Assembly: GCA_037903475.1 (NCBI GenBank)
Contig: JBAJFG010000180.1
Location: forward strand, 558,001 to 622,000
Direction of reading: 5' to 3'
Origin: Ancylostoma caninum
Taxonomy: Eukaryota; Nematoda; Chromadorea; Rhabditida; Ancylostomatidae
DNA length: 64,000 bases
Shown: positions 1 through 64,000 of the stretch, piece after piece
Numbering within the stretch: the stretch's first letter is position 1
Layout of the letters: each line of letters begins with the position of its first letter
The notes under the pieces: generated by a model
Databases searched by the model: none
The model's input: the letters and a program-made list of their open reading frames with translations, nothing else
Told to the model about the DNA's origin: nothing
Translations under genes and position numbers: made by a program

Positions 1-790
1 AGCTGTGCCAACACAGTGCGCACCAGATGACTTCATGTGATACGCGGTCAAAGACCTTGTTCAGATCGAGGAAGGTTGGAAGGCAGTGGCTCCTGCCTCT
101 TGCTAATTTTCTCGATCAACAGACAAGCAACGGTGATTGCATTCGTGGTTCGACTTTTGCTGATCTTTGTATTTATTCTGTTAGAGACAAAATGTGAGAC
201 ATCAGCAAAAGATGAGAAGTTGCCTTAGACTACCGTAGAATTATCGGCCGATAGTTCGATAGTCTGCACAGTTGCCTTTCCTCTTCCAGGTTATGATGTT
301 GGTGCTCCTCCTCCGGCCAAAGGAGTCTTCCGCCGCTACATCATCGGGACCCGTCACTGTCCCTGTCCTCATCCACTTCAGCGCAGCTACGCTTTTTGTC
401 CACGTTGATCAGTCAGCCAGTAAGCTGGCCGCAATTGTGCAGAGAATGAACGGTCGAATACTTCTGTTGAGATTTTCTCGAAGTGGTCTTCGCCGCCTTC
501 TTGCGGTCTACTAGGAGTTTACCGTGTTTGTCTTTTTCCCTGTAGAACTTTTCGACGTCTTCGGTCTGCCGCTGGCAAGACTTCGCCAGGCCAGCCCAGA
601 TAGGGCGTTTACGGCTATTTTTTTGCATTTAGCTTCTTCCCAACATTGTCGTTGTGCTCAGACTTGCTGAAGGCCACAGCTTTCCTTGCTGCCCTCTTCG
701 CTTTTCGGTATTCCTGTCCGTTATCATCCATCTCGTCATCGAGGACTACGTGGTAAAGACTTTTCTACCACCTTCATCTTCAATTCTTCC
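1..790 (-). pseudogene. RTE-type LINE fragment: linker and start of reverse transcriptase
   Basis: Read on the minus strand this resembles the RTE clade of non-LTR retrotransposons. The linker (about 413-760) reads QRQTEDVEKFYREKDKHGKL followed by LLVDRKKA, the usual RTE segment before the RT. At about 30-200 follow RTTNAI, LLIEKISKRQEPL and, one frame over, FLDLNKVFDRVSHEV, the RT motif containing the first catalytic Asp. The element runs off the left edge of the window, so the YADD part is not seen. Frameshifts between the blocks (for example near 80) show it is dead. Whether the endonuclease half survives at 790-1130 is unclear; I could not read it. RTE is favoured over CR1 because of the linker wording. 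Confidence 0.75.
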
Positions 791-3239
791 GTCCGTAGCC
801 ATGTTTGCCTAACAGTTCGCCCGCCACCTGGTTTAGGTGTGCCAGGTCGCCGGCGTGATGACCTTCAGCGATTTCATGTGGGAGTTTGCAGTGGCTTCAT
901 TCTCTTTGGGCCGCCACCGCTTAATTGGGGCGGAACCGTTCGTGGTGCATCCTCTTTGGTGGCATAATCTTCATGTGCAGATGAGCGGGATGGTCTTGGA
1001 ACTGCGCATTCATGATGTCAAGGTTGCGAGACTCAACATATTTCTAAATGCGCTCGCCTTCATCGATCCGTGTCTCGCACCCAAACCTCCATAGCATCTG
1101 TATCTATCCCTTCTCGCTCGTACGTGGCTCTTTAGGTCTCCAGCGATAACGATTATGTCTTGAGCGAAAGATATCCCCCCCTCCTCCAGCGAGAAATATC
1201 CAGAGGATTAACGATTAATTGAGTGCATTCTCCGACTTACTTACTAAATCAGGAGCGTATGTATGTTTATAGCCATCTGTTGGAGTGCTGCTCCAGCCGT
1301 GCAGGGAAAGCTAAAGACTTTTTTTTGCGCATTTACTATATCAATTCATTGTGGGATTCCTTAACGAGCACTAGGGCCGGGCCAGCAACATCAGCACAAC
1401 GAGGGATAGTGCCGTCGAATATTCCGCAGGACTTCGCCGCTTTGAGTCAGGAGATATGAGCCTTTAGGGACGATCATGTTTTGAACGATTGCACTTTACG
1501 AGGCGAAAGGAATGTTGCAGTTCGAGTTGCTCCCACGACAGAGTCTAGTCTAGACTACCGCCCGCGGAAGTCAGCTCCAGAAATTGGTGAGAGTTGTCAA
1601 GGAAAAGCTAGATGATGGGGAATCTTACTCTGGAGCACACCCTTCTCACCTGAATTTTCCCACTCTTTTTGATGACAGAGTTTACAGCAAGCTATGGGAG
1701 CTGGTCTGGAACCCGTTTTTCACCCTTCCCTATCTCCTGGCCTCTAACTACTAATTGGTCTGTCCGTTCAACGTTCTGAATTCGAGAACCCGTTATTCTG
1801 AGGAAAGGAATTGGTAACCCACCCAATACGCAGTCCATTGTTCCTGCTCAGGATAGTGGTATAAGTTGATTAAATAGGTTATAGAATAAGACCATTGTAG
1901 AAACAAAAAGATATCCAAATTTCAAAGAGGAATCTTCTGGGAATATTATTGTTACTGAGGTTTCGACCGTTTTGAAACCTGAAAACCAGTAGTAATAACT
2001 CTACGAACATTCTACGTTGCTACACTGATGGCGTGGATACATTGTAGTGTGCAATTTTGCAAATGGTTTGCTCGCGAATACTTATTCATCTGCAGAAAAT
2101 AATTGTTTTAAAGGAAGTGTCCAAGCAAAATTTTTGAGTATTCGGTTTCTGTGGTTCCTAGACCAGTTTGGCTCACTCACCCCGGATACGGAACTTCTGG
2201 ATCAAAAAACCCTCGGAAAACCCCTCTTCTGAGATCCTTTTTAACTGATTCGGACGAGATGTCCTGCGGCTCTCTCTCTCTCTCGTCAGTGGAGGGCGCA
2301 GAAAAAATTTTCATCGATCGATAGCGCCAGTTCGCTGCCTCAGTTTTAGCTTCAATAAGTGAGTTCGTTTTCCTTCAGGGGTCCCTGCAATAGCATTTTT
2401 TGAGCAGTTTTAACAAGAAGAGTTATGTTTCGATTATTGCTGTTGTCGGCAATGTATGTTGGCAGTGCAGAAACTGTCTTTTTCACAAAATAAGTTTTTC
2501 TTTTTTGCCATTCCTTGGTATTAAGGTAACTGATTGATGTGAAGGTCAAGACTGATGATCGAAATATTACGCAGCCCGATCTACAGTATATGAATAGACA
2601 TCTCCCGACGTAACGTGATCGTCAAACACTCCATCAATCATAGATCTGTAAACCATAGACCCAGGATCATCTGAAATGAAGAATCGGAGTGTTGCGCAAC
2701 AGTACCTGAATATTTGGAACACATACGAAAGCTTGAGACGCATGTACGGGGATGAATCAATCACAGTAGTAGAGAGAAGCTGCCACAACCATTTTGATAT
2801 TTTCCAACGATGCTTCACTTTACACCAATTCCACGCGCAAAATGGCAGACGCTGGGTGGGCGGGCTGGGAACTGAGGATAGGTTTAGGTACTGGGTCTTA
2901 GGCGGCTATCTCGCTCATTTCTGCGACTTTTACGCTGAAGCTTTGGCAATTGCCTGTGGAGCCCACCAGCTATCATAATCTAATGAGCACCCAAGCTCAA
3001 AGGTTTTCGTTTTCGTGTCTGAGCTTTTACGAGATTCTGAATCTACTCGACACGCTGAATCCAACGGTAAACCTAAATTGTTACAAAAAGGTCTTTATAC
3101 CCTATTTTTAAACATTTTTTGGGACGAGATTTGCAACGGTTTGTCGAGCCGAGTGGACACGTGAAGTCGTTGATCTCATCGATCGGACAAGTCTAGACGT
3201 ATTGGCCAACGCTGCAGACGTGGCGGGCAGCCAGCGCAT
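791..3239. other. No gene recognised
   Basis: I see no domain, tandem array or clear inverted repeat here apart from a short (CT)n run near 2269-2284. Two overlapping opposite reading frames (2676-2978 plus, 2567-2818 minus) have no recognisable domain and are probably chance. The part to about 1130 may hold degraded upstream sequence of the RTE fragment. Confidence 0.5.
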
Positions 3240-3412
3240 CCACGGACCGCTCCGCCCAGGTGGTCCGTGAACTGCACTTTCGGGCCCTCCGAAAACGGGG
3301 TTTTCTTCTTTTTTATGAGCCTTGACGTACATGTTTGGAATTAGCGTGACGAGGAGGTCTAGAGTCTGTTGGTATTTTCAGCCCACAAAACGAGGTGACA
3401 CACTGCCTTTAA
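3240..3412. repeat. MITE fragment, right end (TTAA/AGGCAG family, subtype A)
   Basis: This matches the right part of the complete element at 20808-21379: both contain the stretch from TGCACTTTCGG through GGAATTAG, GACGAGGAGGTCTAGAGTCTG and the terminus CACTGCCTTTAA. It ends on a TTAA (3409-3412). No matching left end was found upstream, so it is truncated. Confidence 0.65.
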
Positions 3413-4468
3413 GTCCACGCGTTTGATAATGCTCTTCCCTCTCCTCTTGCTTCTCAGTTGTCATTTACCTTTTCCACTATCTCAAAATTGCGAAGTTTTT
3501 CAAGATGCTGCGTACTTTTATCATCTTGTGTTTCACATATTTCCATAAATTCGTGTAATATTTCACAATGACACACTATTATGTGGCTCACAGTACCTCT
3601 CCTTCGATTCCCACCCTTTTTGCTGTAAGAAAACTGCCAATTAATCACATATGCGACAAGGAATCAGAATGCAACAGAGGTAACATTCCTGTCTAAAAAG
3701 TTCGACTGTTCCCCGATGCAGAATCCTGACGAATCCAAAAAAATGATTTTTTTCCTCATTACCATTGATAAATCCAGCATCCCGAACGCGTATGTAATAG
3801 CCGCAAATGCAGGGTTTTATCAGAAATGTGGTGGCAGTAGTTTCCATGGATGACGCTTTCAAGTTGACGTCTATTCCGAAGTTACTATTTTTGAAGCGAA
3901 AAACGTTAGTGGAAATGAATACACATAGAGGTCAGGAAGCTATATTTCATTTCATTTAAGCTACTACTAAATGATTATTCTATCGCATTATTTCCACATC
4001 GTTACCCTGCACGGCTTGCTCAATGCTTGGCGATCTCCAAATTTTGTAAGTATCTATATCATAGATCTCGAAGGATTATCCGCGAAGAAAGGTAAGCATT
4101 CGAAACTTATTTTCTTCCCTTTTCTTTTCTTTTTGAGACAGAGAAAACTGGCTTGTCTACTAGTCTTTGATTAGCTTCTGTTCTTGGACCGTGCAAATTT
4201 CCAGATACTATCCTAGTCTAATCAGGTTATTGAGCATGCTTTTCAGAATTATGGTGCTTATTTGCATGGTGACGCTGTATTTTGTAAGACTTCCCCAAGC
4301 TTTACAAGAGAAATATCTTAATAAGATTTTTGAGAGTGTTGTATCCGGCTTGCTGCAAAATGCGCTTCGTTCCGTGAGCAGTAGAAAATTGGTGGCAGAG
4401 CGGGGTACCCAAGATGGTTTGTTTTGAGAAGAGTTGGAATAATAGTCACTATGTGTGATAATTCTACG
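3413..4468. other. No gene recognised
   Basis: AT-rich, with scattered short ORFs. The plus frame 4167-4427 (with LQEKYLNKIFESVVSGLLQN) has a protein-like look but no known domain and no convincing splice context. Confidence 0.4.
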
Positions 4469-4540
4469 GTGCCAATTTACACAAATACAATTTATGCACC
4501 ATAAGTGCTAATTTACACAAATACAATTTATGCACCATAA
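4469..4540. repeat. 36-bp tandem duplication
   Basis: Two units (4469-4504, 4505-4540) beginning GTGCYAATTTACACAAATAC and ending GCACCATAA, with one difference (C/T at unit position 5). Confidence 0.9.
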
Positions 4541-4619
4541 TCTACAAAAAACGCACGAGTTTGACTATTACGTCAGTTCTTATAACGAAAGCATATGATG
4601 AAATGGACATGTTTGTGTC

Positions 4620-4865
4620 GGTTACACTGCCGCTATAGTCCTCGAGGACTGTAGTAACCTCTGTTGCCGTCCTGGCGACTGTGAGGCCGGTAAGCATTGA
4701 TTGTGGGCGGGGCGTCGTGGCGGTTGCCAGCGACGGCGACTGCAAATGTTGGCGACTGTGGCGTCGGTGCATATCGACTGTGAGCGATCGCAAACATTGG
4801 CGGGCGACGGCGACGCAGGGTGGCATACTCTTCGAGGAGTACAGCGGCTACCTTAGCTAGCACTC
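4620..4865. repeat. GC-rich dispersed repeat (R2-related)
   Basis: Contains several GGCGACTGTG / GCGACGGCGAC modules and a terminal part (GGCGACGCAGGGTGGCATAC then TCGAGGAGTAC and GCTACCTTAGCTAGC) that recurs at 48660-48735 and, more diverged, at 24515-24590. CCTCGAGGACTG at its left and TTCGAGGAGTAC at its right are roughly inverted, suggesting a small foldback element. Confidence 0.55.
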
Positions 4866-5239
4866 GGTCTCGTTCGTATTATAGAACGTTGAATTTTTTT
4901 TGGCTAAACAACAATTTGCCCGTATGCGTATCTGTGCTAGAGATGAGAGGGACATTAAGTTTTCGCGCCGAGTCAAGATGAAGGTGGAGAATCACGGAGA
5001 ACTTCTACCTGAGAGTATCAGTTACGCACGCAGAGTTCTTTGAAGAAGCGTCAGGTCTTGCAAATTTTATTATGGATTAGCATTTGAGGTAGTATCCAGC
5101 CTCGTTCTTCTTATATGACATATCATCAGATCCCAAACATTCTCGCCATATTGACCTTAATAATGACAACGGCTTAGGCGCTATTTATAGTTGTGGCGCA
5201 TCAAAGTTTACGCGTCGATACACAGTCCAGAACAGAGAG
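4866..5239. other. No feature recognised
   Basis: Unique-looking sequence between two repeats; no gene, repeat or RNA signature seen. Confidence 0.4.
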
Positions 5240-6330
5240 GTAAAAGAGATGTCCTGGCAGGCAAGAAATGTTCCTGATTTTGGCTTTCAACCACCGCGCG
5301 AACAAACCGTATTCGAATCTTCGCCGCTTTGAGACAGCGCGTACACTTTGTGACTCATTTTCAGACAAAATCTCGCAGGTCGCGCGCACCTTTCTGAGGT
5401 CTCCGCGAGAAGCGAGCGCTGCTTCGCTTCGTGTGGAGCAAAAATAAAGAGTACAGTTTCGAAGACGCATTTCAGTTAGGTTGCTCGCTTCACCAGGAGC
5501 AGGATTTCGCTAGGTGCGGAGCGGACGAGGGATGGTTTTCGAAGGACGCAGACGACGAAAGATCGCTCGGCGCGCGCGAGAACACATTTCCAATCAGCAA
5601 CAAATACGAAGCAGCATAAGTAGGATTCCGCTGCTCGATGCTGCCAACAGGTTTGGTTTCTGAAGTTGTGGCATTTTTGCGATGATGGTCACGCACCACC
5701 AGTATGTTTAAATGCTCAACGTTCAAAACTTGACCATCATCCGGTATTGACCGGTTGTAACGTTATCGCTGGGCGCGCGCATCGAGTTCGCTGGGTGCAC
5801 GACCCAATCTCGCTAGTCCTGGGACCTTACCTGCGCGGCCAGCGAGATCGAGATTGTCGCACGCGCTGAGCGAGTGTTTGTCTGGGGAAGTTTTGGAGAA
5901 ACGTGTAAACTTTCATGCAACGCAACCATAACCCAAACAAGCCCCCGCTCAGCAGGCGCGACAATCTCGGTGGCCACGCAGGTAAAGTCCCCGCACCAGC
6001 GAGGTTGTCGCGCGCGTCGAACGATCGAGATCTGTGCGCGCGCCTAGCGAACTCGTTGTGCGCGCCCAGCGATGACATCACAACCGGACAATACCGGTTG
6101 ATGGTGAAGTTTTGAACATTGAGCAACAAGGGTTGACCACAAATATGTATACGGACGGTGCATGACCATCTTTGCAAAAGTGCCCGCTGTGCCTGACATG
6201 ACCTCTCTCTCAATGGGCGCCAGCGGTTGAAGAAGTTGGCCTCGCACCTTCAGAAACCGAATCTGCTGGCCACGCAGACCAGCTCAATCCCGCTGATGCT
6301 GCTTCGTATTCAGGCGTGTGCGGAATTTTC
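5240..6330. mobile_element. Foldback (inverted-repeat) element, family FB1
   Basis: A GC-rich element folding back on itself. The left arm contains CAGCATAAGTAGGATTCCGC, GATGGTCACGC and CTGGGACCTTACCTGCGCGG (about 5600-5870). The right arm repeats these in inverted order (about 5950-6310), for example CCACGCAGGTAAAG, GTGCATGACCATC and GCTGATGCTGCTTCG. The arms are diverged. The same family forms the centre of the large inverted repeat (40866-41389 and 42166-42720) and a fragment at 7311-7632. No coding capacity was seen, so it is non-autonomous; the ends are approximate. Confidence 0.7.
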
Positions 6331-6440
6331 CGTTTTCCGTTTTACGCTTTCCGTTTTCCGCCCATTTCTGGCCTTCCGTTTTATGTTTTACGTTCCACAG
6401 GTTTTTGCCCCTGAAAACGGAAAATTCCGGAAAATTATGG
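6331..6440. repeat. TTTTCCG short-motif array
   Basis: Irregular repeats of TTTTCCG/TTTACG (TTTTCCGTTTTCCGTTTTAC and similar). A second array of the same kind lies at 7315-7375; in both places it abuts an FB1 element. Confidence 0.6.
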
Positions 6441-7310
6441 AAGAATAGGGATCGTTGTTTTCTGCGTACATAAATCTCTATCCTGAAAAGGATTCACGCG
6501 TTTTGATGCGCAATGTACATGAGTTCACAACAATGGCGCCAAAGTTGATGTCCAAACGCTATTTATAAGATTCGAACTATTTTGTTTGACTTTTTTGGCC
6601 TGCATCATTGCTCCAAATATGCCATACAAGTGTCCTGCTCTCTTAAAAATTTCCAAAAAAAAAGTTGCACAGAAATGTGGGGTGAGGGGGTGAGCTGATA
6701 CAAAATTTCCATGAGACTGTGATGTGTCATGATAAATGCATCAAACATTCTTGCGAAGCAACACATGATGTGGGCTTTCTTTCAACCCGACAAAAGCATA
6801 AGGTTTCAATCAAACGATGACCCTCAGCTCCACGCTGGCGCCTGATGGTTTGCGCATTGTTTGGCTTGCTTGTGTTTCACGTTACCCACATACTGCTCTC
6901 CTCCTCCTTCCTCCATTGCTAACTGGCTCTAACGGGATCCTTTGTGAATAACCGGATGCTCCTCAGATTCCAAACGCATTAGCTAACGTAGTTGTCTTCT
7001 TGTCTGATTTTTGGAGAAAAGGTCTGCTCCAAAATAAAGGAAAGGAGTCGCACTTTTTACATTTTACACCTTCTCGTCCACTCAAATATCCAGTGAGGAA
7101 ACCACTTCTTAATCATATAACTCTGATAATCTCTCGTAACTGGATGAAGGATGAATACTTCTTGATCTATCTATATTCTAGGCGTTTGAAGTAAGCACCA
7201 TCAGTAGACTTGAAGTCACTTAATAACTTGAAAGAGTTACCACTCATGCTCATGAAGAAGATATCTAGAGAATCCAATGTTGAAGAGATCTTTTGGTCAA
7301 AGAACTATGC
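6441..7310. other. Unassigned; possible upstream part of the Penelope-like element
   Basis: No recognised domain. The plus frames 7000-7194 and 7210-7310 (SLNNLKELPLMLMKKISRES) could be the 5' part of the reverse transcriptase that resumes at 7633, with the FB1 piece in between, but no diagnostic motif was seen. Confidence 0.25.
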
Positions 7311-7632
7311 TTGGTCAAAATTTTCCGTTTTCCGTTTTTCACCCATTTTTGGCCTTCAGTTTTCCGTTTTACGGGATTTTAGATTTTACTTCCGCACATG
7401 CCTGTTCGTATTCCTCGCCTGTGAAGATGTATTCTCGTGTGCGCTGAGCGGGCGTCTTTCGTCGTCTGCGTCTTTTGAAAATTATCTCTCGTCTGCTCCG
7501 TGGCTAGTGAAGTTCTGCTCCGGCAGAAGCGAGCGACTTCACCGACCTGCATCTCAGAAACGATACTATTTCTTTCTGCTTCGCGCGAAGAGAAGCAGGG
7601 CTAGCTTCATGCGAGCGGCAAAAATCATATCA
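7311..7632. mobile_element. FB1-family fragment
   Basis: Starts with a TTTTCCG array and continues with sequence matching 42500-42680 (GCGTCTTTCGTCGTCTGCGT, GAAGCGAGCGACTTC, TTTCTGCTTCGCGCGAAG). It corresponds to one arm of FB1 and ends where the Penelope-like frame begins. Confidence 0.6.
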
Positions 7633-7808
7633 AGGAAATACATTATAGAATAATTAGAGGGTTGAACATTAAACAAGAAGAAAGGTTAGAAAGCATACCA
7701 AGAATATATGGGATACCAAAAATGGACAAGAGCCCTATCAAATTTCGTTTTATCGCTGATGCTAAGAGAAGTACCTTCAAACCACTAGCTTCTACTCAGC
7801 AGATCATA

Positions 7809-9063
7809 TTAGGTGCGTGCAAAAGTTCCGGGGCAGTTGGTGGTATTTCACCGTTCAATGTCGTTTTGCTCTTTGTGTTTACGATATCCTGCAACGGTTT
7901 TCATGTTTGCTGGTAGCCTGAAACATCTGCTACGTACACCACTTTTGGCTCGGGTCTACGTCACAGCGTTGCTCTGTTTTGGGTGTAAAAACAATGCTAT
8001 GAGCTGTGCAGTAATTTGTGGAATTTCGCTCTATGGACTCAAATCTAGACGATCAACAGGAGAAGCGACCCATAGCATCAATAATGCGTTTGTGGAGAGT
8101 ATGTTCTCTAAAACGCCAGGTGCTCGAAGGTTCCTAAGAATTCTGAGCGGAGATGAGAGCTTGGAAAATTTGGTCATCGCAAAGGCGCCAGGAAAGAGCA
8201 TGTTAAAACAGACCTTGTGCAAAGTGCGCAAGACATTACGGGGAATTTAGTCAACAACGCTTCGTCACTTGGAGAAAAACGGTAAGAAGGGGAAGGTGAG
8301 TAGATGGATTTTTCGTAAGTTCAGCGAAGAGCACTAACGTCCACACTGGCAAGTTTGCAGATATTCAACCTTCAGATTTTCTAACAATTCGTTTCATGGA
8401 AGAATTGCTATTGTTGATAGAGAATGGGTCAGTTATGACAACAGGAGGGGGTCATCCCAAAGTCCGGGCTCCTGCCACCCACCTAAAAAATGGCCGAACC
8501 ATCACCACCTTCTTTTTAAAAAAATTTTGATCTTTCATGGTCAGCAACGTGACTCATCTGCAATGATTTTGTTTTCTGATGAATGCACAATAATCGCTCC
8601 ATAGTAGTTTCTTTTCTCTACAGTAATCACGGAAAAACTCTTAAGCATGGGGTCGACACAGGCGGAAATATGTGGTTTCTTCCGGCCGTGGGATAGCGCA
8701 CACCAGCATATTGCAGTGTCAACCGTATAAATAATTGGCCATTCGTGCTCCGAAATTCTAGCCTAACCTGTATTACTACTTATACCTGCCTCTAATAGAC
8801 TACCCCCATTTTAGCCTTCTATGGCTTTACCTCCGCTGTAAAACTTTCAATGAACAGACCCTACTGGAAAACGACGTGTGCCACTATTACAGGTGCAGAC
8901 CTGTCAAATTTTTAGCTTCCGGAAAAATATTTTCTGTGGCATAATGGCAACATCACGGGGTTGCCAATGCTTTTTATTTTGAACAAAATTGCTGACTTTG
9001 AGTCAAGTTATGACGTTTTAAAAAATTAGGTGGAACTGCCCCGGAACTTTTGCACGCACCTAA
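7809..9063. mobile_element. Mariner-type element (1255 bp) inserted in the Penelope-like RT
   Basis: Ends are inverted: TTAGGTGCGTGCAAAAGTTC at the left and its complement at 9044-9063, extending to at least 28 bp. It is flanked by TA at 7807-7808 and 9064-9065. Joining codon ATA (7806-7808) directly to CTT (9066) restores the host RT frame, so the boundaries are exact. The interior frame 7813-8250 contains FLRILSGDES, which resembles the first catalytic Asp block of mariner transposases, but no full transposase is readable. Treated as a decayed or non-autonomous mariner. Confidence 0.85.
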
Positions 9064-9553
9064 TACTTTCGCACTTTCGACAGCATTTCATGAATTATTG
9101 CAAAGTTATGAAGGAAAAGACGGAGGTAAAACATTTTTGGGCGGTTAGCATTAGCATTAGGATCATTAAGAGATGTACACAAATAACGGGAAACAGCTGT
9201 ACTCAGCGGATTTCACGAGCCTTTTCACCAGCCTACCATATGCAGTCATCAGGGAGAATCTTAGGAAGCTCGGGATACTTTGCATGAAAAAGTACAATTA
9301 TATCAGGATTATCAATAATGAAACAAACTATGCAAGCCACGAAGGTAGTAGGGGTAATTATTCTAGAAAGGAAGACATAATTTATATGATAAATTCTTTA
9401 CTTGATTCCAGCTGTGTTTACTAGGGATCTCTTCTATATAAGCAAGTAAGGGGTATACCACATGGTGCACTCATGCAGTTCACAACTAGCGGACCTCACT
9501 TTAGCCTATATGGAGTACGAGTTCATTAGAAGTAAACTTAATGCGGAAGGTAA

Positions 9554-9602
9554 TTGGAGAGTTGGTTTCTATAATGGCTTGGAGAGTTGGTTTCTATAAT
9601 GG
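9554..9602. repeat. 25-bp tandem duplication in the Penelope-like RT
   Basis: TTGGAGAGTTGGTTTCTATA plus ATGGC, present twice in direct succession (second copy slightly incomplete). Because 25 is not a multiple of three it shifts the frame just before the YIDD box. Confidence 0.9.
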
Positions 9603-9976
9603 TACTTACAGGTACATTGATGACATCTTACACATTTCAAACGATGCACTAGATTTTGAAAAAAATCTCAAAGATATTTAACATCCATCACTTTGTATAG
9701 AGAAAAGCAATCTCTCCCTATATGAAACCAACTTTCTAGATCTTGGTATTTCGACAGATAAAGATGAAAATAATTACAGACTATTCAATAGGACTGATAG
9801 CTATAACTTTAAGGTTATTAGGTATCCTAGTAATACGTCTAACATTCCCAAGCATATAATCATGAATACCTTTGTAGGAGAAGGTAGCAGTTGGTATTTC
9901 CGTGAAGGTTTAGTACAGTACAAGATATACTCTACAAATCTGTATCAAAATGCACCAAGAGATCAAGCATGAGAAG

Positions 9977-10701
9977 CATGTTTTCCCTCGAATTTGCAAC
10001 TTCCAAAAATTTCGTAGAAATGAAGACAAATTTTGCTTCAATGTCACCCTTCATACAGAAGAACCTAGGCGAATTGCTGCTTTTCCAATAAATTAGCCTC
10101 ACTCTTAGCTGAGGACCGGCATGCATGTGAGGCGGCATGAGACAATTAGCACCGGGCAAGCGACCCCACCGTAATTACTCGGAGCCATCAAAACAAGCTG
10201 CGCACAACCTTTAAGCTTGTGCAACTCATCATCTGCAAAACCATTTCGTATAGAACAGCTCCTGCCTTCGAAAAAAAATCACCTTCGAAAAAAAAGGTAG
10301 CACGTAAGTTGGAAACAATCTTGTGACAAACTTTGAAAGCATAGATATAGTTCTCTGGGATCCTTTGACCAATTTGTTCCAAAAGTTCAGAGCCGTTTAC
10401 AGTTATATCACGTCGAACGATGACGTATGAGGCTGAACAACACAATGACGCTTTTCGTGCTCAGTTCACTTGATGCTGTCGACTTATCTTTGCGATAGTG
10501 TGCTGACGGGTTGTCGCCCCCTAGATTGTTCGACTTGAAACAGCCAAGAAGTTGTGGAAAGAAGCTAGGCGGACCAACAATCTGAAGACTACAAATTAAA
10601 TTTTAATGGCATCAACTTATGTACTTCTTAAACATTGTGTAGTTCGAAGCACATCTGAGCATGCTACTATTCACGTAATTTTTACGAATTCAGATACCTT
10701 T
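9977..10701. other. No feature recognised
   Basis: No domain or repeat found. Short adenine runs near 10265-10295 only. Confidence 0.4.
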
Positions 10702-10741
10702 CATTCCCGCCTTAGCTGCCTCATTCCCGCCTTAGCTGCCT
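10702..10741. repeat. 20-bp tandem duplication
   Basis: CATTCCCGCCTTAGCTGCCT occurs twice in succession just upstream of the first LINE. Confidence 0.9.
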
Positions 10742-10813
10742 GCCCGACCGGCTGCTGGATCTCCACTGCTCTCCACTGAAAAAAAAAAAAAAACTCCGCT
10801 GCTACTATTCTGA

Positions 10814-11612
10814 ATGGCACCGAAGAAGCAATCGTGCGACAATGCACCAGCGTGGCTCCAGCCCATTCTAAAGAGGTGGGACGAGTATTTTAATAGATTC
10901 GACCGCATGTTTGAATTTTTTCATGAAAATACAAGAGACCCAGAACACCATACTGACTAAGTTGAATGCCTTAGAAGAGCGTTGTAGTGCAAGCCAGTAC
11001 CCTGACCACCACTCCAGTTCGGCGCTGTATAGCACGCTGGTGAAATTTCAAACCGATGCGAAGCTTGTGAACGCTAAATCCTGCCGCATTACATGGGTCG
11101 GCATAGGTGAGCAAAGTGACCAAACGGGTACAAAAATCTTTGACCGTGAGGCCATAAAAGAAGTCATCGAAACTTCAGGCGATGCAGATCTGCTCCAGGA
11201 ATTCAATAGCGGTAAGGTAGAGGTTCATAGGCATCCCGCAACAAGAGCCAACTTATCTAGCTCTCGTCCACGCATAATAAAGATAGCCTTGCGTAATCAA
11301 GAACTCAGGGACAAACTGTTGCAGCACATGAGAACGGGGCGACAGTGTCAGACCAGGCAGTATGTGCATTCATGCGCTAGGCCTGACTACACACGAGAGG
11401 AAATCGAGTACGACAGGGAACTCCGAGAAAAGGCAGGAATTATGAACCAAACGGAAGGAAAACTTGTGCACGTTGTCAGAAACCTAGCTATCCACAAGCT
11501 TAGGGTGCCCCAGGATCTCGCATATCGTTACCCAATCAATTTCCAACCTATAGAGCGTGATCTACTTGTGGACAGCTCCCCTGCTCTGTTTTCCTCTCAA
11601 GCGTCGCGCTAG
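10814..11612 (+). pseudogene. LINE ORF1 protein (copy 1), one frameshift
   Basis: The likely start is ATG at 10814 (MAPKKQSCDNAPAWLQPILK), which runs to about 10915. The protein then continues one frame over (KIQETQNTILTKLNALEERC) to the TAG at 11610-11612; a run of six T at 10916-10921 probably caused the slip. After a short coiled-coil-like N-terminal part comes an RRM-like middle and a basic C-terminal block (ARPDYTREEIEYDRELREKA, then LVHVVRNLAIHKLRVP) typical of ORF1 nucleic-acid-binding proteins in CR1-like elements. Expected role: binding the element RNA. The frame from 10916 is otherwise intact for about 230 codons. Confidence 0.7.
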
Positions 11613-13730
11613 GGTCTAAGGATAAACAATACGGATTTAATTGTCTCTCGCCCACTTGAATCTCATAGCATTACTAATTTATCAAATAACTACTTTTTAT
11701 TTAACGCACGTTCGATTGCCAATAAAATCCCGGATTTATTCTTTCCTCTATCACAACTACCAAAAGCAGTATTTATCACCGAAACTTGGTGTAAGTCAAG
11801 TTCAGTCCAAGTTGCTCTTCTAAGCTACAATTCCACATATTCCGTATACCGATGCGACAGCGAAGGAGAAAGGGCAGGGGGAGGTGTTTTCGCACTGATC
11901 CACAAGCAGGTTTCCCATAGTTTTGTCACCAAGAAAAATTTCTCTGAATTCTGTCAGCTGGTTGCGATTGAAATCCATCTGAGCGACATAGATGTTCTGG
12001 CGTTCCTAGAATATAGAAGCCCCTCTTGCACTGCTGCTTCTTTTTCTGAGTTGATAGAGTTCATGGATGAAGTATGCTCAAACTACACTGGTCGCTGTTT
12101 AATTTTAGGGGATTTCAACTTTCCACTGATCGAATGGAGTCTAATGACACACAGAGGTAATATGTCCACCCCATCTTCCGCATCCTTTCTCAACTTCGTC
12201 ATTTCCCATGGATTGACACAAATCGTTAATAAGCCCACACATGGCTTAAATATCCTTGATATTATATTGGTCTCTGACTCGAGAATGAACAAAAATTACT
12301 CGCTCCTTCCACCTTTCAGTACTTCTGACCACCAATGCATTCTTTTTAAATTAAATTCTAATCCCTCCACTTTACGGAGTTCCCGTAAGAAGTACCGAAA
12401 TTTCGCTAAAGGAGATCACAGTTCTATAATAAAAGAACTCTCCGAGGTCGACGGGGTAGCTATTTGCAACAGCTCTGAGAGCGCAGATCAATGCTATAAC
12501 GTATTCGTTTCTATCTGCAAAGATTTGATCAACAAGCATATTCCTTGGACCAAACGAAGAGCACGCCCAGAAGAGTATCCCAAGTCGGTTCTGATTCTAA
12601 AAAGTAAAGTGGACTTTTATCACACCAAAAGGAATACGATGGGATCCACGAAATATTGTGCCTATGCGAGAAAACCGAAATGCGCCTTGGCACGCCAAGC
12701 GATCCGTAGAGAATACCGCTTAGCACACTCCAATCCCAGGCAGTTTTGTGCATATTGTAGAGTCTCAAAGGGTGATTATCAATGGAATCCAGTCTTTTAC
12801 TTACCCAACGGCCAGTGGAGTACCTCAAGGGACTTGCTTGGGTCCACTCATGTTTTTCATATTTGTAAACGATCTTCCAACTTGCCTCCCTCATGGAGCA
12901 TATTGCTCAATGTACGCAGACGATTCCAAAATTTACACGATAAATGACCATGTCAGTCTGCAAAAAGCTCTGGACGCTGTAAACGCGTGGTCAAAGGATT
13001 GCAGCCTAGATATGTCCATAGAAAAAACTGCCATCATGTTGTTTGGAAAAAATCATCCAGAAATACAATTTACATTGGATGGTAGACCACTAAAACGCGC
13101 TCGCTCAATTCGTGACCTTGGTATCACGTACACTGATCAATTTGAATATGATGAGCATATAAAAGACATCATTGCAAAAGCTAGGGTCAAATCCAACTAT
13201 ATCCTAAGAGCTTTTAAATCACGTGACCCAGCATTACTTTTCCGCCTTTTTGCGCTGTACGCTAGACCGCATTTGGAGTACTGCTCGTCAGTCTGGTCTC
13301 CTTACAAGCAGTCATTAATTGAAGAAATCGAGAACGTCCACAGAAGGTTCACGTACCGATGCTTTGTCCGTGAAGGACTTCCAGGATTAGGGTATCAAGA
13401 ACGGCTTAAAGGCTTGCAGATCACTCTTTAGCTTTCCGCAGAAAAATAGCAGATTACTCGCTAATGTATAAATTAACTACTGATGAACTGGAGCTAGACC
13501 TCTCTCAAATCTTTAAATTGTCTTCATCCATCGGTCTAACGAGGGAGCACTCTTACAGGTTGAGATCTGAAAAGCCGAATACCCGTTCATATCAAGGCTC
13601 CTTTTTTTCCAGGGTTGTTCCTTTCTGGAATAAACTAGACGCATCCTTTTTCAGGTGGAAGCGTTCTTGTACATTTCAGGAGCATTTAGCCAAACACCTT
13701 GTACAACTTGAAGAAGAGCACCGGCAGTAA
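11613..13730 (+). pseudogene. LINE ORF2: APE endonuclease and partial reverse transcriptase (copy 1)
   Basis: The frame opens directly after the ORF1 TAG, in the same phase and without an ATG before the endonuclease. Endonuclease blocks: LFNARSIANKIPDLF, AVFITETWCKS, CLILGDFNFPLIEW, GLTQIVNKPTHG and FSTSDHQCILF (GDFN and SDH are catalytic blocks). The linker runs to about 12735, after which RT motifs 0-4 are absent. From 12748, in another frame, come SGVPQGTCLGPL and MYADDSKIY (YADD at 12913-12924). The thumb and C-terminal domain continue to 13431 and, after a further shift, from 13464 to 13730. The missing RT half makes it non-functional. Confidence 0.8.
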
Positions 13731-13966
13731 TTCAAATAAATTGTGATAAATGATAGTACTACTAGCTGCTTGTTTTCTTTCTTTTTTTCATCTCACTGTT
13801 TTTTTTTGTTTGTTTTTTTCACGTCGATGGCCATTTCGTCCACCAATTGCCTGCTCCGAATTTTTCCTTCTGGCAACTCACTAACTACGTTGTCGCTGCT
13901 TACATTGCAAGAAAATGCCTTGTCCTTTAATTGTGCATTGCGGCATGCTGTCGGCCCTGATAGATT

Positions 13967-14166
13967 CCCCTAGGCAATCGCCTGGGGTTCGTACCACATC
14001 AAAGAGGCTCCTTTGAATCCGCCCCGGTATGTTCTCGTACAGTTGCGTGCTTAGGCGTGCGGGTAATCCCCCTAAGCAATCGCCTGGGGTTCGCACCAGA
14101 TCAAATAGGCTCTCCTGAGTCCGCCCCGGTATGGACTTGAACAGTTGCGTGCTTGGGCGTGAGGAT
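13967..14166. repeat. 102-bp tandem duplication downstream of LINE copy 1
   Basis: Two diverged units (13967-14068, 14069-14166) sharing CAATCGCCTGGGGTTCG, CCGCCCCGGTATG and ACAGTTGCGTGCTT. Each has GGTTCGYACC, which looks like a pol III B box, but no A box or cloverleaf was found. Confidence 0.85.
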
Positions 14167-14312
14167 CTTAAGGAATGACGTATTTATAGCGATGCACTGC
14201 GAAAATCCCATTTGGAAACACCTCTTTTTTCTATCATGTAAGCAGTAACGTAGGGTGTCAGTCCAACTATTAAAAAAAAACTTATAAACCTGTGCCTTTG
14301 CTATTTGACTGA

Positions 14313-14341
14313 CTATGAATGAATGAATAAATAAATGAATC
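14313..14341. repeat. Short (GAAT/AATA)n repeat
   Basis: ATGAATGAATGAATAAATAA and similar. It could be the 3' tail of a retroposon, but no body was identified. Confidence 0.6.
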
Positions 14342-15046
14342 TTACACAACAGAGGATTCATATTATTGTTCAACAACACCGGACACCGCTTAGAAACCAT
14401 AGTTGCAATGATTAACTCTGGTATTATATGTAGGATCTGAAATAGTGCTATAAAACCAAAAGACATCCCAATCATACTATATGTACAAATACGTGGGCGG
14501 TATGTACCTACAAAATGTCTAGATTTGAATCACAAAGCAAAACCGAGGGCTTACATTACCTCCTACAAAACGTGGAAAGAGATGCGGAATTTCGCATGTG
14601 GGACATCCGATGATTTCCAGTAACACTGAACAGTTTCATCACCAACGGAAGATGAATTACTATAGTATATTTCAGAGATGACAGCTGAACCCATGAATGC
14701 ACAGCGAATCGAGAACGTTCTTCAACAATGGGATACTTCTAACTGAAAATCTGTTCCGGGAATCTACCATAATCTTCTATTTCCTGAAAGGAGCACATTT
14801 CCAGATTGTACGAAGAGGAGCAGAAAGATTAATTAAGATCATTTAACAATATTCATCATTTGAGATCGAAGGGAAACGATTTTTTCAAACGGATGAAACG
14901 ACAGTGCAAAATTACCAGTGTTCATCATAAGATATTCATGACATCTAGGACAGCTATCGAAATGAGAACTGCATCTCCCCTTTTATTGACAAATGATTTT
15001 ACCTTTCAACTTATGCACAATTAGTATTCATTTCACTAGTCTTCTA
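14342..15046. other. No feature recognised
   Basis: AT-rich sequence without a recognisable gene or repeat. Confidence 0.4.
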
Positions 15047-15951
15047 TTAGGTTGTAACATAAGTTTCCGCTGTTTTGAAATTTTCGATGAGAAATTTTCG
15101 TAAAAAATCATATAACAACAGGTAGCAATCGAAGCATGGATCGCAACATTCGCTGGTCTTTTGCCATTTTTTAGCAGAAGTTGGACTCTCCTGCTTAAAA
15201 ATCCGTGGACTGCGAGGCAAAGAACTGAGTCGGGCAGTGTTGGAGGTCACTGACTTTGGCAAATCGGTTCTCGCTCAGTAGACATTCTTGTGAGCTGATA
15301 GCCGGTGCATGGTTAGAACTAGCTTTATGCTACATAACGAGCGATTAAAAATTCCTCTGTGAGCGCTTTCCATTTCCGGAGAGTTCGACCAACGAAATTA
15401 AGGCGCCCTCGTGGCAAAAGTGTGGCAAAATGATGTGATTTCAACAGAGCGCATAGAACTTGTCCCAAAATTCTACCGATTAATATCCGCAAACGATTGG
15501 TGCTTGTAGCCACAGTAGAAGAAATCCCACTCCGTTTCGCTTCAACTCCAGAGGGAAAAACGGCAAAATTTTTGAGAAAAATTTTGGGTTACCAAGTTTG
15601 GTACCTGTGCCTGAGACCGCTCGACAAAAAAGTGGGGGTGAAAAAGTATCAGGGAGAATAAGAATGACCTCGAAATTATCCCACCTAAATCCCGCTAGCC
15701 TCATTCAACGTTATGGTAAAATTATTATTGGTGCAAGTGCGGTTACCGAATTTGCATTTTGAAAGGTTCACTGCGAAGTTAATTACATCTTCAAAATAAA
15801 AAGCAAAAACAGGTTTCATATTCCAGAATGTTCGCGGGACCATGCGCTCTAAAATGGTCTCTAAACATGCGCCAAATCTAATAGGTATTTATTTATTAGA
15901 AGCCTTTGAAATGCCGGTGCCAAAACAGCGAAAACTTATGTTACAACCTAA
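15047..15951. mobile_element. Mariner-type non-autonomous element (905 bp)
   Basis: Inverted ends of at least 31 bp with one mismatch: TTAGGTTGTAACATAAGTTT at the left and its complement at the right (15932-15951), each continuing YCGCTGTTTTG. It lies on a TA at the left (15045-15046) and TG at the right, a mutated TA. Interior frames are broken and no transposase motif was read. The terminal sequence TTAGGTTG is typical of mariner-family elements. Confidence 0.85.
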
Positions 15952-16713
15952 TGCTATTCTAACCTTATACTATTCTTCTACCACTAGGACATATTCAACT
16001 ACTAGGCTCTGTACGGCTAGTTCTGCATCAATAATATCGAAGTCACTGTTTTCGACCAAACTTAAGAGCTATTTCATGCGCAGATCATGAAAATCATTCC
16101 TTTTGTCCGTAATAGTAGGGTTGCCTTAGTTGTGCGATAGAAACGATAAATCAGAAAGTCTTGTGAAACAGTGAGTTTACTTGACATGACTGTCACAAGT
16201 ATCAACTTTGTTTGAAAAGACACTGTCCTTTTCCTTACAAAATTAGCATTGTATACCGCTTTGTAAAAGGGAGCCTATCGTAACTGTACAAAGTGACCCA
16301 ATGGTACAAAATGAATATCATTTTCGTGATCAGCGCATCAAATAACTTTTAGTGACAAAACTTTTGATTTCCATATTTCTGTGGCTTAACTAGTCAAGCG
16401 GTGCCTAGTAGTTGAATACTGGTGAGTGGTAGAAGAATATGAGAGTACAATAGTAGTCTACAAGTGGAATAAAGTCACTGTCTCTACACCTAAGGGATCC
16501 GGGCCAGCAGGGTTCTCGCAAGGCGAGCGCATACGGTGCATTTTATTAATTTCACTCAGGGTGACAATGGCTTCTGAGATGAGGGTAGAGCTCGAAAGGG
16601 AAATATGAAGGAAGTCAACTACAATGGATTTATTGTCAATGAATCGATATCCTCTGGATGGTTGGACCGAGTACCTGCGCAAAGTTCACTCTGAAAAGTG
16701 GAAACATCTAGTG
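15952..16713. other. No feature recognised
   Basis: Overlapping ORFs on both strands at 16426-16690 have no recognised domain. Confidence 0.4.
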
Positions 16714-16983
16714 TGGACATCAATGACGGTGGCCAATTTGCGGCCTCGACAAGGACGCCGCGCAACTGCGCCGCGCGCACCGGGATCGGTGTCGCCTGGC
16801 CTGCCACCGGGATGCTATTCCTAAGCGCTTTTCTTCCCGGCTCGGTCGAAAATCCTTAAAACGAGTAGAAAAACTGCTAGAAATGGCATAACAGCAGCAG
16901 AAAACACCGCTATGACGCGCGCGGCGCGGTTGCGCTGCGTCCTTCTCAAGGCCGCGGATGGGCCACCGCCTTTGACGCCCACT
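16714..16983. mobile_element. Small foldback MITE
   Basis: Inverted arms of about 66 bp (16714-16779 and 16917-16983, roughly 80% alike): GTGGACATCAATGACGGTGG followed by a GC-rich GGACGCCGCGCAACTGCGCC at the left, mirrored at the right. A loop of about 137 bp separates them. No coding capacity. Confidence 0.8.
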
Positions 16984-17479
16984 GTAAGGAAATTCATATA
17001 ACCGCGATTTTGTCGTGATCACATGTTTACCCGAGAAATTATGCTGCTACTACAGTTGAAGAGGTCTGGATACCAACCCACGCAAACCACGAGTTGTGCG
17101 TTGCAGGATTATTTTCCTTGAAAAACAAAAACTACTTTAACACTGAGCAAATCATTTTTCGGGGATGGGAAAGTGAAAAATGCCTAAATCGCAGCCATGT
17201 GCGATTAGAAGCACAGTAGCAATCAGTATGTTTCCGCAATAGTCCAAAAATATCCTCAAGGACTTCGCGAATCGCATTATCTTCAGAAAGCTGAAAATGT
17301 CAAATTAATGGATGAAATCAACGAAATTGTAATCCCATTTCCAAGAGAATCCTAATATAGTCGTGTGAGGTACCGCTTTTGTCCTAACCATGTCCTGATC
17401 CTGAAGAATGAATTTATGGTGCAGTGGTACGACTTTTTTTTGAAGATGGTGGACTAACGGGCCCCACTTTCAGGAAAGT
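16984..17479. other. No feature recognised
   Basis: No gene or repeat signature seen. Confidence 0.4.
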
Positions 17480-17541
17480 ACCTGCGGATATAATTGGGAG
17501 AGACTCGATGCAGCGAGTCTCTCTTAATTGTATCCTTAGGT
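17480..17541. other. Strong hairpin (small RNA precursor or tiny MITE)
   Basis: The core 17486-17535 pairs GGATATAATTGGGAGAGACT with the complementary side ending TTAATTGTATCC. The stem is 22 positions long and contains three G-T contacts; the loop is six bases. After a 2-base internal loop the stem extends by ACCT/AGGT. The length fits a microRNA-like hairpin, but a stem-loop MITE remnant is as likely. Confidence 0.5.
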
Positions 17542-18538
17542 GATTTTGCTGGTTGATCACCAAAAATTCTCCAATTTTCAAATTTTAAGCATACTACCAG
17601 ATAGATTTGATCATGCCGATTCCGAATATCAGCTCTAGTCTGAAAATGGTTGAAATTGAAGGGAGTTATGGAGAAGCGACGAAAAAAATCGCAGAAATCG
17701 CGCAGTATCATCAAGCGACACCGTTGGTATTGCAGTTCGAGGCATCCACTGCGTTTTCGGACATTGCCTTCTGGATTCACAACCACTTAGGCGGTCGAAA
17801 TTGCTGATAAGTTTGAAGAGTTCCGCAGAGCCAAATGCGCTGTATACAGGAAACTGATTTCCGGAAACCACCTTTTGCCAATAGCTTGACAAGCAAAGCG
17901 TCGACCGCTGCGTAGCCGAACCTGTCGACTATCGATGGCTGACTAGATTATTGTAGAGTCAGATAAGGAATTTAATTCCCTATAAATGATGGGACAGGCG
18001 GTTGATCCACTTCGAATTTTCGCACCTCTTGTTGTCAGCAGTGGACATCAGTTAGAAGTGTAAGCAATCGGACTAAACATTTGATCGGATCAACAGCGCC
18101 AGAACCAAGGGTGCGTGAGCGTGACGTAGCAAGGCTGGATTTGTGGACGATTTGTTCGTGAAGTATATTTCAAATGATTCCGAGGAGCTATAAGGTGAGA
18201 AGAAGAATGTGGGCGAGTTAGGACACGACTGCCTCCGTTGGAGGTTGTAGGCCATCTGTTCGGGATAAGCCATGCACCCGAATCCAAGGTTGGTGGAAAA
18301 TATCGTTATTTCTACTGTGACACGAAATGACTCAATACGATTTATACAGGATGGGCCATAAGTTATTGTACAACGTTTGCTCATTTATGTCTCCCTCAAA
18401 AACCGATGGTTTATTCCGCTCTTTTATCTGCCGAATTGAAAAGGGTTCAAAGCACAAAAATTTCCTTACATCTTCAGCTCCAATTTGCTTGTTGTTCCGT
18501 ACTCAGAAGTGCTGTCTACTTTTTTTCATACGTACAGA
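17542..18538. other. No gene recognised
   Basis: Opposing short frames without domains. ACAGGATGGGCCATAAGTTA at about 18347 resembles a Tc1/mariner-type end, but no partner end was found. Confidence 0.35.
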
Positions 18539-20303
18539 CCAGGGCTAGCATGCATCATTGAGATTACCCAAGGGTATGGTACCCAACGCCTTCAATTTTA
18601 GCCGTAACCTGCGATCCATCAAAATGCTTACCCACAAGCGGATGGGTAAAGAGGTGGGTACAGCAATTCTGACGCTGAGCGTGTGATAAACTCTACCCAC
18701 ACTGAAAATGCTTCATGATTCAGCGCTCCGTGAATGCTTTGCGCCCCTCTTGACAGCACATATTTGTGTTGAAGGATGGAATCCTTTGTTCATTACCAAA
18801 ACCTCAATTATTGGTTGCATTTCGTGGCTTTCCTGACAAAACAAAACGGTTGGAACACGTTAGCCGGAGAGCAGCGTACATTATCAACAATCTGGCATTT
18901 GAGTCTAAGTATTAGGTTGTCGGAAAAGTTTCCCGCCACTCTCTTCCTCTTCTCGCCAATCTTTTCGCAGTAGTTCAGGAACTTTCTATCCAAAGAACTT
19001 TCTATCCAAAACATATATAAAGGCTTTCATACCAAATTTTCCTCCGCATCCTGCACGGTTATGGCCGAAAAAGTCGTCATTGACTAGGAGCATGTTGGGC
19101 TGCTCCTCCTTTAAGAACTCGTAAAACACGGTAATGAATGCGATGCGGCAAAAAATACAGGTCGTGAGATAGGCCCTTCCACTGGCTCTTACTGCACTAT
19201 AAATGTTTGGTCCCACAAGTTTATAAACGGCGATCTCGGCTTGAGATAGGACATGTTTTGGTTGGACGGTTAAGGTGGTTGGAGAGCGCCACCTGAAGCT
19301 GTTAGAAGAGAGTACGCGGAGTGATGCCTGTGAGCTAGTGAAGGAACCTCAACGCTATCGTAATACAATAGTTCTGTACGCCAGTTATTGGACCACCCCT
19401 AGCATACGCGCATTCGCTGCCTCTCTAAACGATTAAAAAGGTGGTCAGAAACTATTCAGAAACCATTTTTGATTTTGATTGATAGCATCGGAGGTTAGGC
19501 TCAGTTCATGTAAAACACATATAGGATTAGGTGAACCCATCATACGGTATCGATATTAGAAACTTCGGCTGGAACCACCGCTAATAGAAATTTAAACTTG
19601 TCTAGAGTGCACCCCATGAACTCTTGTGAGGGGTGTGATAGTCATCGACCCCGTGTCAAAAGAACGATTTACGTAACCAGCGACCTAGACCTTGCAGACA
19701 AAAGAGGTGATTTTGGAAAAAAAACTATTATAGCTATTTGCCAGAGCGGAAATGGTTTAAGCAAAGGTACATAGAAGCAGTACGCGCCCAAATCATAGCC
19801 TTCAACATTTTGCCAGACACTTTCAGACCAGTGTTGGTTTTGCAGTACAAGTAAATGAGGCGACCTGGTCCTATGTCCTAGAATGGCACAGCTTTCCTCT
19901 CCGGTGCAGACTGTGCATCCACATTCTCATCGATACTAGCGCGTTTAAACCCATCTGAAGAAGCGACTACAACATAGTAGAACACAACTTTGTAACAATA
20001 GCAAACACAACATAGTAGAACAACAAACAATATCTGCAACGCGGAAACGCTAATACACTTATAAATGACCTCCCAATATTATCAAATTCATAATTATTGC
20101 GCTTTTTTCAAGTAGGCGTCCGCTCGTTGCGATGGTCGTGATTACACATTCTGAACTTATTAAGCGTCACCCATGGGTAGCGCTACCTACGATGGGTAGA
20201 GCTTCATGCATCACAGTTTTACGTCTACCCATCTTTTAACCATGTTAGCCGTACCCATAAGTGTGAGAAAACCTATGGGTTCAATGATGCATGCTAGCCC
20301 AGC
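18539..20303. mobile_element. hAT-like terminal-inverted-repeat element (1.76 kb)
   Basis: Left end CAGGGCTAGCATGCATCATT and right end complementary to CTGGGCTAGCATGCATCATT, a near-perfect 20-bp inverted repeat. Just inside both ends lie several ACCCA/TGGGT motifs, like the subterminal repeats of hAT elements. The CAGGG start also suggests hAT, but no clear 8-bp target duplication was found and no hAT transposase was read. It contains the mariner remnant at 18912. Confidence 0.6.
18912..19340 (+). pseudogene. Mariner transposase remnant (N-terminal HTH region)
   Basis: Starts with a mariner-like end on TA (TTAGGTTGTCGGAAAAGTTT). The plus frame from about 19085 reads, with stops, EHVGLLLL then ELVKHGNECDAAKNT, VWSHKFINGDLGLR and, one frame over, VKVVGERHLKLLEEST. 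This follows the order of the mariner paired-like HTH region (...LLYEF...AA.A..I..., VQRWF..F..GD, ...LK.L.E). Several stops and shifts are present; the catalytic half and the right terminal repeat were not found. It lies inside the hAT-like element. Confidence 0.6.
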
Positions 20304-20803
20304 TAAACCTTGCCACCAGGTTTGCTGATCGTTAACTTCAGGGAGTTGGGTAAATACAGCGCGGTCTGAACGACTTGATCCGAACATCGAGCAGCTACCA
20401 TCTAGAGCAATCAGAATATTAAATTAATTCGAATTCATCTCAATAGTGTGACTCCGTACGTTGAGAAGTGATGCAGTCATAGAAGTTTGCGCCCTATTTC
20501 TTTAAGGTTTTTCTGTTTTATCTCAATTTACGTCTTTATTGCACTGTTTTTGACTGTATTGTGTTGAATTGGCTATTGCGCGCCATTACTTTGGCATATT
20601 ACAAGTAAATAAATAAATAATCAAATAAATGAATAAATAGGTAAATGAGGTATCTTCCAAATAAGGACCGGCATTCAAGCAGGATTTTGCCTAGGAGCAC
20701 ACTTGGCCTCGAGACATGTTTTTGAAAAAAGTTGATTGTTGTGGCAATTTTTCTTGTAAAATCCACCAAATCTTTGTAGAGTGTTTTACTGCTGTAATGC
20801 ACC
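20304..20803. other. Unassigned, with a LINE-tail-like (TAAA)n run
   Basis: The run 20604-20640 (AAATAAATAAATAATCAAAT and similar) resembles the A-rich microsatellite end of CR1-like elements. No coding part precedes it. Confidence 0.35.
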
Positions 20804-20807
20804 TTAA

Positions 20808-21379
20808 AGGCAGCACTCACGCTGAAAAAAGTTCTCTTGCATTTGTGCCTATTTTAAAGATGCCATCAATTGGAGTGTAACTGCAAAAGGAATCACTCTG
20901 AATCACGCAGTTACTCGAGTAATAAAACTCGTACGCATGTACAAATGCGCCCGCCATGCTCAACCCCGCCCCATTCTCTCTGATCGTGAGCGGCTGTGTT
21001 TCTCAGCTGATACAGGGTCGATCAGGATTTTCCTATAGCGATGATCCTTCCCGCACCCCGACAGCCTCACCCATCCCAGGCGATAAAACTCGTACACAAG
21101 GACGTGCGCTGGCAATATACAACATAGTATTTCTCACAAACTTTGTCTTTTTGGATGGCCTTTTCTCTACTGCGGGCAAAGGAGTAGCCTCCATAGTAGA
21201 ATTCCATGGAAAAATCGAGGATCCGCCCAAGTGGTTTGCGTACTGCACTTTCGGACCCTCCGAAAACGTGGTCTCCGTCATTTCTATGGGCTTTGACGCA
21301 CATCTTTGGAATTAGTGTGACGAGGAGGTCTAGAGTCTGCTTGTATTTTCAGCTCACAAAACATGGTGACACACTGCCT
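20808..21379. mobile_element. TTAA-flanked MITE, AGGCAG family subtype A (572 bp)
   Basis: Flanked by TTAA on both sides (20804-20807, 21380-21383). Ends are AGGCAGCACTCACGCTGA at the left and the complement of AGGCAGTGTGTCACCATG at the right. TTAA target and AGGCAG ends recall palindromic TTTAAA-type MITEs of Caenorhabditis and piggyBac-like elements. The interior frames are not recognisable. Related pieces: 3240-3412 and 63742-64000. Confidence 0.8.
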
Positions 21380-21442
21380 TTAAGCTGCTAATCCGAGGCG
21401 AGGCCTATATGATTAGAGTGCTTGTCCATCATGATGTTACAG

Positions 21443-21721
21443 GCTATACCTGAAATCTGCTAAATGGCTTATAGATCCTCACAATTCCACCTTTAAATAT
21501 TCTAGCACGGGAAGGATACTCCAGAAGTGTGGCCTACCTTCCGCACCTTCCGCTTTGAGTTTAGGACTGCCTTCTGCAGCTCGCGACGCTGATTTCACAT
21601 CTGTTTTGCCTTTCCCGAATCTTATCTCCATCAGGAGTTACGCCTGCTTTTTGCAAAGGCACATGACAGTGCAGTGCATGCGTAAGGTGTGCAGCTACAA
21701 CGGAACAGTGGACATAGGGTA
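21443..21721 (+). CDS. Possible terminal exon, unrecognised protein
   Basis: Follows an acceptor-like ATGATGTTACAG and stays open for about 92 codons to TAG: LYLKSAKWLIDPHNSTFKYS near the start, RHMTVQCMRKVCSYNGTVDI near the end. The first part (21410-21520) is homologous, including the putative intron end, to the inverted copy at 21926 going leftwards. No upstream exon was found because a MITE lies directly upstream. It may be a pseudogene fragment; the function is unknown. Confidence 0.3.
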
Positions 21722-21926
21722 GTTGAGATATGTTGCAGGGTCTTCCCAAATTTCGCAAAGGAAGAGTGCTGTCAGACGCTGATCGCGATTTTTAACATGA
21801 TTTTGCATAAAGCTGCCACTTTTCTGCCACAATTCTGAAGCATCCTTCCCTCGTCGCCGTGGTTGGAAATCATCCACGTCGGAATTCTGAGCTTCTGTAA
21901 ACCATTCAGCAGCATTCAAACATAGC
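21695..21926 (-). CDS. Possible terminal exon, unrecognised protein (paralogue of 21443-21721)
   Basis: On the minus strand it follows the same acceptor ATGATGTTACAG and reads LCLNAAEWFTEAQNSDVDDF near the start and DQRLTALFLCEIWEDPATYL near the end, stopping at 21695. It overlaps the end of the plus-strand exon by 27 bp. It looks protein-like but has no domain I recognise. Earlier exons might lie at 21930-22230 (minus), where an open frame with no known domain exists. Confidence 0.35.
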
Positions 21927-22884
21927 CTGTAACATCATGATGGACAAGCATTCTAACCAAGTAGGTCTCGTCTTGGATTGAAAGCTTAATTTCGTGCGCT
22001 TCCCTTGCCGGTACTGAGCTGATCGCAATGGCAAAACTACTGAAGCTGGAGTTAGCTCTCGGAAGTGAGATTTGACCATTCGCTGTCGCAAAGTAATTGA
22101 GGCTTTCAACGCCTTGAGAACTATTTTTATAAAGGCGCCGGCAATTTCTTGGAACGAACCGCAACGTTCTGGAGCTTTTTGCTATTGCTCGGAGTGGATA
22201 ATACGGCGAATATCCTGGAAGCAGCAAAGAAGTGCTCGGAAAGTGTATACCTATGTTTCTACTTCTACAGCACCGAATCTTTTGTTGTGTCAGACTTACT
22301 AAGTGGGATCAGTTGGCCGAATGTAAAGTATTTCAGACTGCACTGCTTATGGTGATACAGGAAAATTACTACAAATAGAGAAAAAAGGAGTCGCGCTGTG
22401 TGTGGATCTAGATATTCATGACTCATAACAGCAGCAAGCAACCACAGCACAGAAATGCACCGTCTTCTTCAAAAATTTCCCATCATGTAGTTAAAGCACA
22501 CAGCACGCCGAAATTCCGCAGCTTCTTGTGATGGCTACTGCAAGTGGCATCACGTCCTCCAAAAATTACTCAAGGGGTGGGGGGTGTCGGCTTTCTTGCA
22601 AGGGAATATGTGTACCGTTGTGACCATGAATATTTTTGATGTAACATCTAAAAATCGATTCTGAGGTAAAACACTGCCTTTGAAGGTAGCGCTCGAGTTT
22701 TAAAGGACGTAAAATTCATACGATACAAACCGCACAAGAATTCCTCAAAGACGGGATGCTGTTTCTATGCGCCTAATTGCTCGCCGCTTCATAGATGCTC
22801 GTGGGTCACACCATGCGGCCGCCGAGACGCCAGTCTAGGAGACGGCGCCAACACCAGCAAGGTTAGCGACCGCCCACCAACAAC
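21927..22884. other. No gene recognised; one MITE end
   Basis: Open frames on both strands at 21916-22355 without domains. An AGGCAG-family end (AACACTGCCTTTGAAGG) lies near 22665 with TTAA mutated to TTGA. Confidence 0.35.
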
Positions 22885-23740
22885 TCAGCATGGCTGTCTC
22901 AGAGGCAAGCTGGGCTTCGTAAAAAGAGCGAAAATCAAAGGGAGCTTCGTACTGGGTCCGGGGCAGAGCCCCGGAAAAAATTTGGGTTTTTGGTGGTCCC
23001 AAGAAATTGAATACATTGATAGGGTGAGTAAGAAAAATGCTCGCGAGAAAACGGCTCGTACTTTGAGCGGAGCAATAACGGAGATCAAGATCGAAAAAGT
23101 TTGATAGGAGCAGATCATTTATAGGTTTCCACTATTCCGAGGATTCAAATGACTCGTGAGCTGCCGAAACCGCACGGATTGACTTGAAACCTTCAGTGAA
23201 ATAGGAACAAAGGGAATACTGGCAGTTTTTAGAGAAGATATTCCAAACTCATGTAAACTAAAAAAAGCTGTGCTAGGTAACTCAGTTCGAACTTCATGGA
23301 TTCTCTTCAAATTTTGAACAAAGATGTATCTCCGGGTGCAAAATAAGTGTTCGACATAATTCCTCAAACTTATGTGAATTAAAAAAATTTATGCTCGTTA
23401 AATGGTCCAGGCGTTCTTGCGAAAGGCTGCACAATGGGCTCAGCCTTTCGTGGAATATGAGGAGCATAATTTTTCTACTCAAACACATAAGCTTCTGGTC
23501 ATTTTTCATGCTCCTATACATCTGATCAAGTGCAGTGCATATCATCTCCTTCCAGCAGAGATGTAGCCCCAAAAAGCTGGGCTTTTTCACGCCTTACGAT
23601 GGGTCAACGTACGAGTTGGGACGCTCGGGTTCCATTTGCGACGCCGCTCCTCATCCAAATCAGCGTCTTATCTCCCAGCTTCATTTTTGTTTCGAAAGTG
23701 TTCTTGTTTTTTTTTCGTTTTCGCTTTTTTTGATGTTGTT
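22885..23740. repeat. Dispersed repeat R1, copy 1
   Basis: About 850 bp matching 47553-48440 along its length, for example GGCAAGCTGGGCTTCGT, GTACTTTGAGCGG, ACTTGAAACCTTC, GCTGTGCTAGGTAACT and CATTTGCGACGCCGCTC. Shorter copies are at 36260-36620 (inverted) and 63095-63400. Imperfect hairpins built on CAGCCTTTCG lie near 23430. Its transposition class is not known to me; minus-strand frames in it are shared with copy 2 but not protein-like. Confidence 0.75.
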
Positions 23741-24099
23741 AACAATCCTGCGAGCAATGATCAAATCAAAAGATGTTGGGGTCTTCTAGACTCTTCTTCG
23801 ATTGAATGCGGCTTTTTGCAGCGCATACCATTTGTGCTTGATTTTTGTGTTAATTTCTTCAGAAGATAGCAAGTTTATTTCTTTAGACTAGAAACCAGTT
23901 GAGATTTCACATCAACCGAGTCGCTTATTTCTGTTCGAAGGTTTTTGTAATCAAGTACGTCCGTTTTTCGTTCTTTATCTGTAGTTTTTATGTTCGGTTC
24001 GTTATACGTCAAGTCAATTCTTGTTCTTTTCTAACGCAGTATTTATTCAGGACTCTGTGTACGCATGGTACTGAAGACGGATGACAGAAGCGCGTAGAA
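23741..24099. other. No feature recognised
   Basis: T-rich sequence between R1 and R2 copies; short frames only. Confidence 0.4.
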
Positions 24100-24590
24100 C
24101 AAACCTATGCCTAGTGGTCCCCAGCCTGATCGTCCGGCTGATGCAGGGCGCTCAGGCTTCTTCGAGGCGCGCTTCGCATTTGTGTGATATGTTCCCCATT
24201 ATGAGACGCCGCCGCACGACTCTTACTTCCGTCCAGTGACATTTTCCCCACTACTGTCAGTAACAGATGCGTGCATCTGGTGCGCGGCTGGCCCACGCAC
24301 TTAGTGTGAATTGCCCTTCACAGAGATGCGGCTCTCTTCCTGCAGATATCTGTGGAAACGCGTGAATTCGGGATTTTCGCAATGTCTCAGGGAAGCTTCA
24401 TAAAATTTGGGTTTTTCAAACGGGGCTTCGTTTTCGTTCCGATCCCTACCAAAGTCTCGTGCTGGGGCCTGCGCCAATTTTGACGGTCGCCACGCCCACA
24501 GCCGGTAAGCACCGCTGTCACAGTCGCCAGCGATGGCGACGCAGACTCCTACACTCCACGTGGAGTATAGGGACAACTAAGCTAGCGCAA
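24100..24590. repeat. Dispersed repeat R2, uninterrupted copy
   Basis: Contains CAGCCTGATCGTCCGGC, GTGATATGTTCCCCATTATG, GACGCCGCCGCAC and CGGGGCTTCGTTTTCGTTCC. The same order is found at 48757-48842 plus 54326-54604, where LINE copy 2 interrupts it, so this is an empty-site copy for that insertion. A CAGCCTGACCGTCCGGC piece also lies near 35131. Confidence 0.7.
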
Positions 24591-25060
24591 AAAAAAAAGA
24601 TTTACTGGCATTAGCGTCCACAGCAACATCTTCGCAGGTAGGTGGCAATTCTCTGTGCCCTACTTGCTTTGATGGCTCTCTAGCAAAAGATTACACGCTA
24701 AACTGCTCAATTCGAAAGTGAAAATTTTCGTGAGTGATATCTTTAATAGTAGGGTCCCACTTAGTTCTTAATGTTGATGTTATCAACAAATTCTTGATCT
24801 CCTTGCCCTGCTGATTCCAACAATGTAAGTAAGAAGTCATAAAAATGACGAGAAACTCGTTTTCATTAGAGTCGCGGTATCAGCTGCAGCCTTGGCTAAC
24901 GAGTCCTGACGTGTCCAATCGATACGATCAACGGCTTCACACGTCAATTTGCTTCAGCAACTGGTTACAAAGCCAGTCCTGGAAAACGAGATTGAAGGTT
25001 GTTTCAAAACATTTCATGCATGGAATCAGCGTGTCGTGGAGATTCAGGATCTGCTATTAT
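24591..25060. other. No feature recognised
   Basis: No gene or repeat seen in this 470-bp stretch. Confidence 0.4.
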
Positions 25061-25365
25061 TTAAAGACAGTGTCTCAGCTCAGGTTCGATTTCGACCATT
25101 GGGTATGAGAAGAATCTAGGGGAGGTGCTGATTACAAAGTGTAGGAAGCCCGACTCAAAAGTGCAAAAAAAAACCCTTCTTTAACGGTTTCATTTCGGAG
25201 CAAACGTCCAGCCGCCGCATCGAAAGCTCGTCCACACGGCGACGCGCCGCTATCGATCGGCGCCACTCTATGCCACTCCACGCCGGCATGCGGCTCCTTG
25301 CATTCGACCTCTCGTGAATGCAGCTGTGTAACATCCTCGAATTCTCGTCGACTTGGTACCTGCAC

Positions 25366-26013
25366 GGTACTATTGTACTTCAGCGGCCCCACTACCGCCC
25401 CCAAACTCAAAGTCATCGACTTCTCCGAAAACTTGCATACAGGGGTAATTCGAGGTGCTGATCACGGATATTACATTCATTTTGCGTGATGGATTTTATT
25501 GATTTCATCGACTATTTGCAAGTTCGACTAATACCTCGAATCGCTCTGAATAGTGTATATAGAGGTTTTCGAAGTTGATGATCACGAATATAATCGCCGT
25601 TTTGCAATATAATTCGTTTCTTCATTTCCGTTTATTCCGTTGATTTTTTAAATCAAATCTTCTAATTCGTTCATTTCGCTGATTTTCTTCAGATTTTTCT
25701 CTGTACGGCGGGTGTAGTTTCCGACTTTACTGAAATTTTTCCCACTTAGTCGACCTTTTCTTGCGAAACCTCTATCATATCTGTTACCAGCACCTTCAAA
25801 AATTTCCGTATGCAAGTTTTCAGAGAGATCAAAGAAGAGGTCACTGTCTGGGAAAAATCGATAAAATCAATAAAATCTATATTATTATGCGAAATGAATG
25901 TGATATCCGTAATAAGCGCCTCAAATTACCCCTGTATGCAAGTTTTCAGAGAAATCGATGACTTTGAGGTTTTGGTCGATAGTGGGTACAAGCCTGTGAA
26001 GTACAATAGTACC
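25366..26013. mobile_element. Foldback element FB2 nested in FB3
   Basis: Ends GGTACTATTGTACTTCAGCG and, inverted, GAAGTACAATAGTACC. Arms carry GCATACAGGGGTAATTCGAG, GATCACG and the AAATCGATAAAATC-type AT-rich core. The same element is complete at 62007-62590 and forms part of both arms of the large inverted repeat. Confidence 0.85.
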
Positions 26014-26163
26014 ATTCGAGGATGTTACGCAGGAGGTCGAATGCAAGAAGCCACATGCCGGCGTGGAGTGGCATGGAGTGGCGCCGATCGATAGCGGCGC
26101 GTCGCCGTGTGAACGAGCTTTTGATGCGGCGGCTAGACTTTTGCTCCAAAGTAAAACCGTTAG

Positions 26164-26625
26164 AGGCAGCAGGAGCTGAAATCCTCGACTCCGAGCTGAG
26201 CTGTGGGTGATGAAGTACAGATTCAGCACATCATAAATGTGAAACGAACACAGACAATGATGGCTTACCTGTAGGAAAGTGAAACATTCGTCGCAAACAT
26301 GCCTGGCCGTGTTCGCGCGCGGGCGAGTTTTCCCCGGCGCAAAAGCCATTGCGGTGCGTGGTTTGGCGCAAAGGGAAAACGAAATGCATTCAATTCACAG
26401 GGTTTCATGGCGGGACTCGGCCAAAACCACGCGCCGCAATGGCTTTCGCGCCGGGGAAAACTCGTCCGCGCACGAACACGGCCAGGCGTGTTCGCGACGA
26501 ATGTTCCATTTTCTCTGCAGGTAAGCCATCATTGTCTGTGTTCGTTTCACATTTATGATGTGCTGAGTCTGTACTTCACCATCCGCAGCTCAGCTCAGAG
26601 TCGAGAATTTCAGCTCCTGCTGCCT
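26164..26625. mobile_element. Near-perfect foldback inserted at TTAA in the right arm of FB3
   Basis: Arms of about 200 bp (AGGCAGCAGGAGCTGAAAT ... AATGATGGCTTACCTG ... GGGCGAGTTTTCCCCGGCGC) mirrored to CAGCTCCTGCTGCCT. Flanks are TTAG (26160-26163) and TTAA (26626-26629). The FB3 arm at 41445-41746 has the uninterrupted site CCGTTAAAGAAGGGGG, so this is an insertion with a TTAA target duplication. Confidence 0.9.
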
Positions 26626-26750
26626 TTAAAGAAGGGGGTTTTCTGCACTTTTGAGTCGGGATACCTTCACCATTGTAATCAGCACATCCCCTAGATTCTT
26701 CTCATACCCAACGCTCGAAATCGAACCTGAGCTGAAACACTGCCTTTGAG

Positions 26751-27776
26751 CCGTGAAACTGAGGTGGGACACTGCCTTTAACGTATGCTTCGTTTGGGTC
26801 TCGCTTCTATTCTTGTAGCGCAACAGGAAGGAGCAGCACGGATCAAGTAATTTGTCAGAGACCAACGTGCGTGAGACAGTCTGCGTGCATTACCATAAAA
26901 GTGGAGGGAACCACAGAGTCCAGTGTGAAACGGAGTAGAATCATCCATGTGATGAGAATATGTGTTTAGATATTTTTATTAGATTCCAGGGATTGAGCAC
27001 ATGCAAACTTGTTCTGACATCTGTGATGTACTGTTCATGCCTGAAATGGAGAAGTGCAGAAGCTGGTTGAGCGTAGTTTCAGTTTCGGTTAATGGAATGC
27101 TTTTCAATGCCCTAGAACATCATCAGCGGAGTAACGATCTTAAACCATGTTTTGATTCTTTGTTTTCGTTTTGAAGCTGAACAAGATTTACCCCTAAATG
27201 AAGCTCAGAGAAGATCACGAAGATTTACTACTATTATTGTAGTAGGAGTAAGACATTCGTATGTGTGTATGCTGCACTCCATATACACATTCATTCAAAA
27301 CATACGTGAATCGTTTCCCACATACATTGATCTGTACAAGCCCATTAGAGGTAAAATGTTTCACTGTGATGCCTTCGTTATCTGAAATGTTGTCAGCAGC
27401 GTTAAACCGACCGAAGGTTGAGCTGTATCATAGCATTACACAGACATCCTTATCTAGTTTCCGTACTAAAACTATGTGGAACTCTGATCCGTACATCTGC
27501 AAAAGCATACTGTCCTGAGACAGACCTCAAAGCGCTTTCAGGTGGAAAAAGCACCGGGATGGTGTTGATTGCGGTTAAAATGCTATACCCAATTGAATAC
27601 TCTAGAGAGGTGGCGTCAGGAAAGCTCCTCGGCATCTCGCGTGAGACTGTTCTGTGACCTAGGCGGTATTCCAGGCGTAGGGGTGGCAAGCTTATCACGT
27701 TGACTCGCCGAGCTGGTATCGCCCATTTAAAAGTTTCTCCGCACTACGGCGCTTCATTGGCACATACCACTTCACC
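26751..27776. other. Upstream region of the galectin gene
   Basis: A second AGGCAG-family end (GGGACACTGCCTTTAA) closes at 26781. The rest shows no domain and no obvious upstream exon. Confidence 0.4.
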
Positions 27777-29622
27777 ATGCATGTCGTACAGTACCCAGTA
27801 AGTTCCATTTTCCCAGCTGTTGAGCAGTTAGTGCCCACCTATGTAACTATAGAACAAGAACTCCATTCTAGCCCGTCCCCAGTGCAATCCCACTGAATGA
27901 GCAGCTTAGAGATGGATGCGAAATCGATCTTCACGGCAGGGTCGAGCATGGACATCACAAGTGAGTCCCTCTAAAATATGAAAGATTGGGAGAAATCTGA
28001 CGCTGATCAGCGCATCGTCCATAGTGCGTGATGTCATCTGCACGGCTCCAGAAATTTCGCTGTGGAGCTCTTGTCCGGACCGCACATTGTGCTCCACATC
28101 AACTTTCGTTTTCACCATGAGCACGAAGTCGTTATGAATTCTTGCAGCCATGGTTCATGGGGACCAGAGGTTTGCTATCGTTTGTTGACATTAGCAAAGG
28201 CATGGCAAACAATTCTATTGACATTAGGCGACGATTCTGTATGATCACTGCATAATCTTTAAAACGATTTGCGCATATCACATTCATCGGAGAAAGCATG
28301 TCGCCAAATATGAAGTCGCTAGGACTACTGCGATCGTTGAGAGCTGCTCACTGATCTGTGTAAATCCATCTTTCACTAATTGAGCTATTTGACTCATGGA
28401 TGGTAGTAGGGTCTTCGCACAATCCGAGGAATGTCCTCGAACAATTACGCTAATCTGCATCGTGGATTTCTACACTTCTTGTAGGAACGAATACCGTGAT
28501 TATGTCTTTTCCGCCAGTTTTCCGAGGGTTGTGCAGCTAAAAGGAGGCAGATGATGTTAAGATGCTCCTCCATCACCATAGATAATTTTAAGATTGCTCA
28601 GCTAATGCGCCGACTTGTATTAGGTTGTTGCGAAATTAATTGCCGAAATGGACCCTTCAGTTCAAAGTGTTGTAACTCGGCTCACACACCACATTTTTCA
28701 TGAGTTTAGCAACCGTTCAATTTGGTAACAACATCTATGGAGTTGCATTTTGAGCTACACATTTATTGGATCCTAGGAGTCAATGTGCACATTTTACACC
28801 TGTTATTCTTGGTACTGAACGAAAAAGAGCATGTTCAGTGTTTGCGAAACTAGCATCCTCGCCAGAAATTGAACTTGGATCTCACTGGTGAAAAAGGGGA
28901 TTTCCCTACCTTTCCTACCATGGGACCATCATACTGCCCCCCCCCCTCCCCCCACCCTGAACATGGATATTTGCTCGACATGGTCTGAACATTTCCACAT
29001 TGCATCGAATGAAATCATGAAGTGAGAACAGAACTCAATCTTGAAAAAAAAAAAACAGAAGAGCACTTTGCCTTCACACTATATCCTTAGAGTTTCAGGT
29101 GCGTCATAGGAATCCACTTCATCACAGTGATCAATTTCACCTCCACATCCATGTTCGCCATACTCACTACGACGTTAGTGTGAAGTAGTTCATCCCTAGA
29201 ACAAGCCACGTTACCACTTAACACCACTCATTCAGATAGAGGTTAATGGTCACCATCTCGCTTCCTTCCATCACCGCTTCCCTGTGGAATCTGTTCAAGC
29301 CCTGGGACTCAAAGGAGATGTCCGCATCGAGAAGATTAATTTCACTGGTTTCCGTTTCCACAGAGGTATGCCATCATTTCCACTTCATCAGCTTCTACGT
29401 AATTAGCTCGTAGCACATGTACATTGAAAGACCGAGAAGCAAAAATGTATCATTCAAGATTGGAATGTGTCTTCTGACTTCGGACATGCCGGATACATTG
29501 GCTATGGCACAGCCTCATATGCTCCTCTCACTGTAGGTCGTCTTTCCTAATATGATGAAATTGTAACAAGAAAAGAATCATTTCAGTTCAATTCTGGACA
29601 TCAGTACAACGCCTACTTTTAA
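27777..29622 (+). CDS. Galectin (single carbohydrate-recognition domain), 7 exons
   Basis: Beta-galactoside-binding lectin. Exons, all with matching phases: 27777-27797, 27872-27960, 28052-28169, 29099-29173, 29236-29365, 29459-29532, 29587-29622 (TAA), giving about 180 residues. It starts MHVVQYP, similar to the MHV start of some nematode galectins. The binding residues of the family are all present: H, N and R in LHINFRFH, N in VVMNSC, W, E and R in WGPEVR across the exon 3/4 junction. Next come IEVNGHHLASFHHRFP and LKGDVRIEKINF, the usual strands before the domain end. The tail (WNVSSDFGHAGYIGYGTASY then FNSGHQYNAYF) goes beyond the usual domain and is not familiar. No signal peptide, as usual for galectins. 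Intron 3 (929 bp) holds a mariner end. Lengths and phases fit an intact gene. Confidence 0.85.
28624..28700. mobile_element. Mariner-type terminal repeat remnant in galectin intron 3
   Basis: TTAGGTTGTTGCGAAATTAA on a TA resembles a mariner left end. No partner end in the intron and no transposase motif. Confidence 0.45.
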
Positions 29623-30133
29623 GCAACGGATACTGTGGTCCAGATCTATGTTACGATATGAGCGAAATAATCCGTCCTGTCAAATGAAGTCATTCTATCA
29701 CAAGATAAACACTTCGCGGATGGATAATTTTTGGAGATATTTCTGTTCCTCTCTTACATCAGTTTAGTGTATCCAGGAGAAATGTTATTTTACTCGTGAT
29801 GTAATTGCTAATTTAGAAGCGCTATAGCACTGCTGCCACGCAGTTATTCGCCTAAGGGAAGAGCAGACATCGTCAACAGACCTTGGAAATTGCGAAAAGA
29901 TGGATTTACTGAACTTTAGGATAATCACAAAGACAAGACATGCACTTCAGCTGCGGATTTTTCTCCAGTTCAAGTAATCACATGAAAATTCCCATGTCTG
30001 CATTATTCTCGAGTTTCAATAAATTGAAATTTCCGGCAAAATTGATGGTTTTTTTTGTGTCCCTAGCTCCAGCTAGCATGGAGAGTATGGTTATATCGTT
30101 CAAATTAAGATTATGAGGAGAATCATGCTCAAT
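29623..30133. other. Galectin 3' flank
   Basis: No further exon recognised. An AATAAA at about 30018 could serve as a poly(A) signal for the galectin gene, some 400 bp after the stop. Confidence 0.35.
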
Positions 30134-30329
30134 TTAAATCAGCACTCCGTTTCCCTCCACATGTAGATACAAAAATTTCACACAAAACTTGGGAAACCCG
30201 GGGAAAATGAACTCCAGTTCTTCAACCCAGTCTCCATTAACTCTGTGCGCGTGGTAATTCGCAGGAAGGGAGCGTACATATACATGTAGAGCCTCAACAC
30301 ATACTCGAACTTTGATTTGATTGCTCACC
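30134..30329 (-). CDS. Possible terminal exon of a second, galectin-like gene
   Basis: On the minus strand, after acceptor CTTAGCGTCAG, an open frame of 64 codons reads VRVCVEALHVYV, YHAHRVNGDWVEELEF and VKFLYLHVEGNGVLI before the stop. Order and spacing resemble the second half of a galectin domain (F.V.VNG....EF, then V..L.V.GD..L). A short preceding exon (DFFFTIEALRPQK) ending at a GTGATT donor near 30440 would fit in phase. The sugar-binding half (H.N.R, W..E.R) was not found, so this is weak. It converges on the galectin gene. Confidence 0.35.
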
Positions 30330-30702
30330 CTGACGCTAAGACGTGCAAATAACTCTGCCGGTGAAATTTGCGGGTGTGCTAAATATGTGACCGCTAATTC
30401 ACGTGTATGCAGACATCACTGCTTATAATCACCTTTTCTGGGGCCGCAGAGCTTCAATTGTGAAGAAGAAATCCTGACGATAGCGTTAATCCAGAAACGA
30501 AACTGATCTGTTTTTCACTTTGTAGGCGCTGAAGCCTCTTGCAGTGGGCATCGAGAACCTACCACAGTGATGAGAATGTGAAGGATCTCAGATATTCACG
30601 CGGTTGAACTACAGCACGAACAGAGCCCCACTTGTATTTGGAGCTGAACACTTGGATCCATCCACTGATTTCTTACCTTCATTCTCATTTCTTAGACTTT
30701 AA
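30330..30702. other. No clear feature; possible short upstream exon
   Basis: Apart from the short exon-like stretch at about 30440-30486 (minus strand) nothing was recognised. Confidence 0.3.
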
Positions 30703-31143
30703 CACGTTCGCGACAGAGCCGATTTTGAGCGTGCCGCCGCGAGGGACACGCGCGCTTTCGCACGCTTGGGTCCCGTGCTCGACCGGTCGTGCACGTTGTC
30801 CCGCGGGGTTCCAATCTTTCCCCCTCCGTGTAGAACGCTAATTTCTTTCATGAAAATTATGTTTCCAATCGTAGTTGTTAGGAATTCTTTCCCATGTTTG
30901 TTGTCTATTGTTTTGTTATGCCATGGTGTTTCTAAAAGTTTATTGATCCTTTAGCTGTTACAGTTGGAAATACCAGAGGAAAAAGTTCGAAAAAAAATGT
31001 CTGCTCTGCCCACTGTGTGTATAGAAAACTTGTATGCCTGTTAATACATTACTACACAAGAATTAGCTAAATAACAACGCTTCACCAAAATAGGACGATA
31101 AATGGGGCGTGCTCGACCGGTCGTGCACGTTGTCGCGAACGTG
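30703..31143. mobile_element. piggyBac-like non-autonomous element (441 bp)
   Basis: Flanked by TTAA at 30699-30702 and 31144-31147. Ends CACGTTCGCGACAGAGCC and the complement of CACGTTCGCGACAACGTG. Inside, a 26-bp direct repeat (30775-30800 and 31109-31134) carries the imperfect palindrome GTGCTCGACCGGTCGTGCAC. TTAA target plus CACGTTCGCG ends fit piggyBac-type MITEs. No transposase. A related element is at 51831-52807. Confidence 0.85.
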
Positions 31144-32347
31144 TTAATGCTCAGCTATTTCATCATGTACGTACGTATTAATAAACTCAGAGATCCAATT
31201 CGATTGTCCCAGAAACAATGGCCGCTGTTGAACTCCACATTTGCACAACTTCACTCGTAAATTATAACTAACGTACTAACATATTTTTGGAATAGGCCAT
31301 ACCCGTAAAGCGAAAGAAACAAGCACCACGGCAGCCAGCAAACGGAGAACGCCCAGGCTTTTCAGTTCGGTTCGACTTCCTGCAGTGATAACCATTGAAA
31401 AGATGATGGCCATAATTTGCGAAACAACCTAACATTTCCAGAATGGCGACGGCCTTTGCCCCATTCTTGGGTGGAGACAATTTTTCCTGCTTCACGCTAG
31501 CTTTTATGCAGCTTTTAATCTCCTTTTACATGCCTTGTAGTCATATTATTCGTATGAAATTCGTCCTGAGAGATGTAATGAAGAGATCGTTTATACTTAA
31601 AAGTACCTCCTTTCTAGAACGTTCTGCTAGTCACGTGAAATGTTTTCGCGTGGATTCTCAACACGAATGGAACATATGTTTAACCGGCACTGTGCCTAAC
31701 GCGGAATACTCCAATAGCAGAGACGGCGCGTACCTCTCTCTTAACCCTGGAGGTCATATATGAAGTTGGATGCCGTCACCTCTCAACACTAACCACGTGG
31801 ATCAATCGACCAGCAGCGGGTGTGGCACGTTAAAGCTGGGAAGGGGGTGCGGCCAAGCTCTACGACTAGTCTATTCATTCAATCGACCAATAGCAGGGTC
31901 CGTCAGCGCCGCCCACTCCAGGTGCAACGCTCCACACCCACCAGCAACAGATGCTAGTAAAAATGTGAAAATACAAGGTGAATTCCAGCAACTTCAGCAC
32001 TAGACGCGTCCCAAATCCCAAGTCGGAAGGAGTTAGGCTTCGCCACGTTGCTATAGGTTGGTCCAACAGAATACGATTACGCGTCGAGTGAAAAGCTGAC
32101 TGTGTCCTTTACACCACTACAACAATTTCGGAAACTGATAGTAAACACAAAAAAAACGGGCAGACTTCATGAATCGGAATTGCCAGTTTAAAAAAAACAT
32201 CAAAAGACATAGAGCAAGCAAAGTAAAGCTAATATACAAGGATAAAAACAGCACTTCTGAACTAGAGCAAAAGCAGATACAACTTCAACAATATAAAACA
32301 ATAACAAGAGGTGAGGCTTCATAAGTGTTTCGTAAATGCCTAAAAAA
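31144..32347. other. No gene recognised; one mariner-type end
   Basis: At 31408-31432 the complement reads TTAGGTTGTTTCGCAAATTA, a mariner-like end without a partner. Frames at 31443-31763 and 31770-32003 lack domains. Confidence 0.35.
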
Positions 32348-33460
32348 TTATATCATCGAAACGATTGCGACTGCAACAAAAACGAAGGCCCTCGGATACT
32401 GTGAGAAACCCGCAGACAATCAATAACGGTGAAACCTCATCCTGGACTTACCGTGATGAACAGGAACAGGAGGGTTGAATGTGGATGGGCCGGGCACATT
32501 GTGAAGGGGCGGTACTAGCATACCTTCAACAGGACGGTTGGATGTGCAAGGACCGGGGATATTCGGAAATGCAGCATTGTTAGCAACATGACGGGAAACA
32601 AACGGCTGCGGCTTGCTCTTATTTTTCAACACGGTCTTTTTCTGAGCAGGCTTCTTCTCGATGAGACTTCTCGCAGCTCGCTCTGCAGCGGCGAGTTCCC
32701 TCCGTTGTTCCGCAGAAGCATTCAAAGCACCGAGTCTTTTTGCGAGAAGAACCGTTTCTAGTTGGGCAATTTTGCGCTTAAGCTCCTCGTTGTCTTCTTT
32801 CACATCAGCTATCTGAAAAAAAAAAGAACTCTGTGAAGAGAAAACAGCGAAAATCAAGTTTTAGCTAGGAAGTGGGCGAAAATTATTGTGTTGGTGCATA
32901 ATTTGTGCAGCATCTTTCTTAGAATGAACGCTTTTTAAGGGTTCTTTAGAAGAAAGCGACTTTTTAGTTGAGTATAGGTGCTATCGAAAATCGTATCCGC
33001 ATTCGCCATCGCGTGCTCTTCACTTCGAGAAAGGTTGAAATGCAGCATAGGCATTTCGTGATCTCAAAAAAAAATGTTTGGTGAAGAACAATGAGGAAAG
33101 CCAAGCCGGAAAATGTTCAATTAGTTGAAATAGTACTATCCTCATACATAAAGAATGAAGAACTCGACCAAATTTACGAAGAGCAGGAATTTTTGGTAGC
33201 CGCGCAAGAGAAGGCTCGATTCATGAGGTTCTTCAGGAATGGAGCCTGTTGGTTTCTCTGCAGAAAATCGGTGGAATTAGGATATGTTCAGGTTTTTTTT
33301 CTGGTAGTTTGTCAGGACCTATCTGCATCTCCTTCATGGATTTTGGAGAGGAAAATCTTTGGTTGAATGTTCCACATAGAAGTCTTCGGCCAGCATTCAC
33401 ACTGTCAAGGTTCCGTCCTCTTCCACGACTGTCCAAAGTTTCCGGTGCTTGAAATTTCAT
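32348..33460 (-). CDS. Coiled-coil protein gene, 4 exons, unrecognised function
   Basis: Exons on the minus strand: 33319-33460, 33178-33257, 32452-32812, 32348-32370 (TAA); phases agree at all three junctions and give about 201 residues. An in-frame stop lies six codons before the ATG (MKFQAPETLDSRGRGRNLDS). Exon 3 starts after a long T tract and CAG with IADVKEDNEELKRKIAQLET, a leucine-rich coiled coil, followed by a lysine/alanine-rich stretch (AAAERAARSLIEKKPAQKK) and a proline-rich tail (NIPGPCTSNRP, NVPGPSTFNPP). The exon 3 donor is GTAAGT; the exon 1 donor (GTCCTG) is weak and the exon 2 donor could instead be at GTATGA about 35 bp on. Adaptor or nuclear roles are possible; no family is assigned. 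Confidence 0.55.
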
Positions 33461-33909
33461 AGTCGACCTCTTCCTTCATCTGCGAAACGTGTACATATCT
33501 TACAAATACAAATCATCCTACAACCTGGCTTTGCTGATAGTTTCTTAGCCAAGAGGTTCGCTGTGATCACAACATGACAGACGCATTCCAACCTTTCCCG
33601 AAGTGATAGAGCATATAATGACAGGCGAATGAAGGTACGATTTTCGATGGTACCTTCAATAGATGAAGAAGACTATTCTCACGGAAACCACTTAGAATAG
33701 CTTTAATTTTGAACAAACATCGCGAAGAAAGCCGCATCAAGTATGCACCAACCTAACATTTTCACAGTGGGAAAGAGCTTGTGCATTTTTTTTCGGCTGT
33801 CGCTTTACCTCCTTTACCGTGTACATAGGTTGTTCAGTTTTCATTTTACAAAACTCATCTCCGGAGTGACGTAGTCATTGCGACTATCGATGACCTTTTC
33901 CATCTTCCT
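33461..33909. other. No feature recognised
   Basis: Region upstream of the coiled-coil gene; no promoter motif recognised. Confidence 0.4.
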
Positions 33910-34160
33910 TACAGCGCCTGAATGCCACTCACCTAAAACTCCACTCCGCCAGATGTTCCCCGAAGAAATCTACAAGGCCGGATTCAAGGCGGCTTCAAAG
34001 CGGTCCCGCTTCTGGAAGCTCTTTCCTCTCAGGTAATTCCCCAAGGAGACGCAAGAGATCACGTCGGAGGAGTTCGTTAAGCGGTGCACCGTAGCCTATC
34101 TCAGCCATCCCAAAAATGGGGTGCGATTTAGTGTTCCAAAATACGTCCCCCCCCCATCCT
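33910..34160 (+). pseudogene. Coding-like fragment with one in-frame stop
   Basis: After acceptor-like CATCTTCCTTACAG one plus frame reads APECHSPKTPLRQMFPEEIY, AASKRSRFWKLFPLR, a TAA, then on in the same frame FPKETQEITSEEFVKRCTVA and HPKNGVRFSVPKYVPPP. The continuity across the stop suggests a decayed exon, though an exon ending at CAG/GTAATT just before the stop is possible. No family recognised. Confidence 0.35.
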
Positions 34161-35640
34161 TAAGATGAGGAAGGGATAAAACTTTGTGAGAGAAGGGAAT
34201 CACAGCAGTTCCAGTTTCAATCAAAGGCAATTCAATCCAGGCGAAAATTTCAATTTCTCAATTCTGGATTGGTTTGCAAACAAGAGCTACTGGTAATGTT
34301 TCAGTGCATTTTCTTCTATAAAAAATGCCCAACTATTAATGTAGGACTACAAGCTTTTTCGGGAGCATAGCCCATTCTTTGGGTAGATTTCGTCGCTCTT
34401 TTTCGTGTGGTACCCTGCGTTGAACCAGAGACCATTCTAAGGAAAATTTTCATCTCATTCTTCCTGATCTTTGCAGTATTCCTGCAAATAATCGGCTTTT
34501 TTCAACTCGCTAAAATTCAAGAATATCAAAGCCAAATCTGTCAGTATTGAAGAAACGTGTCTAACAGGTTTGGACATGTTTATATGGGTTCTGAGAATAG
34601 CTTAGAGAACAGGGATCGGACTGCTAGAAAGCCGAACTTGTTTGGACAACCTTAGGCATATTTCCATGTTTCCACACGAGAATGCGTAATGTCACTGTCT
34701 GCTACCTCTTCGGTCTTGATGCTTCATGTATGTGTCATCCGTCGACCAGGAATACTGTAGCGGCCACCATAGGGAGGGTGCTCCGATATCTACTGGAAAC
34801 TATGGAAACTGTTTTTCACTAGAGCGCGCTATAATGCACTGGCGCTATGCTCAGATCGTGACTTGCAACTTCAATACCGTCACTTTTCGTATGTATATGA
34901 ACGTTTGCTGCCCACGAATGAGAGGTAGTCATTATGGAACGTTTGAAAAGTGCAATCTAACCTAGGAAAAGCCTACGAAGGCATAAAATGTTGAAGAAAG
35001 AGAATCTTCTCTGAAGGATGTGGACCTGCTTGTTCGCAGCGTAGTGATATGGGTTAAGATGACTTGTTTAAGAAAGCACTCAGCAGCGATGTATGTGATG
35101 TTCGAAACTATTGCAGAATAAGAATATACCAGCCTGACCGTCCGGCAGAAGACTCTCAGGCTTTTTTGGGCTCGCTCTGATCGCTTCGCATTCCTGGCAC
35201 CTCGATCGCAGAAGTGAAACCATCGGTGATATCTTCTCATTTTTCAACGCCGGCGCACCCTGATCACACCATTGAACTCGGTTCTAAGTGTTTCCCTTTT
35301 TCAGATGCCGGCGTTCCTCCATCACACCGTTTGAGCTGATTTCAGGTGTTTCAGCTCTTTCCGACGCCCGTGCACCCTTATCTTGCCGTTGGATCCGATC
35401 CCACGTTCGAACGCCGACGCACGTCTGTCCGAAACGAGGATCCGCCCACGCACGCGGGGAGCGAGCGGCGGCGCGTCTAAGGCGTATGCTGTTAGCTGCC
35501 ACGTCGTCCACGTCGCAGCCAAATCATTGTGAAGATAACGATGAAACGTGATACGCAGATTAGAGATGATGACGTGGAGTGCTGGCCAGCGTGGCAGCCT
35601 CTGGATCCCCGCGTGCTTAGGTGGACTCGTCGTTTCGGAC
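34161..35640. other. No gene recognised; small R2-like piece
   Basis: CAGCCTGACCGTCCGGC followed by CTCAGGCTTTTTTGG near 35131-35170 matches the left end of R2. Opposing frames at 35284-35551 have no domain. Confidence 0.35.
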
Positions 35641-35728
35641 AGACTCCTTTAAAAGAAACAACAGACTCCTTTAAAAGAAACAACAGACTCCTCTAAAAGA
35701 AACAACAGACTTCTCTAAAAGAGACACC
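35641..35728. repeat. 22-bp tandem repeat, four copies
   Basis: AGACTCCTTTAAAAGAAACA plus AC, four units in a row; the last two units carry substitutions. Confidence 0.9.
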
Positions 35729-36259
35729 CGAAAAGAAACTTGTCAGCTTGAAGGAAAGAAGCCTACCAAAAAAGAAGTTTGTTAGCTTGAGAAAGAAGTT
35801 TAAAAAGCTCGGGTTCCCGCGCAGCGAGTCGATTGGATCGGCGTTCTGCTTTGGAGCGCGGCAGCGCTCCACTAAACGGCCTGCGATAGTACCTTGGAGC
35901 GAACGTAAAAGAAGAAATACTCAGAAGGTAGAGGGTGATAAGTGATAAGATGTGCGGCGTATGATAGCACATACCTACTAGTTTGGGTGTATGGTAGGAG
36001 GTTGGAAACTTATGCGTCTGAATAGGAAAAATATGCTCCGGACAGGCTCAGCTTTTATGCCAGCCTGTCGAAAATAGGCTGGCCTCTTTACCGAGCATAC
36101 AATTTCTTGATTTACTTAAGTTTTGTAATCTGACATCATACATTTATTGTGAGTGTCATGATGCTTCTTCGCTCCAAATCTAATCTCAATCGGTTAAGTC
36201 TCGACCTAACGGGAGAGCCCTGCAATCACTTAGACTCAGAATGTGAGCATACACTTTTT
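35729..36259. other. No feature recognised
   Basis: Purine-rich stretch after the tandem repeat, then unique sequence. CCAGCCTGTCGAAAATAGGC forms a small hairpin near 36060-36080. Confidence 0.4.
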
Positions 36260-36620
36260 TAGTTTGCATAAGTTTAGATTTCATCTCACTGAAGATACCA
36301 GCTCAATCTGTGCAGATTCCGCAGCACAGAAGTCGTTTGAGTCCTCCGAATTATGGGAATCTGCACATGATCTGCTCCAATCGAACTTCTCAATCTGGAT
36401 CGCCGCTATAGCTCTGCTCAAGCTGCGAGCAGTTCTTTTGCAAGCCTTTTTCGTCTTTCATCGCCTTTATCAACGCATTCCTTTTCTGTGGACCAATGAA
36501 CACCCTAAAGTTTGTTCCGGGGTTCGGCCCCGAACCCCGTACGAAGCCCTTTTTGTATTTCGACCCTTTTACGAAGCCCAGCTTGCCCACCGACAAGCCG
36601 TGTTGGGGCCCGTCTCCCCC
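36260..36620. repeat. Dispersed repeat R1, inverted copy
   Basis: Matches R1 in reverse: TACGAAGCCCAGCTTGCCC, CGTACGAAGCCC and GATCTGCTCCAATCGAACTT are complements of the landmarks in 22885-23130 and 47570-47790. Confidence 0.7.
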
Positions 36621-36904
36621 AATTATGGGCCCCGGCGCGCCACCCTCGAAGTTGTGGACCCATACAGAGACTTCTGGACGCCAGCGTATCGCTTCCATAA
36701 CAGTAGCTCGCTTCCTACCATCTCCCCAACGTCCGTGCCGGCGCAACCCTCATCCGTGTCATCCTTGGTTCGCGTGATTTCTCCTCTTCGATATAAAGGT
36801 GTCCTACATATCTCTTTCCATTTATACGATCCTGTAATCATAGGCCTATCTTATCCATTTTGGTAAAAATAACTTTCGGTCATTAAAAGGGCTCTACATG
36901 TCTG

Positions 36905-37721
<817 letters not shown>

Positions 37722-37900
37722 GAGTGCGACTGCAATGGTATCGGCCGGCCGATTGGCTTCTTCGATCTATTATTGCACCTTCTTATGTAATGCTTTGATA
37801 CTTATGTGGTGTGATTAACAAACCATATCAATTCTTCGCAGGAGAGAATTTAGGGGTAGAAATCCACCCACTTGTCATGCGCTCACCCTATTTGCTTCTC

Positions 37901-38267
37901 ATTTCCTACATACCAAAGTACGTAGGGGTGCTTTGGAGTATCGTACCCGTGCTTTACCCTGCCTACAATCCCGCGACCAGCAAGACGAGTACATCTGTCT
38001 GTATAACGCATAGTTCATAAATTATGTTGTCGTTATACCATATCAAACACCTTCCCAAGTGCTCCCTGTTTGCATATATGCGCACAACATCGCATGTACA
38101 GGGAGCTAAGTGATAAAAAGTGAAGTGACACATAGCCAGCCAGTAGTCAAAATGAGAGGGAAAGTGAACACTTCCCAGAGTATACTGGTTGTGTTCACCA
38201 ACGTTCACGGATGACTCTACCAGCACTCCGGTTTCCATGTGTCTACCATGGGTCCACTATTACGGCT
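37901..38267. repeat. Dispersed repeat R3, copy 1
   Basis: About 365 bp from ATTTCCTACATACCAAAGTA to GGTCCACTATTACGGCTC. An inverted copy lies at 54605-54964. The right end abuts the large inverted repeat. Confidence 0.8.
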
Positions 38268-41200
38268 CCCGATGTGTTCACCAACGTTCGGAAAGGCCAC
38301 GCCCTCCCTAACTTCCCTATGTGTCATCCAGAAGCCTTTATGGAGTCATCCATGATAGAAGACAACTACAAGATAGACAAGATAGACGAGATAGACACAA
38401 CTAGCACACCCCCAGAATCACTTTGTGAGCCAGATGTGTTACACCGAAGCTTGTGAGGAACTCCAAACTGCCAGGCGGATAAGGATCAGTGCCACAGCGC
38501 GACAGCATTGGGCAGAGAGTATCAAAGAACATCATCAAAGCACTATCGGTGGCACTGGCTCGTACTCACCTGACTGAACCATCGAGCTGCACATACTCAG
38601 ACAGTCATAGCGTGCGATCGGGAACCAGTCATGAAGCTCGCATGCATCAAGTCCATGGCACGCGGGCCACACGCTATGGTTGTCTGAGTACCGCAGCATA
38701 TCTTACAAACAGTAAGATGGGTACGAAAGGGTCACGATGATTGAAGGGAGGGGAGGGGAGGGAGTAGGGAAGATATGGGCTGGGAATTTCAAAAATAGAG
38801 ATATTGAGAATGAATTTTAACTGGAAAGAAGAAAATGGCACTATTCCACATACACGGACCCAAAAAATTCAAAAAAAATTTTGAATCTGAATATTGGCGT
38901 AAGGGCGTTATTTGGGGGCTGAACACGATGCTACGAATACCGTATCCGTTCTTAACCGTAACCCCATTTTCATAAGGCAACGGGGTACTATACTTCAGCG
39001 GCCCCACTATCGACCTTAAACTCAAAACCATGGATTTCTCTGAGAACTTGCTTACAGGGGTAATTCGAAGTGCTGATCACGAATATCATATTCACTTCGC
39101 ATGATATTATCGATTTTATCGATTTTGTCAATTTCTCCCAAGTTCGACTAGTATCGTGAATCGCTCTAAGTGTATGTAGAGGTTTTTGAAGTTGCTGATC
39201 ACGAATGTAATCACCCTTTTGCAATATAACCTCGATTTTGTTGATTTTCTCCAGATTTTTCTCAGTAGCTCGGTATAGTTTCCGACTCTGCTGGAGTTTT
39301 CCCATTGACTAGACTCCTTCTGGCGAAATCTTTATCATATCTGTTTACACCACCTTCGAAAACACCCGTACGAGGGTGGGTTGAAAAGTATCCGGAATGA
39401 CAATGAAAAAAAGCAACTCAGGTCCAGTCCTCAACTTATTTTTTAGCCCCACCCTGTCGAAGCTCAGCACACTTGGAACGATCTGCTTTTAATTCTTTCC
39501 CTGCGAAGGAGTTTGTCGGATTCCTCAAAATAACCTCACACAGCCACGAATAATTGGTCATTCAACCTGAATCTATTTCTATACAGGGAGGCTTTGTGCT
39601 CTGAGAACAGGAGTAAGGAAGCTAGAGGAGTAAGGAAGCTAGTGCTAAAGAATCAATAAATGAGGGAGATTTTTCATTATTTTTACAATTTTTCGTATAG
39701 CAGTGGCATTTCAATGTGTGCTTATACTGTTCCGGAGGGCGCAACGCTTTTTCCTCCTTCTTTCGTGGACATTTTCCGAGAATCGGCATTTCCCCTGTTA
39801 CAAAATATATTTATTCATCATTATTGGCTACTGACGACTTTCCTGACGAGCAACAAAATTCCTCTGAAAAAATTCCTCTCAAAAACAGTTGCTAACACTA
39901 TTCCACAATAGTGAAGGACCCTTCTCTTTTTCGCAACCAATTTATAGCAAAAAAAAAACCACTCTTTTGATAACATTTCTGTAAGCAAAGTGTAGTACTG
40001 AATGTGAGCTTCATTTTCAATCGAAGCTTTGTGCTTCAAATCCTTTCCTTTCCAAACGAACAATTCAAAACTTCTTGCTGTGCTCCATTTCGGTACGTAC
40101 TCTTGCTCGAAATTTAGAAAATGCGGCACACATCCTTCGGAAAAATTTTTTGAAATTGGTTTAGTCTATAGATATAAAATGTTTGCTGATGAAGGACTCT
40201 GAAAGACTCCTTATTTCTGTGCACATTCAGACGCTATCAGCCAAAGCAATATCAAGGAATTTATCCACAATTTCTGATGGGCGATCCTCTTTTGACATCC
40301 TGCACATGGTTCACTGTTTGCTTATGTGCAGCAATGCTTGATTAGCCAAACTCAGAAATTATGTGTGGGGAATCAAACGGAGGAGGCCACAACGTCAGCC
40401 GTGAGAAGTCATTTGGTATGCTTGCAATCTTACCCTTCATTTGGGGAAATTTAATGACCACTCGAATTTCACATTCACCTCTAACTAAGCATAGGCTAAG
40501 TTGCTTGACTTGCAAGATTATTATTAGATGATTGTCCGTAGACGGACTTGCAAGGTCTGTCAAAAGCAGGCTCCTTACCAGATTCAACTGAAATTTGTAG
40601 TCAGTGCACATGGAGGATTTGTCAACACAGCAGTATAGAGATGATGCGAAGATAGCGACTCTTTGGTGGTCATTCCGGAAACTTTCCAACATACCTTCAT
40701 ACGTAAGTATTCAGCGAGATCCGAAAGGAGGTCCACACTTGGGAAAAAACCAAGGAAATAATATCGATACTATCATACGAAATGCTCAGACAATGGAGCG
40801 GGCTGACCGCGGTACCAATATTTGGCCGGACCGTAGCCAACACCGCGGTCAGCCAAATAATTACTCAGACAAACCCTCGCCGGTGGCGCGCATCTGTTCG
40901 AGGTCTCCGGAGCCCTGCTTCGCTTCATGCGAAGCAGAAAGAAGTAGTACAGTTTCACAGACGCAGGTGGATGGAGTCGCTCGCTTCTGCCAGAGCAGAA
41001 TTTCGCTAAGCGCGGAGCAGAAGAGGGGTGGTTTTCGAAGGAAGTAGACGAAGAAAGACGCTTGCTCGGCGCGCGCGAGAACACATCTTCAATCAGCAAC
41101 AAATGCGAAGCAGCATAAGTAGGACTCCGCTGGTCGATGCTGCCAACAGGTTTGGTTTCTGAAGTTGTGGCATTTTTGCGATGATGGTCACGCACCACCA

Positions 41201-41389
41201 GTATGTTTAAATGGTCAACGATTGTCGCTCAACGTTCAGAACTTGACCATCATCCGGTATTGACGGGTTGTAACGTTATCGCTGGGCGTGCGCATTGAGT
41301 TCGCTGGGTGCACGGCCCAATCTCGCTAGTCCCGGGACCTTACCTGCGCGGCCAGCGAGATCGAGATTGTCGCACGCGCTGAGCGAGTG
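38264..41389. repeat. Left arm of the 9.3-kb inverted repeat
   Basis: Runs from GGCTCCCGATGTGTTCACCA to the FB1-type sequence GCACGCGCTGAGCGAG and is mirrored by 42166-47547. Order: a non-coding segment with an internal hairpin (38590-38700), half of FB2 (38988-39370), a mariner-type element (39371-40699), the rest of FB2 to about 40787, a hairpin (GGCTGACCGCGGT / ACCGCGGTCAGCC, 40800-40853), then an FB1 arm. Identity to the right arm, judged from translated stretches, is about 98% up to about 41161 and lower towards the centre. Confidence 0.9.
39371..40699. mobile_element. Mariner-type element (1329 bp), left-arm copy
   Basis: On TA at both sides (39369-39370, 40700-40701). Ends CGAGGGTGGGTTGAAAAGTA and, inverted, TGAAGGTATGTTGGAAAGTT, each leading into TCCGGAATGAC. 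It is inserted in FB2 at a TA; uninterrupted FB2 copies (about 25810, 62390) show the site. Length fits a full-size mariner, but no transposase motif was read in its frames (39821-40129, 40342-40692 minus). Confidence 0.75.
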
Positions 41390-41444
41390 TTTGTCTGGAG
41401 AAGTTTTGGAGAAACGTGTAAACTTTCATGCAACGCAACCATAA

Positions 41445-41746
41445 CTCGACGAGAGTCGACGAGAATGCGAGGATGTTACACAGCCGTACGCACGGGAGGT
41501 CGAATGCAAGGAGCCGCATGCCGGCGTGGAGTGGCATGGAGTGGCGCCGATCGATAGCGACGCGTCGCCGAGTGGACGAGCTTTCGATGCGACGGCTGGA
41601 AGTTTGCTCCAAAAAGAAACCGTTAAAGAAGGGGGTTTTTTGCACTTTTCAGTCGGGATACCTACACCATTGTAATCAGCACCTTCCCTAGATTCTTCTC
41701 ATACCAAATGCTCGGATTCGAACCTGAGCTGGGACACTGCCTTTAA
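41445..41746. mobile_element. Single FB3 arm in the spacer of the inverted repeat
   Basis: Matches the right arm of FB3 (GGAGTGGCATGGAGTGGCGC, CGTTAAAGAAGGGGG, GAACCTGAGCTGGGACACTG) and ends at CTGCCTTTAA. It lacks the nested 462-bp foldback and so shows the empty site of 26164-26625. Confidence 0.8.
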
Positions 41747-42165
41747 TGGGAGCCGTTCCTAGCACCCCTGAAGCATACAACTTCAGAAAGCCACAAGTTT
41801 GGGTAATTCAGTTATTCAGCAGTCTGAAAAATCTACATATTGAAAGTGTTTGTTTGGTCGTTTCAGAAAGCTTTTTATTCGAGTAATCTGTGGGCTTCCG
41901 TAGAAATTTCCTAGTTTTTGACAGTGCATCCACTAGAGTATTCAGATAAGCTTGATTTTCTAAACATTCATGCATCGGTATATCCTAAAAAAACATCAGT
42001 ACCACTAATTTAAAGTTCTTTTCTACGGTAGGATGATTGCTGGATGGACGAGTTGCTATGTCAGGCAGATCCAGGAAACCGCGACGCGAGTCAGTATACC
42101 GGGTGGTAGGAGTGCGCTCAGATGCCGTTTGCCTATAGTGCCACCCGAAGAATCGTGCCATACGA
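41747..42165. other. Spacer between the arms of the inverted repeat
   Basis: Not mirrored elsewhere in the inverted repeat; no gene recognised. The last 130 bp (CGCGACGCGAGTCAGTATAC onward) is GC-rich like FB1. Confidence 0.5.
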
Positions 42166-43058
42166 CCGCCCCTCTCGCTCGGCGCGCGCAATCTCCTAGG
42201 CCACGCAGGTTAGGCTTGGGACTAGCGAGATAGCGCACCTAGCGAACTCGAAGCGCGCGCCCAGCGATGACGTCACAATCGGTCAATAGCGAATGATGGT
42301 CAAGTCATGGACAATGAGCGACAGGGGTTGACTACATAAATGTACGGATGATGCATGACCATCATTACAAAAATGCCCGCTATAACCTCCCCTTCAACGA
42401 GCGTAGGCGGTTGAGGTAGATTGGCTTCGCTTCTCCAGAAACCAAACCTGTTGGCAGCATCGACCAGCGGAGTCCTACTTATGCTGCTTCGCATTTGTTG
42501 CTGATTGAAGATGTGTTCTCGCGCGCACCGAGCAAGCGTCTTTCGTCGTCTACATCCTTCGAAAACCACCCCTCTTCTGCTCCGTGCTTAGCGAAATTCT
42601 GCTCTGGCAGAAGCGAGCGACTCCATCCACCTGCGTCTGTGAAACTGTACTACTTCTTTCTGCTTCGCATGAAGCGAAGCAGGGCTCCGGAGACCTCGAA
42701 CAGATGCGCGCCACCGGCGAGGGTTTGTCTGAGTAATTATTTGGCTGACCGCGGTGTTGGCTACGGTCCGGCCAAATATTGGTACCGCGGTCAGCCCGCT
42801 CCATTGTCTGAGCATTTCGTATGATAGTATCGATATTATTTCCTTGGTTTTTTCCCAAGTGTGGACCTCCTTTCGGATCTCGCTGAATACTTACGTATGA
42901 AGGTATGTTGAAAAGTTTTCGGAATGACCACCAAAGAGTCGCTATCTTCGCATCATCTCTATACTGCTGTGTTGACAAATCCTCCATGTGCACTGACTAC
43001 AAATTTCAGTTGAATCTGGTAAGGAGCCTGCTTTTGACAGACCTTGCAAGTCCGTCTA

Positions 43059-43274
43059 CGGACACTTACCACCCGCACGCATCGCGTCAGGCCGTTTTGC
43101 GTTTTTGGACCGGGGAAGAAACGGCCAAACATGCTTCAAAAGGTGCCCTCACTCACATCAACATCTTAGTAGGCATATTAGGTCAACCTGTCCTTCCTAG
43201 GAAAAGTCTGGGAGCAGCCACTCTCTGTAGACTTGTCTCGCCGGGGCCTGACGCGCATGGGTGGTAACTGTCCG
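43059..43274. mobile_element. Small TIR element (216 bp)
   Basis: Inverted ends CGGACACTTACCACCC and, mirrored, CGGACAGTTACCACCC, with GCGTCAGGCC inside both. The left arm has only CGGACA plus about 11 bp at the same place (around 40530-40540), as if the element had been lost there. Confidence 0.7.
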
Positions 43275-43854
43275 ATAATCTTGCAAGTCAAGCAACTTAG
43301 CCTATGCTTAGTTAGAGGTGAATGTGAAATTCGAGTGGTCATTAAATTTCCCCAAATGAAGGGTAAGATTGCAAGCATACCAAATGACTTCTCACGGCTG
43401 ACGTTGTGGCCTCCTCCGTTTGATTCCAAACCCATAATTTCTGAGTTTGGCTAATCAAGCATTGCTGCACATAAGCAAACAGTGAACCATGTGCAGGATG
43501 TCAAAAAAGGATAGCCCATCAGAGATTGTGGATAAATTCCTTGATATTGCTTTGGCTGATAGCGTCTGAATGTGCACAGAAATAAGGAGTCTTTCAGAGT
43601 CCTTCATCAGCAAACATTTTATATCTATAGACTAAACCAATTTCAAAAAATTTTTCCGAAGGATGTGTGCCGCATTTTCTAAATTTCGAGCAAGAGTACG
43701 TACCGAAATGGAGCACAGCAAGAAGTTTTGAATTGTTCGTTTGGAAAGGAAAGGATTTGAAGCACAAAGCTTCGATTGAAAATGAAGCTCACATTCAGTA
43801 TTACACTTTGTTTACAGAAATGTTATCAAAAGAGTGGTTTTTTTTGCTATAAAT

Positions 43855-44464
43855 AGTTGCTTGATGTTAAAACTGGCTCATCAAATCGGTCCAATTGTAT
43901 GGTTTTTATACATGAACTGCATTTAACGCTCATGCACTTGGCGCAACTGAAGAACATTTCGTGCGTAGGTTGATTGATTCACTGATTTTGTCAATTTAAT
44001 TCCAAGGGTTTGTTGTGCTCACGCCTTCATCCATGTCCAGTATGCAAGACATCTTTCCAGATTCGTGATCAGCGTGATAGAAAACCATCGCAAGTTTGCT
44101 TGCATCACGCTCGGAGAAATACTCACGAAAATTCAACAAAGTCGATAAATCAATATGCAAAATAGTCGTCAGATTCGTGATCATCGTGGTGAAAAACCCC
44201 AGCATGCCCATTTCGACCCGGATTGGAGCTAAATTGAGAAAGATCGACAAAACCGATCAATAAATCGATATCCGGATCGGTACTATCCGGTGAACAGTGT
44301 TCTAAGCCATCCGCCCTATTCGGATGGTGTCCCATGTTTCCGAGCCCCCTTCTTCGCCACCTTGCTTACAGATGCTTTCCTAACGTTTGAATTTGGCGCC
44401 CACGCGCGCCTTCCAGATTTTTGAAAAAAAAAGCGTCGTAAGAGTTTCTATGTTTTATATATAG
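43855..44464. mobile_element. 610-bp insertion absent from the left arm
   Basis: Lies between GCTATAAAT and ATTGGTT, which are contiguous in the left arm (complement near 39936-39950). Possible short flank duplication ATAAAT/ATAGAT. The interior has inverted GATTCGTGATCA motifs and GATCGACAAAACCGATC; class unknown. Confidence 0.65.
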
Positions 44465-44593
44465 ATTGGTTCCGAAAAGAAGAAGGGTCCTTCATTATTG
44501 TGGAATAGTGTTAGCAACTGTTTTTGAGAGGAATTTTTTCAGAGGAATTTTGTTGCTCGTCAGAAAAGTCGTCACTAGCCAATAATGGTGAAT

Positions 44594-45906
44594 TGTCCGT
44601 GGATTGTCGCGGTCACGTTAAATAAAGTTGTGGCACTTTCCCAAAACAGTTGCATTCGTTGCGATTCATTGCTTTTTTGCAATACAATGCGTCATGGTTG
44701 GTGTCATTGCATTTTTTTTCAATGCATTGCATAAAATGCAATGCATTAAATTAAATGCATTGACAAAAATTGCAATGCACTGCAACGAATGCATTGCAAT
44801 GTTTTGGTTTAATTACCCAAGTTTGAGGTACTCAAATGCATTGCGTCGTATCTGTTGCGGGGAAAAAATGCAGAGAAATATTTTTTGATAAATTATATTA
44901 AATCCAATGCTTTAAATGAAATGTATTAAATGAATTGCATTAAATGCAATGCATTGACAAGAATTCACCGCATTGAGAAAAATTGCAATGCGTTGCAATG
45001 CATTGCATGTTTTGGTTTAATTACCCAAGTTTGAGGTACTGCCAAGCGTTGCCTCATACCTAAAGCGGTGAAAAAAATGCGCCGGATTATTCAAACAAGT
45101 CGGTGCATGAAACTAAATGCATTAAATGCAAAGCGTTGCACTTATTGCAATCTATTGCATTTTTTCAACAATGCGTTGTATATTTTTTAATGCATTTGTT
45201 TTCCATCGGTTCTCCCACCCAAGTGTGGGGTCGTCTCAACCGATGCTGACTACACTAGGCTGCTATTAGACTCCATGCGAGGTATAGCTGTGCTATACCT
45301 CGGGTGGAGTCTAATAGCAGCCTAATGCAGTCAGCATGCTGTGGCTTCCGCGGCTACGCTTCGCCCACAATCGATAGGTATTGCTAGTGGCGACGGCGAC
45401 ATTCTGTGCTATACCTCGCGTGGAGTCTAATAGCAGCCTAATGCAGTCAGCATCGGTTGAGACGACCCCATAGTTGGGTGGGAGAACCAATGGAAAATAA
45501 ATGCATTGAAAAATATACAACGCATTGTTGAAAAAATGCAATAGATTGCAATAAGTGCAACGTTTTGCATTTAGTGTACTTAGTTTTATGCACTGACTTC
45601 TTTGAATAATACGGTCTATTTTTTCCAATGCTTTAGATACGACGCAACGCTTGGCAGTACCTCACACTTGGGTAATTGAACCGAAATAGATGCAATGTTT
45701 TCACTGCAATGCATTGCAATTTTTGTCAATGCATTTAATTTAATGCATTGCATTCAATGCATTGCATTTTATGCAATGCATTGAAAAAAAAATGCAATGA
45801 CACCAATTATAATGCACTGCAAAAAAAGCAATGAATTGCAACAAGTGCAACTGTTTTGGAAGAATGCAACAACTTTATTTAACGTGACCGCGACAATCCA
45901 CGGACA
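44594..45906. mobile_element. Foldback element built of TGCATT repeats (1313 bp)
   Basis: Ends TGTCCGTGGATTGTCGCGGT and its inverse, flanked by the 6-bp direct repeat GTGAAT (44588-44593, 45907-45912). The left arm keeps the single site as ATGAAT. Each arm is dominated by degenerate AATGCA/TGCATT hexamers. The centre (45231-45480) holds a second hairpin: GGCTGCTATTAGACTCCA and CGAGGTATAG against their complements, then a further direct copy. Confidence 0.85.
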
Positions 45907-46334
45907 GTGAATATCTTTTGTAACAGGGGAAATGCCGATTCTCGGAAAATGCCCACGAAAGGAGGAAAAAGCGTTGTGCCCTCCGGTACAGTACAAGCAC
46001 ACATTGAAATGCCACTGCTTAGCGAAAAATTGTAAAAATAATGAAAAATCTCCCTCATTTATTGATTCTTTAGCACTAGCTTCCTTACTCCTGTTCTCAG
46101 AGCACAAAGCCTCCCTGTACAGAAATAGATTCAGGTTGAATGACCAATTATTCGTGGCTGTGTGAGGTTATTTTGAGGAATCCGACAAACTCCTTCGCAG
46201 GGAAAGAATTAAAAGCAGAACAGAGATGTTCCAAGTGTGCTGAGCTTCGACAGGGTGGGGCTAAAAAATAAGTTGAGGACTGGACCTGAGTTGCTTTTTT
46301 TCATTGTCATTCCGGATACTTTTCAACCCAACCC

Positions 46335-46540
46335 ACCCTCGTACGGGTGTTTTTGAAAGTGGTGTAAACAGATATGATAAAGATTTCGCCAGAAGGAGTC
46401 TAGTTAATGGGGAAACTCTAGCAGAGTCGGAAACTACACCCTCGTACGGGTGTTTTTGAAAGTGGTGTAAACAGATATGATAAAGATTTCGCCAGAAGGA
46501 GTCTAGTTAATGGGGAAACTCTAGCAGAGTCGGAAACTAC
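46335..46540. repeat. 103-bp tandem duplication in the right arm
   Basis: Two identical units (46335-46437, 46438-46540) starting ACCCTCGTACGGGTG. Each unit spans the last 7 bp of the mariner-type element and about 96 bp of FB2. Absent from the left arm. Confidence 0.95.
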
Positions 46541-47552
46541 ACCGAGCTACTGAGAAAAATCTGGAGAAAATCAACAAAATCGAGGTTATATTGCAAAAGG
46601 GTGATTACATTCGTGATCAGCAACTTCAAAAATCTCTACATACACTTCAGAGCGATTCACGATACTAGTCGAACTTGGGAAAAATTGACAAAATCGATAA
46701 AATCGATAATATCATGCGAAATGAATATGATATTCGTGATCAGCACTTCGAATTACCCCTGTAAGCAAGTTCTCAGAGAAATCCATGGTTTTGAGTTTAA
46801 GGTCGATAGTGGGGCCGCTGAAGTATAGTACCCCGTTACCTTATGAAAATGGGGTTACGGTTAAGAACGGATACGGTATTCGTAGCATCGTGTTCAGCGC
46901 CCCAAATAACGCCCTTACGCCAATATTCAGATTCAAAACATTTTTTTTGAAGTTCTTGGGTCCGTATGTGGAACTGTGCCATTTTTCTTCTTTCCAGTTA
47001 AAATTCATTCTCCCACTATCTCTATTTTTGAAATCCCGAGCCCATATCTTCCCTACTCCCTCCCCTCCCCTCTCTTCAATCATCGTGACCCTTTCGTACC
47101 CGTCTTACTGTTTGTAAGATATGCTGCGGTACTCAGACAACCATAGCGTGTGGCCCGCGTGCCATGGACTTGATGCATGCGAGCTTCATGACTGGTTCCC
47201 GATCGCACGCTATGACTGTCTGAGTATGTGCAGCTCGATGGTTCAGTCAGGTGAGTACGAGCCAGTGCCACCGATAGTGATTTGATGATGTTCTTTGATA
47301 CTCTCTGCCCAATGCTGTCGCGCTGCGGCACTGATCCTTATCCGCCTGACAGTTTGGAGTTCCTCACAAGCTTCGGTGTAACACATCTGGCTTACAAAGT
47401 GAATCTGGGAGTGTGCTAGTTGTGTCTATCTTGTCTATCTTGTAGTTGTCTTCTATCATGGATGACTCCATAAAGACTTCTGGATGACACACAGGGAAGT
47501 CAGGGAGGGCGTGGCCTTTCCGAACGTTGGTGAACACATCGGGAGCCATAAC

Positions 47553-48440
47553 AGGTCCCAGCACGGCTGTTCTGGGGGCAAGCTGGGCTTCGTGAAAAGG
47601 TCGAAAATCAAAGAGGACTTCGTACAGAGTCCGGGGCAAAGCCCATAAAAACTGGGTTTTTTGCTGGTCCCAAGAAGGACAATACGTTGATACGGCAATA
47701 CGTAGAAAAGGTTGTGAGAAAACGGCTCTTAGTACTTTGATCGGCGCAATAAAGGCGATCGAGGACGAAAAAGTTCGATTGGAGCAGATCATTTACAGGT
47801 TCCCACTCTCTGGAGGGTAGGAAGGACTGCTGTGCTGACGAAGCTGCACGGATCGACTTGAAACCTTCGGTGAAATAAGAACAAAGGGAATACTGGAAGT
47901 TCTTTGAAAAGACATTTTAAATTTATGCAAAGCAAAAAAGCTGTGCTAGGTAACTAAGTCCACACTTCACGGATTCACTTCAAATTTTGGGAAAAGATGT
48001 GTCTCAGAGCGCACAATAGGTGTTTGAAATGGTTCCCCGAACCTATGTGAATCAAAAAATTGTATGCTCACTAAGTGGTCCAGCCTTTCGTGCGAAAGGC
48101 TGGACCCGCAGCCACGAAAGGCTCAGCCTTTCGTGGGACTTCAGGAGCATAATTTTTCTATTCAAACACATAATTTTCTGCTGCCTTTGCATACACCTAT
48201 ACATCTAATTCAATGCTATCATACGCACTCTAGTATGTTCTATATCATCTCCTTTTAATAGAGATATAGCCCTACAAAGCTGAACTTTTTATACCCTACG
48301 ATGCGCCAACGTACGAATGAAACGCGTAGGTTTCATTTGCGACGCCGCTCTTCATTCAAATCAGCGTCATGTCCAAGTTTCGTTTTTGTTTCGAAAATGT
48401 TCTTATTTTTGCGTTTTCGCTTTTTCGATGTCGTTGATTA
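47553..48440. repeat. Dispersed repeat R1, copy 2
   Basis: Starts right after the inverted repeat and matches 22885-23740 along its length. Contains two adjacent hairpins: GTCCAGCCTTTCGTGCGAAA (closing with GGCTGGAC) at about 48079-48106 and CCACGAAAGGCTCAGCCTTT (closing with CGTGG) at about 48111-48135. Confidence 0.75.
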
Positions 48441-48499
48441 TTTTAGCTTCTCTCCCTTCAGGGGCTTGCTAATCTTGGAAATACTTGTTTTTTTTTCAA

Positions 48500-48842
48500 T
48501 AGTGTCATGCAATGTATGGTGAATGTTTCCACGTTTTTTCATGTTTGCTTGAAACCATGAAAGTAGTAGCTGAGCTGAGATGAATACTTTTCATCTCAGC
48601 TACCATTTTCATTGCTTCAGAAGAGTCACATCCTTGACCAGCTGTCACCCAGGCCGTCAATGAGCACAGTCGCCGGCGATGGCGACGCAGGGTGGTGTAC
48701 TCCTCGAGGAGCATGGTAGCTACCTTCTCAAGCCAGTTTTTCGGTTTTTAAGGATTATCAGCCTGATTGCGAAATGCTCAGGCCTCTTTTAGGCTCTCTT
48801 CGCTCGCCTTGAGTCTGTGGGATATGTTCCTCACATTTAGAG
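48500..48842. repeat. Dispersed repeat R2, left part (split by LINE copy 2)
   Basis: Contains the GCGACGCAGGGTGG ... CTCCTCGAGGAG module also seen at 4620-4865, and CAGCCTGATTGC ... GGGATATGTTCCTCACATT corresponding to 24118-24200. The rest of R2 resumes at 54326. Confidence 0.65.
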
Positions 48843-49213
48843 CCTGCGCGCGTCCCGAGCGGTCGGCAGATCACCCCCTCCAGCGCCACTACCTACTATT
48901 TCCGCTAAGGCTCCTTATTTCTATATTTTCTGTCTGCTTAGTCGGCTAAACGACTGGTGGCTACTCTGCGAGCACCAGGGTGGCACGGTGCGATCTTCTA
49001 CTGAGTACTGCCACCAATTCAGGTCGGTTTTTGAAGTTTCCATCCGTCGAGGTCTTGGTGCCGCGGGTCGTCATTTATCGATCCTCTTGACTGTATTGTG
49101 ACCTGCACCCACCTACGTTCACCACGCATAGTTTCCTGTGGCAGGGAAGCTGATCAGTTATCGTTTCTGCCACTCTACTAGGTGTATTGACTACTGATAG
49201 TGTCGTTTTGATT

Positions 49214-50041
49214 ATGTCTACCCCACTGGCTGCTTCAACCATTCAGAACCGCAAGAAGGGCCAGAAGAGACAACGCGTCGATTTTCCAAGTCCGATGAGC
49301 ACAAGGTCTGATCTGGACGAGCAAATCGATCAAGTTTTGAAGGACGATTCTCTTCCTAATCATCTTAGAACAGTAATAGCGTGCCTACTTGAAGATAGGA
49401 AGCAATTCCAGGTTTTGGCAAGTCTTTGCAGAGAATTGCCGGAAGTCAGAAGTCTTAGGTCTGAAAACGCTATTCTCAAAAGTCAGCAGTCTAGTTCCAA
49501 CAACAATCCTCCAATTCCACCTCTATCCTCTCCTCAACAGTCTAATCCTGTTGTGTCCTGTATGTCTTCCGTTGGTAGTGAGTCGTTCGAGAAAATCGAA
49601 CGAAAGCGTTCTGTAATTATTGCAGGAATTGTTGAAAGTAAGGCTACTCTTGCATCTAATCGAGTAGTGCACGACTGCAATTGCGTGAGGGAAATCATGG
49701 ATTTCCTAAACGTTGACTGTGCTACCGTTTCTGCGTATCGTTTAGGTCGTTATAGCGTCAGCCACCCTCGATTGATTAGTGTTGTACTTCCTGCTTCTTT
49801 TTTCGCGAGGCAGTTAGTGCGGCGTGCCCCCCGCTTAAAGCATTTTAAGGTCTCTGGCCTTTTTGTCCGTCCTTCTCTTCCTAAGGAAGAGAGGGACAGG
49901 CTACGTGCCGAGCGTGAGGCACGACGCAATAACCAGATCGTGGCCAGCCAACCATCTCACTCTCAATCTTCTCCACAGTCATTGCAGAACTCTGTCGTTT
50001 GCATCAATGCTGCAGATCTCGTAGCGATTCTGAGCCTGTGA
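49214..50041 (+). CDS. LINE ORF1 protein (copy 2), intact
   Basis: 275 codons from ATG 49214 (MSTPLAASTIQNRKKGQKRQ) to TGA. A basic N-terminus, an acidic segment, then SVIIAGIVESKATL and LNVDCATVSAYRLGR (RRM-like nucleic-acid-binding middle) and RPSLPKEERDRLRAEREARR, the basic C-terminal block of LINE ORF1 proteins. Expected to coat the element RNA. No stop or shift, unlike ORF2. A TTG at 49187 extends the frame, but ATG 49214 is the likely start. Confidence 0.75.
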   Translation: MSTPLAASTIQNRKKGQKRQRVDFPSPMSTRSDLDEQIDQVLKDDSLPNHLRTVIACLLEDRKQFQVLASLCRELPEVRSLRSENAILKSQQSSSNNNPPIPPLSSPQQSNPVVSCMSSVGSESFEKIERKRSVIIAGIVESKATLASNRVVHDCNCVREIMDFLNVDCATVSAYRLGRYSVSHPRLISVVLPASFFARQLVRRAPRLKHFKVSGLFVRPSLPKEERDRLRAEREARRNNQIVASQPSHSQSSPQSLQNSVVCINAADLVAILSL

Positions 50042-50361
50042 ACATGTCAAACTAGGATACCGTCGTCGGATTTTAGGAACGAAGCTTTCATTTTTACTCA
50101 TTAATACTCGATCACTATTGAAAAATAGGAACTTTCTTGTACTTCTGCTCAATCAGCACCAATATGACATTGTGGCCATTACTAAAACATGGCTCGACGA
50201 TTCTACTGATCTACCTTCGATTCTAGGAGCAGTATCACCACGTCATGACTCTTTTCAATGCGATAGGAAGGATAAAAGGAGCGGTGGCGTAGCGTTCTCA
50301 ATTCGTAAGGCACTTTTACCCAGCTTGGTCTTCAGCGAATCAGTTCCGAATTCTTATGAAA

Positions 50362-50704
50362 CCGAGCCAGAGCGCCGCGAAGCGGCGCTCTGACTCGGAC
50401 CCGTGTGCCACGTTACCACGGCTCTGATTGCGAAATCACACTCGCTTCATCAGTGGTTCTCCCATTCTGTTTTAAATATCCAAGATATTCCGTTTTCGTT
50501 GCAAATTAGATGTCCTAATTGAAGATTTCCATGTTGTACACATACATATACATGGGCGTGTCATTGGGCGTGTCAATTTTCGCAATTGAGCCCGTGGCGG
50601 CGGGCAAAAGAGGTGGGGCGAGGCGAGTGGATCAATGACAGCGTGACCTGTCATCCCTCGCGCGGCGATGGGGGGGGGTGGTCTGCGCTTTATATAGAGT
50701 AAGA
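50362..50704. mobile_element. 343-bp insert in LINE endonuclease, with terminal hairpin
   Basis: Interrupts the codons GAA ATA TTG: the frame NSYE continues as ILFFDF when it is removed. The left end is a 17-bp stem with one mismatch (CCGAGCCAGAGCGCCGC, loop GAA, then its complement). There is no target duplication; the insert sits between A and T. That is the Helitron insertion rule, but the 3' CTRR signature is not convincing. Confidence 0.7.
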
Positions 50705-51830
50705 TATTGTTCTTTGATTTCCTTTTTGGTCATAAACCAGTCCGATTGGTCGTGCTTTATAAAACGCCATCTTGCATTGTGAGTATGGGTGAACAAATGT
50801 TGAAAGCCTTAGGTGATTTGATATCCTGCCATCAAAAATGCGTAATATGTGGCGACTTTAATATGCCTGACATCAAATGGGATGCATTACAGCCGTTTGC
50901 AACTAACTCTGTATCCAAATATTTGGGGGAACTTTGCAAGTCTTATGGCTTGACACAACATGTCAGTGGTGGCACACTAAGGAAGAACACTCTTGATTTA
51001 GTCTTGTCTAGTGATAAGCGGCTAATAGAGGAACTGAAAATCGATGCCCCTGTCGGTATCAGCGATCACTGTTCTATTAATTTCCAACTGAATCTTTCTA
51101 TTACTACGGATCCCTACGTCATTAAACGTGACTTCAAGGCAGCCGACTTCGCTGACATCAGAAACTACTTATACGATCTTGACTGGCGTGGGTCGCCTGA
51201 TACAGTCAGTAGCGTTGATGGAAAATATGAACTCTTCATAGCGGTTTTACACCACTGTATCGATATCTCTTCGTCCCACTTGTCAAAGCTCCTCTAAACT
51301 CATCCAAGGTGCCCCCTCACAATAGTTCACTAGCCCACAGACGGTTACTGGCTTGGAATGCAGCGGTTGCGGAAGGAACTAGCGACAACTGGGCAAGATT
51401 TTCGAGACTTTATAGGTTGCTTCAAAGAAAACTGTGGAAGTACAATGCCAATCTTGAAAAGAAGGTTATTCGATCTAAAAACAAAAACGCTTTTTACAAG
51501 CTAGTCAATTCTAGAATTCGGTGAAGCCCAAAATTGAGGCCTTGGTAAAAGATGATGGTAAAATTGCACTCACTGAGCATGATAAGGCCGAAATGCTATC
51601 GGACGTTTTTGCGCGATCCTTCACTATTTCTGGCTCAACGCTAAATGTCTCTAGCGGTCCAGCTTTTCCAAGAAGGAGCGATTCTCTGTGGTTTCACAGC
51701 GACGAGGTTTTCAGTACACTCTCTGCGTGGCCTACTTCTTACTCGGATACACCTGATCACATCCCGCTAATATTTACCAAGCAAGTACTGGACATAATCA
51801 CTGGGCCACTTGTGTACATTTTCAACTTAA

Positions 51831-52807
51831 CACATAACGGACAATACGACCCACCGGTGGGTCGTACGGGAAGTTACGTAGAGGACAATACGACCCACCG
51901 GTGGGTCGTATCCGTTTTATCCCTTTTTCTTAGGTGGAGCTTCCCCAAATTCTGGCCCTAGAGGTTATTCTACCCGCTGAACACGGAAATGGTATCCATT
52001 TTGTACCGTAACTGCGATACTGTAGGATTACTGTAGTCATACTGTAGATGCTGTTGATACATTATCTCACAGCATCTGCAACAAATTTGAACTTTGGGGT
52101 TACATGACGTGCTGAACATAAATACGCCATCAGTCCTGCACCGTAGAGCAGTATTCTAAGGCTACTGTAGCGTTATCGTATGATTACTGTAGGCATACTG
52201 TAGATACATTTTATTCACCAAATTCAGTGAAACTTTGGCAAGTGAGGTTATTTGACATGCTGAGTACGAAACTGACATTCATTTCGTACCGTAGCGCAGT
52301 ACAGTAGGGTTACTGTAGACATGCTGTAGATTCATTTTATTCACCAAATCCAGTGAAACTTTGGCAGGTGGGGGTTTCTGACATGCTGAACACGAATTTA
52401 AGATCCATATTCGAAATAGGTGTCATATTCGAGTTCAGAGTGTAAAATAGCCCCAGTTTCGGGCAAATTCTGATGAAAAACTTTTCCCACAGTTCTTACA
52501 GTATGATTACAGTAACCCTGCAGTGAGGCGATACGGTAGACAATGGATTTCATATTCTTAATCTGTATGTGAAATAACCCTTCTGTGCAAATTTTGGTTG
52601 AATTCTGATAGAAAAAGGTCCTTCTACAGTTTCTACAGTATATATACAGTAAACTACAGAAGTGCTTTACCAAGTAAAATAGATGGCATAATTGTGATCA
52701 GCATGTCAAATATGCCCTAATTCTCGCAAATCCCGGTAAGAAACAAGCGCAAACTCGCTTTGGTCCAAAATGGCCCTGAGCGGAAAATCTGCGTTGTCGC
52801 GAATGTG
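51831..52807. mobile_element. piggyBac-like non-autonomous element (977 bp) in LINE ORF2
   Basis: Flanked by TTAA (51827-51830, 52808-52811). Ends CACATAACGGACAA and, inverted, CACATTCGCGACAACG, related to 30703-31143. Near the left end the perfect 22-bp palindrome with centre ACCCACCGGTGGGT occurs twice (51839-51866 and 51883-51910). Removing the element and one TTAA joins FNLS to LMCAEVPSRWK in frame, the expected LINE wording. No transposase. Confidence 0.9.
51975..52640. repeat. Degenerate minisatellite inside the piggyBac-like element
   Basis: About four to five units of roughly 125-145 bp starting near 51977, 52112, 52257 and 52382. Each begins GCTGARYAC and includes TACTGTAGACATACTGTAGA-like blocks and CACCAAATTCAGTGAAACTT. 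The motif TACTGTAG also appears inverted in the last units (CTACAGTA). Confidence 0.7.
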
Positions 52808-54325
52808 TTAAGCCTTATGTGTGCAGAAGTGCCAAGTAGATGGAAACTCTCTCTTGTGACCCCTCTACCCAAGAAACCTCCGTTCACATCCCCACTGAAC
52901 TGTCGCCCAATCAGTATTACGTCGATTTTTGCCAGAGCATTTGAAAAGATTCTCAAGAAAAGAATTGAAAAACATCTACAAGAACACTCTTTTATATCTC
53001 CTTTTCAACATGGCTTTCAAAAAGGCAAATCTACGGTAACCGCTATGCTTCAGTCCTTGAATGACTGGACATTCAATGCTGATCATAGGCATGATACCGA
53101 CGTTGTTTTTCTTGACTTTTGCAAGGCTTTCGATAAAATTCCCCATGATAAACTACTCGCTAAATTAGATAGAATTGGAATTCACCCCAGGATTATTGGA
53201 TGGATTCAGGCGTTTCTCTCTGATCGTATTTTCACTGTAAGAGTAGGATCTGGTTTCTCTCGGCCGAGACGGGTCACAAGTGGGGTCCCACAGGGGGAGT
53301 CCTCTCTCCTATTCTTTTCAACATTTATACGTACGAACTTCCCCTTCTCGTTTCAACAGTCGGTGTGAACTGCTGTGCTTTTGCCGATGACTTCAAGATC
53401 TATAGTAAAAGTTCAGATTGGTTAGCACTCCAAAATGCAATCGATATTGTGCATAACTGGTCTAAGGAATGGGAGATCCCGCTCTCAGAAGAAAAGACTA
53501 AGCTGACGCATACTGGACCCAAGAATAATTGTCAAAGTGGTTGACAAAATTAAAGACTTGGGTTTTTTGATAACAAGCGACCTAAACTTTGACCAACACT
53601 GCGAGCAAATCGCTGCGAAGGCCATGGGTTAATGTACAAATTATTCAGAGCATTGGTGACAAAGGACTGTATGATTCTTTTACGTGCATTCAAAACCTAC
53701 ATAAGACCATTACTTGAATACGGGACCGTTATCTTTTGTCCACACAAACGGAAGGTTAGTGATAAGCTTGAAAAGGTCCAGAATAGTTTCACAAGGAAAC
53801 TCTTTATAAGAAAAGTCGGGTTCTTTTATGATAGGATTCCCTCCTTTGAGGAGAGGAATATGAATCTTGGCCTACATTCTCTTTCCTGGAGAAGAAAATT
53901 CGATCTACTCATGTTCCATAAAATCATTCACGGTCACAGTGGTCTTGATCCTGAGAACTACTTCTCGTTTAGACCTTCCATAACCAGAGGTGGCTCACGG
54001 AAGCTCTGCCTTCCTAGAGCCAGACTCAAATGTCGATCAAATTTTTTCATCAATAGAGCAGGTTCCGATTATCTAGCATTGAGCAGAGTGCAAGCAATTT
54101 CCTTCTAGTTTACGATCCTTCAAAAACACGTTGCGCAACTATCTGAAATCTTGATGGTATCCTAGGCTTTGTTGCCGATCTGTTTAGTTTTTCTATAAGC
54201 CCATTATTTGTTTCACTTGATCTGATTTTACCAATTGATAGCCAGGTCTTTTTTTCCATTTTTGTTACTTCCTGTTTTTTTTTGCATGGGACGCCTCACG
54301 TAATAAATAATAATAAATAATAATA

Positions 54326-54604
54326 GACGCCGCCGCACCACTCTTGCAGCTGTGAATCAGTCTAGTGACATTTTCCCCATTACTGTCAGCAATAGATGCG
54401 TGCAATTAGGGCGCAACTGACCCATGCACTTAGTATAAACTGCTGTTTGCGGGATCGCGGCTCTTTTTGGGCGGACGTCCGTGAAAAACGGTTATTTTGG
54501 AAATTTCCCAGTGTCTCAGTATCCAAGGACTTCGTAAAATTTGTGTTTTTCAAAACGGGCTTCGTTTTTGTTCCGACCCTACGAAAAGCTCTTGCTGAGA
54601 CCTG
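54326..54604. repeat. Dispersed repeat R2, right part
   Basis: Resumes with GACGCCGCCGCACCACTCTT and continues like 24222-24470 (GTGACATTTTCCCCATTACT, ACGGGCTTCGTTTTTGTTCC). See 48500-48842. Confidence 0.75.
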
Positions 54605-54964
54605 AGCCATAATAGTGGACCCATGGTAGACACATGGAAACCGGAGTGCTGGTAGAGTCATCCGTGAACATTGTTGAACAAAACCAGTATACTCTGGAAA
54701 GTGTTCACTTTCTCTCTCATTTTGACCACCGGCTGGCTATGTGTCGTTTTATCAATTAGTTCCCTGTACATGCGATGTTGTACGCATATATGCAAACAGT
54801 GAGCACTTGGGAAGGTGTTTGATATGGTATAACGACAACATAATTTATGAACTATGCGTTATACAGACAGATGTACTCGTCTTGCTGGTCGCGGGATTGT
54901 AGGCAGGGTAAAGCACGGGTACGATAGTCCAAAGCACCCCTACGTACTTTGGTATGTAGGAAAT
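54605..54964. repeat. Dispersed repeat R3, inverted copy
   Basis: Complement of 37901-38267 over its whole length (GTGGACCCATGGTAGACACA, CTTGCTGGTCGCGGGATTGT, CTACGTACTTTGGTATGTAG). Confidence 0.85.
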
Positions 54965-56328
54965 GTTGTGTCCCCGCCTGTCTCCGGGAACACAAACCTT
55001 TTCCACTCCAAGAGTCTCCTCCTTCGACTCTCACTCCTTCTACCCTCTCTTACTCACGAGGGTTAACTTGTGACTACTGCTGTAGTACACCAGTCAGAAT
55101 ATTAGATTTATTAGTAAATAATAAGGGAGCTGGGGGCGACTGCGGCTGCTAAGGCTGACTCCAATCATGCACAGCTAAGGCTCAATCCTAGGGCCTTATA
55201 TACACCTCTGTTTCCCGCCATCGCACTTCCTTGCGATCTATCCGGACGGGAGATCTCCACGCCACCTAGGAAGATCATCGGTCTGTAGACAAGCCTATTC
55301 GTAGTTATCCTTTTCTTGCAGATTTTGTCTATCCGTTTCGATGTAGATTCATTTTTGTTACTAGTTGTATTGAGTTTGTTTTCTCCTATGTTGAAGTGCT
55401 TTCTTTTTGATCTTTGCCTCGATCTATCTGGATCTCTAGTGGCGGGAACGCGCCCTATAAAAGGACGCCTACAATACCTCAGTGGCCTTCTCGTGATCTG
55501 CCTATTAGTTTTTTTCCTTCCCATTGCTTTCGGTTTTACTCCCAATAAAATTTTGTGTGTTCGTTTTGTAGCCTCTGAACCAACTGGTGAACACCAGTTG
55601 CATACCTTTCTTCTATTATCTCCTAGATTAGCTTCACTTGGGGGCCGAACCAAAGGTTCAGAGGTCCCATCAGGTGCACCAGCGGTCACGTGATATTACG
55701 AACACAGCAGGGAAGTGCGCCAGTGGCAGTAGGGGTGACCGAAACAGCGCGCCTGAGGCCGCTAGCGAGGCAGTATTGGGGAATCGATCAGTTGTGGGTC
55801 CTGCACCGCAATTGATCGATTTGAACTACCGGCGCACAAACTCACGTGATATCGACCGTGAGGGGAGTCGGCACCACAGTCCGCCCCGTACGCAACTAAG
55901 GGTGCGCTAGTAGCCACCACACTAAGGCATAGGAGGACTAATCAATCGATTTCGATATCGATTGACGGAATTGATCGACACTATAGAGTGCGCGCCAAAG
56001 GCCGCAGTCTTGTGAAGTTCTTGAGGAGTTGGTATAAAGGCTATAGTGTCGATCGCTGTAGAGACGGAATGGAATACGTGGTGGACCGAATACCAACCAC
56101 AGTTCCGGAAGAAATGAAAAAAAACGGAATGAAGGATGCTTCCAAATGAAATGATTTGCTCTAGAATGATGCGCATTGATAATCGGTACTAAAAAATAAT
56201 GTGCTGAAGCTGTTAGCACATTACTGCACCACAACGATACTATATACAGCACGAAAACACCAATACCACTCGGTCTCATTCACAGCATTCGTCGAGCCCT
56301 AATCACCAACTAATCAATCGCATATCAA
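54965..56328. other. Unassigned; promoter-like or LTR-like patch
   Basis: Opposing frames at 55165-55689 (minus) and 55316-55693 (plus) have no domain. A TATA box followed about 90 bp later by AATAAA recalls an LTR, but clear LTR ends, primer-binding site and retroviral-type proteins were not found. ATCGATTTCGATATCGAT near 55943 is palindromic. Confidence 0.3.
55456..55549 (+). promoter_or_regulatory. TATA box and poly(A) signal pair (possible solo LTR)
   Basis: CGCCCTATAAAAGGACG (TATAAAA at 55456-55462) and CCCAATAAAATTTTG (AATAAA at 55544-55549). The spacing suits an LTR U3-R unit; alternatively a chance pair. Confidence 0.25.
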
Positions 56329-56635
56329 TCAAAATTCTATAAATGAAGAGAAACTCATCGGACCTCTTTCTGGACGTCGTTCAGCATATTTTGGACAGTA
56401 ACATGACGGACATCTCCGTGCCATGGGTTCCAGTGCTGAAGCACCCTATTTTAAGAAATTCCGATACGATTCAAGCTTCAGACACTTTAGTACTAGGTGG
56501 TTGAAAAACGTTTACCTCCTTCAAAAACCCTAACGCGTCGTTGGGACGTTTGTCGGGAGGAAGTTCCACAATCTTTTTGAGCCAGTAGGTCAAGGCATCT
56601 ACCGTGCCCGTACGTTCTAATTCAAGACGAAGAAC
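56329..56635 (-). CDS. Last two exons of an unrecognised host gene
   Basis: Minus strand: exon 56516-56635 (40 codons) between acceptor GATCGATTTTTTAG and donor GTAAAC, reading VLRLELERTGTVDALTYWLK then KIVELPPDKRPNDALGFLKE. The next exon, 56329-56445, follows TTAAAATAG in phase 0 and reads GASALEPMARRCPSCYCPKY, ending FSSFIEF and TGA. The wording is strongly protein-like; the CPSC.C cluster could bind metal. No family recognised. Upstream exons were not found with confidence; a frame at 56661-56900 (minus) is a candidate. Confidence 0.5.
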
Positions 56636-57078
56636 CTAAAAAATCGATCGAATTTTTAGGCTAATTTTGGTTTTCATAATATTGGAGCAAGAATTCAGAA
56701 GCAGAGAACAGCACCGTTTGATCGATAGGGGCCGCGGTAAGGTCCTGCGGCGAAAATGTCGTTCTCTCAGCTCCTATCCCAATCAAGATTTCTATAGATT
56801 TTTGCAGGTCAGTGAAGTTTTTGTTTGCTTTACTGTCTTTTTCACGAATCTTGCCACTTGGCCGTCCGCCAAGGTGAGGTAAGTCTCGCCACCTTGGCAT
56901 AGGCGAGACATGTTTTGGCGCGCTACCAGCTATCGATCATCGATGGATAGCGCGAATTTCCATGATTTGGCGTGTGATAAAATGCGCGCGCTGTGTAATT
57001 GAACAAAACACATTGAATTGCTCTGATTTTTGGAACTGACAGTACTTTTCAGATTACTGCCGCAGCTCTCAAATATGG
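56636..57078. other. Intron or flank of the 56.3-kb gene; no clear exon
   Basis: Both strands have short open frames with partial splice signals (plus: GGCCGCG/GTAAGG near 56732; minus: GCCGCAG/GACC). Neither is convincing. Confidence 0.3.
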
Positions 57079-57312
57079 TCTGTTAGCCCAGAGGTGACAC
57101 CTGAGGTGACTTTGTCTGCAATTACGACTTTGTCCGCAGAATGCGTCTGGGAGGGGATTTTACTGAATGGCAGTAGGGAAACTTCAGAATGGAAGCAATC
57201 ACACCATACGTACATCAAAGAAGTGTAAAAATTAGATTATTTGGCCAACATCTGGACGAGGTCATAACTGCAGACAAAGTCGACCCAGGTGCCACCTCTG
57301 CGCTACCAGACT
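57079..57312. mobile_element. Small foldback MITE (234 bp)
   Basis: Ends GTCTGTTAGCCCAGAGGTG and, inverted, GTCTGGTAGCGCAGAGGTG, continuing through CACCTG and GACTTTGTCTGCA on both sides (about 55 bp arms). Confidence 0.85.
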
Positions 57313-58184
57313 GTACAATCGAGGGATGGTGGACGGAGCCCAGATTACTTTTGAAAATGATTAGTTCTTAGTAGAATTGCTAGATTAATTCGGTTTTTGC
57401 TCGCATGCTAGATTTACTCTGCTTTGACATATTGACTTCTTATTTTGAAGATTAACTTGACGATTTTTACCGCTGTGCGACGTTCTTACGCGTCTTGAGG
57501 CATGAATGGCATGCATTTACTTTCTCATTTGCGCTTTTCCCCAAATTTCGGCAGCATGCCCTAGCATATCACTTCGTTATATGGAAGGGCTGCCCATGCT
57601 GAAAGCTTCTGTGATTTATGTGGTAGTTAGAGAATTAGCCTGGGTATGCAAGGGGCAGCCGGAATACTCGTCCGCCATTCAAACGCGCGGAAAAGAACAC
57701 CTCCTTTCTCGGCTTTTTCGAGTGTTTCACGCCATTTCATCATCGGATATGAGTTCCACACCCCCGAAAACTCCCAAATTTGCTAAAATTCTAAACGCGA
57801 GGCTTTCGACAGGTGCTGCCTTTAAATGAAAAGACTGCGTCCTTTAAGCATTCCGACGAGTTAGTTTTCGATTTCTCAGGCATTTCCTTGTCGATATTGA
57901 TTTCTTTGGAGATGGAGGGTGATGATATGTTTCGTTTACGGACATCTGATACCCAGTGTTGCAGCCGTCCAATTGCGGCGCGCATGGGCGGGGTTTTTCT
58001 TCGTTGTCGCGCGTCTCTAACGCAGGCGCTCTCTCAGCCGATGCGCCGAGCCGACCATGGGAATTTCTCAGGCTTTCGGGTGATCAGCCTGGGAAAGCTA
58101 CAGTATGATAGGGGTCCACACAGTTCATACAGAATTAGCCATATCTTCCACAAAGCTGTCACGTAAGCGTACAGCTCAAGTACT
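57313..58184. other. No gene recognised; MITE right end
   Basis: An AGGCAG-family end (GACAGGTGCTGCCTTTAA) closes on TTAA at 57822-57825; a related end (GCTGGTGCTGCCC) is near 62660. The remainder has no recognised content. Confidence 0.35.
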
Positions 58185-60063
58185 ATGCAAGCTTTCGTGC
58201 CTGTTAGAGCGCGATTTGCCCCTTCTCAACAGAGAGGAGAGGATGTAGCTGTATTTATCTTCCCAGACGATCATGGGCGTTGCTATGAATGGCAATTCAA
58301 AAGACCTCTCTGATGGAGAGACACGTACCTACCTTTGTTGTGGGTGCATGTCTTTGAAAAACAGAGACAGGACTGTCTATACACAGACCGTGCCTTCATG
58401 CAAAATCAGGGGCGGTCTATTCATTACCGATCCCTTAAACCCAGCAAGACCGCATTTCTCTGAACCTCGAAGCACAGCTCGAGCCACAACTCGACGACGT
58501 ATAATTGAGAAATGCAACGAGCTGCGATCAAATCCCAACCACGAAACACCTGGATCTGCTCTCGTGCAGTTAGTGGCAGAAATATCGTCGCCAAATTTTG
58601 GTAAGCGTAATGTTTATCGGCATGAAAGCGGTAATGGGACTATGTGCTTTTAGAAGAATACTCCGAGGGTGAAAGAATGGAGATGCTGGAATACATGAGT
58701 CACCCCTCGAGTAGTGGAGCCGATACGCTTCGACGCCGCTTACAAACGAACCTTCAACACGGAAGAACGGAAGCTACTCCAGGAGCGCTGGTTGGCATCC
58801 TTTAACACCAACGTGAGATAGAATTGCATAACCCTCTTAAGGATCCCTCACTGTGTCGTTGCCCCGCGGATGGTGAAAATTTTATACTACACGATGAAGA
58901 CGGCACAATTTTTATTGGGAGCAGGAACCTTTGGAGGGAGGTATTCACTCGGCTGACATTAAAATCCATGCTAGTACGTTCTTTGTGTACCATCCTCAAC
59001 GATAAGTCAGCGAAAATTAGGTATTTCCAGTGTGATGGGAGGTATAAACAAATTCCTCACGAACTCCAACCGACGAGAGCATCTCAGATTTATTTAATAA
59101 TAGGAGAGTTCCAAGGAGGTCATACACTACCTCTCCTCTATGCATTTTTGCCCGACAGTACGGAGGATACTTACCGAAGGATGTTCAGGTGTAATTTATT
59201 ACACAGCTTACCACGATGAGGAAAAATTAAATTATTTGAGGTGGTTTCGGAACAACATCGAAGCATTAGGTGGAATGGCGGCACTCTCTCAACCAGGGTG
59301 TAACTTCTTACTGGATTTTGAGCTAGCAGCCATGAACGCAGCAAGGGGAGAACTGGAAATTGAAGTGTTAGGGTAAATCTTGAAGAACAACAACTTTATT
59401 TTTCCAAATGTGATGATAAAAAGAGGGCTGCGTGATTTTCAGGTGTTTTTTTCACTACTCACAGTGCATTGTGCGAAATCGGGACCAACACTCCCTGAGA
59501 GTACCATCTCGGAACAATGCTGCCATCTTTTGCTTCTTCCGGAGATTACAAGTCTTACCACTCCTCCCACCTCAGTTTCACGCCGTTTCGCAGGTTCTGG
59601 AGCACCCAACGTGTGCCTGTCGTAACGCATGAACAAGAGCAGGCTTTGAGAGGTTTCATGGATTACTGGCACGAGACTTGGGGCATTGGAGGACGCTTTG
59701 AAGGAGTTTGGGATCACTCTTCCAATTTTGGGAGCCGCACTACCAACCATGTTGAAGGATTCCACTCCACGCTCAGAAGAAGATTCCCAACAAGATCTCC
59801 AAGTATTCCACAAAGCTTGGAATTTTTGCAAGTCCAACTATCCCTGGCGAAGTCTCGTGTTCAACCGATAGCCGAAGGAAGAGTGGAACCTCGCTAAGCC
59901 GAAGGAAGAGTGGAACCTCGCTACATAAGACCAGCCGAAGCGCAGAGGCAGCGAGAGGTTCACCAGGAAATGTTGCGATTTCACGAACAAATTCTGACCA
60001 ATTTTCCTACAACACGTGAATGCAAGAATTATCTTGACTTTTTAGGGTCTAGACTAGCACACT
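58185..60063 (+). pseudogene. MULE (Mutator-like) transposase gene with two introns, decayed
   Basis: Starts MQAFVPVRARFAP; RCYEWQFKRPLSDG ... YLCCGCMSLKNRDR is a FLYWCH-like zinc finger (frameshift near 58310). The MULE domain follows: RYFQCDGRYKQIP (first Asp), HTLPLLYAFLPDSTEDTYRR, NFLLDFELAAMNAA (second Asp), CFFHYSQCIVRN and, towards the C-terminus, SRTTNHVEGFHSTLRRRFP. Introns 58601-58653 (53 bp) and 59373-59442 (70 bp) have GT-AG ends and restore frame. Damage: frameshift near 58310, TAA near 58802, a shift near 59185, a break near 59625 and a stop made by a 27-bp duplication. Terminal inverted repeats were not found. Confidence 0.8.
59870..59923. repeat. 27-bp tandem duplication in the MULE gene
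   Basis: AGCCGAAGGAAGAGTGGAAC plus CTCGCTA, twice in succession. The 9-codon unit keeps phase, but the junction creates TAA. Confidence 0.95.
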
Positions 60064-60575
60064 GATTTAATTTTTCAGCGCCAACTAATTGTATCATGTA
60101 TGTTATTTTGATGAGTACAGAAGAATGCGAAAGTACTGTGGCCAATGTCTTTCTGAGTTAGTTATTCCTTAGTTAGATGTTCTGTTCTGTTACTAGTTGT
60201 TTTTGGTTAGATGATGTGCTCATGAAGCTTTCTTATATCGTTACTGAAGCATTCGAACTGTTTCCCACGGTGTCGATGCATGGGTACACGGTTCCAACAG
60301 TTACATACCTATTGCTGACGAAACTGAGGCGAGAATGTTGTGGACGCAGAATGCTACCGCGCCAGTGCTCTGTCGTCTATGTCTAGCCGGCCGGGACCCC
60401 GCCCCATGCGTTGGGTATTAGATGTCCCGCAACCGATATGTTTCTCGCAACACTTTAACTTTCTAGCAACAATTTGCCTGGTGGAATCACAGACTATTCG
60501 GTAGGTGGCGGCATTACAATCTCAAGTCCTCCTGGGAGAAAACATATTGATTGTTTGGGGCAAAGATTTAAACTC
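60064..60575. other. No feature recognised
   Basis: MULE 3' flank; short frames only. Confidence 0.4.
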
Positions 60576-61386
60576 CTACCCAGACAAACCTTCGGAACTT
60601 TCGCGGAGCCTGATTTACTATTGGAGCCCGATTTTCGGAAATTCCCCGGAAATATAACGTCACCCGTCGATTTTCTCGAAAGCTCCGCGCAAGTTCCGCG
60701 GAAGTTCTGAATGGAGACGCAGAGAAAAAAGTAGCTTCGGAACTTTCGAGGGGCTTGGGATTTTTCGGGACTTCCGCCGAGCTTCGGGACAGATACAATG
60801 ATCCAAGAAACTAACTACCAAATGGCATGTTCTCGTCCAGTTTTTGTAGCGGTATGTTCATGCTTGACTTCAGCTAGCCTTATAAGAAGCTGTGATAGAA
60901 TACGAAATTTTTTCCGCTGTTTTTTTTTCTTCAAAATTTAGTTCGGAATGCCCCAATAATAACATCTGTAATGTCGAATTTCGGGTAAAGCTCGTGTCAG
61001 ATAAATGTACAACTGGGATTATTCCCATAGATACGAAAATGTGACAGATTTTCACCAAAGAGGAATTTTTTCATGTTACCATCGAAGTTGGAACCTGACG
61101 CAGATACGTAGCACAGTCAGAGGGCGAACCTGCTTGAGGCTTATCTTCAGTAAATGAAAGCACAAGTGGTGTAACTAGTGCTACGTGATGGAGCGACCGC
61201 AGGTGACATACATGATCCTACATTTTTGGTATCCGATGCGTGGAGGTGTTCATCCCTCCATGTTGGTCGGTTTTACCTTATTGCTCGAGTTATGGTTGAC
61301 TCCATAATGTGCATATTACGTCACTCTGTTCGATTTCGGAACTTCCGTCGGGCACCCGCGGAAGTTCCATAAGTTTGTCTGGGTAG
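60576..61386. mobile_element. TIR element with subterminal GGAACTTCCGC repeats (811 bp)
   Basis: Ends CTACCCAGACAAACCTTCGG and, inverted, CTACCCAGACAAACTTATGG, both followed by AACTTYCGCGG. The motif GGAACTTCCGC and its inverse recur several times in the first 230 bp and last 60 bp. No coding frame of note. Repeated subterminal motifs are a feature of CACTA and hAT elements; class undecided. Confidence 0.8.
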
Positions 61387-62006
61387 CGACAGAGCTTTTT
61401 CAGGAATAGCAAAATTCGTTAACCAAATTTCCAAAAAGTCCATTTTGATCGAAGGAACACTGATATAGTTGGGTTCATTGAGTGTTCACTCGGTAGGAGA
61501 TATCTTTCGTTGCACAGTTCTCTCGCACTCCAGAAAATAGTTGCAACGACTTTGAGTTTTAACACGTATGTATGATGTTTTCAGTGGACACAGTGAAAGT
61601 ACTAAGATCTTGGAACTGCTATGAATAGTTGGGCCATCCACAGTATAATCACGTGTTTTATTTTAGCAAAGAGTGGTCAAGTGTCGTGTCTAATCAACCC
61701 ACTGTTTCAGAGGATTTTCTGAGGTGTCGTTTATACCGTATGTATAGCTCCCGCAGTTTCACAAAGAGCTCACAATGCAACAAAACCAACAGTAGAATGG
61801 ATGAAGTATTGCGAGAAACATATCATCACCCTTCACCTCCAACGAAGTCAATAGCGACAACGAAAAGCCTGGTAATATCGAGAACTGACTCGTCGAAAAG
61901 CTTGAAGGACGCACATCTTTTCATCTGGGTGATCCTGAGTGGAACAGCCCGAGTCTAGCCGAACTATACTGTAGCCCAGCGAAGGCTTCTATGCGTTATT
62001 TTTCTT
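61387..62006. other. No feature recognised
   Basis: The frame 61629-61958 (plus) has no recognised domain. Confidence 0.4.
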
Positions 62007-62590
62007 GGTACTATTGTACTTGAGCGGCCCCACTATCGAGCCAAACTCAAAACCATGGATTCCTCTGAAAACTTGCATACAGGGGTAACTCGATGTGCTC
62101 ACCACGAATATCATATTCATTTCGCATGACAGTATCGATTTTATCGATTTCTTTCAAGTTCGACTCGTATCTCAAATCTCTCTGAAAAAGTGCATTTAGA
62201 GGTTCTTGAAGTTGCTGATCACAAATATAACAACCGTTTTGCATCATCGCCTCGATTTCATTGGTTTTCTCCAGGTTTTTATCTGTAGGGCGATGTAATC
62301 GCCGACTCCACTGAAGTTTTCCCCATCAAGTCCACCTTTTCTTGCGAAATCTTCATCATATTTGTAACCAGCACCTTCAGAAACCCCAGCAGGCAAATTT
62401 TCAGAGCGATCCGAGAGGAGGTCCACACTTGGGAATAAATCGATAAAATCAATAAAATCGATACTATCATGCGAAATGAATATGATATTAGTGATCACCA
62501 CATCGGATTATCCCTGTATGCAAGTTTTCAGAGGAATCCATGATTTTGAGTTTGGGCTCGATACTGGGGCCGCTCAAGTACAATAGTACC
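62007..62590. mobile_element. Foldback element FB2, complete copy (584 bp)
   Basis: Ends GGTACTATTGTACTTGAGCG on both sides (inverted), arms mirrored to the centre (CAAAACCATGGATTCCTCTG, GCATACAGGG, TCGATTTTATCGATT). It is the uninterrupted reference for FB2 copies at 25366-26013 and in the large inverted repeat. Confidence 0.9.
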
Positions 62591-63094
62591 CACTGCTGAA
62601 TATGAGTTATAGGCCCCTCAAGACCCCAAAAACGAGCAAAATCCCAAACACGGGGATTTCAGCTGGTGCTGCCCTTAGGCATGGGTTTAAGTCCAAGCCT
62701 TAGGCTTAGAATGAGACTTCACGAGAGTGCCCCCCCCCCCCTCCCAGCCAACCCAACTTCCCTTTCTCAAAGCATCAGTCTTAATCGTTCCAACGATGCT
62801 ACGTGTCTGACCAAGCAGTACACTCCAGTCTGGAAAATCCATACTGCACCGTTGTGGTGCGATGGACGTTGGAAGGTTAGCGAACGACGAAGCAACGTCC
62901 AAGGAATCCATCACAGTTGTCTTCACCTATTGCAAGAACCAGTGTTAGCAGTTACAGTCTTCTCGAAAAAATAGACGTGATAGACGGATTGCGCGAGCGG
63001 TTTCATAGCGGCCAAAGAATCGTGGCGGGACTTTCTCGACGCTCTTACCTGCAGTTGCTCTCTCCGCGTCTGTCGTCCAGATCCCACCGCATTT
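62591..63094. other. No gene recognised
   Basis: Contains a MITE-like end (AGCTGGTGCTGCCCTTAGG) near 62660 and a poly-C run near 62731-62743. Opposing frames at 62666-62974 and 62687-62926 lack domains. Confidence 0.35.
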
Positions 63095-63400
63095 GTGCAG
63101 CCACGGAAGTCAGGCCCCAGCACAGGTCTTCCCGGGGGCAAGCTGGGCTTCGTAAAAGGGTCAAAAAAGCAAAGAGGGCTTCGTATTGGGGTCCGTGGCG
63201 GATCCCCGGAGAAAACTGTGGTTTTGTTACTTCCAAGGAACGCATCACAGTCATCAGGCGAGATAGGAGCAATAAATAAGTTAATAAGATTCAATAAGTG
63301 CGGAGGAGCTGCTCTTACTTTGAGCGGCGCAATAGGGGCGACTGAGGCCGAAAAACGGCTTGTAGGGAGGCTGCTCGTGCTTTGAGCGGTCAGGCGGGGG
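63095..63400. repeat. Dispersed repeat R1, partial copy
   Basis: GGGGGCAAGCTGGGCTTCGT, GGGCTTCGTATTGGGG and two tandem CTTTGAGCGG blocks match R1 at 22905-23070. Confidence 0.65.
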
Positions 63401-63741
63401 CACATATTCCACAGACACCAGTGGATTCTGAGGATTCCGGCGCAGTCTACACGCAACCAGAGGACATGATATCTTCACTAATAAAAAAACTAAGGGACTA
63501 GCACAGTGTTATGCACCGCACGAAAGATATACACGAAAAACGCTTTTTCTGGAAATTCCATGAAGCTGCTTTGAAGTCCAGACTTTAAGATTGGGCTTGG
63601 AAATTGGAGTTTGTGGAGATCTAAGAGGGCACTACAACTGTATGCTCAGTATTGCCAGAACCGATGTACGGCGCAAAGAATATATGCGGGGGAGACCTCA
63701 GGTCTCCCTCTAGGTCTCCCAGGTCGACCTAAGTCACTTAA
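63401..63741. other. No gene recognised; small palindrome
   Basis: GGAGACCTCAGGTCTCC near 63695 is a perfect palindrome followed by further GGTCTCCC copies. Confidence 0.4.
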
Positions 63742-64000
63742 AGGCAGCACTCACGGAAATTTTCACTTCTGAGATGAGTCGCTTAGCATGCAGCCGGCGG
63801 CTGGACAGACGCAACAGTAAGTTGGACACCTTGAATGGCCGCCTACGTGCGAAGATACTGCCGTGGACACATCTGCCGCTCTGAACATTAGGGTTCCGTC
63901 ACGCCAACTAACGCCGTTGACAGGGTGTGCGTATGTGGTTCAGCGGGGGTTCTCTATGATTTTTGTACCACTTGCAGGGTCCCGTGGCGGGACCCATCAC
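63742..64000. mobile_element. TTAA/AGGCAG MITE, left end (runs off the window)
   Basis: After TTAA (63738-63741) comes AGGCAGCACTCACGGAAA, matching the left end of 20808-21379. Confidence 0.6.

Follow-up and report, generated by a model that had tools for sequence, protein, structure and literature searches.

A transposon-interrupted inverted duplication in Ancylostoma caninum, probably made by fold-back synthesis at a foldback-type repeat

Fold-back rearrangements and the A. caninum locus

What kind of event leaves a long inverted repeat around a single-copy centre? The human fold-back inverted duplications described in PMC3907307 enclose spacers of 766-70,466 bp, with 2-8 bp of inverted microhomology at 13 junctions and, at 3 of 21, LINE or SINE repeats in opposed orientation. 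The locus examined here lies in a window of 64,000 nucleotides (contig JBAJFG010000180.1, positions 558,001 to 622,000) and resembles those cases in having a single-copy spacer, 1,268 bp long and thus within the human range, with opposed repeats or a short inverted match at its edge. It differs from them in that the human rearrangements are large and lie beside a terminal deletion or translocation, whereas the tract here is 3.3 kb and interstitial; moreover, the candidate seed is a foldback-type repeat with halves 79-82% identical, compared with 90% in the single Alu case detailed in that report. Similarly, a hairpin or annealed inverted repeat has been proposed to prime reverse copying in the foldback inversions of yeast (PMC7467729, PMC10164571). 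The yeast products described there were selected and were almost always followed by secondary homology-mediated events or dicentric, whereas here the tract appears to have been rejoined locally.

Among nematodes, the Tm1 Mutator/Foldback family of root-knot nematodes also consists of inverted-repeat DNA, and element X, described below, likewise has a 9-bp target duplication; however, Tm1 as described in PMC3169594 has defined ends, and its target duplications are usually 8-10 bp long (45 of 53); neither feature was seen for the giant inverted repeat. In a literature search covering mainly open-access papers, no nematode fold-back duplication was reported as seeded by a foldback element. We propose that fold-back (inverted template-switch) synthesis seeded by the repeat FB1 probably produced this locus as an interstitial inverted duplication, which transposons later interrupted. 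The kind of rearrangement is already known; the resolution here is unusually good.

Arms, spacer, and later insertions

A search for homologous blocks in the window recovered a long inverted repeat far above chance expectation (Table 1). The arms agree at 3,136 of 3,209 aligned bases (97.7%, K2P 0.023; the outermost aligned block is 3-4 bases too long), in keeping with the identity of about 98% given in a first-pass annotation. That annotation had placed the inverted repeat at 38264..47547; the repeat is real, but both its outer and its inner ends were wrong. The former outer end is where the 7.05-kb element X cut the right arm, and the mirror of 37900-38268 resumes at 54604-54965; this second flank copy, together with the 9-bp duplication, excludes 38257/47554 as the outer end. 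The innermost part assigned to the arms (41165-41387 against 42174-42432) is an older inverted repeat outside the recent arms. The outer half of the arms diverges slightly more than the inner half (43 of 1,463 against 30 of 1,746 positions, p = 0.024, the outer block including 3-4 bases past the arm), which counts against a lone copying event.

Table 1. Features of the inverted repeat, in window coordinates
Feature	Position	Strand	Remarks
Left arm, putative source copy	37900..41164	+	3.27 kb; 97.7% identical to reverse complement of right arm
Right arm, putative copy, split by later insertions	42433..54965	-	
Spacer between near-identical arms, proposed fold-back loop and annealed stem	41165..42432		1,268 bp
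Homologous block	38257-39378 / 47554-46437		inverted
Homologous block	39272-39811 / 46440-45910		inverted
Homologous block	39813-39946 / 44593-44460		inverted
Homologous block	39940-40521 / 43854-43275		inverted
Homologous block	40533-41387 / 43064-42174		inverted
Dispersed repeat E, intact in left arm	38137..38457	+	about 320 bp; split in right arm into 47363-47551 and 54604-54735
Repeat, probably FB2 of the first-pass annotation	38984..39366	+	78.5% identical to part of self-inverted element 62007-62590
Mariner-type element in left arm, mirrored in right arm	39371..40707	+	
Left half of older FB1 inverted repeat, proposed seed	41165..41387	+	about 97% identical to FB1b-left
Arm of another high-copy foldback family, in spacer	41454..41746		one arm, 293 bp
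Right half of older FB1 inverted repeat	42174..42432	-	
Proposed switch point GGTTTCTG	42436..42443	-	8 nt common to left arm, right arm, and FB1b-right
Small inverted-repeat element within right-arm mariner	43065..43274		
Insertion, right arm only	43855..44459		605 bp; probable TYTATA duplication, one mismatch
Palindromic transposon, right arm only	44594..45906		1.3 kb; 6-bp duplication GTGAAT at 44588-44593 and 45907-45912; ends TGTCCGTGG / CCACGGACA
Tandem duplication, right arm only	46334..46543		103 bp
Element X in right arm	47552..54603	+	7.05 kb; LINE coding fragments inside; ends CAGGTCCCAGC / GCTGAGACCT

Element X, in which EEP and RT domains were found, lies between two exact copies of a 9-bp target duplication, GAGCCATAA (47543-47551 and 54604-54612); this sequence occurs nowhere else in the window on either strand. 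Elsewhere in the window, one match begins at the first base of X (63111) and another stops at its last base (24470). Repeat E, which X divides, matches across the split point in a single alignment at all ten loci fetched (L011-L020). At the site of the small inverted-repeat element, the left arm has kept both target-duplication copies and one element end and has lost the body. The reality of the arms is supported by this left-arm loss and by three insertions in the right arm whose target duplications are clean or probable; the later insertions argue that the duplication was inherited.

The mariner-type element reported in the arms is indeed present. At 6 of 6 other loci fetched with about 1.5 kb of flank per side (L003-L008), related copies were single and unmirrored; one further copy, on contig C457, sits in another palindrome. 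The spacer is not duplicated at the locus, and 41454-41746 within it belongs to a dispersed family in which many of the matches listed (best 40 of 574 candidates) form inverted pairs separated by about 1 kb. The window gave no hits in Rfam and tRNA scans, and none of four arm reading frames had a Pfam match above the curated cut-off.

The inner and outer junctions

FB1 is a dispersed foldback-like family whose inner halves at this locus are inverted and 79-82% identical (168 of 204 positions in one alignment, 163 of 207 in another). Across the inner edge of the arms, identity changes from 98.9% to this level; the adjoining stretch is identical at 625 of 632 positions, against 168 of 204 in the FB1 halves (Fisher p ~5e-17). 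The FB1 that the first-pass annotation placed in the arms is a real dispersed repeat, but its native inverted repeat is the diverged inner part; the outer part is near-identical owing to the duplication. The left half matches the left half of a second copy, FB1b (within 5361-5932), at 260 of 267 or 215 of 222 positions in two alignments, and FB1b too has diverged inverted halves. The right half contains a segment of about 57 bp (about 42380-42432) that is common to FB1b-right and missing from both left halves.

Sites distinguishing the FB1b halves locate the change more closely. Outside the boundary, both arms carry the FB1b-left state at 15 of 16 such sites; inside it, at 49 sites, the left arm matches FB1b-left at 48 and the right arm at 27. 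Likewise, variants specific to FB1b-left, relative to a family majority taken from 18 further genomic FB1 copies and FB1b-right, occur in the right arm at 7 of 9 sites outside the boundary and 2 of 18 inside (p = 0.0012); the corresponding left-arm counts are 7 of 9 and 16 of 18. Read from these site patterns, the right arm changes at 42436-42443 from its own FB1 lineage to that of the left arm, and the L-type FB1 sequence of the left arm continues uninterrupted across the boundary. The opposite reading, with the right arm as source, had come from one FB1 alignment and was reversed by finer windows, site patterns, and family variants. FB1b was the one other L-lineage copy found, the search that might have added others covering the best 40 of 574 candidates, a set crowded by another repeat. 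The match of FB1b to the arms falls to 79-86% past about 41050, so the L-lineage argument outside the boundary stands on about 65 bp. The remainder of the right FB1 half was not among the matches right of the junction within the window, so a deletion must be assumed.

The outer boundary falls in a dispersed repeat that is continuous across the left junction and interrupted at the right. Among 22 dispersed matches to this repeat, 11 start 6-66 bases outside the boundary, in the left flank, 5 start 2 bases outside, and 6 start inside. One family copy, L050, aligns with the left flank (score 17; best of 300 shuffles, 12) and not with the right (score 2); a second, L053, scores 4 against the left flank, with shuffles reaching 12. 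A terminal inverted repeat was considered at the boundary, where some matches begin, and rejected: L048, L049, L051, and L055 share a short deletion there, and in the alignment of the boundary repeat L050 and L053 run through. L048 and L049 are the two arms of a palindrome on contig C342. No target duplication was seen at 37900/54965 when the flanks were compared by eye in the alignment. The inner and the outer sequences both point to the left arm as source, with the right arm copied from it.

Origin of the inverted repeat

How might the repeat have formed? The ancestral locus would have comprised left-arm DNA followed by FB1 with its old, diverged inverted halves. After a presumed break or stalled fork and a single-strand intermediate, a 3' end in the right FB1 half may have paired with the left half and switched template to it within the 8 nt GGTTTCTG. 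Copying would then have run outward through FB1, taking in the mariner element, the FB2-like repeat, and repeat E before stopping at about 37900. A final joining would have attached the copied tract to the right flank at 54966, probably with loss of what remained of the right FB1 half. Such synthesis accords with near-identical inverted arms around a spacer, with prior inverted homology at the spacer edge, and with one arm native at both junctions and the other chimeric or broken, as the 11 of 22 matches and the L050 alignment indicate for the outer junction. The first-pass suggestion of a rearrangement product is supported. Against fold-back stands the interstitial position of the locus, since the human and yeast products described in the sources cited above are mostly terminal, translocated, or dicentric. 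So does the drop in yeast rates with diverged repeats and long spacers, given a seed of 79-82% identity: in wild-type cells, as described in PMC10164571, the rate of rearrangement induced by inverted repeats 75% identical (12-bp spacer) is about 1,087-fold below that for identical repeats, and with a 1.5-kb spacer the rate falls 31-fold. In single-stranded DNA, the corresponding losses are 23-fold and none.

Arm-to-arm gene conversion, with tract ends at 41164/42433, could instead have homogenised the arms of an older inverted duplication. This would explain the slightly lower divergence near the centre and the chimeric right FB1 half, which a conversion tract would leave. We judge it unlikely: it still requires an earlier inverted duplication to make the arms, and the arm-specific insertions and left-arm loss escaped homogenisation. 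The 2.3% divergence and arm-specific insertions would be accounted for equally well if the assembler had reversed at the FB1 inverted repeat onto the other haplotype, making the arms two alleles with ordinary heterozygosity and polymorphic transposons; the C342 palindrome (L056), with essentially identical outer arms reaching the contig end, is what such an error would give. That error predicts the other left-flank allele in the approximately 183 kb of contig right of the junction, and no second left-flank copy was found. Among the best 40 of 2,504 candidates, window positions 32000-35422 matched nothing beyond themselves, a single 698-bp stretch of C54 at 70%, and some short self-inverted pieces; this sample is still informative because an allele should rank at the top. 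Moreover, the 19 kb right of the junction has no collinear inverted match to the 48 kb of left flank, and an 8-nt match in a 79-82% repeat seems neither long nor similar enough to cause a false read overlap. We therefore regard an assembly error joining two alleles as improbable.

The first-pass annotation also raised a giant composite transposable unit. Such a composite, or a giant foldback transposon, with terminal inverted repeats spanning 3 kb, would suit long inverted arms, and foldback and Mutator-like families occur in nematodes (PMC3169594, in the families it describes). We nevertheless consider it highly improbable, since no outer target duplication was seen by eye, the outer boundary lies inside another dispersed repeat, and no third copy of the tested arm segments turned up at high identity. 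Genome searches, which scored the best 40 candidates each and give repeat-family counts as lower bounds, returned just the two arms at high identity for copies with the same outer ends. Positions 37969-38118 and 38466-38750 matched nothing besides the two arms (best 40 of 104 and of 148 candidates, respectively), and the next best match to the mariner segment was 81% (best 40 of 160).

The inverted repeat resembles an accident of DNA repair or replication more than it does a giant mobile element. Under fold-back duplication, the locus is a base-level record of such an event in an animal, for which seed, switch point, copying direction, and outer junction can be proposed from sequence. Two further long palindromes come from a small, biased sample, and either could be an assembly product: that on C457 has nearly identical arms of about 2.9 kb and a loop of about 50 bp inside a mariner copy, and in that on C342 the outer arms are essentially identical whereas the inner repeat is diverged. 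We raise tentatively, as a rather doubtful extension, that foldback-type transposons are recurrent seeds of local snap-back duplication in this genome, so that large palindromes form repeatedly and are subsequently interrupted and stabilised by new transposon insertions. The one-arm insertions suggest how large palindromes may survive. Speculatively, a long inverted repeat could yield double-stranded RNA directed at the transposons within it. Should seeding by foldback transposons prove routine, it would generate palindromes and inverted duplications that repeat annotation could class as giant transposons.

Extent of the arms and element X

How far do the two arms extend? A long inverted repeat, as claimed by the first-pass annotation, is present in the window (bases 558001-622000 of contig C212; assembly of 348 Mb, 638 contigs), and its arms align in six collinear blocks over 3,209 bases with 73 mismatches and 22 indels, an identity of 97.7% (K2P 0.023). 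The inner and outer arm limits, however, had both been misplaced. The supposed outer limit, 38264/47547, is the site of element X within the right arm, not an arm end. Past X, 54604-54965 mirrors 37900-38268; since the mirror resumes there, the arms are 37900-41164 and 42433-54965.

The bounds of X are sharp. The window holds exactly two copies of GAGCCATAA, one on each side of X, which begins CAGGTCCCAGC and finishes GCTGAGACCT; of its other window matches, one begins at its first base (63111) and one stops at its last (24470). X interrupts repeat E, a ~320-bp dispersed repeat; at all 10 of the further loci fetched, repeat E aligns without a break over the position of the split. The palindrome copy of X contains LINE endonuclease and reverse-transcriptase fragments. 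The best named relatives of one LINE endonuclease frame of the window are proteins of Ancylostoma, Cooperia and Ostertagia, strongylid nematodes, at 36-47% identity; they make up 7 of the 8 proteins that score highest, the first of which is unnamed, and they make a rhabditid nematode the likely source.

Repeats and mobile elements in and around the inverted repeat
Feature	Window position	Location	Characteristics
FB1b, second FB1 copy	5361-7608	35 kb from palindrome	
High-copy repeat	35423-35645	left flank	many copies of ~90-93% identity; one inverted copy lies 29 kb to the right along the contig
Element X	47552-54603	inserted in right arm	GAGCCATAA on either side
Element X family	47552-54603, 22886-24470, 63111-63185, 36283-36610		GGCTTCGT-like motifs near both ends
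Two LINE-type retroelements	10872-13730 and 49154-54108		endonuclease and reverse-transcriptase domains, spread across several reading frames

Also confined to the right arm are a palindromic transposon of 1.3 kb flanked by GTGAAT duplications, an insertion of 605 bp with a probable duplication of TYTATA, and a tandem duplication of 103 bp. Within the mariner, both arms keep the target duplication of a small element (ACTTGCAAGAT/ACTTGCAAGGT), and its body is gone from the left arm. Because this target duplication is in both arms and missing from all five aligned mariner copies, the small element is, on sequence grounds, older than the inverted duplication. A sequencing artefact from a single molecule would hardly account for arm-specific differences such as these.

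Junctions and the probable native arm

Just outside 41164/42433 the arms are 98.9% identical (625/632), and inside identity drops abruptly to 79-82% (163/207 in one alignment, 168/204 in another); the inner part of the arms as first reported corresponds to the old inverted repeat within FB1, a dispersed foldback-like repeat. The halves of FB1b are diverged from each other (75-77% outside, 68% inside), and its left inner part is ~97% identical to that of the palindrome. We compared both arms with FB1b-left and FB1b-right at diagnostic sites. Outside the boundary, both arms carry the left-half state at 15/16 sites. Inside, the left arm does so at 48/49, whereas the right arm shows 27 left-half, 15 right-half and 7 neither, and has a ~57-bp segment in common with FB1b-right only.

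Similarly, in a comparison with 18 additional genomic copies (20 fetched loci minus the self and FB1b loci, the window supplying the FB1b sequence), variants specific to FB1b-left are present in the right arm at 7/9 sites outside the boundary versus 2/18 inside (p = 0.0012), and in the left arm at 7/9 and 16/18. Likewise, identity to FB1b-left is 65/68 outside and 215/222 inside for the left arm, and 64/68 and 155/193 for the right. Since the right arm loses FB1b-left states inside the boundary and the left arm keeps them, the lineage, judged by these states, changes at the boundary in the right arm only, within GGTTTCTG at 42436-42443. The outside signal is limited to ~65 bp because the one other known copy of the left-half type falls to 79-86% beyond ~41050. 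An arm of a high-copy foldback family (~293-bp inverted arms) lies at 41454-41746; its pairs stand ~1 kb apart at many places among the matches listed.

The outer boundary, 37900, falls within a dispersed repeat. The outer-boundary search gave 41 rows (best 40 of 104 candidates): the query itself, the right arm, 22 for this repeat and 17 for another left-flank piece. Of the 22 repeat matches listed, 11 begin in the left flank, 6-66 bases beyond the boundary, 5 begin 2 bases beyond it and 6 within it; in the alignment, four copies that begin right at the boundary have a short deletion in common at that place. One fetched copy, L050, aligns with the left flank at a score of 17 (at most 12 in 300 shuffles) and scores 2, with no alignment, against the right flank; another, L053, scores 4 with each (shuffles up to 12). 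From this evidence the left outer junction looks native and the right broken, and the outer and inner junctions agree on which arm is native. An almost pure (AC)n microsatellite of 813 bp (~407 units; 36906-37718) ends 181 bp left of the palindrome outer edge.

Origin of the inverted repeat

Did the repeat arise by transposition, by misassembly or by rearrangement? In genome searches, no copy of the mariner segment outside the two arms exceeds 81% (best 40 of 160 candidates), 38466-38750 and 37969-38118 match only the two arms (best 40 of 148 and of 104 candidates, respectively), and no target duplication was seen at 37900/54965 when the alignment was compared by eye. The giant composite transposable unit envisaged in the first-pass annotation is therefore unsupported, with no third high-identity copy among the candidates scored; the rearrangement product it offered as an alternative fares better, fold-back duplication being favoured over a transposon. 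That two merged alleles were misassembled into an imitation of the arms is very improbable. Among the best 40 of 2,504 candidates, 32000-35422 matched nothing beyond itself, short self-inverted pieces and one place on another contig, C54 (698 bp at 70%, plus 229 bp at 68% on the other strand), and a second run of the search agreed; the last 178 bases of the allele-search query are high-copy repeat. Nor do the 19 kb right of the junction have a collinear inverted match in 48 kb of left flank. Five matches in inverted orientation exist, all of them short; the best, with 92.5% identity over 160 bp, lies inside that high-copy repeat.

Two other palindromes were noticed because their search matches came as inverted pairs, and they therefore give no frequency estimate. 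One, on contig C457 (L021:819-6597), is near-perfect and 5.8 kb long, centred inside a mariner copy with a ~50-bp loop and ~2.9-kb arms differing by five substitutions outside the centre. The other, on C342 (L056:1216-6805), has a ~1-kb inner repeat at ~88-93% and a 1.8-kb outer arm with 2 mismatches (1,798/1,800) that reaches the contig end. Both could be assembly products, the second possibly a turn-round.

We propose that the inverted repeat in the window is probably a genuine fold-back inverted duplication, ordinary in kind and well resolved, and not a composite transposon. By analogy, its anatomy matches fold-back synthesis, which would start at inverted homology (the old FB1 halves), switch template through short homology and copy outward in reverse, leaving a single-copy spacer between the arms. 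Excerpts of published work offer parallels. In the human fold-back cases described there, spacers measure 766-70,466 bp, 13 junctions show inverted microhomology of 2-8 bp, and opposed LINE or SINE repeats are used at 3 of 21 junctions (PMC3907307). In yeast, hairpin-primed extension has been proposed (PMC7467729), and inverted repeats diverged to 75% are still active, far better in single-stranded DNA (PMC10164571). Since 1-kb-spaced inverted repeats near a break are described as annealing mostly between molecules (PMC6103520), the fold-back event may have been intermolecular, involving the sister. The sequence expected from a switch at a replication fork is identical to that expected from the folding back of a broken end.
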